Assembly: GCA_029060755.1 (NCBI GenBank)
Contig: JAIDTI010000014.1
Span: 1-51,566, forward strand
Direction: 5' to 3'
DNA from: Ruminococcus sp.
GTDB lineage: Bacteria; Bacillota; Clostridia; Oscillospirales; Ruminococcaceae
Length of the DNA stretch: 51,566 nucleotides
Positions 1 through 51,566 of the stretch are shown piece by piece. Both the position numbers and the translations under genes were made by a program. Each line of letters opens with the position of its first letter. Within the stretch, counting starts at the first letter, position 1. The notes below the pieces were generated by a model that ran no database searches, was not told the DNA's origin, and saw only the letters and a list, made by a program, of their open reading frames with translations.

Positions 1-19
1 TGAGTCTGTGGTTATTCTC

Positions 20-28
20 ATTATAACA
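20..28 (-). promoter_or_regulatory. possible extended -10 promoter element for a gene left of the window
   Basis: On the minus strand the sequence TGTTATAAT lies 57 bases after the stop of the penicillin-binding protein gene. It is a perfect extended -10 element but has no recognisable -35 box. It could drive the next minus-strand gene, which is outside the window. This is weak evidence in AT-rich DNA. Bases 1-84 hold no gene that I can support. Confidence 0.3.
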
Positions 29-84
29 GATTTCGGCGGTTTTTTCTATATTTTTTTCATCGAACTCACGTTAAAAATAACAAA

Positions 85-1449
85 TCAACTGCAAAGGCTG
101 TTCAGCATGGTTGTAACGATATTTTCAGCAACGGCGGGTGTACTGTACTTATTTTCAAGCAGAACACAAAAAGCTATCGGATTATTCGGGTCATCAACAA
201 ATCCCACAAGAAGTGCATTTTCCTCCGCACCGTCTTTAACTTGTGCCGTACCGCTTTTTATACCGATTGTATAGTTCGGGATTGACCATGTGTAATGATT
301 TTCGGCGTTTGTCATGAGAATCTGCTTGACTGTTGATGCCGTTTCAGGCGTGAACACCTGTTCGCTGTATGATGTGCTTGCAACCTGTGTAACCTCTCCG
401 TATACATCAGTTACTTTTGATATGAGATGTGGCATTGTCATCTTGCCTGTACCGTTTGCTATGGCACTCTGCCACATCATCAACTGCATAGGACTTGCAA
501 GCGTTTCACTTTGTCCGATACAGCTCCATTGCGTATTGAAGTCATCTGAATCAACCAGCTTTGCAGATGCTTTTTCGCACTCTATGCCGTCTATTTCAAA
601 AGTTTCCGTTTCTTTTGTGATTTTGTCGTCACTCACTGCATAGCCTAATTTTTCGTACATCTGTTTCACTTTGCTAAGTGGCATATCAGCATCTTCAACA
701 AGCTGTGCAAAAAACGGATTGCAACTGTTTTCTACTGCCTGTTGAATATTCTGTTCGCCGTGACCGTATGCGTTATGACAATCTATAACCTTGCCTGAAT
801 TGTTGGTGTAATGACCCGAACAGCTGAACGACTTCGCAAAAAGTCTGTCCGCACCCATGATTTCAAGTGCCGTTATGACTGTTGATACTTTCTGTGTTGA
901 ACCTGGTACAGTTCCATAGAGTGTCTTTGATATGAGCGTACCCGATTCCATATTCTCTATATCCGCATAGCCTTTTGTAGGGTCAAGCGACGGCAGACTT
1001 GTACACACAAGAAGTTCACCGTTTTTGTAGTTATACGCAACAGCGCACCCCTTTGCACCCATATAAGCATCATATACAGCACGATTTGCTTCGTGATTGA
1101 GCGTAGTGTGTATTGAAGCCTTTCCGCCCTCTTTGATGAGACCTGCCGAAAAGCTGTAGTTATTGAGTTTATCAGCATTTTTCGCAACAAGTGTATTAGT
1201 CATCTGTCCATTGTCGTCGCCTATGAGATTACCGACATCAATAAAAAAGTTGTCGGGATATTTCTTGCCAGAGCCGTCAAAAAGTACACCGCCTTTTCTG
1301 TCGTATACCATGCCTAACTCATAATTTGACGAATGTGTCATATAAAAAGGGGCGTTCTTGTCTATTTTCAGCACAAGTGCAACCATTCCTGCAATAAAAA
1401 CAAGCAGAAAAAGAGTTATTACGTATTGACAGCGTTTAATGCTTTTCAT
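85..1449 (-). CDS. class B penicillin-binding protein (D,D-transpeptidase)
   Basis: A membrane-anchored transpeptidase that crosslinks peptidoglycan outside the cell. It has one N-terminal membrane segment (about residues 6-28) and a C-terminal transpeptidase domain with all three active-site motifs: STQK with the nucleophilic serine near residue 185, SCN near 242, and KSGTAQ near 398. At 454 residues it is short for the family and lacks a large N-terminal pedestal domain, like mycobacterial PbpA. The start at 1449 is chosen because AAAGGA lies just upstream; the longer frame to 1539 runs deep into rodA. It overlaps the end of rodA by 14 bases and is the last gene of FHA-rodA-PBP. The RodA glycosyltransferase and this transpeptidase would act as a pair in wall elongation or division. 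The motifs are seen; the pairing is inferred from gene order. Confidence 0.93.
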   Translation of the reverse strand: MKSIKRCQYVITLFLLVFIAGMVALVLKIDKNAPFYMTHSSNYELGMVYDRKGGVLFDGSGKKYPDNFFIDVGNLIGDDNGQMTNTLVAKNADKLNNYSFSAGLIKEGGKASIHTTLNHEANRAVYDAYMGAKGCAVAYNYKNGELLVCTSLPSLDPTKGYADIENMESGTLISKTLYGTVPGSTQKVSTVITALEIMGADRLFAKSFSCSGHYTNNSGKVIDCHNAYGHGEQNIQQAVENSCNPFFAQLVEDADMPLSKVKQMYEKLGYAVSDDKITKETETFEIDGIECEKASAKLVDSDDFNTQWSCIGQSETLASPMQLMMWQSAIANGTGKMTMPHLISKVTDVYGEVTQVASTSYSEQVFTPETASTVKQILMTNAENHYTWSIPNYTIGIKSGTAQVKDGAEENALLVGFVDDPNNPIAFCVLLENKYSTPAVAENIVTTMLNSLCS

Positions 1450-2743
1450 TGTTAAATATCCTTTCAAGTATACTATTCTTTTTTCTGCGGATTTCTGCAC
1501 CCTTATGGTTGGTAAATTCAGGGGACTGTGATGCAACAATCATTCCAATCATAAGACCGCTTGCAACCATAGATGAGCCACCGGCTGAAATAAATGGCAG
1601 TGTTACGCCTGTAAATGGTATCATGTTGCAAGAGCCGAAAATATTCAGTGCCATCTGAATGGTGAAAGCTCCGCATACTCCCGCACACACTGTGCCGTGA
1701 TAGTAGGAGCGTGGCGGATTTATCAATGGCATTGCTATCATTATGAGAATCATAAGAACAGTCATAACCGCATAGAGAAGCCCCCACTCCTCACATATTG
1801 TCGCAAAAACTATGTCGCTTTCGTATGCAAATACATTGCAGAGCCAGCCGTTTCCTGCTCCTTTGCCGAACCAGCCACCCTCCGCTATTCCGATAAGTGC
1901 TTTAGTCTGCTGGTAGCCGTTTACATCAGGATTATTCCATATATCCGCAAAAATACGCTCCTTTACATAAGGCGGTGCAACAATTACAGCGATAATTCCT
2001 AAAACAGCAACGCATGAACAGGCTATTACTATTGTCCTGCGTGAAAATTTCGCTTTCGGATAGCATATTCTTAAAAGAAAACCTGATGCATAGATTGCCA
2101 TGAATGTCGGTATACTTCCTAAATCCCTGCACCACCACTGAAAAAGTATCACAACAGCAAAAGTCAGGAATACTCTTATATTTTCCTCTACTATATAGAA
2201 GTTGAATATCTTGATTTTATCCTGCTGTGTGACTACTGCCGTACCGCACACAAGCACAAGAAGCGGTTTTATAAATTCCGACGGCTGAATTGAGATAAAG
2301 CCTAAATCAATCCACATACTGCGCTCACCAGTAAAAAGCAGAATTATAACAAGAAGTGCAAAGATTCCTGCATATAAAAATGTAAACTGCATCTGAATCC
2401 AGTTATAATTTTTGCAAAGCAGATAACCGCATTGACAAGCCACAAGTGCCGATATACAGGTTATCATGTGCTTTATGTCAAGCTTAATCTCCCCGAAACA
2501 CGACTGAAATATCAGGCTCATGTTGAGTATAAGGATAAGCATGAAGTTTACAGCATATGTTTTCTGCTTGAAACGTGGCATTATGATAAAGTAGGCTATA
2601 TCAATAACTCCGACCGCAAAAGCAAGTGTGAACGGAGCGTTCGGATTATCGTAATTTCCGTTGATAAAAACATTATACATCATAGCACCATGTGCAATAA
2701 GTACAAATATACACGACATAAAGTAAGATATTTTATTTGTCAT
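1436..2743 (-). CDS. RodA/FtsW/SpoVE-family peptidoglycan glycosyltransferase
   Basis: A polytopic membrane protein of 435 residues with about ten hydrophobic segments. It matches the SEDS family that polymerises lipid II. Family signatures are visible: an IDLGFISIQPSEFIKP-type segment in the first half, a GxGxGNGW region, and the C-terminal TGVTLPFISAGGSSM block. The start at 2743 is preferred because AAGGAGA lies seven bases upstream; the longer frame adds 14 residues inside the FHA gene. It overlaps the FHA gene by 11 bases and the PBP gene by 14, so the three are probably translationally coupled. RodA and FtsW cannot be told apart from the sequence alone, so no symbol is given. Confidence 0.93.
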   Translation of the reverse strand: MTNKISYFMSCIFVLIAHGAMMYNVFINGNYDNPNAPFTLAFAVGVIDIAYFIIMPRFKQKTYAVNFMLILILNMSLIFQSCFGEIKLDIKHMITCISALVACQCGYLLCKNYNWIQMQFTFLYAGIFALLVIILLFTGERSMWIDLGFISIQPSEFIKPLLVLVCGTAVVTQQDKIKIFNFYIVEENIRVFLTFAVVILFQWWCRDLGSIPTFMAIYASGFLLRICYPKAKFSRRTIVIACSCVAVLGIIAVIVAPPYVKERIFADIWNNPDVNGYQQTKALIGIAEGGWFGKGAGNGWLCNVFAYESDIVFATICEEWGLLYAVMTVLMILIMIAMPLINPPRSYYHGTVCAGVCGAFTIQMALNIFGSCNMIPFTGVTLPFISAGGSSMVASGLMIGMIVASQSPEFTNHKGAEIRRKKNSILERIFNNEKH

Positions 2744-3146
2744 TCTGTTGTCTCCTTTTCCTGAAAATAAGTTGTCTGTTGCCAATCTGAATTATGTCAT
2801 TATTATGCAGTTGTGCGAATTTCAGGGGTACACCGTTTATATACATACCCGATTTTGATTCAAGGTCTGTTATAAACCACTTCTTGTCGCTTATGTTAAG
2901 TATGACGTGATAGCGTGATACGGACATATCCTGCACACGTATATCGGCAGAAGCATGACGACCGATAAGCACCTCATCACATTCAAGCGGATAGACTTTT
3001 TCGCCGTCAACAATTTCTGAATCATAAGATAACTTTTTCCAGCGTTTATCCCCCGACCTTTTTTCTACATACGCCACAATCATAAGCACCAACGCACACA
3101 CATCAAGCGCACCTGCTGTAATCGCACAAATAATCAGCTCATTCAT
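2733..3146 (-). CDS. membrane-anchored FHA-domain protein
   Basis: A 137-residue protein with one N-terminal membrane segment (about residues 3-25) and a cytoplasmic FHA domain (about residues 55-132). The FHA core is visible as LIGRHASADI, SVSRYHV and SKSGMYINGVPL. FHA domains bind phosphothreonine. In actinobacteria, FHA proteins sit beside rodA and pbpA and carry signals from Ser/Thr kinases to wall synthesis. The same order, FHA-rodA-PBP, is seen here, and a Ser/Thr kinase is encoded about 15 kb away at 17893-19599. That this kinase is the partner is only an inference. It is the first gene of its operon and is preceded by two strong promoters. Confidence 0.88.
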   Translation of the reverse strand: MNELIICAITAGALDVCALVLMIVAYVEKRSGDKRWKKLSYDSEIVDGEKVYPLECDEVLIGRHASADIRVQDMSVSRYHVILNISDKKWFITDLESKSGMYINGVPLKFAQLHNNDIIQIGNRQLIFRKRRQQNDK

Positions 3147-3181
3147 AGTTTTTTTACTCCTTTTCTGTCTGTCAGGATTAT

Positions 3182-3210
3182 ATTATATCATGTATTTCCA
3201 ATCAAATCAA
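3182..3210 (-). promoter_or_regulatory. SigA-type promoter, proximal, for FHA-rodA-PBP
   Basis: TTGATT, 17 bases, TATAAT on the minus strand, about 35 bases before the FHA start codon. A second overlapping copy of both boxes, shifted by five bases (TATAAT at 3177-3182, TTGATT at 3200-3205), also has a 17-base spacer. Confidence 0.65.
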
Positions 3211-3237
3211 GTATTTCCGACAAGAAATTTTGTAATA

Positions 3238-3266
3238 ATTATAACATTTATCAGAAAATTTGTCAA
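3238..3266 (-). promoter_or_regulatory. SigA-type promoter, distal, for FHA-rodA-PBP
   Basis: A perfect consensus promoter, TTGACA-N17-TATAAT, on the minus strand about 90 bases before the FHA start. Its -35 box starts directly after the T-tract of the terminator of the preceding gene. Confidence 0.8.
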
Positions 3267-3267
3267 C

Positions 3268-3300
3268 AAAAAATCTCCCATAGCTTCTGCCACGGGAGAT
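3268..3300 (-). terminator. rho-independent terminator after the large lipoprotein gene
   Basis: Seven-base stem ATCTCCC/GGGAGAT with a 14-base loop, followed on the minus strand by six T. It lies eight bases after the stop of the gene at 3308-5395 and ends the T7SS-type locus. Confidence 0.85.
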
Positions 3301-3307
3301 TGATTTA

Positions 3308-5395
3308 TTATGCTGATAGTATTTCGTAATAGTCGTCACTCTGAACTGCATTATTTACCAATGCGCTTTCTTTTGCGTATACAGCACATGAGAACTTGTA
3401 TTTACCGTCTGATGTAGATGCTGTTACGATTACTGAACCGCCTGCAATAGCTGTTATAGTGCCGTCTGAACTTACTGTAACTTTTGAGGAATCAGCTGAC
3501 TCCCATACAACATCACTTGCGGAATATCCCGATGGGAGCGACTTTATACCGATTTGAGCAGACGAACCAACGTCCAATGAAACATACGACTGATTAAGTG
3601 CGAACACACCAACAGGAACAGTTGCTGTTGTCGGTGGCTCTGTTGTTGTAACTTCTCCTGCTGTACAGTGGTCAACACGTTTAAAGTTTTCAAGGTGTCC
3701 CTTAACTTTAACCGGACTTGATTCTTTATCAAGGTCAACAAGTGTTATAGAGGCATCAACTTTCATTGCTTTCGTTACCTTTTCAAAAAGTACAAGCTTG
3801 ACTTCAATTTTCAAGTACAGCGTTGTATCTATACATAGCAGATTCTTCTTTTCGGGACTTTCATCAAGATGTATCTTTACTTCTGCTGAGAGTGTAGGAC
3901 CAACTGTAAGCTGTATGCTGAAGAGGTCAACTTCTCCGACAAGATAGTCAAGACTGAGTGCAAGTTTAAGTTTAATATAGATTCCTGCTTCACCAGTCAA
4001 TGCAATATCCGCACTATGGTTTGTTTCATTTATCGCACGGAAACTTGAACCCTTTATCTCAAATCCCTTTGTATTTTCTGTAGTGACTTTAACTGAAATC
4101 TTTCCGCTTGCTTCGAGCGTGAGACTAACTTTGAGATTTATGGAAATTCCAGGGCATATGTATACTGACAGTTTACCAATATCAATTAATGGTTTGGAGA
4201 ATGATTCGTCCTTGTCAATAACACTGTCACTTCCGTCGCCAACAAGTTCTTTTTCTCCCTCAATGCCATATTCAAGACCAACTTCCGTTGAATAGTCAAC
4301 AGCCATGTAAATTCTGTTTATCTGCAAACCCTTGAATAAGCCATAACTCCAGTCAACATCAGTGTTAAGTGCAATATCTTTCAGAGATGCCGAAACTTTC
4401 ATCTTTTTGTTATTGCCTCTATCAAGTTCAACTGAAAAATCAATTGACTGAAATGGAGCATTAGCGAGCTTTTCGATACTGTCATTATAAGTCATGCGTC
4501 CGAGCTGAGTGATTTTTGCATTGTCATGGGTCGGATTATAGCCAACAGGTGTAAGCTGAACATCATTACTTGCCGGTTCAAATGAACTGTAGTCAGGTGA
4601 AAACTGTCCTTGTACATCAACTTTCTGATATACTTCCTCCATTGATGCAGGTACGCTTTTTACAGTTGCTGTGCCGTCTGCATGGTCGATAACTGCTATA
4701 ACCTTGTATGCACCGCCGTTGCCGCCTGCCGTTTCTTTCGGGAGAATGAAAACAGAATCTTTTTCAAGTCCCTGAGTATATTCGGACGGCATTGTAATAT
4801 CCTGGTCTGAAATCTGAATATCTTCGGCATTTATCGTCTCCGAAAAATTGCTTACATTGTCCGCAAGCTGTAAATCGATATGCTCATCAAAAGTCTGATG
4901 ACTCCATGAACTTTGAGCCGTGCTAAGTGAAGCAAGTGCCTGATTCGGGTCGGACAGAACAGCATCAGGACTGCTTATTACACCATGTTCAATAGCCGAC
5001 TGTATGATTTCTTCGTCCGTTGAATTTTCGTCGGCAAAACCTGATGCCCTCATAAGTGTTGACGCTACAAACTTATCATCAACAGGGGCATCTAAATCAA
5101 TGACATCATCTTCTCCGATTACGCCCCATTCCTTAGCAGAATCAATTTCACCGTTTTCAGCATTTTCATCAACCTGCATACCGAAAGCATCGTTCACCAT
5201 AGCAAGCCATTCGCCATTGGTGATTACGCCGTCATCTGTCGGCGATACATTGTTTTCAGCATCTGCAACAACATTCTGTGCCGTCTGACTGCTCCCGTTA
5301 AAAAACTCCTCTGCACTGCAACCAGAAAAAACAGTTGCAACAGATGCAAGCACTGCAATGCTGGTTATTGCTGATACTATGCGCTTTATTATCAT
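3308..5395 (-). CDS. large secreted lipoprotein with SLH-like N-terminal region and C-terminal Big_2 Ig domain
   Basis: A 695-residue predicted lipoprotein. The signal peptide ends in the lipobox FSGC (cysteine near residue 26). The start at 5395 is chosen because AAGGTGG lies six bases upstream; an earlier ATG at 5425 has no such site. Residues about 55-150 resemble a pair of S-layer-homology-like repeats. With the following ILPK...GGAYK segment they form a region clearly paralogous to the lipoprotein at 21896-22747. The middle (about 290-600) is beta-rich and unassigned. Residues about 605-680 look like a Big_2 immunoglobulin-like domain (VSLDVGSS, SLPSGYSASDVVW, ITAIAGGSVIVTA). It follows the two WXG100 genes after 95 bases and ends in a strong terminator. 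It may be a surface component or a T7SS-associated product; its function is unknown. Confidence 0.85.
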   Translation of the reverse strand: MIIKRIVSAITSIAVLASVATVFSGCSAEEFFNGSSQTAQNVVADAENNVSPTDDGVITNGEWLAMVNDAFGMQVDENAENGEIDSAKEWGVIGEDDVIDLDAPVDDKFVASTLMRASGFADENSTDEEIIQSAIEHGVISSPDAVLSDPNQALASLSTAQSSWSHQTFDEHIDLQLADNVSNFSETINAEDIQISDQDITMPSEYTQGLEKDSVFILPKETAGGNGGAYKVIAVIDHADGTATVKSVPASMEEVYQKVDVQGQFSPDYSSFEPASNDVQLTPVGYNPTHDNAKITQLGRMTYNDSIEKLANAPFQSIDFSVELDRGNNKKMKVSASLKDIALNTDVDWSYGLFKGLQINRIYMAVDYSTEVGLEYGIEGEKELVGDGSDSVIDKDESFSKPLIDIGKLSVYICPGISINLKVSLTLEASGKISVKVTTENTKGFEIKGSSFRAINETNHSADIALTGEAGIYIKLKLALSLDYLVGEVDLFSIQLTVGPTLSAEVKIHLDESPEKKNLLCIDTTLYLKIEVKLVLFEKVTKAMKVDASITLVDLDKESSPVKVKGHLENFKRVDHCTAGEVTTTEPPTTATVPVGVFALNQSYVSLDVGSSAQIGIKSLPSGYSASDVVWESADSSKVTVSSDGTITAIAGGSVIVTASTSDGKYKFSCAVYAKESALVNNAVQSDDYYEILSA

Positions 5396-5436
5396 CTTAA
5401 ACCACCTTATATTCAATTTTTCCATACATACAAATA

Positions 5437-5470
5437 CTCGCCTTTCCCGAAAAAATCAAAGAAAAGCGAG
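5437..5470 (-). other. RNA hairpin between WXG100 gene and lipoprotein gene
   Basis: A CTCGC/GCGAG stem, extended by about five weaker pairs, lies in the 95-base gap after the second WXG100 stop. It is not followed by a T-tract, so it is unlikely to be a simple terminator. An mRNA processing or stability role is possible. Confidence 0.3.
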
Positions 5471-5490
5471 AATCCGAAAAATTTTTTGTC

Positions 5491-5796
5491 TTATTTCTGA
5501 ATAGCGTTTACATTATTCTGAACAGCAACATCAGTTGATTCAGCAGGTTCAGCAACACCTTGTCTGAGGAATGTAGCCTTGTTTTTGAGATACTGACTGA
5601 AATTTTCAAGTATTATCTTGTGGTCTGTATTAAATTTCTCTCTGAAATCAGTACCACTCTGTGCCTTATAGATTGCTTCTGTGCTTGCGATTTTTGCATC
5701 AAGGTCAGCAAGAACAGTTTCAATCTGTGTTGCATTTGTTTCCATACGTGTTGCGCCGTTTCTGATTTCTTCAGGATTAACAAAAATAGATGCCAT
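5491..5796 (-). CDS. WXG100-family T7SS protein (variant without Trp)
   Basis: A 101-residue helical-hairpin protein of WXG100 size. The central turn reads YKAQSG (residues 43-48), where the usual W-x-G has lost its tryptophan but kept the glycine. The rest is two amphipathic helices, as in EsxA/EsxB. It starts 14 bases after the first WXG100 gene with a strong AAGGAGG site, so the two are co-expressed and could form a heterodimer. WXG100 proteins are substrates of, and structural cofactors for, EssC-type ATPases, which fits the essC-like gene just upstream. No obvious YxxxD/E tail was found. Confidence 0.88.
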   Translation of the reverse strand: MASIFVNPEEIRNGATRMETNATQIETVLADLDAKIASTEAIYKAQSGTDFREKFNTDHKIILENFSQYLKNKATFLRQGVAEPAESTDVAVQNNVNAIQK

Positions 5797-5810
5797 GATA
5801 AAAAACCTCC

Positions 5811-6125
5811 TTAACGTACATTTCCGCCCTGAGTAGCCTGTATTTTAGATTCTTCTACACGCTGTTCATGAGCCTTTACAGCCTGGTCAAGTACTGTTGC
5901 ATATTCTTCCATAATTGTCTTGAATGTTTCATATGCCTGTTTCTGTTCTGATACATGAGCTTTAAAAGCATCATAGTCTGCACCTTTCCATGCTGATGAA
6001 AGTTCGCCCTCTACATAGTTGAAAAAGTCTGAATATTCCTTATAGAAATCATCTGCAAGACCTTTAATCTGGAGCGCAGTGTTAGCAACTGCCTCTGTGT
6101 CACTGATGTCAATAATGTTTGCCAT
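5811..6125 (-). CDS. WXG100-family T7SS protein (EsxA-like)
   Basis: A 104-residue protein with the hallmark WKG (W46, G48) between two predicted amphipathic helices, the fold of ESAT-6/EsxA. It is the first gene of a short unit behind its own near-consensus promoter and an AGGAGG ribosome site. This would give more product than the large ATPase gene before it, as expected for a secreted substrate. The WXG100 protein at 5491-5796 follows after 14 bases. No clear C-terminal YxxxD/E secretion signal is seen; the pair may carry it jointly or use another signal. Confidence 0.93.
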   Translation of the reverse strand: MANIIDISDTEAVANTALQIKGLADDFYKEYSDFFNYVEGELSSAWKGADYDAFKAHVSEQKQAYETFKTIMEEYATVLDQAVKAHEQRVEESKIQATQGGNVR

Positions 6126-6199
6126 TTGAAAACCTCCTGAAAATATTATTTTTGTGAACTGCTGATTATATGCGCCCGACAGTTCTACTGTACAATCGT

Positions 6200-6228
6200 A
6201 TTATATCATAAAAATTGCCTTTTGTCAA
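6200..6228 (-). promoter_or_regulatory. strong SigA-type promoter for the WXG100 genes
   Basis: TTGACA-N17-TATAAT, a perfect consensus on the minus strand between essC and the WXG100 genes. The resulting leader of about 70 bases includes a possible GAACTG/CAGTTC hairpin. It separates expression of the small secreted proteins from the machinery genes. Confidence 0.82.
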
Positions 6229-6272
6229 GAGATTTTTTATATATTTTTAAAAAATTATTATTTTGTTAAATA

Positions 6273-9200
6273 TCAATTATTAAGTATGGTAAAGCGTTTT
6301 CCTGCTTTTCTGTTCTGGATAATAACAGCCTCATCTTCCATCATGACAGGAATATTGTTTTCAATCTTAAATAAGCCCGATTTTTCAAGTCCTCTGCCAA
6401 TCCAGATACCCGACGCATCAAACCAGTCTCTATGATTTTCAACGTCGATACTTTCAAAGTCTATTTTATCCTTGTCAATATCCTTTACAATATGGAAATA
6501 CGCTCCCTTTTCTGCGTGCATCTTTTTCGGCGTATCAAGGATTATATAGTGAATATGTATTTCGGGGAGTTGTGTTATAGCCTGCTTCAGACAGGTGAAA
6601 ACGGAATTTGTCTCATCATTGATAACATTTCCCTCAAACGAATTTACAATCACATACATATGCGAAAGCTCCACGCCCTGCTTTATTACCCATGTTCCGT
6701 CCGACTGCTTTTCAAGCTGATGATAACGGTCAACATACATATTGCTGAAATTCCTGCTCCATTCAATAAGCTGTTCGGGCGTTGAGATATAGGTATAGCG
6801 TGAGTTTTCGTGTTCTATATCGCCTGAACTGTCAAGCAGATGTACAGAAATGCTGTCGTCACGGGAAAGAGCCTCTGCAAGATACGCTGAAAATCTTGTG
6901 AGCTTTGTTTCGCTTTCAGCTGAAATAAATGTTATGTACTTGTCACTGAAATCATAGTAAACAACGTCACTTCCGTATGCACCCAACGGCAGACAGCTGT
7001 AATCCAGCTTATCTTCAAGAATATTTTCAACAGATATTCTGATATTCTTATAAGACGGTGCATAAACGTCATTACAGTTCTCAATCGCATTTTTACAGAG
7101 TTCAGCAATTTCCTTTGCATCATCTCCGAAAACTGTTTCGTTTTCGTCATCTTCAATAATATCATCAACATCAAAAATTTCTGCAATCTGAAATTTATAT
7201 GTGATATTCTTCTCCTTTACAATGCCGCTTCCCTTACATTCCGATGGTGTGATTCTGTCTGTTCTGCCTAATATGCTTATGTAGTCGTTCGTATCATTCA
7301 TTTTAAGCATGAAAATCTGCTGAATATATTGTTTGAGATTGAAATTTGTACTTATTGTAGACGTTCCGATAACAATAAATATTCCTCTCTTTACACCCTC
7401 TCTTGCGATATACGTCAATGCTGAAATATCATCAGAGAATTTCTCTTTGAACTCCGTATAATTGTTGAGAATAAGCACAATATTCGGGAGTTTCTGTCCG
7501 TTGCTTCTGCAATATTTTTCATATTCGCCGTTATACTCTGCAAAAAGACTTGTCCTTCTTACAACTTCATCTTTTATGGAATATATTATCTTACGCACGT
7601 TCTCTGAATCGTCAATAGTTATAACGTCACCGACATGAGGGGCTTTTTCAAATGTTGTTTTAAGAAATCCTGCATCAAAATCAAGCACATATATATTAAC
7701 CTGTTCGGACGTATAAGCATATATAAGAGAGTATATGAGAGTGATAAAAAACATATCAAGTCCGCTTCCTGTTGCACCATAAACAATAACATTTCCTTTT
7801 TTTGAGAATGATATATTCATTATTTTCTGTTCACGTTCGTAGAGGTCGTCACGCTTGCCTATTATCGGTTCAAGCGGTACAAAATCGCTGTAACTATGCT
7901 TTTTCTGCTCCTCATAAAGCTGTCGCAGTGAGATATGTGCAGGCAGTGCATCAAGCCATAGAGGTCGCATTTCAATATCCTTTGCAATATCAATGAGATA
8001 CTCTCTTACAGCTACAAGTTGCGAAATGTGTTTCTGCTGATTTTCACTGCTGTTGATTTTCGGTACTGCTTTCTTGCTTTTTGTATAGAGAACAGTTCCG
8101 GTATTGCTGATTACTTCCAGTGCTTCAACGTCATTTCTGACAAATTCGTCCGATTCAACGTAATCAGCACCGCACCATGCCGATTGTCCCATACTGAACA
8201 CTTCATTATATCCAACCTGAAAATAGAAACGTCCTGTTGTGGATATTTCAGCAGCATCAGGTCGCCTTATTACTGCTTTACTGTCTGTACCGTCCTGAAC
8301 TTTAAGACATATCTTGAAACGACTGTTGCTCCATATTTCAGGACCTACCGCATTATCGGGCTTCTGCGTTGCAAGAATAAGATGCACTCCCAAACTTCGC
8401 CCGATACGTGCAGAACGTATAAGCAGTTTCATAAAGTCATCACGGTCGCTTTTCAGCTCCGAAAACTCATCACACACAATAAAAAGATGCGGAAGTGCAT
8501 CTATATCCATGCCCTCACGTCTCAACTCCTGATACCTGTAAATATCCATAGTTCCCTCATTGGACATCTTGCGTGCTGTCTTGAAAAGCTTCTGTCGTCT
8601 TTTCAGCTCCGTATCAATTGATATGCACGCTCTCTCAATTATTGAGCCGTCAAGGTTTGTAACCGTTCCTAAAACGTGCGGAAGTTTGCACTTTATCTCA
8701 CGCTTTTTTCCGTTTTCAGTTACTTCTTTTACATAATTAAATGCGTCAGCAAGTCCACCGCCCTTGTAATCGACAATAACAAAAGCAACTTCTTCGGGAC
8801 TGTAATTTACAGCAAGCGACAGAATTATTGTTATGATAGTCTCACTCTTGCCCGAACCTGTTGTACCTGCCATGAGACCGTGCGGACCGTGGAATTTTTC
8901 GTGCATATCGATAAAGAACGTATCACCCGAAGGCTCAACGCCGATTTCAGTTTTAAGCGATTTTATGGGATTATTCTCTGCCCATCTTGTAAGGCAGTTA
9001 AGATGCTCCACCTTTGAAACCTTGAACATCTCAAGAAATGTAAGCATTTTCGGTAACTGATATTTTTCTGTCGATATATCAAGCTTTATATTTGATATAG
9101 CACTGATATATCTGTCAAATTCATGCTCATATTTTTTGAGGTCAAAAGGCACAAACTCCGAAACAACATTATTGTCACGGTCGTATATTTTTGACTGATT

Positions 9201-10985
9201 ATCAGATAATTCTACAATTATATTGGAATTATTGTAGTTATACATTCCGAAAGATGTGAGAATACTGATATTGAGTGCTGTTCTGTTCTTCATTATCATA
9301 GGCATAATATTTATACTCTCAAAAAGCTTTTTATCAGATGCAATAATAAGCATCTTCGGAAAGTCTTCGTCTTTTTTGTCTGTTCTGTCGTTGTACTCTT
9401 TTTCAAGATTGTATGCAAGTTCCTTTATTTCGTCGGAAGATGATGCAACAAATCTAAATGAAGTATCACTGTTCCATGTGTGCGGAAGCCATTTTGCATA
9501 GCTCCACTTCTCCTCGTCGTTACTGTCATATATGAAAACAAGTTTAAGCTCGTCATATGAATAAAGTGATGCAAGCTGTATGACAAGCGACTTTATAAAT
9601 TCGCATGATATATCCTTTTCTCCGCTTACACCGCATATACAGCCGTTATTCAGTGAAATTGTCATGGGTGCATTGTTGATATATCTTTCTTCATGTGCAA
9701 ACTGCATCATATCACGGCGGAGGTTATCCTTGAAAAAATATTCGCTTTCAGCATGAAAGTCAACTTTTACAGATGACTTTCTCTTGCCCATACCTGCAAC
9801 AACACACATGAAATCATTGTCATTTATACTCTTGCTCCAAAGATAACGGTCTCTGTTTACAACCCTTTCAATACATTCATCAATTGTAAGATACTTTTTC
9901 AGCAGAAAATTTCTTTCCTCATCTATCATGGCATTTACAGTATCTCTCAACTGCATGATATAATTCTGATATTCCTCTATACGCTTTTTCTCATTCTTCT
10001 TTGACAGTTTGTTTTTGTAGAAAGTCATTATTGGAGGCATACAGAGAGTTGACATAAGCATACCGCCTGCCATGATAAAAGTAGGAACGATATAGGAAAA
10101 GTTTGTCTGTCTGTAATATGCTGCTACACCTGAATACAATGCAACAAGAACTGTTGTGCAAGCCATTGTGAGAGATGAGCCGATTGAAAGAAGTATGGGC
10201 TGTTCCTCTCTTATCATGGAGCGTTCAGGCGGAAGAAGTTTTACTGCATCAAATTCAATGCTGTTCGCTCCTAAATCTACAGTGCGGTAGAAATAATTAG
10301 TGTCATCAATTTTTTTCCTCTTTGATTCAAGTTCAAACTTAGAAAGTACGACGTTTTTCAGCCTGTTTCCTCTTAATGATTTTTCAAAGTCGATATTTGC
10401 AGAAATAAAGTCGGAACATATTATAAACTTATATCCCACTATAAATACAACGTCACCCACATCAAGAGAATATTCTTCATCTGAAACAATCCTCTTGTTG
10501 TTTACATATGTGCCATTTTTACTGTTTGTATCGATTATATACCACTTTCCGTCAGTCTTAAATAAAACAGCGTGATTGCCTGAAATATAGTCATCATCAA
10601 GACAGATGTCATTGTCCTGCTTTTTGCCTATTCTGAAAGTGTATTCTGTTACATCACTGGCAAAACAGAATTTGCAGAACTTGTTTTTCTCACTGCCGAT
10701 TTTTTCGACTATTATAGTAAACTCCATGCCGTTAATCTCAATTACAAGTACATCATTATCAGAAATAACAGTGCGCTCTCTGTAGTATGTCTTTTTATCG
10801 CCATTATATCGGCATATCTTATAATTTTCACCGGAAGATATTACCCACTGACCATTTATGCCGTCTACGTTAATATCTTCGTCAAAAGAACTTATATTGT
10901 GGTTTATTTTATAGTGACCTGTTTTTTTATCGGGCAGAACAGTATTGCTGATAAAATCATTCTGCATAAATGTTATGAAAAGCAC
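6273..10985 (-). CDS. essC: EssC/YukB-type FtsK/SpoIIIE ATPase, core of a type VII secretion system
   Basis: A 1570-residue membrane ATPase that would recognise and energise export of WXG100 proteins. In order: two N-terminal FHA-like domains (about 1-90 and 95-190, the second with RIGKKQDNDI and SKNGTYVN), two membrane segments (about 250-310), and three FtsK-type ATPase modules. Module 1 is intact: Walker A GTTGSGKS near residue 707, Walker B IVCDE near 837. Module 2 has a P-loop-like GATGSGLD near 1070 without the lysine and a degenerate Walker B (LILNNY). Module 3 has no P-loop. This is the EssC pattern. The start is GTG at 10985, set by AAAGGAGG six bases upstream; the first ATG is six codons later. 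It follows the yukD-like gene after 15 bases. Length and domain order match Firmicutes EssC (about 1480-1500) with slight excess. Confidence 0.93.
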   Translation of the reverse strand: MLFITFMQNDFISNTVLPDKKTGHYKINHNISSFDEDINVDGINGQWVISSGENYKICRYNGDKKTYYRERTVISDNDVLVIEINGMEFTIIVEKIGSEKNKFCKFCFASDVTEYTFRIGKKQDNDICLDDDYISGNHAVLFKTDGKWYIIDTNSKNGTYVNNKRIVSDEEYSLDVGDVVFIVGYKFIICSDFISANIDFEKSLRGNRLKNVVLSKFELESKRKKIDDTNYFYRTVDLGANSIEFDAVKLLPPERSMIREEQPILLSIGSSLTMACTTVLVALYSGVAAYYRQTNFSYIVPTFIMAGGMLMSTLCMPPIMTFYKNKLSKKNEKKRIEEYQNYIMQLRDTVNAMIDEERNFLLKKYLTIDECIERVVNRDRYLWSKSINDNDFMCVVAGMGKRKSSVKVDFHAESEYFFKDNLRRDMMQFAHEERYINNAPMTISLNNGCICGVSGEKDISCEFIKSLVIQLASLYSYDELKLVFIYDSNDEEKWSYAKWLPHTWNSDTSFRFVASSSDEIKELAYNLEKEYNDRTDKKDEDFPKMLIIASDKKLFESINIMPMIMKNRTALNISILTSFGMYNYNNSNIIVELSDNQSKIYDRDNNVVSEFVPFDLKKYEHEFDRYISAISNIKLDISTEKYQLPKMLTFLEMFKVSKVEHLNCLTRWAENNPIKSLKTEIGVEPSGDTFFIDMHEKFHGPHGLMAGTTGSGKSETIITIILSLAVNYSPEEVAFVIVDYKGGGLADAFNYVKEVTENGKKREIKCKLPHVLGTVTNLDGSIIERACISIDTELKRRQKLFKTARKMSNEGTMDIYRYQELRREGMDIDALPHLFIVCDEFSELKSDRDDFMKLLIRSARIGRSLGVHLILATQKPDNAVGPEIWSNSRFKICLKVQDGTDSKAVIRRPDAAEISTTGRFYFQVGYNEVFSMGQSAWCGADYVESDEFVRNDVEALEVISNTGTVLYTKSKKAVPKINSSENQQKHISQLVAVREYLIDIAKDIEMRPLWLDALPAHISLRQLYEEQKKHSYSDFVPLEPIIGKRDDLYEREQKIMNISFSKKGNVIVYGATGSGLDMFFITLIYSLIYAYTSEQVNIYVLDFDAGFLKTTFEKAPHVGDVITIDDSENVRKIIYSIKDEVVRRTSLFAEYNGEYEKYCRSNGQKLPNIVLILNNYTEFKEKFSDDISALTYIAREGVKRGIFIVIGTSTISTNFNLKQYIQQIFMLKMNDTNDYISILGRTDRITPSECKGSGIVKEKNITYKFQIAEIFDVDDIIEDDENETVFGDDAKEIAELCKNAIENCNDVYAPSYKNIRISVENILEDKLDYSCLPLGAYGSDVVYYDFSDKYITFISAESETKLTRFSAYLAEALSRDDSISVHLLDSSGDIEHENSRYTYISTPEQLIEWSRNFSNMYVDRYHQLEKQSDGTWVIKQGVELSHMYVIVNSFEGNVINDETNSVFTCLKQAITQLPEIHIHYIILDTPKKMHAEKGAYFHIVKDIDKDKIDFESIDVENHRDWFDASGIWIGRGLEKSGLFKIENNIPVMMEDEAVIIQNRKAGKRFTILNN

Positions 10986-11000
10986 AAAATCCCTCCTTTA

Positions 11001-11252
11001 TCAAACAAACATAAGTTCTGTTCTGTTTGCGATTTTAAGTTCCCTGAAAGTTTTATTCTGTGGAAGGCTTTCACCTTTATCACGCATACACAATATATTT
11101 ACATCACCTTTGCAGTAAAATCCTTTTGATATTTCTGCAAAAAGTTCTGCCATTACATTTACAGCATCATATATATACATATTTTCAGGCACTCTTATAT
11201 CATACGTTCTGCCGTCGGCTGGCAGATAAACCTGTACTATTATCTTATTCAT
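11001..11252 (-). CDS. esaB: YukD/EsaB ubiquitin-like protein
   Basis: An 83-residue protein of the size and pattern of YukD/EsaB, the small ubiquitin-fold cytoplasmic protein always found with Firmicutes type VII secretion. It has a beta strand IIVQVYLP, then a DIRVP strand, a helix, and the late segment TFRELKIANRTELMFV, which matches the family ending (short helix, then a final strand). It sits directly before essC with a 15-base gap, the usual neighbour. In other species the protein affects secretion or expression of some substrates. Family assignment is by pattern and context, both strong. Confidence 0.85.
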   Translation of the reverse strand: MNKIIVQVYLPADGRTYDIRVPENMYIYDAVNVMAELFAEISKGFYCKGDVNILCMRDKGESLPQNKTFRELKIANRTELMFV

Positions 11253-11277
11253 AAAAATCTCCGTTCTGAATATGATA

Positions 11278-11317
11278 ATATGCTGTCCTGCTCATTTGCA
11301 CAAGAAGAACAGCATAT
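11278..11317 (+). terminator. hairpin with T-tract on the plus strand, inside a minus-strand operon
   Basis: A 12-pair stem (ATATGCTGT arms, one G-U pair) in the 71-base gap between the Ig-repeat gene and the yukD-like gene. The run of eight T follows the stem on the plus strand, so it has terminator form for antisense transcription. On the minus strand no T-tract follows, and it may act as a processing or stability element. Confidence 0.45.
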
Positions 11318-11323
11318 ATTTTT

Positions 11324-14300
11324 TTACTTCTGTTTTCTTTTTCTTATGAATATAACTCCTAATGCAGAAACTACAGCAACACACGCAGAAATAATTCCTG
11401 CAATCTTCACCCATGATTTACTTAACATAATAAGAAGCATATTTTCGGTTACACGTACTTCATTATATTCCTTTTTTGTCGTGTTTCCTGCAAAATCTGT
11501 AAGTTCAACAGTGATATTACGCTTATCATCAGAGGCATTTACAATAAATCTGTGTGCTTTTTCATCTGTGCCGTACTCAAATTCTTTTTCAAGAAGTGGC
11601 TCTGCCTGAGAATCTATTGTAACCCTGATATTTTTCAAAGGCTCACTTACATTTATAGTAAATTCTTTTTCCGCTCCCTTGAAAGTTTTGTCATTGTTGT
11701 CATCAAGTTCATCGCAGATTGGTTCAGGCGGACGTGTATCAACATTAAATTCAATATCTGCTCCCCTTTTTTCGCTGACGTTCTCATTTCCTGCCTTATC
11801 AACAGATTTTACTGCAATCTGATACCTGACATTTTCCTTGAAATTGTCTGAACTGATAGTGTAGGTATATTCATAGCCCGATTTGTCGCTTAAAAGCTGT
11901 GGCTCTGATATTTTATACATATCCGTTGTAAGCTCAACTGTCTGCGTACCCTTGTTTATCATGATAACAGGCTTTGAACCGTCCTTGTGCTTGTCGATAT
12001 TACGCTCCTTTATGACGATTTCAGGAGTATAATTCAGATAATTTCCGTTTATTGATTCATATTCCTGTATCTCAAATACAGAGCCGAATCTGTTTACAGA
12101 GAATGATTTTTCCAGCGACTGCTTGCGTGAACTCTTGTCGGCAACGTCAATTTTAAGCTGGTACATACCGTCAAAAGCTTCATCATGCGGAAAATCATCA
12201 AAGACAAATTCCATATTTTCAGAGTTGATTATATTCCATCTTCCTGTTACATACTTTCCTGATGCGATACTGAATTTATAACAGTCATTTTCCGCATCAT
12301 ACACACAATCACATATTCTGCCGTTTCTGTAAAGTACAGCCTCATAGGTGTCAATGTTGCTTTCCTTTATACTTAAAGAAATATCAACATCACCCTTATT
12401 TGCCTCTGAAAATGATTTTGCAGTGATTTCAGGGTCTGCACCGTCAACAATAAAACCTGCGGAATATTCGTTCATGACATTTCCTGCAATATCTTTTCCC
12501 GAAATTGTAAGAGTATAGCTCTTATTGTCATTGTATGGAATTTCAAGTGTGTGAATATTTCCTGAATCTGTCCATTTTGCATCTGACGGCTTGCCGTTTA
12601 TCATAATCTTACTGCTGTCAAAATTCACCTCATTGACCGATATTACAGCCTTAACAGGAGAATCTATATAGCTGGTTTCAAGCGGATTGACTTTTGTCTT
12701 GTCATCTTTCACAAATTCAACGCTTACAACAGGATTTGTCTTGTCTATAACAAATTCGCCTGACGAAAAACTGTCCGATTTATTTCCTGCAAGGTCTGTA
12801 TTTTCAATATCAAAGCTGTATGTACCGTCCTTATCATATGTAAACGTTTTAATATACTTCTGTTCGTCTGTTCCTGTTCTTGAATTTTCAGACAGCTTAA
12901 ATTCGTTGTCCGCCTGACCGTTTATAACAGGTGCATTGAAATTTCTTTCAGAGATTGTTACATTTACTTTCTGGTTTGTATTGTAATACTGCTTTTCCTC
13001 ATGATGTTTAATGCCATCAATAGTTATAACAGGTTTCTGCTTGTCTATGCTGAAATATGTTTCTGATTCCGTGTAGTTGCCTGAATTGTCAAAAACTCTG
13101 AATCTTATGAAGTCGTTGTTTGCATCTTTTGAAACAGTTATACTTGCTGAAACAGATGTTGCAAGATTTCTCTCTCTTGTATCAATATTCCAGCCGTCTG
13201 CATCACCTGACATATAGCCGTTGCCGTCTATTTCAATACTTCTCCACCCCTCAAAATCAGATGTAAGCCACTCAACTCTCTTTACACCTGAAAAACTGTC
13301 CGTAACTCTGATACTTGCCGTAACATCAGAATTATAAAGCGGTAAACCTGCTGAATCTTTATTATCAGTTTTCGGAATACTTATGTTAATATCTGATGTT
13401 GCTCTGTGACGTTCGTCATTTTCAGAAGCATAGCCGTCGGGAGATTTTTCGTCCGATTTATTATTTACATTATCAGTTGCCCACGCTTTTATGTCGCCCT
13501 TGAATCCCTCCGGAATAACAAAATCACATGAATAAACATTGTTTGTTTCGTCAAAATCAATATTTCTGCTTTCCTCTGATTTGAAAACAGTACCGTCTGT
13601 ATTATAAAGTACACAAGAAATTGACTTTATACCTGAACTTGCTCCCTTGTCATCTCTTACAAAAATTGTCATTGTAGTATCAGATTCAAAGAAATGACTG
13701 AATCTGTCGGACATATTAGGCGCAATATTGAATGACTCATATTTTTTGTTTTCTTCCAGATTATACCAATCAAAATTGAATCCCGAAATATACGGAGCAT
13801 TTGTATCCTTATAAATTTCAGTTTCTTTTTTATCATAGTTTCCTGCATTGTCAAATACTTCAACAGTGAAAATATATCTGCCGTCCCTGCCTGTTTCGGT
13901 AGAGGAAATATATTTATCAGATGCTGTTTTTGCATCTTCATAAGTTTTTACTGTTTCATCTCTTGAATTGTCATCAACATTATATCTGCTGAAGATAGTT
14001 TTTGCAATACCGGACTGTTCATCAGAAATACTACTGCTTATCTGTATGTCACTACCAAACCACTTTTCACCTGCTCCGTTGACAAACATATTTTCGCCCA
14101 TGATTTCTGCATCACTGATTATCGGCTTTATATGCTCAAACATAATATCTTCTGTATTATTTTCGGCGTGGAGTACAGTTTTTGCAGATGAGTTGCCTGC
14201 ATTGTCAGTCATAGTTACAGTAAGTTTTCCGTCTGCAACAAATGATGTATCATTTTCGGGGTCAATATCAGGTATTACAAATACAGCCTCATTTTCTGTA

Positions 14301-17300
14301 ATTCTTTCTGCTTTGTATCGTTTTCCAGAAAATTCAATAACTGCATTTTCAGGCTTTATTCCTGACGAAACATACTTTCCTTCATTGAACGGCACTTTTA
14401 CAGTAATCTGCTTATTTGCAAATGCACCGAATCCGGTAAAATTCACAATACTCTTGTCAGCATCATCAACAATATATCTTCCGTCAATTTCAGGGGCATT
14501 GTTATCTATATATATTTCTCTGTTTGATTTTTCCGTATGCTCTGCATTTGTATTTCCTGCAAAGTCCGTTGTATTCAATACTACATTCAGTCTGCCATTG
14601 TCAAGAAAAATATACTCCTCTGAAAACACAATATCAATATCCGCTTCTTCCTGAAAACGTATATGCGGAATAAATTTTCTGCTGTCATCTTCATCTGCAA
14701 CAAATTCAAGGTACATTTTACCGCTTTCAAGTGCTGTATTTATGTAGCTTGTCTTGTAATCGCTCAATGCGTCATAAATATCAGCCTTGATATTCTTTCC
14801 GTTTATATTGAAAGACAATGTTTTTACTTTGGATTCAGTCCTGAAATAAAACTTCGGATAATCTTTATAGAAAAACTTCTTTAAATATTCGCCCTCTGTA
14901 AAATCAGCTTCCGCAACTGTCAATTCAGGCTCTGACGGTGCTTTATTGTCGATATTTATATCAACAGCTTCTGTTTCATCTTGTGTAACAGATAAATCTT
15001 CTTTCATGCAGTAATAAAAAGTACTGCTGTTGCCTGCTCTGTCAATAACAGTAACCTGAATTTTGCCTGTATATTCAGAGAGATTTCTTAAATCAAATAT
15101 AACTTCCGTTTCATTGCCGTTGATATTCTTTATTTCCTTTTCATTCTCTCCATATTTAACATACACTGACTCTATGCCCGATTCTGCACCACCTGATTTA
15201 TAAGAGTCAGTATGAACTATTTTTATATCAGGATTTTTGCCATGTTTAATAAATGTACTGTTATCCAGACCAATACATATATTTCCGACTAAAATATCTT
15301 CCACCTGCGGTGCATATGTATCAATTTTTACATTTACATTTTCAGAAGATGTATTATTGTTATAGTCTGTTGCGGAGACTTCTAAATCTTCATTCATACC
15401 CTTTATACTGTCTGATAAAGTAACAATTGCTTCAAAGTCTCCATAAGTGTCAAGAGGTTTTATAACTGCTGTGTAGTCAAGTCCGTCAACTGAAACAGGC
15501 TTTATGATTTTTTCAGAACCCCAACCTTTTGCTGGTCTGTTGAATGTCAGTCCGCCTATACTTATCTTTGAGATTGAATTTACATCAGGATTTTTACTTA
15601 CATCAGTATATTTTTCTGCAACATTTTCAGAAACGTTGTCAATAATATTAAATCTGAAATTATATGTACCTGCTCCATTTTCATCAGTTTTATTTGACCA
15701 GCCATTATCATTATAATTAAAAACAATGTAATTTCTGTCAACAGTTACAACAGGTGCTTTTTTATCAACATAAAGATAAACAGGCTTTGTCAGTTTTGCA
15801 GACGAAACAGAAACAATCTCATTATCCTCATTATACTGAATATCAAACAAGCCTTGTATCTCAATTACTTCCTCATCACCAACATCTTTCAAATCAAGAA
15901 TATTATTTTCTACAGCAATAAACTCTGATTCACCGTTATGAACTGTAAGAAAATACTTGCCCTCAAATTCGTCACTAAATTTCAACTCTGCATTGTTGTC
16001 TATAATTATAGAATTGTCATTTCTTTTTCCGCCGTTTGCCACTACACTGTTAATTATGGTTTCTCCGTCAATTGTACTTTCAGTTTCCGCAAAAGTTCTG
16101 TATACTGTGCTTATTTTAATACCGTCAAAATAGTCAATATCCCTGTTGTACGGGTCGTCTTTCAGGCTGTTCATTATGTCAGTAGCGATAAAATCTTTTG
16201 ACGGATTATAGCTGTAGTTTATTCTTGAAAGATAAAATAAAGCATCTGCTTCTCTTGTAAGAAGCGGTATTTTTACCTTGTTATTCTCAACAGAATAATT
16301 TTCAGATTTAATAATACTGCCTGTATCATCAATATAAATAACATTGCTTTCAACTGTATCAGGTATATTCAATATATTGATGTCTATAACTGTGTCATCA
16401 GAATTATAGTCAATATCAGCATTTACAGCTTCAAGAAGTTCTTTTACAGAACACTGATAATACCAGCTTATGACTTTTCCGTCATTTGTAAGCGGAACAT
16501 CATTAAGAGAAATCCCCTTTCCAAAACTGAAATCAATTCTGTCTGATTCAATATCAATCCAGTTTCCTTCAATGCTGTTGCGAATATATGATATTCTGCC
16601 GTCATGATAAAGTTTCATGATGATTTTATCATCAACAGAAAAATTGATTCTGAATTTTTTCTTTTTAATGGAAAAAAGTGAGTTTCTGTGTTCATTGTCG
16701 CCATTCATAGTAACCGAAACAACAGATTTATCATTTACAGAAACAGGCGTGCGGACTGTAACTTTATTCTCAATATTAAGGCAGTTAAGATAATATCCAG
16801 CTTTTATTTTAAATGATTCAGCAGTCAGCTCTGTTCCGTCTTTTACATATTCTGCTCCGTCATCTGTCTGCTTTATATTCTCTCTGTTTATTTCAAAACT
16901 TTCCACCGGAGAACTATTCTCTATCTCAAATTTATAATACTTTTCAGAATTTACAACAGATTTTTCAGCATCTATTGTAAATACATAGTAAGTATTTCCT
17001 ATAACTTTTTCAAATGTAATGTCAGACAGAAAGCTTTTTATCTCATTATAGACATAATCCTTATTATACTCATATGCCTTGTATGAAATTCTGATATTAC
17101 CGTTGTCATCTGAAAAATAACAGTCCTGCGGTTTATTCTGCATACTGTTCAGATGATTGACTATTTCATTGACTGCGATTTTGTCGTAAACAAAAACAGT
17201 ATCAGTATAATCTTTAGTTTCAACGTAAACACTATCTGAATCCGCTGTTTTATTGGTATCAGCGGTTTTTTGCTGATTTGATGCAAATTCAACAGCTATA

Positions 17301-17392
17301 ACATTTGCCGTATTGCAGTTTGTAACAGCAAGAAAAGATAATGATGCTATAAATGCTGTTGTTTTTCTAAGCATTTTTTTCTTGATATTCAT
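11324..17392 (-). CDS. giant Ig-repeat cell-surface protein with C-terminal membrane anchor
   Basis: A 2022-residue exported protein. An N-terminal signal peptide (KKK, then a hydrophobic stretch to about residue 35) is followed by an approximately 500-residue unassigned region. About ten beta-sandwich repeats of 100-130 residues follow, each with a D-x-AGN or DNSGN turn and an ID-x-x-x-P-x-I joint (for example DFAGN, DNAGN, DLAGN, DIAGN, DKAGN). Near the C-terminus are one membrane segment and a short RKRKQK tail, so the bulk is outside the cell. It is the largest gene of the T7SS operon, between the small membrane protein and the yukD-like gene, with an AGGAGG-type site seven bases before the ATG. 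No EsaA/YueB homologue is present, so it may fill the large outside-domain role; that is inference. Adhesin is the alternative. Confidence 0.85.
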   Translation of the reverse strand: MNIKKKMLRKTTAFIASLSFLAVTNCNTANVIAVEFASNQQKTADTNKTADSDSVYVETKDYTDTVFVYDKIAVNEIVNHLNSMQNKPQDCYFSDDNGNIRISYKAYEYNKDYVYNEIKSFLSDITFEKVIGNTYYVFTIDAEKSVVNSEKYYKFEIENSSPVESFEINRENIKQTDDGAEYVKDGTELTAESFKIKAGYYLNCLNIENKVTVRTPVSVNDKSVVSVTMNGDNEHRNSLFSIKKKKFRINFSVDDKIIMKLYHDGRISYIRNSIEGNWIDIESDRIDFSFGKGISLNDVPLTNDGKVISWYYQCSVKELLEAVNADIDYNSDDTVIDINILNIPDTVESNVIYIDDTGSIIKSENYSVENNKVKIPLLTREADALFYLSRINYSYNPSKDFIATDIMNSLKDDPYNRDIDYFDGIKISTVYRTFAETESTIDGETIINSVVANGGKRNDNSIIIDNNAELKFSDEFEGKYFLTVHNGESEFIAVENNILDLKDVGDEEVIEIQGLFDIQYNEDNEIVSVSSAKLTKPVYLYVDKKAPVVTVDRNYIVFNYNDNGWSNKTDENGAGTYNFRFNIIDNVSENVAEKYTDVSKNPDVNSISKISIGGLTFNRPAKGWGSEKIIKPVSVDGLDYTAVIKPLDTYGDFEAIVTLSDSIKGMNEDLEVSATDYNNNTSSENVNVKIDTYAPQVEDILVGNICIGLDNSTFIKHGKNPDIKIVHTDSYKSGGAESGIESVYVKYGENEKEIKNINGNETEVIFDLRNLSEYTGKIQVTVIDRAGNSSTFYYCMKEDLSVTQDETEAVDINIDNKAPSEPELTVAEADFTEGEYLKKFFYKDYPKFYFRTESKVKTLSFNINGKNIKADIYDALSDYKTSYINTALESGKMYLEFVADEDDSRKFIPHIRFQEEADIDIVFSEEYIFLDNGRLNVVLNTTDFAGNTNAEHTEKSNREIYIDNNAPEIDGRYIVDDADKSIVNFTGFGAFANKQITVKVPFNEGKYVSSGIKPENAVIEFSGKRYKAERITENEAVFVIPDIDPENDTSFVADGKLTVTMTDNAGNSSAKTVLHAENNTEDIMFEHIKPIISDAEIMGENMFVNGAGEKWFGSDIQISSSISDEQSGIAKTIFSRYNVDDNSRDETVKTYEDAKTASDKYISSTETGRDGRYIFTVEVFDNAGNYDKKETEIYKDTNAPYISGFNFDWYNLEENKKYESFNIAPNMSDRFSHFFESDTTMTIFVRDDKGASSGIKSISCVLYNTDGTVFKSEESRNIDFDETNNVYSCDFVIPEGFKGDIKAWATDNVNNKSDEKSPDGYASENDERHRATSDINISIPKTDNKDSAGLPLYNSDVTASIRVTDSFSGVKRVEWLTSDFEGWRSIEIDGNGYMSGDADGWNIDTRERNLATSVSASITVSKDANNDFIRFRVFDNSGNYTESETYFSIDKQKPVITIDGIKHHEEKQYYNTNQKVNVTISERNFNAPVINGQADNEFKLSENSRTGTDEQKYIKTFTYDKDGTYSFDIENTDLAGNKSDSFSSGEFVIDKTNPVVSVEFVKDDKTKVNPLETSYIDSPVKAVISVNEVNFDSSKIMINGKPSDAKWTDSGNIHTLEIPYNDNKSYTLTISGKDIAGNVMNEYSAGFIVDGADPEITAKSFSEANKGDVDISLSIKESNIDTYEAVLYRNGRICDCVYDAENDCYKFSIASGKYVTGRWNIINSENMEFVFDDFPHDEAFDGMYQLKIDVADKSSRKQSLEKSFSVNRFGSVFEIQEYESINGNYLNYTPEIVIKERNIDKHKDGSKPVIMINKGTQTVELTTDMYKISEPQLLSDKSGYEYTYTISSDNFKENVRYQIAVKSVDKAGNENVSEKRGADIEFNVDTRPPEPICDELDDNNDKTFKGAEKEFTINVSEPLKNIRVTIDSQAEPLLEKEFEYGTDEKAHRFIVNASDDKRNITVELTDFAGNTTKKEYNEVRVTENMLLIMLSKSWVKIAGIISACVAVVSALGVIFIRKRKQK

Positions 17393-17413
17393 ATAAAATC
17401 CTCCGAACAGAAT

Positions 17414-17878
17414 CTATCTGCTTAAATGTCTTCTGGTAACTTCGTCGGGACTGCCATTTATTACCATTATTTCTTTTACTATAATAAAATCATTTTCATT
17501 CTTTTTCAATTCAGGCTTACTGTTCACTATAACTGTCACATTGCTTTGTTCTCCGCTGTTGCTTATAACAGTAGCACTCTGCTGTGGTTCTTCTTCCTTT
17601 TTCTGCAAAACTGTTCCGCTGTTATCATCAGAACTGCTTTCCGTAATTTCAGACTGCTTGTTTTCAGAACTGTATGTATAGGAATTTTTCTTTCTGTTTT
17701 CAACATAAGCAAAATATTCATCACCGTCTGAAAATATCTTCTCCCTGCGGATTTTCATATTTGATTTGATTATCGACAAAAGTTCAAATTTAATTGCAAA
17801 TACGATTGTAAGAGCAAGAAAAATCATTCCCGATACAAAAAATGCAATTGATATAATGTGCAGTGTTTCAGAATCCAT
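17414..17878 (-). CDS. small single-pass membrane protein of the T7SS-type operon
   Basis: A 154-residue protein that I do not recognise. It has one membrane segment (about residues 8-32), a basic stretch (KIRREK), and then a long polar, Ser/Glu-rich and probably disordered tail. It lies between the kinase (14 bases upstream) and the Ig-repeat gene (21 bases downstream) in the same orientation, with AAGGAGT before the ATG, so it is part of the operon. The disordered cytoplasmic tail, rich in Ser/Thr, could be a substrate for the neighbouring kinase. Size and topology recall EssA, a one-pass protein of T7SSb, but I see no sequence resemblance to claim. Confidence 0.75.
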   Translation of the reverse strand: MDSETLHIISIAFFVSGMIFLALTIVFAIKFELLSIIKSNMKIRREKIFSDGDEYFAYVENRKKNSYTYSSENKQSEITESSSDDNSGTVLQKKEEEPQQSATVISNSGEQSNVTVIVNSKPELKKNENDFIIVKEIMVINGSPDEVTRRHLSR

Positions 17879-17892
17879 AAATCCACTCCTTT

Positions 17893-19599
17893 TCAGTCAG
17901 CATATGCCATGTCAACCCTTGACCTTACAGCTTCTATATTGAATTTCTCCGCCATTTCCTGATACATTTTTTCTACATACACAATTTCATTATCTTTATT
18001 GTAAACTCTGTCATTTATCTGATTAATAATTGCTGTCTGTTCTTCATATGAAACACCGCTTTGATTAAAGCGCAGGGCATATCTTGAAATAAAGTTAAGA
18101 AGTGTCTGGCAAGCTCTTGCACTTACTGCCTCATTTGTATCATCAACATCATTTTTTAACTCTGAAATACTCTGCCATATACTCATATAGTATGCGTTGT
18201 CTGCTTCTCCCTCTTTGCCTTTGCGGTCGATTTCACGATAAACTTTGGAAATATTATAGAACGTATTTGCACGGTTAAACTGATTCGGATTGCTTTCCCT
18301 GAAATTCTCATCAGATTTAGCCTTCTCAAACCACTCATAAGATGCATTTATTCTTTGTTCTTCAAGTTCTGTATCATTATATTCATCATTCTTATTATAC
18401 AACGGATAATAATAAAGCCAGTATGCAAGACCTATTTCATACATGATTTTACCATAATTATCGTCTGTTTCTTTTATATATGTATCACCCATGTACTTTA
18501 TGTTATTGTTTATAAAAGCGTCTTCCTTTGCATCAAGTTTTTCGTCATCTGTAAAGCTTTCAATAAGATTTATATAGATATTATCCCTGTTTGTATGGTC
18601 TATATTTACCGCTTCAGCATAAAGTCCATTTGCCACATATTCTCTGTAGAGATTTTCATTATTATTCTTGTCTACTGTTTCAGATGCAAAAGCTGTAGAA
18701 AAAGATATAGTAAAGCAAAGCAACGTCATCACAAAAGAAAATACAATCATACGCATATGGGAATGTTTTTCCATACGGCACAAATCCCTGTAAAGTGCCT
18801 CACACGAACTGTAACGCATATCAGGTTCATCAGCAACACATTTTTCTATTATTTTTCTTACTTCAACATTGACGTTCTTGTCAAATCTGAATCTTTCTGC
18901 CGAACTCAACATTCTGCTGTCGCCCGTGATACGTGCAGGCTTTTTTCCGTTTATCATATGGAAAAACGTTGCACCTATATTATAAATGTCTGTCCGTTCA
19001 TCAAGCTTTGAGCTGTAATATTGTTCAGGAGAAGCATATTCGGGAGTATAGCCTATACCACCTGTTTCAACTTTTACCGCTGTACCAAAATCAATGAATT
19101 TAAGCTTAAGATTCTTTTCTTCCTCATTTTTATCAACAAAAGTTGTACTTGGTTTCAGTACCATTATATTTTCAGGCTTCATATCGCTGTAAACTCTGCC
19201 TGTATCGTGAAAGAATTTCATGAAAGAACATATCTGCTTTGCAGCATTTATAAAAACTTTATATGGCAAAGGTCCTGCATCAAGCATTTCCTTCATGGTT
19301 TTTCCGTCAAGATAATCCTGCACTATATAAAAATATTCGGGGTCATTGTCTACCCTCTGAATTATATTAGGGAAAAAAGCATTTGATATATCTCTTTCAT
19401 AAAGTTCTTTTATGAGCTTTGATTCAAGCATAGCTATTTCATATTCTGCTGTATCTGACTTCCTGATTTTCTTTATGGCTCTTACAGCATTTTCAGCCTG
19501 CAAATCATACGCTTTATAAACTTCCGATTTATTTCCCTTGCCGACAAGTTCAGCTATTTTATAGCGGTTTTCCAATATTATTGGTTTGTCCTTTGCCAT
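17893..19599 (-). CDS. membrane Ser/Thr protein kinase with helical extracytoplasmic domain (EssB-like layout)
   Basis: A 568-residue protein. Residues 12-280 form a Hanks-type kinase: glycine loop GKGNKS (20-25), ATP-binding K43, catalytic loop YSDMKPEN with D139 and N144, DFG at 170-172, and an SPE-type activation segment end. The usual HRD is YSD, so the arginine is missing but the catalytic aspartate is present. A single membrane segment (about 283-306) is followed by about 260 outside residues, helical and TPR-like (AYEWFEKAKSD-type repeats), instead of PASTA domains. Kinase fold plus membrane segment plus helical outside domain is the layout of EssB/YukC, in which the kinase is dead. 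Here the key residues are kept. A PP2C phosphatase gene sits 6 bases upstream and FHA proteins are nearby. Confidence 0.9.
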   Translation of the reverse strand: MAKDKPIILENRYKIAELVGKGNKSEVYKAYDLQAENAVRAIKKIRKSDTAEYEIAMLESKLIKELYERDISNAFFPNIIQRVDNDPEYFYIVQDYLDGKTMKEMLDAGPLPYKVFINAAKQICSFMKFFHDTGRVYSDMKPENIMVLKPSTTFVDKNEEEKNLKLKFIDFGTAVKVETGGIGYTPEYASPEQYYSSKLDERTDIYNIGATFFHMINGKKPARITGDSRMLSSAERFRFDKNVNVEVRKIIEKCVADEPDMRYSSCEALYRDLCRMEKHSHMRMIVFSFVMTLLCFTISFSTAFASETVDKNNNENLYREYVANGLYAEAVNIDHTNRDNIYINLIESFTDDEKLDAKEDAFINNNIKYMGDTYIKETDDNYGKIMYEIGLAYWLYYYPLYNKNDEYNDTELEEQRINASYEWFEKAKSDENFRESNPNQFNRANTFYNISKVYREIDRKGKEGEADNAYYMSIWQSISELKNDVDDTNEAVSARACQTLLNFISRYALRFNQSGVSYEEQTAIINQINDRVYNKDNEIVYVEKMYQEMAEKFNIEAVRSRVDMAYAD

Positions 19600-19605
19600 G
19601 ACAAA

Positions 19606-20376
19606 TCAGTCTCCTTTATATTTCACTGCAACTGCTGTTATATTATCACGTTCCTTGCGGTTCATATTCAGTTCAAGAAGATAATCAAGATTTTCATGAA
19701 TTATATCGCTGTTGATATTCACATCAGGCGAAAGACATTCAAGAATTTCATCTTTTGTTATCATTTTTCTGAATCCGTCCGTACAAAGCATATATATACA
19801 TTCTTTATCAGGCTTCTGAATGATATAATCGTAAACTCTGCCTGTTTCGCCTGCTCCCATGCAGTTTGTTATCTGATTCTGTCGCTTGTCAAGTCTTGCT
19901 TCTTCTTCTGTAAGCTTTCCACTCCGGACTTCTTCTGCAACAACAGAATGGTCGGAAGTTACAATCTCTGCTCTGTCGGAAAAAATCTTGTAAAATCTTG
20001 TATCTCCGACGTGTGCAACAAGAACGGAATCAAGTATCGGGTCTATTATAACAGAAGTGTAAGTCGTTCCCATAGGTTCTGCCAAATCATTAAGTTCATC
20101 ACTTAGTCCGTGCAGAAATACATCAAGACTTTTTCTTACAGCAAGAATATTTTTGCCCTCTTTAAGCATAGCGGAGTATTCTTTTTCAAACCACCTTGCA
20201 ACCTCTGATATAACAAAGGCACTTGCCGTTTCACCCTTTGGCAATCCGCCTATACCGTCAGCAACAGCCATGAACAGTATCTGTTTATTCTTGTATTCCG
20301 CAATTTTAATAAGCAGTGCGTCCTGATTTATTTTTTTAACTGTACCTTCTGTTGTCACATAAGAAAAATCAAACAT
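19606..20376 (-). CDS. PP2C-family Ser/Thr protein phosphatase
   Basis: A 256-residue soluble phosphatase of the PPM/PP2C family (Stp/PrpC type), which removes phosphate from Ser/Thr using two metal ions. Metal-binding motifs are visible: NQDA near residue 18, VADGIGG near 40, HVGDTRFY near 125, CTDGF near 200, and the C-terminal RDNITAV. The length is typical. It lies between the FHA gene (16 bases) and the kinase gene (6 bases), so it almost certainly reverses the action of that kinase. The start has GGAGTGAG five bases upstream. Confidence 0.93.
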   Translation of the reverse strand: MFDFSYVTTEGTVKKINQDALLIKIAEYKNKQILFMAVADGIGGLPKGETASAFVISEVARWFEKEYSAMLKEGKNILAVRKSLDVFLHGLSDELNDLAEPMGTTYTSVIIDPILDSVLVAHVGDTRFYKIFSDRAEIVTSDHSVVAEEVRSGKLTEEEARLDKRQNQITNCMGAGETGRVYDYIIQKPDKECIYMLCTDGFRKMITKDEILECLSPDVNINSDIIHENLDYLLELNMNRKERDNITAVAVKYKGD

Positions 20377-20392
20377 AAATTCTCACTCCGAA

Positions 20393-21766
20393 TCAGTTTT
20401 CGACAGTGAATGTATATAATTCACCATTTACAGATAATGTACAGCCTGAAAAAATTTCCACTTTCTCCCCTATCGGCACATCTATATTTTCAAGTCTGAG
20501 GGAATTGCATGAGGTATTCTCCATATACAACAGAGTTTCACCAGCGTGCTTTTTCTCAAAAAATATTATATCAGAAAGTTCCTTGCTTGAGAACGGATAA
20601 TGCCTGATTGTTATTACATTGTCATCAGATACTTTCTTTATATAAGCAAGTGTTCTGTCATCATCTTCATTTAATAAATCAAAATTAATATAGTCTGAAT
20701 CCTGAACATCAATTTGTGTTTTTGAAGTTTTGAAAATGTATCTGTTCATAGCAAAAAAAATACTGTTTCCATCAACAATTCTTGCTCTTAGAATTTTGTT
20801 GTCAATATCATTAAGATATGTTCCGTTGCTTGAATTATTATCCACTATGTAATATTCTCCGCTGTCATGAATAATCTGTGCATGGTGAGATGAAATCATA
20901 CTATCACTTAAAACAAAATCGTTGTCTTTGCCTCTGCCTATTCTGAACGGATTTTTTGTTATCTCAATCTTTTTTCCTGTCATATCCATAAGAAACGGCG
21001 AACCGGGCAAAGATGTTCTTATTCTTATGACAGTTGCACTGCTGTCTTCTTCCGGAATAACAGGTTTTTCATGTGATTTTTCGGGAATATCAGTATCTTT
21101 CAACGGCTCATTGATTATCTGTTTTTCTATTTCATATCTTTCAGAATCAGTCTCATTTTTTATTATAGAATCAGATTTTTTCTTTTTAACATATCTCATC
21201 TCACTTAAAAGACGATACAAGGCATCAGGAGTAAAATTCTGCTCGTCTTTTTTGAGTTTGTCAAGATAATTTTCATATTCATTAATAAAACTGCCGTCTG
21301 TTATACTGATTCTTGATTTTTTATGTATATCCAGAAGACACTTTACAGCACTTCCGTTTATAAACTTATTATCATCATTCCTTAAAGGTACATAAGCCAT
21401 CATCACTTTACCTGTTATATTATGATAATACATATATTTCGGATTGAATATAAGATTCTCCAGCTGGAAAAAGTGCTTCTGACAGAAAGAAGTTATCCTC
21501 TGTATATCAGAAATAATGCTGAAATACTGTTCCTGCTTAATATCAACTTTTAAAAATTCAGAAAGTGATGTAAGTCCTGATATATTAAAATTTATCTTAC
21601 CGCCTTTGCCTGTTTTTGTACATTTAAAAGGTACAAAAAAATCATAAAACTGATTATCGTTAAAACTTTGAATCTGCGTAAGATTCATCTGTCTTTTTTT
21701 GCCAAAAGAGTATACAAGATATGTTTCAGTTTTTGAATAAATCTCCTTGAAATTAAAAATACCCAT
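20393..21766 (-). CDS. FHA-domain protein with DUF6382-like N-terminal region
   Basis: A 457-residue cytoplasmic protein. Residues about 1-175 resemble the DUF6382 region that precedes FHA domains in many Clostridia; its SFCQKHFF...LIFNPKYMYY segment recalls the kinase-like fold of EssB. Residues about 245-345 form a clear FHA domain (FRIGRGKDND, SSHHAQI, NSSNGTYLND). A second beta-rich segment (about 370-455) may be another FHA-like fold. It is the first gene of the kinase/phosphatase/T7SS operon, right behind a SigA-type promoter. It probably binds phosphothreonine made by the kinase two genes down. The DUF assignment is from memory of the family pattern. Confidence 0.82.
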   Translation of the reverse strand: MGIFNFKEIYSKTETYLVYSFGKKRQMNLTQIQSFNDNQFYDFFVPFKCTKTGKGGKINFNISGLTSLSEFLKVDIKQEQYFSIISDIQRITSFCQKHFFQLENLIFNPKYMYYHNITGKVMMAYVPLRNDDNKFINGSAVKCLLDIHKKSRISITDGSFINEYENYLDKLKKDEQNFTPDALYRLLSEMRYVKKKKSDSIIKNETDSERYEIEKQIINEPLKDTDIPEKSHEKPVIPEEDSSATVIRIRTSLPGSPFLMDMTGKKIEITKNPFRIGRGKDNDFVLSDSMISSHHAQIIHDSGEYYIVDNNSSNGTYLNDIDNKILRARIVDGNSIFFAMNRYIFKTSKTQIDVQDSDYINFDLLNEDDDRTLAYIKKVSDDNVITIRHYPFSSKELSDIIFFEKKHAGETLLYMENTSCNSLRLENIDVPIGEKVEIFSGCTLSVNGELYTFTVEN

Positions 21767-21806
21767 TTAATAATCTCCAATCTTAAAAAATCCAATACTT
21801 ACATAT

Positions 21807-21835
21807 ATTATATCATATATTTGCAGGAATTGCAA
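21807..21835 (-). promoter_or_regulatory. SigA-type promoter for the T7SS machinery operon
   Basis: TTGCAA-N17-TATAAT on the minus strand, about 40 bases before the FHA/DUF6382 gene. It is the only good promoter in front of the run of genes from 21766 down to essC. Confidence 0.72.
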
Positions 21836-21846
21836 TATCAAAACAC

Positions 21847-21890
21847 AAAAAAACTGCTTTATTGCTTTGAATAACAATAAAACAGTTTTT
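21847..21890 (-). terminator. rho-independent terminator after the Thr-rich lipoprotein
   Basis: A 16-base arm pairs with one mismatch (AAACTG...TTTATTG with CAATAAA...CAGTTT) across a ten-base loop, and is followed by seven T on the minus strand. It starts five bases after the stop codon. Confidence 0.88.
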
Positions 21891-21895
21891 CAGTT

Positions 21896-22747
21896 TCAGT
21901 TACTGCTTATACTCTTGTAAACATCTGTAATTTCAGCAGGTGTGCCGGTAATCTGCAATACTCCGTCATCAAGTTCAACAACAGCACCAGCCTTATAAGC
22001 TCCGCCCTCACCATCTGAATTTTTCGGGAGGATAAATACATCACCTGATTTTATACTGTCTGCATATCCAGACGGCAGTTCAATTTCATTTCCGTTATAT
22101 TTTATGGAATCAACAGGAATAACATTTGTCAGGTCGATAACACCGTCCATAAGTTCAACGTGAATTTCATTCTCAAAATCAGGGTGTGTCCATGCGTATT
22201 CTGCCTTTTCAACAATTTCTGATGCCTTGTTTACATCAACAGCAGAAATATCTTTATCCGCAATAACTCCATATTTTACAGCACATTCAAGTATTTCGTC
22301 CATAGACGATTCACCATTTACAAAGCCTGTTGCTCTCATACATGAAGATATAAGAAATTCCGCTGTAATTTCTGCATCTGCATCAGGTGTAGTATCGCTG
22401 TCAATAATATCCCATGTCTGCGCCGTTTCTACATCACCCTCAAAGCTCTTGTCAGTAAACATACCGAAAGCATCGTTAATCATTCGCAAAAGCTGACTGT
22501 TTGTAATAATTTCAGCATTTACAGCTTCTGTTGTTGTTTCCGTTACAGCCTCTGTAACAGTTTCAGTTGTTGTTTCTGTTGTAGTCTCTGTAGTAGTTTC
22601 TGTTGTTGCCTCTGTAGCAGTTGTAGTTGTCTCTGCAACAGATGACGGCTCTGACGAAGATTCTGTTGTTTCCTCATTTCCACAACTGAAAGCTGATACC
22701 GCCAACAATGAAACAGCCATTGCAAGTGCAATTTTTTTTATATACAT
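21896..22747 (-). CDS. Thr-rich lipoprotein, paralogue of the lipoprotein at 3308-5395
   Basis: A 283-residue predicted lipoprotein. The signal peptide ends with AFSC (cysteine near residue 22). A linker of about 50 residues made of TTE/TET repeats keeps the globular part away from the membrane. Residues about 80-165 are SLH-like (LLRMINDAFGM, MRATGF), and the C-terminal part carries a VFILPK...GGAYK block. Both segments align with residues about 55-265 of the larger lipoprotein downstream of the WXG100 genes. It has its own promoter and terminator, directly upstream of the T7SS operon. The function is unknown; the shared domain at both ends of the locus suggests a link to secretion or the wall. 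Confidence 0.82.
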   Translation of the reverse strand: MYIKKIALAMAVSLLAVSAFSCGNEETTESSSEPSSVAETTTTATEATTETTTETTTETTTETVTEAVTETTTEAVNAEIITNSQLLRMINDAFGMFTDKSFEGDVETAQTWDIIDSDTTPDADAEITAEFLISSCMRATGFVNGESSMDEILECAVKYGVIADKDISAVDVNKASEIVEKAEYAWTHPDFENEIHVELMDGVIDLTNVIPVDSIKYNGNEIELPSGYADSIKSGDVFILPKNSDGEGGAYKAGAVVELDDGVLQITGTPAEITDVYKSISSN

Positions 22748-22780
22748 CTTTTTGTCTCCTTTTGTATTATTACAGCAATA

Positions 22781-22809
22781 ATTATATCATATTTAACAAA
22801 AAAAAACAA
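22781..22809 (-). promoter_or_regulatory. SigA-type promoter for the Thr-rich lipoprotein
   Basis: TTGTTT-N17-TATAAT on the minus strand, about 33 bases before the start codon; AAAGGAGA follows as the ribosome site. Confidence 0.6.
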
Positions 22810-22871
22810 TATCAAAAATACAAGCTTTTAACTATCAACTGAACAGAATTTTTGTATAAAGTCACAAGAAA

Positions 22872-23594
22872 TCAGTCTGTAAATCTGTACTTCTTTTTAT
22901 ATTCATTCGGCGTTACACCTATATATTTCTTGAAAATCTTTATAAAATAACTCTGCGAACTGAAACAAAGCAGATTACTTATTTCAAGGTCTGTGTATTC
23001 TGAATATCTGAGAAGTCCTGCTGATTCTTCAATTTTTTTGCGGTTGACATAATCTGTAAAAGTCATTCCCGTTTCCGCCTTGAAAGCTCTTGAAAGATAA
23101 GCAGGGTTTATTTTAAGATATTCCGCTGTATCTTCAATCTTTATTCTGCTGTGCAGATGTTCGCTTATATAATCCATAGCACATACAATTCTTTTGGAAT
23201 ATATGTTCTCCGTCCTCACATAACGCATTTTGTGAGTGTAAGCCTCAATCATATTTAAATGAACACTTCTTATTTCACTTTCTTTTGTACATTCATCAGC
23301 TTTCATTATATATATATCACTTAAACTATACGCTTCCTGTGGTGTCATGCCACTGTTTACACAAAATCTTGCTATAAGAGCTGTTGTTATTGTGAAATGA
23401 TATTTAAGATTCTGCAAATAGTTTCTGCTCAAAGTTCCGCAACCCTCACAACATAAAGGAGCCATAAACATTTTCACAAGTTCCATATTTCCTGAACAGA
23501 TACTCTCATAAAAGGCAATTTCACGGTCAAAAGGTGCATATTTAAAGCCCTCCTCCCTGTTTTTGAAAAGATGCAGAGCCATACTGTTTTTCAT
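22872..23594 (-). CDS. AraC-family transcriptional regulator
   Basis: A 240-residue regulator. The C-terminal 100 residues are a double helix-turn-helix of the AraC/XylS type, with the family core KINPAYLSRAFKAETGMTF, CFSSQSYFIKIFKKYIG and the end motif TPNEYKKKY. The N-terminal about 135 residues carry a CCEGC motif and predicted helices and have no recognisable sugar-binding cupin, so the signal is unknown. The start at 23594 is set by AGGAGGGA five bases upstream; a longer frame to 23693 has no ribosome site and runs through the promoter. It lies between the GH9/GH16 enzyme and the T7SS locus in the same direction, with its own promoter. Control of the cellulase gene is plausible but unproven. 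Confidence 0.9.
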   Translation of the reverse strand: MKNSMALHLFKNREEGFKYAPFDREIAFYESICSGNMELVKMFMAPLCCEGCGTLSRNYLQNLKYHFTITTALIARFCVNSGMTPQEAYSLSDIYIMKADECTKESEIRSVHLNMIEAYTHKMRYVRTENIYSKRIVCAMDYISEHLHSRIKIEDTAEYLKINPAYLSRAFKAETGMTFTDYVNRKKIEESAGLLRYSEYTDLEISNLLCFSSQSYFIKIFKKYIGVTPNEYKKKYRFTD

Positions 23595-23627
23595 AAGAAT
23601 CCCTCCTGAACAGTTTCTTTTATAATA

Positions 23628-23656
23628 ATTATACCATAACAAAAGTAAATTGTCCA
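23628..23656 (-). promoter_or_regulatory. SigA-type promoter for the AraC-family gene
   Basis: TGGACA-N17-TATAAT on the minus strand, about 34 bases before the start at 23594. It supports the inner start codon. Confidence 0.68.
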
Positions 23657-23657
23657 T

Positions 23658-23697
23658 AAAAAAAGAAAAATGCTCCCTACATTTCAGGAGCATTTTC
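23658..23697 (-). terminator. rho-independent terminator after the GH9-dockerin-GH16 gene
   Basis: Ten-base stem AAAATGCTCC/GGAGCATTTT followed by a T-rich tract on the minus strand, about 30 bases after the stop. Confidence 0.88.
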
Positions 23698-23725
23698 TTT
23701 TAAGAGAGATGCACAAAAATCTATT

Positions 23726-26700
23726 TTATTTCTTTTCGTCGAATGTTACCCACTGATAGTGTGCAGTGAGAGGAGTGTTGCCATTGAAAGGCTTGAGCCA
23801 TTCATCAACAGTAATTCCAGGCCATGTATTCATCATGATTCTGCCGGGTGTACTTGGAATATTTGATGTTGCTCTGTAAACTTCCTTGCCGTCAACATAC
23901 CATGCAATATAATCAGGCTGCCAGTCAAAACCGTATGTATGGAATCCCTCTGAAGCATCAAAGCCGAGGTCATACATAAACTCATGATTGCCTACACCGT
24001 TTGTATAGTAGTTAAGCTGTACCTTTGTTGTGTCTTTGCCGAGAATCTCAATATCGATTTCGTCCCAAGGATTCTGCTCTGATTCACCTGTATATGTAAA
24101 GAATGATGAAACAACACCGTCATTCTTTATAGCCTGCATAGATGTTTCATAGTAGCCATAGCCGTAATGCTCATGTGTTCTGTACTCTGCACCTGAATAG
24201 TTATACTGTCCGCTGTGGTCTTTGTCAATTGTAAGGCTGAGCATACCGTTGTCGAGAGATGTGTTCTGCTCATACCAGCCACAGTCAAAACAGCTTCCGT
24301 TTGTCCAGCCGTCAGAAGCAAAGAACAATTTTGAACTGCCGTCTCTGAAATCTTCAACTGCTGTAGCATTAGCGTTCATAGGTGTACCATAATCCTTGAT
24401 GCCGTTGTTTGTGTTTTCAGTTACAGTAGTAGTTGTTGTTAATTGTGTGCTGACTTCTGTAGTAGTTGTAGTCTGCTGTGGTGTTGTAGTTGTCTGTGGA
24501 TTTTCTGTACCAGGAAGTTCACCGACTGGGAGAGAGGCTATCATCTTTGCTTCGAGCATCTGAATTGCAAGAGCGTCCATACCTGTTACACCGTCACCAA
24601 CATTATAGCAGTCACCATTTATCTCGCCTTTTTCGGAAAGTCCATATTTATCCTTATTTCCAAGAGCCTGAATGATTGCAGTAGCATCAGCAATATTTAC
24701 TTCACCGTCGCAGTTTGCATCACCGTAAAGTACATCACCGCTTGGATTTGACGGATTTGTCGGGTTGGTCGGGTTTGTTGTACCCTGATTATTATTTGCT
24801 GAAGTATCACCTGTAAGTGTGATAAGATATGTAAGAGGTGAGTTCCAGTAGATTGTGATTTCATTTGTTGAGTAGCTTTCTGAATTGTCAACCCAGCACT
24901 TTGCAGGTGCAGACTTTTTGCAGTATGCCTTTGCAGCAGGGTCTTCAAGTCCCTGATTTACACCGCCTACAAGCATACCTGGCATTGCTGAACCTACAGC
25001 CATTGACGGACGGTGATGCGGATTTTCTGGTGAAACTGTACCATATCCTGTTACAAAGCTTGTGCCAAGAGGATTTGAGCCAAGAAGATAGTCAAGCTGT
25101 GCTGTTGAAGCATCAAGATATTTTGATTCACCTGTAAGCTTATATGCAAGATTAAGAATAATACCAGCATTTGCAATTGTCATGTTGCTGCCCCAGTTGT
25201 ACTTTGTAAGTGATGAGCCATATGGATTAGCAGAAGATACACTAGCTAAAGTATCTGCCTGCTTCTTTACAGCAGAGAGAGCATTTGTGTAAATATCTGA
25301 ATTTTTATCAATATCTTTCATTGTGAGGATTGCAATATTTCCATAGTCGCCGACTGTTGCCCAGTCAAGACCTGTCTTTACTGCAACTCCGTCCATGTAT
25401 GATTTTTCACCTGTTGCACGGTAAAGCTGTGCGGCTGCCCAGTACATTTCATCTGCTGCTGTCTTGTCTTCATATGCACCTGTTACAATATCATCAGGAT
25501 TTGCAAGATAAAGCTTGTCGGGATTAGCCTTTGCCCATTCATAAGCCTTTTTAGCAGCTTCAAGACAAGTATTTGCAAAGTTTGCATCAATATCCTTGTA
25601 AACTTCATAAGCAAGTGCCATAGATGCGGCAAAATCAGCAGATGAAGTAACTGTTTCAGGCATTACGATAAGTGGCTTTGTTTCTTTTTCAGGCATTACA
25701 TATCCGGGGAATGTATCACATGAAACTTTGTGATATACACCGCCTGTTGACTTGCTCTGCATTTTGAGCATCCATTCAAGTTCGTAGCGTACTTCGTCAA
25801 GAACATCAGCAGTACCGTTTCCGCTTTCAGGAATACCAATATTATCGCTGTAATCTGACGGATTTGCCATATAAGCATACATAAGATCTGCAACAGCTTT
25901 CGCAGCAGGTACTATATATCTTCCGTAGTCACCAGCATCGTGCCAGCCGCCGTTTACATCAATTTTTTCGTCTGTATGATAGATTGTAGCGATTGTATCG
26001 TGGCATGAAGCGTGACCGAACTTGTCGTCTTTAACTTCTGTTCCGCAACGCTGGAGATAAAGCATTTTCACACTTGCATCAAGAAGATTATTATAAACAT
26101 TTTCACTGATTTCAAATGTATATGAATTATCAAGTCCGCCGTATGAAACATAGTATTTTCCAGGAGTTTTAAGCTCTGAAAAATCAGCTACATAGTTCAT
26201 TTCATCAGCCTGTGTATTATTGATACTCTCTGAAACAACACCATGATAAGCTACTTCCTTTGTATCAGCATTTACAACAGAAAATTCATTTGTATTTACA
26301 GCATCAGCATTTCTGATTACAGCAAATTTCTTTGCATCAGGTCTGTAGCCAATCTGATTTGTAATAATCGGAGGAGCATATGGAGCATTTGCATTGTAGT
26401 CTACCTTGCTGTCGTCAATAAGTTCAAGTACAACATTGTCAAGATAGATTGTATGTTCACCAACAGGACCGCCGTCCTCTTTTTCCTGAAGTCCGCAGTT
26501 GAAACAGAATTTTGTCATGATGTCTGTATCATATTCCATTTCAAACTCATATTCAACTTTCTGTGGCTCTGTTGTAACATCGATTCCTTTCCATGTATAA
26601 GCCTGATATGTACCGCCGTTCTGCTGAATCATTGATTCTACAAAGCGTGGAACAGTAGATGAAATCTCATATGAGAGACGATATACACCGTTCTTATAAA

Positions 26701-26977
26701 GTGCGACAGGCTGGTCATAGCACATCTGAACAGCATAGTTGAGTGTACCTTGATTTGCAACTTTAAGTGCAAGTTTGCCATTTTCTGTTGTAAGTGTACA
26801 AGCACCACCGCTTTCTTTGTATGTACCCCAGTCCGTTGTGCCGTTGTTGAACTCTCCGTTTGTAAAAAGGTTTTCAGCAGCAAATATATTGCTCATAGGT
26901 ACTAACGGCATAGCAGAAGCCATAAGAACACATGAAGCAAGTGCAGCAAAACCCTTTTTCAAGTAATTTTTCTTCAT
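23726..26977 (-). CDS. modular cellulosomal enzyme: CBM, Ig-like, GH9 cellulase, dockerin, GH16 glucanase
   Basis: A 1083-residue secreted enzyme that should cut cellulose and mixed-linkage beta-glucan. In order: signal peptide (about 1-33), CBM4/9-like beta-sandwich (about 34-190), CelD-N Ig-like domain (about 200-290), and GH9 (about 295-720). GH9 shows [10 protein letters not shown] near 347, HHRPS near 654, and [10 protein letters not shown] near 705 with the acid Glu. A dockerin with two calcium loops ([10 protein letters not shown] and a second DG loop) lies at about 750-820, then a Thr-rich linker, and GH16 (about 865-1083) with the active site DEIDIEILG near 974. The start at 26977 is favoured by GAGAGGG eight bases upstream; the ATG ten codons earlier has none. 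The dockerin would plug the enzyme into a scaffoldin. It lies between the two catalytic domains rather than at an end. Confidence 0.95.
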
Positions 26978-27132
26978 ATCAAAAACCCTCTCAAAAAAAT
27001 TTTTCATTAAAATTTATCGCATAAGTGCTTAATTATGTGATATATCCACTAATAATATTCTATATAATTTATAATAATATGTATATTATTTTCGTGACAA
27101 AAATAGTAAAATAATGACTTTTTTTATTTAAC

Positions 27133-27165
27133 AAAAAAACCTGCTCCATGAATATTGAAACAGGT
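27133..27165 (-). terminator. rho-independent terminator after the PAP2 gene
   Basis: ACCTG/CAGGT stem with a loose upper part, followed by seven T on the minus strand, nine bases after the PAP2 stop codon. Confidence 0.75.
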
Positions 27166-27173
27166 CAAAAAAT

Positions 27174-27722
27174 TTATTCTGATGTTTTTTCTTTTTTGAA
27201 AATGTATTTATTTGTTGTTGAAATGGTCATGACAGCTATAGCTACACCAAGCAAAGCACCGCCTATTATATCAGTAGGGAAATGCACATAGAGATAAAGC
27301 CTTGAAAATGCTATAAGCAAAGCAACCGCAAAAGAGGGTATACCAAGCTTTTTATCATAGTAAAACAGTATTGTTGAAGCAATAAAACTTGACATTGTAT
27401 GTCCCGACGGAAAAGAAAAGTCTTTCGGATTTGCTATAAGCATATTTTCAATATCAATTATCCAGCACGGACGGTCACGCTGAACAATATTCTTTACAAC
27501 AAAATTACCGATAAGCACACCTACAATCATTCCTATAAGCATTGTTATACTGCATTGTTTATACTTTTTTTTTGCAGAAATAATCAAAGCAACGGCTACC
27601 CAGAAAATTCCCATATCTCCGCACATTGTTACTATCGGCATAATATTGTCAAGAAATCCGTTTCTGAGATGCTCACGAACATAGTCAAGCACCATGAAAT
27701 CTATTTCTCTGATTATATCCAT
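27174..27722 (-). CDS. PAP2-family membrane phosphatase
   Basis: A 182-residue polytopic protein with the three phosphatase motifs of the PAP2 superfamily: KNIVQRDRP near residue 77, PSGH near 105, and SRLYLYVHFPTDI near 141-154. Such enzymes remove phosphate from lipid phosphates, most often undecaprenyl diphosphate (a BacA-independent route) or phosphatidyl phosphates. The active site faces outside. It follows the phosphofructokinase gene after 13 bases and is closed by a terminator, so the two form an operon. The link between glycolysis and a lipid phosphatase is not obvious. The exact substrate cannot be read from the sequence. Confidence 0.88.
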   Translation of the reverse strand: MDIIREIDFMVLDYVREHLRNGFLDNIMPIVTMCGDMGIFWVAVALIISAKKKYKQCSITMLIGMIVGVLIGNFVVKNIVQRDRPCWIIDIENMLIANPKDFSFPSGHTMSSFIASTILFYYDKKLGIPSFAVALLIAFSRLYLYVHFPTDIIGGALLGVAIAVMTISTTNKYIFKKEKTSE

Positions 27723-27735
27723 AACTGAAAAATCC

Positions 27736-28953
27736 TCACTTTAATACAGATTCTTTGATTGTAAAATGTTTCGGGATTCCTCTGTCCATGATTATATTGA
27801 GTTCACCCTGAATAAGCGGAAGAAAATACTCCATAGCTGTACGGCTTATATTGTTTCCTGACGCTGTTATAAATTCAGCTGGCAGAAACTTTTCTTTGTT
27901 GGCAATCTCACAAGCATCAGCTGTTTCAACCACAACCGTATACGGCATACTGCTTATTCGGCGGAATACCATTACTTTTCCTGTTTCACCTGCAAGAGCG
28001 TGCTTTACACCCTCTGCTCCTATTAATTCGGATTCGTCAATGTCAGTGCGTGAGCAGATGTGAGAAGAACATCTTTGCATAACATTGAGTTCAATTGAGC
28101 GCACTTTACAGCCAATCTCACTGCGGACGGATTCCTCTAAATATTTTCCTATACCTGAAAGATACTTGTGTCCAAAATTATCAACAACACCTGACTGCAC
28201 ACCTTCAGGAACTTCCATTCCCTCCGATACAGCTACAATTACAGCCTTATGCTTTGCCATTTCATGACGTACATCTTTTATGAATTTTTCAAGTGAAAAC
28301 TCTCTTTCAGGAACATATACAAGGTGCGGAGCTGTTTCACCTAAAGCATGAAGTACCGCACTTGATGCCGTGAGCCAGCCTGCGTGTCGTCCCATTATCT
28401 CAACTATAGTAACAGACGGCATACTATATACAGAACTGTCACGGATAATCTCGTGCATTGTAGTAGCTACATACTTAGCAGCTGAACCAAACCCGGGAGT
28501 ATGGTCTGTTATACACAAGTCATTATCAATTGTTTTCGGAATACCGATAATTTTTATATCAATGGAAATTTCACGGAAATAATCGGATAACTTATTTACT
28601 GTATCCATAGAATCATTTCCACCTATGTAGAAAAATGCTCCGATTTGTCTTTGTATGAGTGTATCAGCAATTTTCTTGTAAACGGTGTCATCTTCTCGCC
28701 AGTCGGGAAGTTTATATCTGCATGAGCCAAGAACTGTAGACGGAGTTTGTCTCAATAATTCTATATCATCATTTGTGCGTATGATAGTTTTCATATCTAT
28801 AAGGTGATTTTCAATAACACCTTCTATGCCGTTGACTGAACCGAAAATAGCATCAATTTCAGGCTTTTTCAGTGACTCTTTAAAAACTCCCACCAATGAA
28901 GCATTTATAGCACAAGTAGGTCCTCCCGACTGTGCAACACATATATTCATCAT
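27736..28953 (-). CDS. pfp: 6-phosphofructokinase, pyrophosphate-type
   Basis: A 405-residue glycolytic enzyme that phosphorylates fructose 6-phosphate. The phosphoryl-donor loop reads GGNDS where ATP enzymes have GGDGS, and the next motif is PKTIDND, whose lysine marks PPi-dependent enzymes instead of the PGTIDND of ATP enzymes. Other family blocks are SGGPTCAIN at the N-terminus, MGRHAGW near residue 190 and SEG near 240. The length is that of the short, clostridial PPi group. With PPi as donor the step is reversible and saves ATP, common in rumen anaerobes. It starts with GGAGG eight bases upstream, behind a perfect promoter, and is co-transcribed with the PAP2 gene. Confidence 0.9.
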   Translation of the reverse strand: MMNICVAQSGGPTCAINASLVGVFKESLKKPEIDAIFGSVNGIEGVIENHLIDMKTIIRTNDDIELLRQTPSTVLGSCRYKLPDWREDDTVYKKIADTLIQRQIGAFFYIGGNDSMDTVNKLSDYFREISIDIKIIGIPKTIDNDLCITDHTPGFGSAAKYVATTMHEIIRDSSVYSMPSVTIVEIMGRHAGWLTASSAVLHALGETAPHLVYVPEREFSLEKFIKDVRHEMAKHKAVIVAVSEGMEVPEGVQSGVVDNFGHKYLSGIGKYLEESVRSEIGCKVRSIELNVMQRCSSHICSRTDIDESELIGAEGVKHALAGETGKVMVFRRISSMPYTVVVETADACEIANKEKFLPAEFITASGNNISRTAMEYFLPLIQGELNIIMDRGIPKHFTIKESVLK

Positions 28954-28991
28954 AAAAAATTCCTCCCAAACGTTAAGTAGATACTGTTTTT

Positions 28992-29020
28992 ATTATACAC
29001 CAAAAATATACGCTTGTCAA
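28992..29020 (-). promoter_or_regulatory. SigA-type promoter for pfp-PAP2
   Basis: TTGACA-N17-TATAAT, a perfect consensus on the minus strand, about 38 bases before the pfp start. Confidence 0.85.
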
Positions 29021-29057
29021 TGTAATTTTAGAGGAATATTTATAATCACGGAAAAAA

Positions 29058-29513
29058 TTACATGATTTTGTTAAAATAGAATCTTCTCACTGCTGTGACA
29101 AGACTGATAAAGAAAATAACTACAATAAGCGTGAAAAATACCTCTGCGCTGAAATATCCTGCTATTATTGCAGAAAAAAGCAGTGGAAAACATACAATTT
29201 TCTGTAATCTCACTCCTGTAAGTTCAGAAATTTTTACAGAACGCTCATCAGTCTCTTTTATGTACATTTTTTTCAATACTTTTTCGCTGTTCAAAGCAAT
29301 AATATATCTTGCAAGGAAAAAAACACATAAAAGTATAAAAGCTAAAAGAACACCTACTTGAAATCCACTGAAAAAGTCGCCGAAAGTTCCGTCAGGTATA
29401 TATTTTTCAAATAATCCTGATACACCGCCCACAAGGTAAATGCTGCCGCATGACATACTAAAAAGTCCCATAGCCCAAAGTCTCTGCTGAATTATTTTTT
29501 TATAGTTTTCCAT
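29058..29513 (-). CDS. multi-pass membrane protein, paralogue of its upstream neighbour
   Basis: A 151-residue protein with four predicted membrane segments and a central cytoplasmic stretch, MYIKETDERSVKISELTG. I do not recognise a characterised family. It aligns along its whole length with the 150-residue protein at 29541-29993 (shared starts MENYKK, the PDG-FGDFF-GFQ block and the IAGYFSAEVFFTL block), so the pair arose by tandem duplication. It is third in an operon headed by an XRE-type regulator. Similar regulator plus small membrane protein pairs are frequent in Firmicutes and often respond to envelope stress or antimicrobial peptides, but nothing here proves that. Confidence 0.78.
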   Translation of the reverse strand: MENYKKIIQQRLWAMGLFSMSCGSIYLVGGVSGLFEKYIPDGTFGDFFSGFQVGVLLAFILLCVFFLARYIIALNSEKVLKKMYIKETDERSVKISELTGVRLQKIVCFPLLFSAIIAGYFSAEVFFTLIVVIFFISLVTAVRRFYFNKIM

Positions 29514-29540
29514 AATAATAACCTCCAGTTTGTAAACAGA

Positions 29541-29993
29541 TTACATATTTTTGCAGAAATATAAACTTCTTGCCCAAGTCACAACAGTGATAAATAAAAT
29601 AATGGCAAGGAGTGTAAAAAATACCTCTGCACTGAAATATCCTGCTATAAAAGTAGCCAAAAGAATGGGAGCAATTATGGAATTATAAAGTTTTGCCCCT
29701 GTCATTTCTGATATTTTTACATTACGCTCATCTGTTTCTTTTATATATATTTCTTTAAGTTTTTTCTCATCTTTCAGTACAGCACCAATATAAGCCATTG
29801 AAGCAATGAACCACATAGCCAATGCCATAAACACACCAATCTGAAAGCCGTCGAAAAAGTCACCGAAATCTCCGTCAGGCTTATACTTTGACAAATAACC
29901 CTGCTGACCTATCATAAATATGGCACTGCCTAAACAAAGCATTATTGCTTTTAATGAAATTTTCTGTTGCATCATCTTTTTGTAGTTTTCCAT
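29541..29993 (-). CDS. multi-pass membrane protein, paralogue of its downstream neighbour
   Basis: A 150-residue protein with four predicted membrane segments and the cytoplasmic block YIKETDERNVKISEMTG, nearly identical to that of the next gene. It starts 16 bases after the XRE-type regulator and is followed by its paralogue after 27 bases. Each copy keeps a good ribosome site. The conserved KETDER stretch between segments two and three is probably the functional core, as the membrane parts have drifted more. No function is known to me. Confidence 0.78.
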   Translation of the reverse strand: MENYKKMMQQKISLKAIMLCLGSAIFMIGQQGYLSKYKPDGDFGDFFDGFQIGVFMALAMWFIASMAYIGAVLKDEKKLKEIYIKETDERNVKISEMTGAKLYNSIIAPILLATFIAGYFSAEVFFTLLAIILFITVVTWARSLYFCKNM

Positions 29994-30009
29994 AATAAAT
30001 TACCTCCGA

Positions 30010-30210
30010 TTATTCAATATCAGAGAAGTCAAATACTTCTTCGATAGTAAGATTGAAATAACGTGCGATTTTGTACGCAAGAACAAGTGAAGCTGTATAT
30101 TTTTCACATTCAAGTGATGTGATAGTCTGCCTTGTAACATCAACAGCCGTCGCAAGTTCGTCCTGTGAGATTTTATGTTGTTTTCTCAACTCCTTGATTT
30201 TTGTCTTCAT
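30010..30210 (-). CDS. XRE-family (Cro/C1-type) transcriptional regulator
   Basis: A 66-residue protein that is a complete helix-turn-helix domain of the XRE type: KIKELRKQHKISQDELA, the recognition helix region VTRQTITSLECEKY, and SLVLAYKIARYFNLTIEEVF. No sensor domain is present, which fits the small YozG/immR-like repressors. It heads an operon with two paralogous membrane proteins. Its promoter is covered by three repeats at 23-base spacing, so it very probably represses itself and the operon. The ribosome site is AAGGTGA, four bases before the ATG. Confidence 0.92.
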   Translation of the reverse strand: MKTKIKELRKQHKISQDELATAVDVTRQTITSLECEKYTASLVLAYKIARYFNLTIEEVFDFSDIE

Positions 30211-30232
30211 TCAATCACCTTTCTTTTTTGCT

Positions 30233-30292
30233 AAGTTAACTTTGCAATTTTAGTATAGCACGCTTTGCAGAATTTGTCAAGTATACTTTGCA
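30233..30292. promoter_or_regulatory. three operator-like repeats over the XRE operon promoter
   Basis: On the minus strand TGCAAAG occurs three times at exactly 23-base steps (the plus-strand CTTTGCA copies start at 30240, 30263 and 30286). Two of them continue as the palindromes AAGTTAACTT (30233-30242) and AAGTATACTT (30279-30288). The first copy overlaps the -35 box, the second the spacer, and the third the likely transcription start. Confidence 0.7.
30252..30280 (-). promoter_or_regulatory. SigA-type promoter for the XRE operon
   Basis: TTGACA-N17-TATACT on the minus strand, about 42 bases before the XRE start codon, embedded in the three operator-like repeats. Confidence 0.82.
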
Positions 30293-30319
30293 AAATCAGA
30301 TATATTTTTTTATTTTAAC

Positions 30320-30351
30320 AAAAAAAGTTCCTCTGAACTTAATCAGAGGAA
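30320..30351 (-). terminator. rho-independent terminator after the lipoprotein transpeptidase
   Basis: Eight-base stem TTCCTCTG/CAGAGGAA with an eight-base loop, then C and seven T on the minus strand, seven bases after the stop. Confidence 0.9.
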
Positions 30352-30358
30352 TACAAAT

Positions 30359-31909
30359 TCAATTATTTACAACGCAGTTGACAATACCCTGATAAAGCGG
30401 TGCAGAGTGACTTGCAAAGCTGTAGCCGAAAGCCTGCGGGTTGCGTATTTGTGTTACAATTATGTATGAATCATTGTAGTTGCTGTAGTCGTCGTATCTT
30501 TTTGAGCCGTTGTCGTCATTTTTCTTTAAAGCACCTGTAATATAGAGGAAATCGCCCTCCCATGTTTCAGCAGTACCCGTTTTTGCATAGAAACTATAGC
30601 CGGCAGGAATTGAAATTCCAAGTCCTGCACCTACACCCGTCATGCCGTCAAGAAGATTCTGTCTGTATTCTTGTGGTATAGTTCCGATTACATCATGGTC
30701 TTTTGTGCCTGATTTTATAATGGTACTGCAATCATTTGTATCAACAATATTTTTGATAGTGAACGGCTTTACCATATCACCAAAAACAGCTTCACGTCCT
30801 AATGCCGCAAGATAAAGCGGACAAGTCATAACATACGACTGACCAAATGAAGAACGTCGCAAATCGTCATTGCAGTAAATTTCAATATTATTGCTGATTG
30901 TACCGAAATCGCACTCAATAGGACTTACAAAATGGAAAATGCTTTCAAGGTCTTTAAGTACATCATCTTTACCAATATTATCAAACGAATGTGCAAAGAA
31001 GATATTGCTTGAATTTACAAATGCTGAATTAAGACTTCTCTGCATAGGATAACCGCCATTTGTCTTGCTGTCCCAGTTTACAATTGATACACCGTCATAA
31101 AACCACTCGCCCTCATCATAAAGGGAGTGCATTTCGTGCTTATCGGAAATAACTTCTGACATTATCTTAAAGCATGAACCCGGTGGGAAATTCTGAAAAC
31201 ACTTGTTTCCGTAGTAACCCCATGCTAAATCCTGTTCTGTTTTTACTCCATAGTAATCATCAGGATTATATGACGGATAGGAAACTTGCGCCATGATTGA
31301 GCCGTCACTTCTCATTACAACAGCAGAACCGATAATTCCCATACTGTCCATGTAGTTATATATAGCGTTCTGGATTTTTGCATCATAAGTAAGCTGTATT
31401 GACTGTCCTGTCTTTGTACTACCTACAGGTGTGGGATTTTCAACTCTCAACTGCTTATCGTATGTAAGGTCAAGTCCCTCTGACATCTCATTCAGCACAT
31501 TTGCAAATGCAACTTTATTTGAATCATTTGTCATGCGCTCCTCTTTGCCGTCCGCACCTTTAGAACTGAACATAAGAAGTTCACCGTTTGCATCATAAAG
31601 ATTGCCACGCATAACAGACGGTACTTTCTGCGTTGTAGTTGCTGTTGTTGTGGTTGTTGCAGTTGTTGATTGTGCTGTAGTAGTAGTTGTCATTTTTGTT
31701 GTTGCAATTGCAGGTACAGCAGAACTATCTGTAGTAACTTCCGACTTGTTTATCTCAAGCTTTGAACTGTCTGCATTTCCGCTGGAAGATGTTGTATTTT
31801 CTGTTGCAGGTGGCTGTTGCACGTGACTTATAACATCTCCACACGACTGCAACGCTAAAACTGACATAAGACATAATGATGTCAGTAACTTTTTTCTTTT
31901 ATTTTTCAT
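30359..31909 (-). CDS. lipoprotein class B penicillin-binding protein (transpeptidase domain)
   Basis: A 516-residue predicted lipoprotein: signal peptide ending LQSC (cysteine near 23), a Thr-rich linker (about 60-95), then a transpeptidase domain with SCFK near residue 248, SSN near 297 and KTGTAE near 445. All catalytic residues of a D,D-transpeptidase are present. Unlike usual class B enzymes, it is tethered by a lipid and a flexible linker instead of a membrane helix, and it lacks a pedestal domain. It is a second, divergent relative of the PBP at 85-1449. It has its own perfect promoter and terminator, so it is a single-gene unit. It may be a specialised wall enzyme or a low-affinity beta-lactam target. 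Confidence 0.88.
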   Translation of the reverse strand: MKNKRKKLLTSLCLMSVLALQSCGDVISHVQQPPATENTTSSSGNADSSKLEINKSEVTTDSSAVPAIATTKMTTTTTAQSTTATTTTTATTTQKVPSVMRGNLYDANGELLMFSSKGADGKEERMTNDSNKVAFANVLNEMSEGLDLTYDKQLRVENPTPVGSTKTGQSIQLTYDAKIQNAIYNYMDSMGIIGSAVVMRSDGSIMAQVSYPSYNPDDYYGVKTEQDLAWGYYGNKCFQNFPPGSCFKIMSEVISDKHEMHSLYDEGEWFYDGVSIVNWDSKTNGGYPMQRSLNSAFVNSSNIFFAHSFDNIGKDDVLKDLESIFHFVSPIECDFGTISNNIEIYCNDDLRRSSFGQSYVMTCPLYLAALGREAVFGDMVKPFTIKNIVDTNDCSTIIKSGTKDHDVIGTIPQEYRQNLLDGMTGVGAGLGISIPAGYSFYAKTGTAETWEGDFLYITGALKKNDDNGSKRYDDYSNYNDSYIIVTQIRNPQAFGYSFASHSAPLYQGIVNCVVNN

Positions 31910-31947
31910 AAAAATTCTGTCCTTCCTGAAAAATGTATCTGTTAATA

Positions 31948-31976
31948 ATTATATATCATTTTTGCTGTTATGTCAA
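31948..31976 (-). promoter_or_regulatory. SigA-type promoter for the lipoprotein transpeptidase
   Basis: TTGACA-N17-TATAAT, a perfect consensus on the minus strand, about 38 bases before the start codon. Confidence 0.83.
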
Positions 31977-32069
31977 TATCCAAAAAAAAATTTGATTTTA
32001 TTCTGTTTTTCGGCATTTTATATAATAATTAAGAATATATATATAATAAATGCCTGAAGGAGAAAAAAT

Positions 32070-33221
32070 ATGAAAAAGTTAATAATTTTATCAGCAATAT
32101 CAATCATTATGTTTACTTCCTGCTCCATTGAAACTGAGATAAGTCCGTCTGAATCAATCCCCGATTCTTTTCAGATGCAGACCGAATCACAATTCACACC
32201 CGACAAGCAAAATGGATATACTCCGCTTAATTTCACAAATCAGGTTGGCTTGTGGCTTCCGTATATGAACTTTGAAAACTATATGTACAACCAGTCCGAA
32301 AGCGAATACAGGGAAAATATAAAAAAAATCCTTGCTGATGCAAAAGCAGAGGACATAAACACAATATATTTTCACGTTCACCCTAATGGTGATGCTTATT
32401 ATAAGTCCGAAGTATTCCCGAAAGGTACGTATTATACGGGCGACTATGACCCTTTGCAGATTATGCTTGATGAAGCGCACAATATGGGAATATCTGTTCA
32501 TGCGTGGATTAATCCGTTGAGGTTGCAGACTATTGAACAGATGCAGAATCTGCCTGATGATTTTATAGTCAAACAGTGGATTAACGAAAGCAGTCCGAAA
32601 GTCAAGATTGTCAACAATCGCTGGTATCTCAATCCTGCTTATGATGATGTAATACAGCTTGTGAGCGAAAGTGCAAGGGAAATCATCAATAATTATGATG
32701 TTGACGGCGTACAGATAGACGACTATTTCTATCCCACAACTGATACTGATTTTGATATTGAAGCCTTTGAATCAAGTGACAGCACCGACTTGTCACAATG
32801 GCGACAGGATAATATAACAAAAATGGTCAAGTCTCTGCATGATACTGTAAAAAACAGTGACAGACATCTTAAATTCGGCGTAAGTCCGCAAGGAAACATC
32901 AATGCAAACTATAATACACAATATGCTGATGTGAAATTGTGGGCGGGTACAGAGGGATATGCCGATTATATAATACCGCAGATTTACTACGGATTTGAAA
33001 ATGAAACCTGCCCATTTGAGCCGACTTTGAGAGCGTGGGAGAATCTCACAAATGAAAATGTATCACTTATCATAGGGCTTGCGGAGTATAAAACAGGTGA
33101 GGAGGACAAATGGGCAGGTGAAGCAGGCAAAAATGAATGGATTGACAATCCCGATATAATTCAACAGCAGATTGAACTTGTGAAAGATTCATCTGCGGAC
33201 GGTTACGCACTTTACAGATAA
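32070..33221 (+). CDS. lipoprotein glycoside hydrolase-like protein, GHL10/YngK (DUF187) type
   Basis: A 383-residue predicted lipoprotein with signal peptide ending FTSC (cysteine near 18). The rest is a TIM-barrel of the GHL10 group: GLWLPYMNFE at the first strand, INTIYFHVHPNGDA, GISVHAWINPLR, WYLNPAYDDV, the acidic VDGVQIDDYFYP, FGVSPQGN, and DYIIPQIYYGF. Members cleave or bind wall or other glycans outside the cell; the exact substrate is uncertain. GAAGGAG lies seven bases before the ATG. Upstream TATAAT boxes at 32021 and 32042 have no good -35 box. The frame ends right after the last barrel strand (GYALYR), a few residues earlier than usual, and only two bases from the stop of the convergent membrane-protein gene. 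Confidence 0.85.
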   Translation: MKKLIILSAISIIMFTSCSIETEISPSESIPDSFQMQTESQFTPDKQNGYTPLNFTNQVGLWLPYMNFENYMYNQSESEYRENIKKILADAKAEDINTIYFHVHPNGDAYYKSEVFPKGTYYTGDYDPLQIMLDEAHNMGISVHAWINPLRLQTIEQMQNLPDDFIVKQWINESSPKVKIVNNRWYLNPAYDDVIQLVSESAREIINNYDVDGVQIDDYFYPTTDTDFDIEAFESSDSTDLSQWRQDNITKMVKSLHDTVKNSDRHLKFGVSPQGNINANYNTQYADVKLWAGTEGYADYIIPQIYYGFENETCPFEPTLRAWENLTNENVSLIIGLAEYKTGEEDKWAGEAGKNEWIDNPDIIQQQIELVKDSSADGYALYR

Positions 33222-33223
33222 TA

Positions 33224-33556
33224 CTAACTATTACAATAGATTAATACAGTAATAAGTGCAAGAATTACTGCAATTATTCCTGAAATCAGCCATATTTTCT
33301 GTTTTGAAACATTACGCTTTTTCATTACAAATACAGCTAAATATACAAGCTGATATATAAGGCATATCGGAATTACAGGATAATAACACAATAAAAGCGT
33401 CATAAAAATTATACCGTTTGTAAAAGCATTAAAGCCGTATGATGTGACGAATATAAAACCAAATCCGAAGAAAGCTGAACACACACCATAAAGCAGAACA
33501 AAAACATATGGTGCAAAAGAGAGTATAAGTATTATTTTTGGAATCTTGTTTTTCAT
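33224..33556 (-). CDS. small membrane protein, tandem family member 4
   Basis: A 110-residue protein with three predicted membrane segments. I do not know the family. It shares with its three upstream neighbours the blocks KIPKIILILSFAPY-FVLLYG, SAFFGF, YGF-AF and PVIP-CLIYQLVYL. The start at 33556 has AGGGTGA upstream; a longer frame to 33634 would run into the next gene. It is the last of four genes in one run, and its stop is two bases from the convergent GHL10 gene, so the two transcripts must share a terminator or overlap. The first 75 bases are nearly identical in DNA to the starts of the genes at 33571 and 33915, a sign of recent duplication. Confidence 0.75.
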   Translation of the reverse strand: MKNKIPKIILILSFAPYVFVLLYGVCSAFFGFGFIFVTSYGFNAFTNGIIFMTLLLCYYPVIPICLIYQLVYLAVFVMKKRNVSKQKIWLISGIIAVILALITVLIYCNS

Positions 33557-33570
33557 ATAAATCACCCTCT

Positions 33571-33900
33571 CTAAAAATGTATAAAAGATACAGCAATAAT
33601 TATGAGAATCAATGCAATAACAGAGGAAATCCATAAAACAGTCTTTTTCGGGACGTTATGCCTGTTCTTTATTATAAGCACTGTTAAGTATACAAGCTGA
33701 TATATAAGACATATTGGAATTACAGGAAAGTAACATAACAAAATCGTCATAATAATTATACTGTCACTGAATCCCTGAAATCCATATGATGTAGCGAAAA
33801 ATTCAAATCCGAAGAAAGCTGAATACACACCATAAAGCAGAACAAAAGCATAGGGTATAAAAGAGAGTATCAGTATTATTTTTGGTATCTTCTTTTTCAT
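33571..33900 (-). CDS. small membrane protein, tandem family member 3
   Basis: A 109-residue, three-segment membrane protein, closest to the downstream copy at 33224-33556 (about two residues in three identical by eye). The same family blocks are present: FIPYAFVLLYG, SAFFGF, YGFQGF and PVIPICLIYQLVYL. The ATG at 33900 is five bases after GGTGGGAG; the GTG four codons before it overlaps that site and is unlikely. Gaps to its neighbours are about 14 bases. The function is unknown; a small hydrophobic protein in a multigene array could be an immunity or envelope-stress protein, which is a guess. Confidence 0.75.
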   Translation of the reverse strand: MKKKIPKIILILSFIPYAFVLLYGVYSAFFGFEFFATSYGFQGFSDSIIIMTILLCYFPVIPICLIYQLVYLTVLIIKNRHNVPKKTVLWISSVIALILIIIAVSFIHF

Positions 33901-33914
33901 ATAATCTCCCACCT

Positions 33915-34451
33915 TTACAAGTAAAATATTTCACGCAGTTTTGAAATCGGATTTTTTATAGTATGCTTTTTAATTATTAAGCTGATTAAACATACTAACT
34001 GATAAGCAAGGCATGGTGGAATTACAGGATAAAAGCATAAATATTTAGTTTCCTCAACCACTGCTTCACAAAAAGCATTAACGCCGTAAATTGTATGACC
34101 TATATCCCTGAACCCTGCAAAAGCTGAATATATGCCATAAATTAAAACAAATGTGTAAGGAAGAAATGAAATCAATAAAACTATTTTTTTAATAATCTTT
34201 AAAGTATTGTCCTCTATATTACATTTTCTTTTCAGAAAATATGCTGTCTGATAAATCAGGCAGACAGGAATTACAGGAATACTGCATAATATCCACAGTG
34301 CCAGAATAATGGTGCCGACAAACGCTTCAAATCCATAAACTGTACTAAAAAACGTAAAACCTGCAAAAGCTGAATACACACCATAAAGCAGAACAAAAGC
34401 ATATGGTGCAAAAGAAAGTATAAGTATTATTTTCGGAATCTTCTTTTTCAT
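33915..34451 (-). CDS. small membrane protein, tandem family member 2, internally duplicated
   Basis: A 178-residue protein that contains the family unit twice. Unit one (about 1-88) and unit two (about 89-178) each carry LSFAPY/LSFLPY-FVL-YG-YSAFAGF, a YG-AF block and a CxxPVIPxCL-YQ block. It therefore looks like an in-frame fusion of two tandem copies with loss of the stop and start between them. About six membrane segments are expected. The ATG at 34451 follows GGGGTGA; a GTG three codons earlier is possible. Its first unit is nearly identical in DNA to the starts of members 3 and 4. Confidence 0.75.
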   Translation of the reverse strand: MKKKIPKIILILSFAPYAFVLLYGVYSAFAGFTFFSTVYGFEAFVGTIILALWILCSIPVIPVCLIYQTAYFLKRKCNIEDNTLKIIKKIVLLISFLPYTFVLIYGIYSAFAGFRDIGHTIYGVNAFCEAVVEETKYLCFYPVIPPCLAYQLVCLISLIIKKHTIKNPISKLREIFYL

Positions 34452-34463
34452 ATAAATCACCCC

Positions 34464-34808
34464 TTAAGGAGAATCCCATTGCGATAAAAGTTTGAGCAGA
34501 AATACTGTAAGCAGGCTAAAAATTATTACTGCTGATACAACAGCCAGTATTTTTGCTGTCTTTTCAGAAATATTCAGCTTTTTCAGCATTAAATTAATAA
34601 CAATTCCCGCATGAAATGCAACAGATAACGGAATTACAGGGAATATAGCACCAAGTGTCAACAGCGTAACAAGAAAGTAAATTGAAAACGAACTGAAAAA
34701 ACCGTATTGAGAAGCAACCCTGATAGCTAAAATGACAGGAATTATAAATAATATGCAGTATGGCACGACTGATAAGACTGATACAACTTTAACTATTTTC
34801 TTTTTCAT
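34464..34808 (-). CDS. small membrane protein, tandem family member 1 (most divergent)
   Basis: A 114-residue protein with three predicted membrane segments. It keeps the family skeleton MKKKI-K, LSVVPY, YGFF and FPVIPLS but has drifted strongly from the other three. The ATG at 34808 follows AGAGGGGA; a longer frame to 34838 has no ribosome site. It is the first gene of the array, with two nested inverted repeats about 60 bases upstream (34867-34893) that could be a regulator site. No function is known. Confidence 0.72.
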   Translation of the reverse strand: MKKKIVKVVSVLSVVPYCILFIIPVILAIRVASQYGFFSSFSIYFLVTLLTLGAIFPVIPLSVAFHAGIVINLMLKKLNISEKTAKILAVVSAVIIFSLLTVFLLKLLSQWDSP

Positions 34809-34866
34809 GCAAATCCCCTCTTTTGTATATTTTACCATAAATATACATCAAAAGAAAGATGATAAA

Positions 34867-34893
34867 TGTCACTAAATAAGTGACAAATGTCAC
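34867..34893. promoter_or_regulatory. nested GTGACA/TGTCAC inverted repeats upstream of the membrane-protein array
   Basis: TGTCACT and AGTGACA pair across five bases (34867-34885), and GTGACA and TGTCAC pair across two bases (34880-34893). The two palindromes share one arm. They lie between the terminator of the radical SAM gene and the first array gene. This is the form of a regulator operator; the protein is unknown. Confidence 0.45.
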
Positions 34894-34920
34894 AAAAAAG
34901 AACTCCTGAAAAGGAGTTCT
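34894..34920 (-). terminator. rho-independent terminator after the radical SAM gene
   Basis: Eight-base stem AGAACTCC/GGAGTTCT with a six-base loop, then five to six T on the minus strand. It is also T-rich on the plus side. It lies 23 bases after the radical SAM stop. Confidence 0.88.
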
Positions 34921-34943
34921 CTTTTGTTTAAGGAGTATATATT

Positions 34944-36017
34944 TTAGAAGAGTATGTCTTTAAAGCAAAGCTGTGGCTCATGTTTATCAAAATCCCAGCT
35001 ATGATATGCGTCGCCGTGACATCTGCAATTTTCCGAACAATTACGGCATTTTTCGTTTTCATCAGCAAGATTTTTTCTGAATATCTGAAATTTATTCTCC
35101 CAAACGTCCTTGAATCTGTCAGTTAAAATATTTCCCTGAATAAATTCGGGACGGCGTTCAATATCAAGACAAGCTGTAATATCGCCGTTTGCCATGATAC
35201 TTGCAATATATGTACCAGCTGTGCAGATATAGTACCAGTCACGCACTTCATGTTCATATTCCATACCAAGATAATGACTACAGCCGTATGTAACAGGCTC
35301 TCCTGCAATTCTCTTGTTTCGGATATACTCAAACATATACTTATAGTCGTCATTAGTGAGAATAAGTTCGGGGTGCTGTTTTGCACGTCCAATAGGCTCT
35401 ATATTGATAATTCGCCATGAATCAATATCCATATCATTGAAAATCTTGTAAAGTTCATCAAGCTGTCCGATATTCTGATGTGTTACAACTGTTGTTATCT
35501 GAACATTCTTGAATCCGCCTACACGGATAAGACTTTCAACTCCGTTCAAAGCACGTTTCCAGCCTCCTGGAGTACGTCTGAATGCATCATGTGTTTCCTC
35601 CAGTCCATCAATGCTTATGGATATAGTTTTCATGCCGACACGTCTTAAATCTTTTGCAACTGAATCATCAATAAGTGTACCATTGCTTGTCATTCCCCAG
35701 CTGAAACCAAGTTCATTTGCAACACTCATAATATCAAAAAATTCCTTACGCAAAAGCGGTTCACCGCCTGTTATACAAAGCATTTTATCTGCTGTACCAA
35801 AATCGCCCTTTATTTCAGCAAGAAATTTTGCGTACTGGTTAACTGTCAGCTCATCAAGCATTACATCTCCGCAGTTGCTTCCGCAATGCAGGCATCTTTC
35901 ATTACAGCGCAAAGTCAGCTCAAGAAAAAGGTGTCGGAGCTGTGGTTTAATCATAAGTCCTGCTCTGTACGCTTCAAGCGTTTTCATATTATCTCTTTTT
36001 ACATTTTCATCAAACAT
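34944..36017 (-). CDS. radical SAM/SPASM peptide maturase
   Basis: A 357-residue enzyme. The radical SAM motif C38-x3-C42-x2-C45 binds the catalytic iron-sulfur cluster; GGEPLLR near residue 85 and the ISIDGLEETHDAFR block near 134 are typical of the PqqE-like group. The C-terminal part (about 245-352) has the many cysteines of a SPASM domain (CSHY, CTAG, CLDI, KCRNCSENCRC, final C), which holds extra clusters and marks peptide-modifying enzymes. Its gene starts 12 bases after a secreted YGPP-repeat protein with AAGGAGA before the ATG, and a strong terminator follows. The neighbour is therefore the likely substrate. A TIGRFAMs family named FibroRumin from Fibrobacter and Ruminococcus comes to mind; I could not check it. 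Confidence 0.93.
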   Translation of the reverse strand: MFDENVKRDNMKTLEAYRAGLMIKPQLRHLFLELTLRCNERCLHCGSNCGDVMLDELTVNQYAKFLAEIKGDFGTADKMLCITGGEPLLRKEFFDIMSVANELGFSWGMTSNGTLIDDSVAKDLRRVGMKTISISIDGLEETHDAFRRTPGGWKRALNGVESLIRVGGFKNVQITTVVTHQNIGQLDELYKIFNDMDIDSWRIINIEPIGRAKQHPELILTNDDYKYMFEYIRNKRIAGEPVTYGCSHYLGMEYEHEVRDWYYICTAGTYIASIMANGDITACLDIERRPEFIQGNILTDRFKDVWENKFQIFRKNLADENEKCRNCSENCRCHGDAYHSWDFDKHEPQLCFKDILF

Positions 36018-36029
36018 TGTTAAATCTCC

Positions 36030-36857
36030 TTAATTAAATGCAATCGGTGCGCCATATTCTGGCTGTGGAACAGGTTCTGTAGTTGTATTTGGTGTTGTTA
36101 CTGTTGTTTGAGTGGTAAACCATGACGGCGGACCATAAACAGGTGCAGGAATTGTATTCTGTGTTGTTGTTACTGTATTGACGGTTGTGTTATCATAGTA
36201 ACGTGTTGTTGTCGGCTGAGGTTCAGGAATGATATTATCAGAGAAATTATCAATCTTGCCAAGAAGATAATTATTGAGCATTACAAGGTCTGCCATACCA
36301 ACCTGTCCGTCATTATTCACATCTGCCATATACTGCTTATAGTAGTCCGTTGTACCATCAAGCAACATTTTTCTGAGTTCGATAAAATCAAAAACATCAA
36401 TTTTACCGTCAGCATTAATATCTCCAATCGGCGGAGGTCCATAAACAGTAACCATATCTGTAGTGGTTTCAGTTATCGGGTTTGACATTGTTGTTGGTGC
36501 TGTGGTTGTTGTTTTTGTCTGTGTTGTGGAATAGTCCGGCGGTGGACCATAAACACAAGCCATATCTGTAGTAGTTTCAGTTATAGGGTCTTTAGCTGTT
36601 GTCTGTGTCTTTGTTGTTGTGGAATAGTTCGGTGGCGGTCCATATACTCCCGCAAGTTCTATGGTGGTTTCAGTTATCGGGTCTGTGACTGTTGGCGGTG
36701 TTGTTGTCTCCTCAATAACAGGCGGTCCATAAGCATCCTGCATCTGCTCATCTGACGGCACATAATCGGCATTGCCTGCTACTGCTCCTGTCGAAGTAGC
36801 ACTGATAGCCGATGCAAATAATGCTGCCATAAGAATGGTTTTCGGTGTCTTTTTCAT
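36030..36857 (-). CDS. secreted dockerin protein with repeated YGPP motifs, likely substrate of the radical SAM enzyme
   Basis: A 275-residue exported protein. A signal peptide (about 1-28) is followed by Thr/Pro-rich sequence with YGPP at residues 43, 72, 103, 139 and 241 and YGAP at 268. Three of these end near-identical 31-36-residue units (DPITETTTDM-x-x-VYGPPP). A dockerin domain with calcium loops D146-D157 and D179-D190 sits between the fourth and fifth motif. The start at 36857 is preferred, as AGGAG is nine bases upstream; an ATG two codons earlier is too close. The Tyr-Gly-Pro-Pro motifs look like repeated cores for a tailoring enzyme, and the radical SAM/SPASM gene follows after 12 bases. 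The dockerin would let the product join a cellulosome. Catalytic domains are absent. The modification itself is inferred. Confidence 0.88.
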   Translation of the reverse strand: MKKTPKTILMAALFASAISATSTGAVAGNADYVPSDEQMQDAYGPPVIEETTTPPTVTDPITETTIELAGVYGPPPNYSTTTKTQTTAKDPITETTTDMACVYGPPPDYSTTQTKTTTTAPTTMSNPITETTTDMVTVYGPPPIGDINADGKIDVFDFIELRKMLLDGTTDYYKQYMADVNNDGQVGMADLVMLNNYLLGKIDNFSDNIIPEPQPTTTRYYDNTTVNTVTTTQNTIPAPVYGPPSWFTTQTTVTTPNTTTEPVPQPEYGAPIAFN

Positions 36858-36997
36858 ACACATATGCTCCTTTCAGAATTTATAATAGTGTGCTGATTCC
36901 ATTATATAATATAAATGTCAAAAAAACAGCAACTTTTTTCTAAAACCGAAAAAGTTTGTATGATTGCACAAAATAAATCATCACAACTTGTAAGATA

Positions 36998-39817
36998 TTA
37001 CAAATATTTTTTCAGATATTGTCCCGTATACGATTCTTTGCACTCTGCAATCTGTTCAGGAGTACCGACAGCAACTACTGTTCCGCCGTTGTCTCCGCCC
37101 TCAATGCCCAAGTCGATTATATAATCAGCTGACTTTATAACATCAAGATTATGCTCGATTACAAGAACAGTATTTCCCTGCTCTGTCAGTTTCTGCAAAA
37201 CGTCAATAAGCCTGTGAACGTCCGCAGTGTGCAAGCCTGTTGTCGGTTCGTCAAGAATATATATTGTCTGTCCTGTCGAATGTTTTGAAAGTTCGGTTGA
37301 CAGTTTTACTCTCTGTGCCTCACCGCCTGAAAGAGTTGTTGCAGACTGTCCGATTTTTATATATCCCAGTCCGACTTCCTGCAATGTTCGGAGTTTTTTC
37401 GCAATTTTCGGGATATGCTCAAAAAATTCCACACCCTCATCAACCGTCATTTCAAGTACATCATAAATCGACTTGCCCTTATAGTGAACTTCAAGTGTTT
37501 CACGGTTATAGCGTTTTCCCTTGCACACCTCACAAGGCACATAAACATCAGGCAGAAAGTGCATTTCTATCTTGATTATGCCGTCACCCTCGCAGGCTTC
37601 ACATCTTCCGCCTTTTACATTGAAACTGAAACGTCCGTTCGTGTAACCTCTTGCCTTTGCATCATTTGTCTTTGTAAACAAGTCACGTATATCAGTAAAA
37701 ACACCTGTATAAGTTGCAGGATTGGAACGTGGAGTTCTGCCGATTGGTGACTGGTCAATACATATAACCTTATCAAGATTTTCAAGTCCCTCTATTTTTC
37801 TGAAATCCCCCGCTATAGTCTTTGCACGGTTAAGCTTTGATGCAAGATGTTTGTATATTATCTCATTCACAAGTGAAGATTTTCCACTGCCTGATACTCC
37901 TGTCACGCATACAAACTCACCAAGCGGAATTTTTACATCAATATTCTTGAGATTATGCTCCTTTGCACCCTTTACAACAAGAAATTTTCCATTGCCTTTT
38001 CGTCTTTCTTCCGGAACAGGTATTTTTTTTCTTCCACTTAAATACTGTCCTGTTATCGACTCCTCACATTCAAGAAGTCCTGCAACATCTCCCGAATATA
38101 CAACATTTCCACCGTTTACGCCTGCTCCGACACCAATATCAACAACATAATCAGCAGATAAAATTGTATCGTCATCATGTTCAACAACAATAAGGGTATT
38201 TCCTAAATCACGGAGATGCTTCAACGTTGCAATAAGTTTGTCATTATCACGCTGATGCAAGCCGATACTTGGCTCATCAAGAATATACAGCACTCCTACA
38301 AGTGATGAGCCAATTTGAGTTGCAAGCCTGATTCTCTGGCTTTCACCGCCTGAAAGTGTACCTGATGAACGTGAAAGCGTGAGATATTCAAGTCCTACAC
38401 TTTTTAAAAATCCCAGACGCTCTTTTATCTCCTTGATAATCCTCTCACCGATAAATTTTTCATGTTCCGACAACACAAGATTATCAAAAAACTCCAGTTC
38501 GTCTTTTACAGACATATCCGTTAATTCGCTGATATTTTTTCCGCCGATTGTAACTGCTAAGTATTCAGGTCTTAATCTTTTTCCCTTACATTCAGGACAT
38601 TTTGTTTCTGTCATACATTCCTCAATTGCCGATTTTGAATAATCGCTGTTTGATTCACGATAACGTCTTTCAAGATTATTTATAACGCCCTCAAACGGAG
38701 TTTTATATTTTCCACCGCCAAGTGATTCAGGTCGTTTTAATTCAAGCTCCTCTGTACCAGTTCCATAAAGAAAAATATTAATCTGCTCCTTTGTCAGCTC
38801 CTTGACAGGTACATCAAGCGGTATCTTGTATTTTTTGGATATTGCCTTATAATACATAATTGCAATTGAAGTTTCGTCAAGACTGTTCCAGCCGTTTGCA
38901 GTTATAGCCCCGTCAAGTATGGATAAATCCTCATTTGGTATAATCGTACGTGGCTGAATCTGTCGGAACATTCCAAGTCCCGTACATTTCGGACAAGCTC
39001 CCATGGGATTATTGAAAGAAAACATCACCGGTTCAAGTTCGCCTATGCTGATATTATGTTCGGGACAAGCAAAATTCTGTGAAAAAATCATCTCATCGCC
39101 GTCAATTACATCAACAACAGCAAGTCCTTCTGTAAGTCTGAATATTGTTTCAAGGCTGTCAGTTATGCGTGATTCTATACCCTCCTTTATGATGATTCTG
39201 TCAACAATAATCTCAATATTATGTTTTTTATTCTTTTCAAGTTTCATTTTCTCAAAAAGTTCATATTCTATACCGTCAATACGCACGCGCATAAATCCTG
39301 CTTTTCTTGCTGATTCAAGTTCTTTTGTGTACTGTCCTTTTCTGTTGCGGACTATCGGTGCAAGAAGCTGAACTTTTGTTCTTTCGGGCAGTTCCATAAT
39401 CTTATCAACCATCTGGTCGATAGTCTGTTGAGAAATCTCACGTCCGCACACCGGACAATGCGGAACACCTATTCTTGCATAAAGCAATCGCAGATAATCA
39501 TAAATCTCCGTAACTGTTCCGACCGTTGAACGTGGATTCTTTGATGTAGTTTTCTGATCGATTGAAATTGCAGGAGATAAGCCCTCTATACTCTCAACAT
39601 CAGGTTTTTCCATTTGTCCAAGAAACATTCTTGCATATGACGAAAGACTTTCAACATAACGTCTTTGTCCGTCCGCATAGATTGTATCAAATGCAAGAGA
39701 AGATTTTCCTGAGCCTGACAAACCTGTCATAACAATCAGCTTATCTCGTGGAAGTTCAACATCTATATTTTTCAGATTATTAACCTTTGCACCCTTGATT
39801 ATAATTTTATCTGTCAT
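36998..39817 (-). CDS. uvrA: UvrA, excinuclease ABC subunit A
   Basis: The damage-recognition ATPase of nucleotide excision repair, 939 residues, full length. Both ABC modules are complete: Walker A GLSGSGKS (32-39) and GVSGSGKS (near 645), signatures [11 protein letters not shown] and [11 protein letters not shown], and Walker [11 protein letters not shown] and [10 protein letters not shown]. The zinc-binding cysteines are visible as [13 protein letters not shown] and CEACEGDG...CEVCKGKRY. It follows uvrB and a small lipoprotein gene in the same direction (12 bases from the latter), so uvrB-lipoprotein-uvrA is a probable operon. The start has AAGGTGA upstream. Sequence quality appears good, with no disrupted motif. 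Confidence 0.98.
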
Positions 39818-39828
39818 ATCAGTTCACC

Positions 39829-40353
39829 TTAACCATTAAAAATTGTAACTTCAACAATATCCTTTGAATTTTTGCTTGCCCTCTTGAACTCAACATACTG
39901 ATTTTCACTTTCTGCATATTTTGCATGAAAATCATCTGTATATGTCGGAGTGCCGATAGTCTGCTCTATTTTATTAAAAGTATCTGAACAGTCTATGCCG
40001 TTTATTGAGCATTTTTCTGTTGCATTTATATCAATTCTGACAATATTCTTATCCGCTACGTCGTCATTAGCTTTGCAGTCCGCAAGAACAATTCCTCCGA
40101 CTTCTTCATCATTATAATCCAAATGAAAATATGTTCCTATGCCTGATTCAAGCACAACACCGTCTTTTGCAGTAAAACCATCACCAAATCCCGAAAAAGT
40201 ACATGGCATCTTTATATTGTTACCGCAGAAAACAATATTGCCCACTGTTTCGGCGTAATCAAACTCACCTTTTTGTGCGTGTTCTCCCATTACAGCAACT
40301 GTTCCGCTATCTTTTTCACCGCATGAAACACTTCCCACAACAAGAATTCCCAT
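39829..40353 (-). CDS. small lipoprotein with apparent frameshift in its signal peptide
   Basis: A 174-residue frame of unknown function with a lipobox-like SVSC very near its start. The visible ATG at 40353 leaves too short a signal and has no ribosome site. Upstream, an ATG at 40382 follows AGGGG after seven bases but its frame stops after a few codons (MLKRVIA). If the run of five A at 40373-40377 had one more, the frames join and read [21 protein letters not shown], a textbook lipoprotein signal. So either the gene is broken, or phase-variable at the A-run, or one base is missing in the data. The rest (about 150 residues, several cysteines) is intact and matches nothing I know. It lies between uvrB and uvrA. 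Confidence 0.65.
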
Positions 40354-40384
40354 AACAATTAAGCAATTACTCTTTTTAACATAG

Positions 40385-42346
40385 TCATTCCCCTTTCAAC
40401 TCATTTATCTTGTCACGCAGATAAGCGGCGTGTTCAAATTCAAGCATCTTTGCAGCATTTTTCATCTCAACAGTAAGTCTGTCAATAAGCTGTCGCTTTT
40501 CTGATTCCGACATCTTCTTTCTCTTTGTTTTTTTCTCAACTTTCTCTTTTGTGGTTATTTCAAGTACATTTCTTACTTCCTTTATAATTGTTTTCGGAGT
40601 TATGCCATGTTCTTCATTAAATGCTATCTGCAAACTGCGACGGCGTTCCGTTTCAGTTATTGCACGCTCCATAGAGCCTGTCACGGCATCGGCATACATA
40701 ATAACCTGACCGTCTGCATTTCGTGCGGCACGTCCTATGGTCTGTATAAGAGAAGTCTCACTTCGCAAAAATCCCTCTTTATCCGCATCAAGTATCGCAA
40801 TCAGGCTTACTTCAGGTATGTCAAGACCCTCACGGAGCAGGTTGATTCCGACAAGTACATCAAATACGCCATTTCGCAAATCCTTTATAATTTCCATACG
40901 TTCAATTGTATCAATATCATGATGCAGATAGCGTATTTTTATACCCATTTTATCATAATAGTCTGTTAAATCTTCAGCCATTTTCTTTGTAAGCGTTGTA
41001 ACAAGTACACGTTCTTTTCTGTCAATTCTTTTGTTTATCTCTGAATATAAGTCATCAATCTGTCCCGAAACGGGCTTGACAATAATTTCAGGGTCAACAA
41101 GACCTGTCGGACGGATAACCTGTTCAACAATTATATCAGTCTTTTCACGCTCAATCTGTCCGGGGGTTGCACTTACATATATAGCCTGATGTATCTTTGA
41201 ACTGAACTCATCAAAATTAAGCGGTCGGTTATCATATGCACTAGGCAGACGAAAACCATATTCAACAAGATTATCCTTTCTTGCCCTGTCTCCTGCGTAC
41301 ATTGCACGAACTTGTGGCAGTGTAACGTGACTTTCATCAACAATAAGCAGAAAATCATCAGGAAAATGGTCGAACAGCGTACATGGTACACTTCCTTTTG
41401 GTCTGCCTTCAAGAATCCTTGAATAGTTCTCCACGCCGTTACAATAGCCGACTTCCTGCAACATCTCCATATCATAATGCACACGCTGTTCAAGTCTCTG
41501 TGCCTCAACAAGTTTGTTGTTGTGATGAAAATAGTCAAGCCTTTCAGCAAGTTCGTTGTCAATCTCTTTCAGTGCCGACTTGATTCTGTCACTGCTTATA
41601 ACATAGTGTGATGCAGGAAAAATTACTGCGTGACTTAATCTTGCATTGACTTCCCTTGTCATTACGTCTATTTCTGATATTCGGTCTATCTCATCACCGA
41701 AAAACTCTACTCTTATCGCCGTTTCATTTGACATAGCAGGAATAATCTCCACAACGTCTCCTATAACACGGAATTTGTTTCGCTCAAATGCAATATCATT
41801 TCTTTCATACTGAATCTGTACAAGTTCATTTATAAGCTGTTCCCTTGATTTTTCCATGCCCTGACGAACTGAAACAATGTTTTTTCGGTATTCTTCAGGA
41901 CTTCCCAAAGAATATATACATGATACACTTGCAACAATTATAACATCTTTTCTTTCTGCAAGTGCTGTAGTTGCTGAATGACGGAGCTTGTCTATCTCCT
42001 CATTTATTTTTGACGTTTTTTCAATATAGCTGTCAGTGCTTGCAATATATGCTTCGGGCTGATAGTAGTCATAATATGATACAAAGTATTCTACAGCATT
42101 TTCAGGGAAAAACTCCTTGAACTCTGAACATAATTGAGCCGCAAGTATTTTATTATGTGCAAGTACAAGTGTGGGCTTGTTTACTCTTGCGATAACGTTT
42201 GCCATTGTAAAAGTTTTTCCCGAACCTGTTACACCAAGCAGAATCTGTTCTTTTTTGCCCGAGTTCAGACCATTGACAAGCTTGTCTATTGCTTGTGGCT
42301 GGTCACCTGCGGGGGCATATTGTGAATGAAGTTTAAAATGCTCCAC
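40385..42346 (-). CDS. uvrB: UvrB, excinuclease ABC subunit B
   Basis: The DNA-handling helicase-like subunit of nucleotide excision repair, 653 residues with the chosen start. Walker A GVTGSGKT lies near residue 40, the beta-hairpin block [11 protein letters not shown] follows, then DESH, the helicase motif [14 protein letters not shown], and the C-terminal UVR motif ([21 protein letters not shown]) that docks UvrC/UvrA. The start is GTG at 42346, set by AAAGGAG eight bases upstream. The longest frame starts with TTG at 42364, inside which that ribosome site lies, so the longer version is wrong. Its TGA stop overlaps an ATG of the next, frameshifted gene. Expected to be under LexA control (see the site at 42413). 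Confidence 0.97.
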
Positions 42347-42377
42347 AAAATTCACTCCTTTCAAGATGTGTAATTCT

Positions 42378-42383
42378 ATTATA
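42378..42383 (-). promoter_or_regulatory. -10 box of the uvrB operon
   Basis: TATAAT on the minus strand, 31 bases before the uvrB GTG. The -35 position (TTTATT at 42401-42406, 17-base spacer) is poor. Confidence 0.5.
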
Positions 42384-42412
42384 TCACATCTGATATAAAA
42401 AATAAACCCTTA

Positions 42413-42424
42413 GAACATATTTTC
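42413..42424. promoter_or_regulatory. possible LexA (SOS) box upstream of uvrB
   Basis: GAACATATTTTC differs by one base from the Firmicutes LexA core GAAC-N4-GTTC. It sits just upstream of the -35 position of uvrB, a gene that is under LexA control in most Firmicutes. One half-site is imperfect, so this is tentative. Confidence 0.4.
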
Positions 42425-42431
42425 TTTTTTT

Positions 42432-42554
42432 AATCAAATAAAAAATTCTGACCGCTTTAAATACTCATAAAGAAGTATAAGCCCCAAAACAATTCCTGAT
42501 AACTGTTTCGAGGCTTGTTGTTAATATTCAATTACTCTCATAAATCAGAATTTA
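42432..42554 (-). repeat. ~120-base repeat element, copy A (inverted relative to copy B)
   Basis: Read on the minus strand it begins TAAATTCTGATTTAT and ends ACTTCTTTATGAG...GGTCAGAATTTTTTATTT. Copy B at 44488-44613 reads almost the same at both ends on the plus strand. The outer nine bases, AAATTCTGA and TCAGAATTT, form a terminal inverted repeat. The middle holds a 13-pair hairpin (42479-42516, AAGCC.../...GGCTT). It begins one base after the stop codon of the 81-residue gene. Confidence 0.75.
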
Positions 42555-42800
42555 TCACTTTTCCGTTAGCGAATCTGCTACACCTTTCATATATTTTTTA
42601 CAAACATAGAAAGACAGTGTATCAAATTCAAATGGCTCAAATTTGGTTTTACCAAAAATGATACTGCTTTTCTTTTCAAGTCTAAATTCAGGTATATATT
42701 TCGTTGGATTTTCACTGTCTGGATACCACGGAAAGCCAACTGCTTGACTTGAATAAAGAAAACCATGTGTCATATCTTCATTACAAAAAGGACATTTCAT
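42555..42800 (-). CDS. small zinc-ribbon-like protein (DUF6487-like)
   Basis: An 81-residue protein that opens with MKCPFCNEDMTHGFLYSS, the first half of a zinc ribbon, as in the DUF6487/PF20097 type of small proteins. It ends with FYVCKKYMKG, where the second CxxC has lost its last cysteine (C-K-K-Y), so metal binding is doubtful. The ATG at 42800 follows GGAGG; the TTG just before it is not needed. It has a perfect promoter and lies divergent from the esterase-like lipoprotein, inside the segment framed by repeat copies A and B. The function is unknown. Confidence 0.75.
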   Translation of the reverse strand: MKCPFCNEDMTHGFLYSSQAVGFPWYPDSENPTKYIPEFRLEKKSSIIFGKTKFEPFEFDTLSFYVCKKYMKGVADSLTEK

Positions 42801-42840
42801 CAAATTTTCCTCCTTTAAATTCCAATTTATCTTAGTAATA

Positions 42841-42869
42841 ATTATACATCAAAGCCGTTATATTGTCAA
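42841..42869 (-). promoter_or_regulatory. SigA-type promoter for the zinc-ribbon-like gene
   Basis: TTGACA-N17-TATAAT, a perfect consensus on the minus strand, about 40 bases before the start at 42800. Confidence 0.82.
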
Positions 42870-42905
42870 TATAAATGCCATTTTTGATAAAATATATTAT
42901 TTCTA

Positions 42906-42934
42906 TTGACAAATCAAATTTATTGATATATAAT
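42906..42934 (+). promoter_or_regulatory. SigA-type promoter for the esterase-like lipoprotein
   Basis: TTGACA-N17-TATAAT, a perfect consensus on the plus strand, about 45 bases before the start at 42979. It is divergent from the promoter at 42841-42869. Confidence 0.82.
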
Positions 42935-42978
42935 TATTACTAACATAAATCAAAATATAGAGACAGAAAGGAAAAGTC

Positions 42979-44490
42979 ATGAAAAAGGCAATTGTAATTT
43001 TTTTATCCATGATAATGTTGTTATCAGCAAATGCTTGCAGTAATAACACAGAAATCAGCGATAGCACATCTTCAGAAATTGTGCAGACTGCTGAACCGAT
43101 ACAGCTTGTAAACAAAATGACTGAAACAGAGCGTTCAAAGGTAAACAAACATACGCTTACGCTTCTTGACGAACCTGCGGATATAGAGGATATAGAGCAT
43201 AAGGTAAGCATTGAATTTAAAACACCAACGCCTGAAGATATGCTTGCCAATCTTGAAAATATGCGTGACAAGATGACAGATGATGAATACGAACAAGCTG
43301 TCGAAGGTATCAACAAAATGGCAGAGTCTGGGGAAAGCTATCCTACTTATCCCGTATATGCACTAATAGACGGCTGCCTTTATTCGGGAATGTTCTGGGA
43401 GCCTGAAAATGATGATGATGATAACTATATGATAATTACGACATATAATGACGAAATGAGCGAATTTGAAAACATAACATTCTACACCTTTGAAGAGTAT
43501 CTTGACTGGGCAGCTAAAGATTATAAAAAAAATGGTTTCTCTGATGATATGATTAAAAACAAAATACGTCAGATACAAATGGTACGTGATGCTCTTAAAA
43601 GCGGTGACTATGAAACATTGCCAGAGGGCAGTATTGACCCGTTGCTGTTCACAGACCCATATGCAGACCCTTTTGCAGACTATCGAAATATATGGGAGTA
43701 TGACCGAACAGCAGTAGAAGCAATCAAGGATTCCATAGACGAAATAAGCATCTATGATGAAGAACTTAACACTGAATTTCTTGTTCATGTAACTCTCCCT
43801 CCGAATTATGATAAAGATAAGACATATCCGGTATTCTTTCTGACAGACGGCGTATGGCGTTTCGGAAATCACACGGAACTGTGTAAGGTAATGGAGGACG
43901 GTGATTCTGATGATGTTATTCTTGTAAGTCTCGGCTATAACTATAAAATAGACGGTACTAACGCATATTACCGTTTCACACATTTAATACAGGAGCGCAA
44001 CAAACTGCTGGACTTCATAACAGACAATTTAATGCCATATCTTGGAGAAAATTACAATATCGACTATGCAAATTCTTCCCTTTACGGTCACTCTAACGGT
44101 GGAGTTTTCACTCACAATGCGCTCTTTAAATCTGACCTTTACGAAAATCAGCCCTTTGGTAATTACATCATAGGCAGTCCGGCGTTCTGGGGTCTGTATG
44201 ATGAGGTGTTCGATTTGGATTCTGAAGGCTGTCAAAGCGATTATGGATACTTCGACAGAAATAACACACTTGATAAAAATGTATTCCTCTGCGGAGGTTC
44301 ACTGGAAGACCCCGATTATGCTGACAGCTATAACGGTCATGATACTACGCTGGAGGGACTTGCAAAGCTGAATGAACGACTGGAGTCCCACAATGCAAAT
44401 GTGACATACAAGCTATATGAATCCCACCACTATCAGTTTATCCCTGAAATGCTGACAGAGTTCCTGAAAGAGACATATCCAAAACAATAA
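42979..44490 (+). CDS. lipoprotein with C-terminal esterase domain (Esterase D/enterochelin-esterase type)
   Basis: A 503-residue predicted lipoprotein: signal peptide ending ANAC (cysteine near 20), an acidic unassigned region of about 220 residues, and a C-terminal alpha/beta-hydrolase domain (about 250-500) of the putative-esterase family. The nucleophile elbow is GHSNGG (serine near 371), with DGVWRFG and VILVSLGYN before it, and the family's late histidine is probably in SHHYQF near 482. Such domains include feruloyl and acetyl-xylan esterases of rumen bacteria as well as siderophore esterases, so a role in plant-glycan side chains is possible. It has its own perfect promoter and AGAAAGGA site. 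Repeat copy B starts at its stop codon. Confidence 0.85.
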   Translation: MKKAIVIFLSMIMLLSANACSNNTEISDSTSSEIVQTAEPIQLVNKMTETERSKVNKHTLTLLDEPADIEDIEHKVSIEFKTPTPEDMLANLENMRDKMTDDEYEQAVEGINKMAESGESYPTYPVYALIDGCLYSGMFWEPENDDDDNYMIITTYNDEMSEFENITFYTFEEYLDWAAKDYKKNGFSDDMIKNKIRQIQMVRDALKSGDYETLPEGSIDPLLFTDPYADPFADYRNIWEYDRTAVEAIKDSIDEISIYDEELNTEFLVHVTLPPNYDKDKTYPVFFLTDGVWRFGNHTELCKVMEDGDSDDVILVSLGYNYKIDGTNAYYRFTHLIQERNKLLDFITDNLMPYLGENYNIDYANSSLYGHSNGGVFTHNALFKSDLYENQPFGNYIIGSPAFWGLYDEVFDLDSEGCQSDYGYFDRNNTLDKNVFLCGGSLEDPDYADSYNGHDTTLEGLAKLNERLESHNANVTYKLYESHHYQFIPEMLTEFLKETYPKQ

Positions 44491-44613
44491 ATTCTGATTT
44501 ATATGGGTACTCAATAAAATAAAATCAGCCCGAAAGCAGTTTAAAAGCTACTTTTGGGCTTTACTTCTTTATGGAGTGTCTGCCTTTTAAGGTCAGAATT
44601 TTTTTATTTTATT
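44488..44613 (+). repeat. ~120-base repeat element, copy B (inverted relative to copy A)
   Basis: Begins TAAATTCTGATTTAT at the stop codon of the esterase-like gene and ends ACTTCTTTATGGAG...GGTCAGAATTTTTTTATTT. The ends match copy A at 42432-42554 in the opposite orientation. The centre differs more but keeps a hairpin of the same form. Confidence 0.75.
44527..44560. terminator. hairpin terminator inside repeat copy B, between convergent genes
   Basis: AGCCC...GGGCT stem with paired GAAAGCAG/CTACTTTT-type upper part. T-rich sequence follows on both strands, so it can end both the esterase-like gene (plus) and galE (minus). Confidence 0.6.
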
Positions 44614-44704
44614 TATCTATACTATCATAGTATTCACAAAGTTTCTTTGCTGTATCGTCCTGAAGTTCCTGATTGCGTGAACCTGTTGAACACAAATTAA
44701 TCAT
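44609..44704 (-). CDS. possible 31-residue open frame overlapping the galE stop
   Basis: The ATG overlaps the last codons of galE (ATGATTAA). The product would be 31 residues, ending EYYDSIDK, with its stop in the outer end of repeat copy B. Residue use looks protein-like and not random, so it might be a remnant of a gene cut by the repeat, or a leader-sized product coupled to galE. No family recognised. Confidence 0.25.
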   Translation of the reverse strand: MINLCSTGSRNQELQDDTAKKLCEYYDSIDK

Positions 44705-45719
44705 TTCTGTAACCATTTGGATTATTTTTCTGCCAGTTCCATGAATCACGGCACATATCCTCAAGAGTACATTCTGCTTTCCAGCCTAAAACTTCCCATG
44801 CTTTATCAGCATTTGCATAACATTCAGCCAAATCTCCGGCACGTCTTGCACCGTATGCATGATTTACCTTTATGCCATTTACTTTTTCAAAAGTATTGAC
44901 AATTTCTGTAACGCTGTATGGTGTACCTGTTCCAAGATTGAAAATTTCAACACCCTTATTCTGCATGATATAATCAACAGCCTTAACATGACCGATTGCC
45001 AAATCAGTTACATGAATATAATCTCTTGTGCAAGTGCCGTCAGGTGTCGGATAGTCATTGCCGAAAATGGTAAGACATTCACGCTTGCCGACTGCAACTT
45101 GTGAAACATATGGCATAAGATTATTTGGTATGCCCTGCGGGTCTTCTCCAATAAGTCCGCTTTTGTCTGCACCTATAGGATTAAAGTATCTCAACAATAC
45201 AGCGGACAACTCACTGTCAGCCTTTGCAGTATCTTCCAGAATCTGCTCAATCATAGCTTTAGTCCAGCCATATGGATTTGTACATACTCCCCTTTGCATT
45301 GTCTCAAAATATGGCACTGGATTCTGTTCGCCGTATACTGTTGCACTTGATGAAAAGATAATTCTTTTGACATTATACTTGTCCATGCACTCTAAAAGTG
45401 AAAGCGTGGTATCAATATTATTTCTGTAGTACAAAACAGGCTTGCTGACGGATTCACCTACAGCTTTAAGTCCTGCAAAGTGAATAACAGCATCTATTTT
45501 ATTTTCCTCAAAAACATCAGAAAGCTTGTCGCTGTCTCTTACGTCAAGTTCATAAACTTTCGGGAGTTTGCCTGTAATCTGTTCTATACGGTTTATAACT
45601 TCGGGTGAACTGTTGCAGTAATTATCCGCAATAATAACCTCATAGCCTGCTTTAAGAAGTTCAACGGCTGTGTGTGAGCCTATATATCCTGCTCCGCCTG
45701 TAAGAAGAATTGTTGTCAT
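44697..45719 (-). CDS. galE: GalE, UDP-glucose 4-epimerase
   Basis: A 340-residue short-chain dehydrogenase-type epimerase that interconverts UDP-glucose and UDP-galactose with bound NAD. The nucleotide loop TGGAGYIGSH (residues 7-16), the SSSATVYG block with the catalytic serine/threonine, and YGWTKAM with catalytic Tyr and Lys near 150-154 are all present, as are RYFNPIGAD and the C-terminal RRAGDLAECYA. Length is typical. It has a single promoter and a shared terminator and appears to be transcribed alone. It feeds galactose into wall or exopolysaccharide sugars. Confidence 0.96.
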   Translation of the reverse strand: MTTILLTGGAGYIGSHTAVELLKAGYEVIIADNYCNSSPEVINRIEQITGKLPKVYELDVRDSDKLSDVFEENKIDAVIHFAGLKAVGESVSKPVLYYRNNIDTTLSLLECMDKYNVKRIIFSSSATVYGEQNPVPYFETMQRGVCTNPYGWTKAMIEQILEDTAKADSELSAVLLRYFNPIGADKSGLIGEDPQGIPNNLMPYVSQVAVGKRECLTIFGNDYPTPDGTCTRDYIHVTDLAIGHVKAVDYIMQNKGVEIFNLGTGTPYSVTEIVNTFEKVNGIKVNHAYGARRAGDLAECYANADKAWEVLGWKAECTLEDMCRDSWNWQKNNPNGYRND

Positions 45720-45755
45720 AAAATAAATCCTTTCTGTAATAAAGTATATACATTA

Positions 45756-45784
45756 ATTATACTATCTGTCCACGAAAAAAGCAA
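45756..45784 (-). promoter_or_regulatory. SigA-type promoter for galE
   Basis: TTGCTT-N17-TATAAT on the minus strand, about 37 bases before the galE start; AGAAAGGA follows as ribosome site. Confidence 0.65.
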
Positions 45785-45830
45785 GTCATATTTTCTACAA
45801 TATATCTTGAAAAGCAATGCTGTATTTTGT

Positions 45831-45862
45831 AAAAAAGGACATTCAGAAAAATCCGAATGTCC
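45831..45862 (-). terminator. rho-independent terminator after the ABC permease
   Basis: Eight-base stem GGACATTC/GAATGTCC with a loop of about ten bases, followed by six T on the minus strand, nine bases after the permease stop. Confidence 0.9.
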
Positions 45863-45870
45863 CATAATTT

Positions 45871-48618
45871 TTATTCAAATGTTTTTACAAGTGATTCTGC
45901 TCTTTCAAGACTTTTCAATGCGGGAACTGATGCAAGCATTGCTATAAGAATATTAATTCCGATTGACGCAAGAAGTCCGACTGCCATTGATATGAGCATT
46001 GTCGGGTGAAAGTCAAGCGCACCCATAAACAAGAAAAACATACCCATTGCAAGCAATGTTCCTAAACATGATGAAACTGCTGAAAACATCACACTTTCAA
46101 GCACTACAGTCTTGCGGAGCTGTTTTTTACTCATGCCGATACTTCTCAACATTATAAGTTCACGGCTTCGGTTAAGTACGCTTGTATTTATTGAGTTCAC
46201 CATTGACAATATGCCGACTGCCCATATTGAAACTATAAATGAAACTAAAATTTTAATAATCGAATTTATAAATTCGTCAAGACCTGTTCCTGTTGCATAA
46301 TTATTCTGATTATCATAAATACTGCTTTCGTATTGTTCTATGAAATCATTATATACCTTTACTGCTTCATCATAATTTTCTTTTCCATTGACTTTTGCCA
46401 TTATATAAAGTGAAGGCTGTAAATCTTTTATAATATCTGAATCTATTGGCAGAATAATCTTTGAATCACTGCCCAAATCTGAACATATGACACTTGTTAC
46501 TTTTATATCAAGATTAACATACTGTAAAATAACATCAAGAGGTTCATCAAGTTTCTTGTAAAACTTGTCATAAAGCAACTCAAAGCCCTTGCCTTCAACA
46601 TAAACACGTTCATTATAATTTCCGAATGCAGAAATAAAATACATAGCCTCGCCCGACTTCACAAATTCATCATAAGTCATGCCCGAAAGTTCTGCCAATT
46701 CATTGTCAAAACAATATCTGTCAACTGCACGTATCTCAAAATATTTTCCCAATTCCACACTATACGGGTGAAGTTTCTGAAATGCTTTGACATCAGTTTT
46801 TTCCATCTCAACACCAAACATTTGTTCAGCATAAATATCACACCTTGAAAAAAGTTCCTCATTTCTGAAACTTTGAGCATCTTCTAATGTATAAGTTCCG
46901 TCAATAGCCAGATAAAAATCATCATTATTTGAAATCAATCCCTTTATATTGGTATAAAAAAATATTCCAAACATAAGTGAGAATGTGAAAAACATAACAC
47001 CAAACGTCATTGTTACTGTGGAAATGATGTATCGGCTTTTACTTCTTGCGATATTCTTGCTTGTATATCGTCTAAGAAACTGCTTTGAACTAAGTTTTAT
47101 TTTTGACTTTCTTTTGCGTAATTTTTTCTTTTTTGGTTTGCCGAAATTAAGTGCTTCAGCAGGAGACAACTTTCTTGATGCCCACATAGCAGAAGTATAG
47201 GCAGATATGAAAATTGCAACAACACAAAGTACAATACCGCCGATTGTAAAATACGGATTTGCTTTGTACTCAAAATCCTGAAATCCCATTTGTCTCAATG
47301 CCATGAAAGACGTATTGCAAAGAATATATGCAACTATTGTTCCGATTGGTACAGATACTATCGTATAGAATAGTGCTTCTGTAAATACAAGTGCGGTTAT
47401 CTGTGACTTTGATGCTCCCATTACACGCAGTGATGCAAACTGTGAGCTTCTTTCCTGACTTGAAATCTCAAAGGCATTGTCAATTACAAATCTTGCAACA
47501 AGCCATGCAAAAAAGATAACAACAGCTCCCAGAGCTAAAAACGGCAGACTTGATACAATTGCAGATACTGACCTGAACTCAAGCAACAGAAGTGCATTAT
47601 TAAGTGACGGCTGGTCCATAAAATAGTAATCTTTCGGATTAAATCCCAAATCACCAAAAAGCGTCAACATTCCATCATCAAAATCTATGTTTTCATTTAT
47701 TCTTATGAACGCATTTAAAGATTTATAACGCATCATTTCGGGATATTTTTCAAAGAATCTGTCAAAGAAATAATTATCTTCATCAAATCTGGATATATTC
47801 AGAATTTCTTTGTCAATATTCGATTCATTAAAAGAGTTGATTTTTAGCGTAAATTCAACAGGCTCTCTGCTTTCAGCAACCGTCATCGGAATATCAGAAA
47901 AATCATAACCATAGTATTTGCAGGCTGCAATCAGACCGCCTTTATATGCTTTTTTGCGTTCCTCGTATTCAAACTCATCAAATCCCTCATCATCACGTAC
48001 TACAGATGTTCCAAACTCATCAAGAAGTTTCTGTCGAATTTCTTTAATGAATGGCGAATCCACATCAATTGCATAAGTCATTGGAGAAAGAGTGAATTTC
48101 AATGTATCACCCTCTGAATAGCCTAAATCTTTCAGCCATGCTGGAACAATAACTCCGCCTTTATTCTTGATTTTCCTGAGATTTACACCATAACGTCTGT
48201 CAGATACAAGCTCATCGTTTCCACTTTGTGAATAATCATCGATACTTGTTAAAATATTTGTACTTATTCCGTCCGAAAATTCAATGCAAGTAATCATATT
48301 ACCGTTTAATTTACCGATTACTTCACTATTTGAATCATTGAACAGACTGATATTATAATCAGATACTACAGCATGATTTTTTATGATGTCAAGTGCTTTT
48401 TCCTTATCATCAATCTTATTCAGCCACGGTGATATGCTGGCTTCATAACTGCCCTCCTCACGTATAACCTGATTCGTTACAGTCTGCCATATACTGCCGA
48501 TATACGCTGTCACACTGCAAAGAATAAACACTGAAAGAGTAACGCATAAAAATGTCAGTGCAGTTCTTAATTTTTGTCGGCGGATATATTTAAGCGACAA
48601 AGAAATAATATGTTTCAT
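45871..48618 (-). CDS. ABC transporter permease, FtsX/MacB family
   Basis: A 915-residue permease with an N-terminal membrane helix (about 18-42), a large outside domain (about 45-360), three helices, a linker rich in Lys/Arg (about 500-520), and then a second FtsX-type module (about 530-910) that repeats the layout. Two FtsX repeats in one chain is the form of exporters and peptide-resistance or lipoprotein-handling pumps in Firmicutes. It follows its ATPase after 3 bases, itself behind a histidine kinase and response regulator, so the four form a sensing and transport module. The substrate is unknown; antimicrobial peptide resistance (BceAB-like) is one option, though the domain order differs from BceB. 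Confidence 0.9.
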   Translation of the reverse strand: MKHIISLSLKYIRRQKLRTALTFLCVTLSVFILCSVTAYIGSIWQTVTNQVIREEGSYEASISPWLNKIDDKEKALDIIKNHAVVSDYNISLFNDSNSEVIGKLNGNMITCIEFSDGISTNILTSIDDYSQSGNDELVSDRRYGVNLRKIKNKGGVIVPAWLKDLGYSEGDTLKFTLSPMTYAIDVDSPFIKEIRQKLLDEFGTSVVRDDEGFDEFEYEERKKAYKGGLIAACKYYGYDFSDIPMTVAESREPVEFTLKINSFNESNIDKEILNISRFDEDNYFFDRFFEKYPEMMRYKSLNAFIRINENIDFDDGMLTLFGDLGFNPKDYYFMDQPSLNNALLLLEFRSVSAIVSSLPFLALGAVVIFFAWLVARFVIDNAFEISSQERSSQFASLRVMGASKSQITALVFTEALFYTIVSVPIGTIVAYILCNTSFMALRQMGFQDFEYKANPYFTIGGIVLCVVAIFISAYTSAMWASRKLSPAEALNFGKPKKKKLRKRKSKIKLSSKQFLRRYTSKNIARSKSRYIISTVTMTFGVMFFTFSLMFGIFFYTNIKGLISNNDDFYLAIDGTYTLEDAQSFRNEELFSRCDIYAEQMFGVEMEKTDVKAFQKLHPYSVELGKYFEIRAVDRYCFDNELAELSGMTYDEFVKSGEAMYFISAFGNYNERVYVEGKGFELLYDKFYKKLDEPLDVILQYVNLDIKVTSVICSDLGSDSKIILPIDSDIIKDLQPSLYIMAKVNGKENYDEAVKVYNDFIEQYESSIYDNQNNYATGTGLDEFINSIIKILVSFIVSIWAVGILSMVNSINTSVLNRSRELIMLRSIGMSKKQLRKTVVLESVMFSAVSSCLGTLLAMGMFFLFMGALDFHPTMLISMAVGLLASIGINILIAMLASVPALKSLERAESLVKTFE

Positions 48619-48621
48619 AGC

Positions 48622-49296
48622 TTATCCCTCCGTAACTACTCCGTCAGCGATACGGAAAATTCTGTCTGCTTGTGCAGCAATACTTCCATCATGAGTTATA
48701 AGTATAAGCGTCTGATTATATTTCTTGATTGAATTTTTGAGGATTGTTATAATCTCCTTACTGTTCTTGCTGTCAAGATTTCCTGTCGGTTCGTCTGCTA
48801 AAATAATCGGCGGTTTATGGATTAATGCTCTTGCAAATGCAACTCTCTGCTGTTGACCGCCTGAAAGTTCGTGCGGAAAATTCGTTCGTTTTGATTCAAG
48901 TCCCGTGATGGACAAAAGTTCATTTAAGTAATCCATATCGGGTTCGGCGTTGTCAAGATTAATCGGCAGAACAATATTTTCCTCAATATTAAGCACTGGA
49001 ATAAGATTGTACGACTGAAAAATAAAGCCGATTTTTCTGCGTCTGTATACCGAAAGTTCGCTGTCATTCTGTTTTGTTATGTCCATACCGTCAACAATGA
49101 TTTTTCCGCTTGTTGATGTATGCAGTGAGCCTATACAGTTCAGAAGTGTTGTTTTTCCGCTTCCGCTTTCGCCTGTTACTGCAATAAATTCACCTGTATT
49201 CACCTCAAAGCTTACATCATTCAGTGCAAGAAAAGCATTTTCTCCTGTTCCGTACTGTTTCATAAGATTTTCTACTTTTATGATTACGTCGCCCAT
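48622..49296 (-). CDS. ABC transporter ATP-binding protein (MacB/LolD type)
   Basis: A 224-residue ATPase with Walker A GESGSGKT (42-49), Q-loop FQSYNLIPVL, signature LSGGQQQRVAFARAL, Walker B ILADEPTGNLDS and the switch ITHD. The FQSYNLIP and DEPTGNLD wording marks the MacB/LolD/FtsE group that pairs with FtsX-type permeases. It is directly followed by that permease. An AT-rich gap of 84 bases before it holds a TATAAT box without -35 and two TAAGATT repeats, so it may have a promoter separate from the two-component genes. Confidence 0.95.
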   Translation of the reverse strand: MGDVIIKVENLMKQYGTGENAFLALNDVSFEVNTGEFIAVTGESGSGKTTLLNCIGSLHTSTSGKIIVDGMDITKQNDSELSVYRRRKIGFIFQSYNLIPVLNIEENIVLPINLDNAEPDMDYLNELLSITGLESKRTNFPHELSGGQQQRVAFARALIHKPPIILADEPTGNLDSKNSKEIITILKNSIKKYNQTLILITHDGSIAAQADRIFRIADGVVTEG

Positions 49297-49325
49297 AATC
49301 AGACCTCCCTTTATTTTCTGATATG

Positions 49326-49366
49326 ATTATATAACAGTAATCTTACATGAAAGTGACAAAATCTTA
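49326..49366 (-). promoter_or_regulatory. possible activator-dependent promoter of the ABC transporter genes
   Basis: TATAAT at 49326-49331 with no -35 box. On the minus strand TAAGATT occurs twice just upstream (49339-49345 and 49360-49366), exactly 21 bases or two helical turns apart. This is the geometry of an OmpR-type response regulator site and the regulator is encoded next door. Confidence 0.5.
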
Positions 49367-49380
49367 ATTTTTATTTAAGT

Positions 49381-50547
49381 TTAAATTTTGACAAAAACAA
49401 ACTCAAATCGTGTTCCTTTGCCGATTGTTGAATAAACTATAATTTCTCCGCCGTGATTACGTACAATCTTCTGTGCAATTGACATTCCCATACCTGCGCT
49501 TTTCATTGTAATATCCCTTGATTTTTTAGCAAACGCTTCAAACAGATGCGGTATTTCTTTTTGAGGTATGCCCTTTCCATTATCAATAACAGACAGCTTT
49601 ATCATTACAGGATTTTCTTCTGTTTCAACAGAAATTGCCGTGCAGTCTGAATGGTCTGCCGAATTTTTCAGTACATTCTCAATTGCTTCACAAAGCCACC
49701 CTTTATCGTGCTTTAATTTTATCCCCTGCTGAAAATTTACTTCTGTCCTGATTTGTTTATCCCTCAAAACAGGTGCCATGCGTTTCAATGCCATTCTGCA
49801 CGTATCGGACAAATCAAGTTCCTGCATATCATATTCAATTGCCTGCGATTCAAGACGGGCTATTTTGATTGCCTGAACAACAAGATTTTCCATTGAATCA
49901 AGATTAAGCTGTATCTCATCGCTCAACTGCTCACAATATTTAGGCGGTAGATTTTCCGTTTCAGCAAGCATATCCGTATTAAGACGAACTATAGCAAGTG
50001 CGGTCTTTATCTGATGTGAAAAGTCGCCGAAAAATTGACTTATATAATTTCTCTCTTGTTCAATACATTTATCAAGATAAACCATTCTGCCTGCAAGCAG
50101 TCTTGCACTCTCCGAAATTCTGCGCACACACCCCATAGCTTCACCATGCAGACTTACAATATTATCAAGCTTATCTGCGGATTTTATACACTCACTGCTC
50201 AACAATTCAAGTTCATCATAAATGCTGAAAACTTCATGAACAGCAAAAAATACCCACAAAAAAGCACATAATATCATAGCTGAAAGCATCATAAAAAACG
50301 AAATATTGCGGACTTTTGCCCATATCGGAACAAGTTTAAGTGACATACCGGAACTAAACCCATACTGACTTGCTTTTTCGCTGTCAACAGTTGAAAGATA
50401 TGACATAAGCTGTTCATGTGCAACAAAATCAGCAATTTTACATGATAGAATAAAACTTAAAATAGCTGAAAATACCGTAATCGCAAGAAAAGCAATCACT
50501 GTTCTTTTAGGTGAGCGATTATTTACAAATTTGTCTATTCTATCCAT
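49381..50547 (-). CDS. sensor histidine kinase
   Basis: A 388-residue membrane histidine kinase. Two membrane segments (about 18-38 and 75-100) enclose a short outside loop of about 35 residues. A cytoplasmic helical linker leads to the DHp domain with the phospho-accepting His near residue 176 (GDFSHQIKTALAI) and an HATPase domain with N box ENVLKNSADHS, DNGKGIP, and GMGMSIAQKI. A small outside part suggests sensing within the membrane or through the transporter. It overlaps the response regulator gene by 13 bases, so the two are co-translated, and is followed by the ABC transporter genes. Confidence 0.94.
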   Translation of the reverse strand: MDRIDKFVNNRSPKRTVIAFLAITVFSAILSFILSCKIADFVAHEQLMSYLSTVDSEKASQYGFSSGMSLKLVPIWAKVRNISFFMMLSAMILCAFLWVFFAVHEVFSIYDELELLSSECIKSADKLDNIVSLHGEAMGCVRRISESARLLAGRMVYLDKCIEQERNYISQFFGDFSHQIKTALAIVRLNTDMLAETENLPPKYCEQLSDEIQLNLDSMENLVVQAIKIARLESQAIEYDMQELDLSDTCRMALKRMAPVLRDKQIRTEVNFQQGIKLKHDKGWLCEAIENVLKNSADHSDCTAISVETEENPVMIKLSVIDNGKGIPQKEIPHLFEAFAKKSRDITMKSAGMGMSIAQKIVRNHGGEIIVYSTIGKGTRFEFVFVKI

Positions 50548-51128
50548 TTATAGCCCAGTCCTCTTTTTGTGACAATCTGTCCGCCTCCTGATTTTTTCAG
50601 CTTTTCACGCAGTCGGCTTATATTTACCGACAATGTATTGTCGTTTACAAAAATGCCTTTGCAGTCCCATAGATATTCAAGAATCTGCTCCCTTGTAAGA
50701 TACTGTCCGCAATTCATTTTAAGATAATTAAGCAGTTTACTTTCGACGGCTGTAAGCTCAATTTCAGGTATAACAGGTATTCTACGTAAATTCGCCCTTA
50801 TACGTGAAAGAAGTTCACGGAGACGGAACGGCTTTGTAATGTAGTCATCTCCGCCCATGTCAAGTCCCTCTACAATGTCAGACTCATCATCACATGATGT
50901 AAGAAAAATTACAGGTATCTGCGAAGATTCACGGATTTTTTTGCAAAATTGCTTGCCGTTTCCGTCAGGTAACAAAACATCAAGTACAATCAAATCAACA
51001 TCTCTGAAAAGTTCATCTGCAAGCTGTACACTATTTGTCTTTACTACATTATATCCCTCAAATTCAAGTGCAAGCGCAATATTTTTATTAAGCGTTTCAT
51101 CATCTTCAATCAAAAGAATCTTACTCAT
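50535..51128 (-). CDS. OmpR-family response regulator (short form)
   Basis: A 197-residue regulator. The receiver domain (1-115) has the acidic pair D9/D10, phospho-acceptor D50 and K100. The C-terminal winged helix (about 127-197) has the family end, NTLSVNISRLREKL and TKRGLGYKWIE. OmpR-type regulators are usually 220-235 residues; here the strands before the first helix of the DNA-binding domain and part of the linker are missing, the text going from RRIPVIPEIELTAVESKLL directly to helix one. This is probably a natural short form, since both domains are otherwise intact. It is the first gene of the four-gene module. Confidence 0.93.
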   Translation of the reverse strand: MSKILLIEDDETLNKNIALALEFEGYNVVKTNSVQLADELFRDVDLIVLDVLLPDGNGKQFCKKIRESSQIPVIFLTSCDDESDIVEGLDMGGDDYITKPFRLRELLSRIRANLRRIPVIPEIELTAVESKLLNYLKMNCGQYLTREQILEYLWDCKGIFVNDNTLSVNISRLREKLKKSGGGQIVTKRGLGYKWIE

Positions 51129-51168
51129 AATAAACCTCGCTTTTCGATTAATTTATATCACTTTTATA

Positions 51169-51197
51169 ATTATAACATAATTTTATCAGGACTTCAA
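51169..51197 (-). promoter_or_regulatory. SigA-type promoter for the two-component genes
   Basis: TTGAAG-N17-TATAAT on the minus strand, about 40 bases before the response regulator start. Confidence 0.68.
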
Positions 51198-51219
51198 CCA
51201 ATTTCATACTTAACTGCAC

Positions 51220-51256
51220 AAAAAAATCCCTCCCACATGAGTGAGAGGGAAATTTT
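51220..51256 (-). terminator. rho-independent terminator after the sortase-anchored protein
   Basis: TCCCTC/GAGGGA stem with a loop of about 12 bases, followed by seven T on the minus strand. It follows the stop of the right-edge gene. Confidence 0.82.
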
Positions 51257-51260
51257 TTAA

Positions 51261-51566
51261 TTACTGGTCATCTTTTTTCTTTGAGCGTGAAATGAAAGCA
51301 GTACCTGTAGCAATAGCCATAAGTATTATTGCCATACTCATATCAGCAACGCCAGTCTTAGGAGAAGTATATGGATAAGTTTTTGTTGTAGTAGTTGTTG
51401 TTCTGGTTGTTGTAGTTGTAGTATTTGTGCTATTTGCTGGATAAGCTGTTGCAGTTGTAGTTGTAGTAGTTCTTGTATTTGAACCGCCATCAATGTAATT
51501 AGTTGTAGTTTCAGTTGTTGTAGTTTCTGTTTCGGTTGTTGTAGTCTCTGTTTCAGTTGTTGTAGT
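51261..51566 (-). CDS. C-terminal part of a sortase-anchored surface protein (partial, cut by the window edge)
   Basis: The last 101 codons of a minus-strand gene that begins outside the window. The visible part is a Thr-rich linker (TTTTETET-type repeats, about 65 residues), then SPKTG, a hydrophobic stretch of about 20 residues (SMAIILMAIATGTAFI) and the basic end RSKKKDDQ. This is a cell-wall sorting signal with SPKTG in place of LPXTG, as seen in ruminococcal surface proteins. A sortase would cut between Thr and Gly and link the protein to the wall. The frame is open up to the right edge. The N-terminal domains are unknown. Confidence 0.85.
   Translation of the reverse strand, partial: TTTTETETTTTETETTTTETTTNYIDGGSNTRTTTTTTATAYPANSTNTTTTTTRTTTTTTKTYPYTSPKTGVADMSMAIILMAIATGTAFISRSKKKDDQ

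Follow-up and report, generated by a model that had tools for sequence, protein, structure and literature searches.

The PlpXY spliceases of Pleurocapsa are among the closest described systems. As published, PlpX, together with its RRE partner PlpY, cuts tyramine out of Xaa-Tyr-Gly, and the backbone is rejoined as an alpha-ketoamide (PMC11002830; PMC10533398). The natural sites of PlpXY are given as MYG and LYG, and the tags that it accepted inside FtsZ contain PIRPGYGLPI, but several other tags and positions in FtsZ were rejected, including tags with LYGLPI or GYGLPI (PMC10533398); the motif alone is thus insufficient for PlpXY. Splicease chemistry, already known, is termed widespread in nature, and PlpX has been placed in IPR026482 (PMC11002830); the resulting spliceotides are reported to inhibit proteases (PMC11117315).

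The stretch of DNA analyzed here, the window, comprises 51,566 nt of Ruminococcus sp. (GCA_029060755.1, contig JAIDTI010000014.1, positions 1 to 51,566, forward strand) and includes a gene for a secreted dockerin protein with repeated YGPP motifs, followed by a gene for a radical SAM/SPASM enzyme. The best explanation of this pair is, in our judgment, a two-gene protein-editing module with splicease chemistry, export, docking, and possibly protease inhibition; we give this explanation as a whole a probability of roughly 0.58.

Results

Layout of the locus and the YGPP sites

The features of the locus are collected in Table 1. The initial annotation had described six motif sites in the 275-residue protein, with three of them closing similar Thr-rich units, a dockerin in mid-protein, and an enzyme twelve bases downstream that has a CxxxCxxC motif and a SPASM end. 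All of this held on re-reading: the site positions agreed exactly, the units ending at residues 72, 103, and 139 are of the type [DN]PITETT...VYGPPP, the dockerin match is above its cut-off, and the enzyme contains CNERCLHC at residues 38-45 in addition to its two Pfam matches. More conserved cysteines of the enzyme lie beyond the SPASM region, at residues 333 and 351. An alternative ATG start of the substrate gene is found two codons upstream, at 36863, and an AAGGAG sequence starts within the precursor stop codon and extends into the gap before the enzyme ATG. No Pfam match to a Nif11 or NHLP leader was found in the window precursor; its N terminus is signal-peptide-like and is a candidate recognition region for the enzyme.

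Table 1. Features of the precursor-enzyme locus, in window coordinates
Feature	Position	Strand	Basis
Substrate gene, secreted dockerin protein, 275 aa, six YG[PA]P sites	36030..36857	-	translation, Pfam
Signal-peptide-like N terminus, part of consensus MKKTxKTALTAAxFAAA	36771..36857	-	consensus, 135 precursors
Site 1, A-YGPP, residues 43-46	36720..36731	-	motif
Site 2, V-YGPP, residues 72-75	36633..36644	-	motif
Site 3, V-YGPP, residues 103-106	36540..36551	-	motif
Site 4, V-YGPP, residues 139-142	36432..36443	-	motif
Type I dockerin	36261..36425	-	PF00404, 45.1 bits, cut-off 22.9
Site 5, V-YGPP, residues 241-244	36126..36137	-	motif
Site 6, E-YGAP, residues 268-271	36045..36056	-	motif
12-base gap, precursor stop to enzyme ATG	36018..36029	-	sequence
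Radical SAM/SPASM enzyme, 357 aa, proposed YG-site modifier	34944..36017	-	Pfam, tree, predicted model
Radical SAM domain, residues 33-191, CNERCLHCGS at 38-47	35445..35921	-	PF04055, 78.1 bits
SPASM auxiliary-cluster region, residues 265-327	35037..35225	-	PF13186, 38.2 bits

Six YG[PA]P motifs in 275 residues are not a chance occurrence, because 20,000 shuffles of the protein's own residues yielded a maximum of two. The sites are also conserved: between the window protein and six close orthologues, identical residues account for 138/140 comparisons at the YGxP columns, 743/900 in the linker, and 264/336 in the dockerin. Over 150 precursor ORFs, YG[PA]P occurs 427 times, against a shuffle mean of 1.5. 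In this set, which was chosen for at least one YG[PA]P, xG[PA]P begins with Y in 427 of 428 cases, and Yx[PA]P has G in second place in 427 of 436; the nine sites lacking Gly are YEAP (four), YSAP (two), YYAP, YAPP, and YIAP (one each). Different residues precede Tyr-Gly (n = 574; V 291, L 118, A 43, and E 20). A near-invariant Tyr and Gly after a variable residue is what is expected for X-Y-G sites, and the partner sites do have the X-Tyr-Gly form of PlpXY-type spliceotide systems. Among the 120 homologues listed of the 204 found, the number of YG.P motifs ranges from 0 to 7 per protein; 118 have at least one, 80 have three to six, and 35 have a single one.

Pairing of the enzyme and precursor

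A profile scan of public genomes gave 445 relatives, from which the 80 top-ranking loci were selected. In 79 of these 80, a YG[PA]P protein is encoded directly upstream of the enzyme; the exception (L078) has merely 189 bases upstream of the enzyme. Two or more YG[PA]P genes are present in 41 of the 79 loci, with eight in one of them (L071), and the motif is absent from all 784 other ORFs of at least 100 aa (275,553 aa) in these loci. Across 125 Ruminococcus genomes, 62 contain the enzyme and 33 match the precursor query, and 32 of those 33 also have the enzyme (Fisher p 1.7e-11). In the one exception (G876), the precursor match runs to base 20 of its contig, and the genome is 74% complete. 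The precursor query misses 30 of the 62 enzyme-bearing genomes, which we read as low sensitivity of the query because of the 79/80 found by the locus-level check. It is thus very highly probable that the enzyme and the YG[PA]P protein are an enzyme-substrate pair. The initial annotation had suggested this and had proposed listing the neighbors of all homologues as a check; both the 79/80 adjacency and the co-occurrence in the genus bear it out. Its further suggestion that each YGPP is a modification site is made likely by the site conservation and the pairing.

The search of the class covered 391 genomes and found the enzyme in 16 of them (8 genera) at E 1e-60. At the 15 class loci besides the one in the window, a YGPP protein lies beside the enzyme in 12, and a Y-G-x-P protein is next to the enzyme or one gene off in 14. 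Eleven of these loci (L122-L132) encode small YGPP proteins, mostly lipoprotein-like, in which Tyr is the second residue past the apparent lipobox Cys in seven; the precursor of one (L124) is cut by a contig edge. Three others are weaker cases because Tyr-Gly alone is common: YGMT and YGVP in a gene that follows the enzyme (L133), an adjacent YAPP protein followed by YGSP (L134), and AYGID only (L135). At the remaining locus (L136), the partner contains GCGMYGPP and, after it, a region that matches TIGR04134 at 52.3 bits (cut-off 39.8); it thereby links the YGPP lipoproteins of Clostridia with the family in Bacteroidota.

Regular-expression typing assigned a dockerin to 56 of 135 precursors and none to the other 79, and it marked 40 as lipoprotein-like; at 27 of the 74 loci where a precursor was typed, only precursors lacking a dockerin were present. 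The dockerin is therefore optional, many partners being small lipoproteins, and its candidacy as an essential part was rejected since the motif is also found without it. The initial annotation had the dockerin carrying the modified chain to a scaffold; the genome does encode cohesins that a dockerin could bind (seven matches above cut-off, all on contig C17).

When neighboring ORFs of at least 70 aa were clustered over 69 loci, the precursors formed the largest cluster (58 loci), followed by UvrA-like (14), UvrB-like (12), FtsW-like (12), and, in varied places, ABC-transporter-like ATPase (10) ORFs, these names coming from our reading of the sequences. No cluster other than the precursors occurred in more than 14 of the 69 loci, and none of the same-strand ORFs of 35-150 aa located within 1.5 kb recurred in more than 5 of the 80. 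Because no other gene recurs widely, the module looks to consist of two genes, with no protease, transporter, or RRE as a constant member. Neither survey, of ORFs of at least 70 aa in 69 loci or of small ORFs in 80, found a PlpY- or RRE-like gene recurring beside the enzyme. The sole PqqD match in the genome is on a different contig (C84), beside ORFs that we read as HPr-kinase-like and signal-peptidase-like; an RRE partner may be used in trans.

Family assignment

The best NCBIfam match of the window enzyme is TIGR04133, at 272.3 bits and below the cut-off of 425. Its score against TIGR04103, which we take to be the same family as IPR026482, is 108.6 bits (cut-off 725), and heme b synthase AhbD (142.5 bits) and MftC (135.6 bits) score higher. 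By themselves, the HMM scores do not point to TIGR04103 in particular; this, the nine sites above that lack Gly, and the lack of a PlpY count against a splicease reading. Further points against it are the AYGID-only locus (L135) and, as described below, the Treponema site and the variable Gly of the sister group. The enzyme has the Radical SAM motif, SPASM cysteines, and fold of peptide- or protein-modifying SPASM enzymes, with the predicted model resembling the peptide-modifying SPASM fold in a comparison with the PDB. That comparison gave no splicease-specific match, an absence that carries no weight. FibroRumin (TIGR04136, rSAM_FibroRumin), named in the initial annotation as a family that might cover the enzyme, has to be dropped: in a whole-genome search, it did not match the window enzyme at E 0.001, and its sole match was to a different protein on a different contig, at 77 bits (cut-off 400).

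The three best-ranked relatives in a plasmid collection, from Parabacteroides distasonis (35% identity), Treponema saccharophilum (31%), and Phocaeicola massiliensis (32%), are all above the TIGR04133 cut-off. Beside them are TIGR04134-type lipoproteins that start with CEYGSP, CYGMP, and CEYGTP, respectively; in the Treponema partner, the residue preceding Tyr is the apparent lipobox Cys itself, and the Parabacteroides partner also has a CarboxypepD_reg domain. Twenty of 25 homologues of the Parabacteroides lipoprotein keep YG[ST]P; in the remaining five, this N-terminal part is either missing or different. The window protein did not match TIGR04134 at E 1, whereas proteins of four loci (L104, L105, L106, and L136) exceed its cut-off of 39.8 bits. 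Searches of open-licence PMC found nothing on the chemistry of TIGR04133/TIGR04134, on FibroRumin or rSAM-associated lipoproteins, or joining radical SAM/SPASM with dockerin or with R. flavefaciens tyrosine, and YGPP returned only unrelated papers.

A clade shared with PlpX-type enzymes

The window enzyme and the PlpX-type enzymes form one clade apart from the sampled outgroups. A single branch with support of 99/98 separates 32 enzymes from 11 outgroup rows, these being AhbD-like, NirJ, MftC, TIGR04053, and TIGR04347, a minority of the SPASM families; PlpX-like enzymes are represented by a Nostoc TIGR04103 member and not by PlpX itself. Adding three long-branched rows gives a split of 34 versus 14 (97/90), and with PqqE but without the other two long rows, the support is 94/88; in a first, smaller tree, PqqE and an annotated AhbD were not resolved from these enzymes. 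The clade has two internal groups: the YGPP enzymes together with those of TIGR04133 (82/96), and the enzymes of PlpX/GDL type (100/97). Residues G46, S47, and W201 are present in 32/32 enzymes inside the clade and in 0, 2, and 2 of the 11 outside, and E255 is found in 31/32 inside and in none outside; the latter is not placeable in the model because residues 250-269 have a pLDDT under 50.

Partners of 30 of the 32 clade enzymes contain Y-G. The partner in a sister-group locus (L100) has KYAAP repeats, which means that Gly is not fixed in the sister group, and no partner of the Tropicibacter enzyme was recognized. The Nostoc plasmid enzyme (TIGR04103, 853 bits, cut-off 725) has a Nif11 precursor that ends in ALYGLPPELF, and a 71-aa gene without a Pfam match follows. 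Related Bacillota enzymes adjoin NHLP-like precursors with TAYGIARP and LAYGVPIHG, for which the PF02979 matches are weak (20-22 bits, below cut-off), and a related Agathobacter enzyme adjoins GPVMYGTGVRM. Eleven DUF1843 peptides beside TIGR03913-type enzymes have Y-G (six), Y-A (two), or Y-M (three) at the equivalent place.

Discussion

Proposed chemistry and its alternatives

Tyramine excision at each YG by a splicease-like enzyme is probable, going by comparison of sequences; it is our best guess because the clade is shared and the Tyr-Gly site is the same, which is not proof. We infer that, in the cytoplasm, the enzyme would recognize the new secretory protein before export and act at each X-Tyr-Gly-(Pro/Ala)-Pro site. 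Tyramine (C8H9NO, ~135 Da) would be excised from Tyr and the ends rejoined, converting X-Tyr-Gly to an alpha-keto-beta-X-Gly backbone. After export, the dockerin would dock the edited protein on a cohesin, whereas in the sister loci, the lipobox would anchor it. As many as six alpha-ketoamide groups, most of them from Val, could then be present on the finished protein; these might reversibly and covalently inhibit extracellular serine or cysteine proteases that endanger the cell surface and the cellulosome.

The enzyme could instead carry out some other radical reaction centered on Tyr or Gly, such as a Tyr cyclophane or ether crosslink to a residue nearby, oxidative Tyr decoration, or Gly alpha-carbon chemistry, which would stiffen or crosslink a protein of the cell surface or the cellulosome. 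This is the most serious competitor, with a substantial minority chance of being right, but a near-invariant Tyr and Gly with a variable preceding residue, as in the Ruminococcus precursors, suit X-Y-G excision better than a crosslink to a fixed partner, and the clade is common with PlpX-type enzymes. The Tyr crosslink or hydroxylation given as examples in the initial annotation is accordingly less likely than tyramine excision, a chemistry that is published for the related PlpX. It is far less probable still that the enzyme is inactive on YGPP, with the motif serving as a structural or protein-binding element of Thr/Pro-rich linkers and the adjacency reflecting inherited gene order. Such linkers are indeed often found in dockerin proteins, but the adjacency persists across families and into Bacteroidota and Spirochaetota, where the common element is Y-G-x-P near the lipobox and the rest of the substrate differs; moreover, a precursor without the enzyme was seen in the 125 genomes of the genus only in the contig-edge case.

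A variant that overlaps our preferred explanation accepts that tyramine is excised but has the ketoamides acting not as protease inhibitors but as electrophiles through which the protein would be covalently attached or crosslinked, either at the cell surface or in the cellulosome. The multi-site substrates (zero to seven YG.P each among the 120 homologues listed of 204), their Thr-rich linkers, and the position of Tyr two residues past the apparent lipobox Cys in seven class loci would all suit it. We consider it unlikely, in that spliceotides are described as protease inhibitors (PMC11117315), and one repeat protein of the sister group includes an inhibitor domain. This protein is the 316 aa partner adjoining its enzyme at L100, in which a chagasin-type inhibitor domain I42 (PF09394, 37 bits, cut-off 27.2) precedes the KYAAP repeats; the fusion is a single example.

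Function and significance

The proteins described for R. flavefaciens FD-1 include dockerin-serpins, a comparatively large number of putative proteases with dockerins, and 118 dockerin proteins that contain unknown regions (PMC2930009). Returning to tyramine excision as the preferred chemistry, we tentatively suggest that the window protein might be a dockable, multi-site covalent protease inhibitor that protects the cellulosome, although a role in covalent adhesion would also fit. More speculatively, a splicease-like branch that needs neither an RRE nor a RiPP leader (TIGR04133 plus its Ruminococcus sister group) might equip the cellulosomes and surface lipoproteins of bacteria in the gut and rumen with dockable or lipid-anchored, multi-site ketoamide protease inhibitors. 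Tyramine splicing would then modify surface proteins in Clostridia, Bacteroidota, and Spirochaetota and would not be confined to natural products. Dockerin- or lipoprotein-bearing multi-site substrates and a link of TIGR04133 to X-Y-G were not found in open-licence PMC; published splicease surveys may overlap with these proposals.

If true, common bacteria of the gut and rumen would bear a radical-SAM backbone edit on their cellulosomes and surface proteins, a function would be predicted for the uncharacterized TIGR04133 family from its substrate motif, and some of the many R. flavefaciens dockerin proteins whose function is unknown would be explained. Multi-site natural substrates of leader-independent spliceases could also be useful for site-specific protein labelling.

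Comparison with known systems

The window system resembles the PlpXY spliceases in its SPASM enzyme, its X-Tyr-Gly sites, and its place in the same clade in trees, and Y-G-x-P is found both in the Nostoc core ALYGLPPELF and in the published tag RPGYGLPI. It differs in that its precursor has no Nif11 match, is exported by a Sec or lipoprotein-type route, and has many sites per protein plus a dockerin; no RRE-like neighbor recurs, and the enzyme is well below the TIGR04103 cut-off. The TIGR03913 GDL motif peptide maturases with DUF1843 substrates belong to the same clade, and six of eleven substrates have Y-G near the N terminus, but these are small peptides without a signal peptide, are not Pro-rich, and otherwise have Y-A or Y-M. 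The FibroRumin maturase TIGR04136 is likewise a radical SAM family, with a name that suggests Ruminococcus. Serpins are folded suicide inhibitors, whereas the active groups proposed for the window protein would be enzyme-made; the dockerin-serpins of R. flavefaciens FD-1, a close relative, are nevertheless comparable as dockerin-borne members of a protease-inhibitor family (PMC2930009). The TIGR04133/TIGR04134 systems of Bacteroidota and Spirochaetota share the pairing of the enzyme with an exported lipoprotein gene and, in three partners, Y-G-x-P near the lipobox, but those partners have one such site, whereas the window system has many YGPP sites and dockerins.

Candidate substrates at related loci

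The repeat protein at L100, a locus of the sister group, carries a chagasin-type protease-inhibitor domain followed by numerous KYAAP repeats, and its gene lies immediately upstream of the SPASM enzyme ORF. It looks like a second, distinct kind of multi-site substrate. At L134 and L135, loci of other Clostridia, the small proteins beside the homologue of the window enzyme contain YGSP, EYAPP or AYGID and then what is, by eye, a hydrophobic stretch; these are perhaps a substrate type held in the membrane without a lipobox. The Treponema saccharophilum lipoprotein (L105) has an apparent lipobox Cys immediately before the Tyr of Y-G-x-P, and the residue edited by the proposed tyramine excision would thus be the lipidated Cys itself.

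Features at related loci, on other contigs of the same genome and elsewhere in the window
Feature	Location	Strand	Domains or basis
316-aa protein, chagasin-type inhibitor domain and KYAAP repeats	L100 2479-3426	minus	PF09394
Radical SAM ORF, SPASM enzyme of splicease-like clade	L100 931-2460
Small proteins adjoining homologue of window enzyme	L134 1-703; L135 1157-1492	minus
Y-G-x-P lipoprotein	L105 4586-4975
Radical SAM/SPASM protein	C17:82831-83979 (L103)		FibroRumin model, 77 bits
PqqD-like protein	C84 (L143)
Four similar small membrane proteins in tandem, downstream of enzyme	window 33224-34838		by eye
1093-aa protein	window 23726-27007		Pfam: GH9, GH16, CelD_N, CBM_4_9
FtsK/SpoIIIE-FHA protein, Ser/Thr kinase, PP2C-type phosphatase and FHA protein, single run	window 6273-21766		Pfam domains

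Other genes of the same genome

The genome's sole FibroRumin-model match is a separate radical SAM/SPASM protein on contig C17, which reads like a SCIFF-type maturase. The PqqD-like protein of contig C84 is flanked by ORFs that we read as HPr-kinase-like and signal-peptidase-like, and no radical SAM ORF was seen in the 2479 bases of that contig that were covered.

Within the window, the one tandem membrane protein scanned (33915-34460) had no Pfam match at E 1e-5. In the GH9/GH16 protein, a dockerin-like stretch separates the two catalytic domains by eye. The FtsK/SpoIIIE-FHA run resembles a type VII secretion locus, a name that is our inference.
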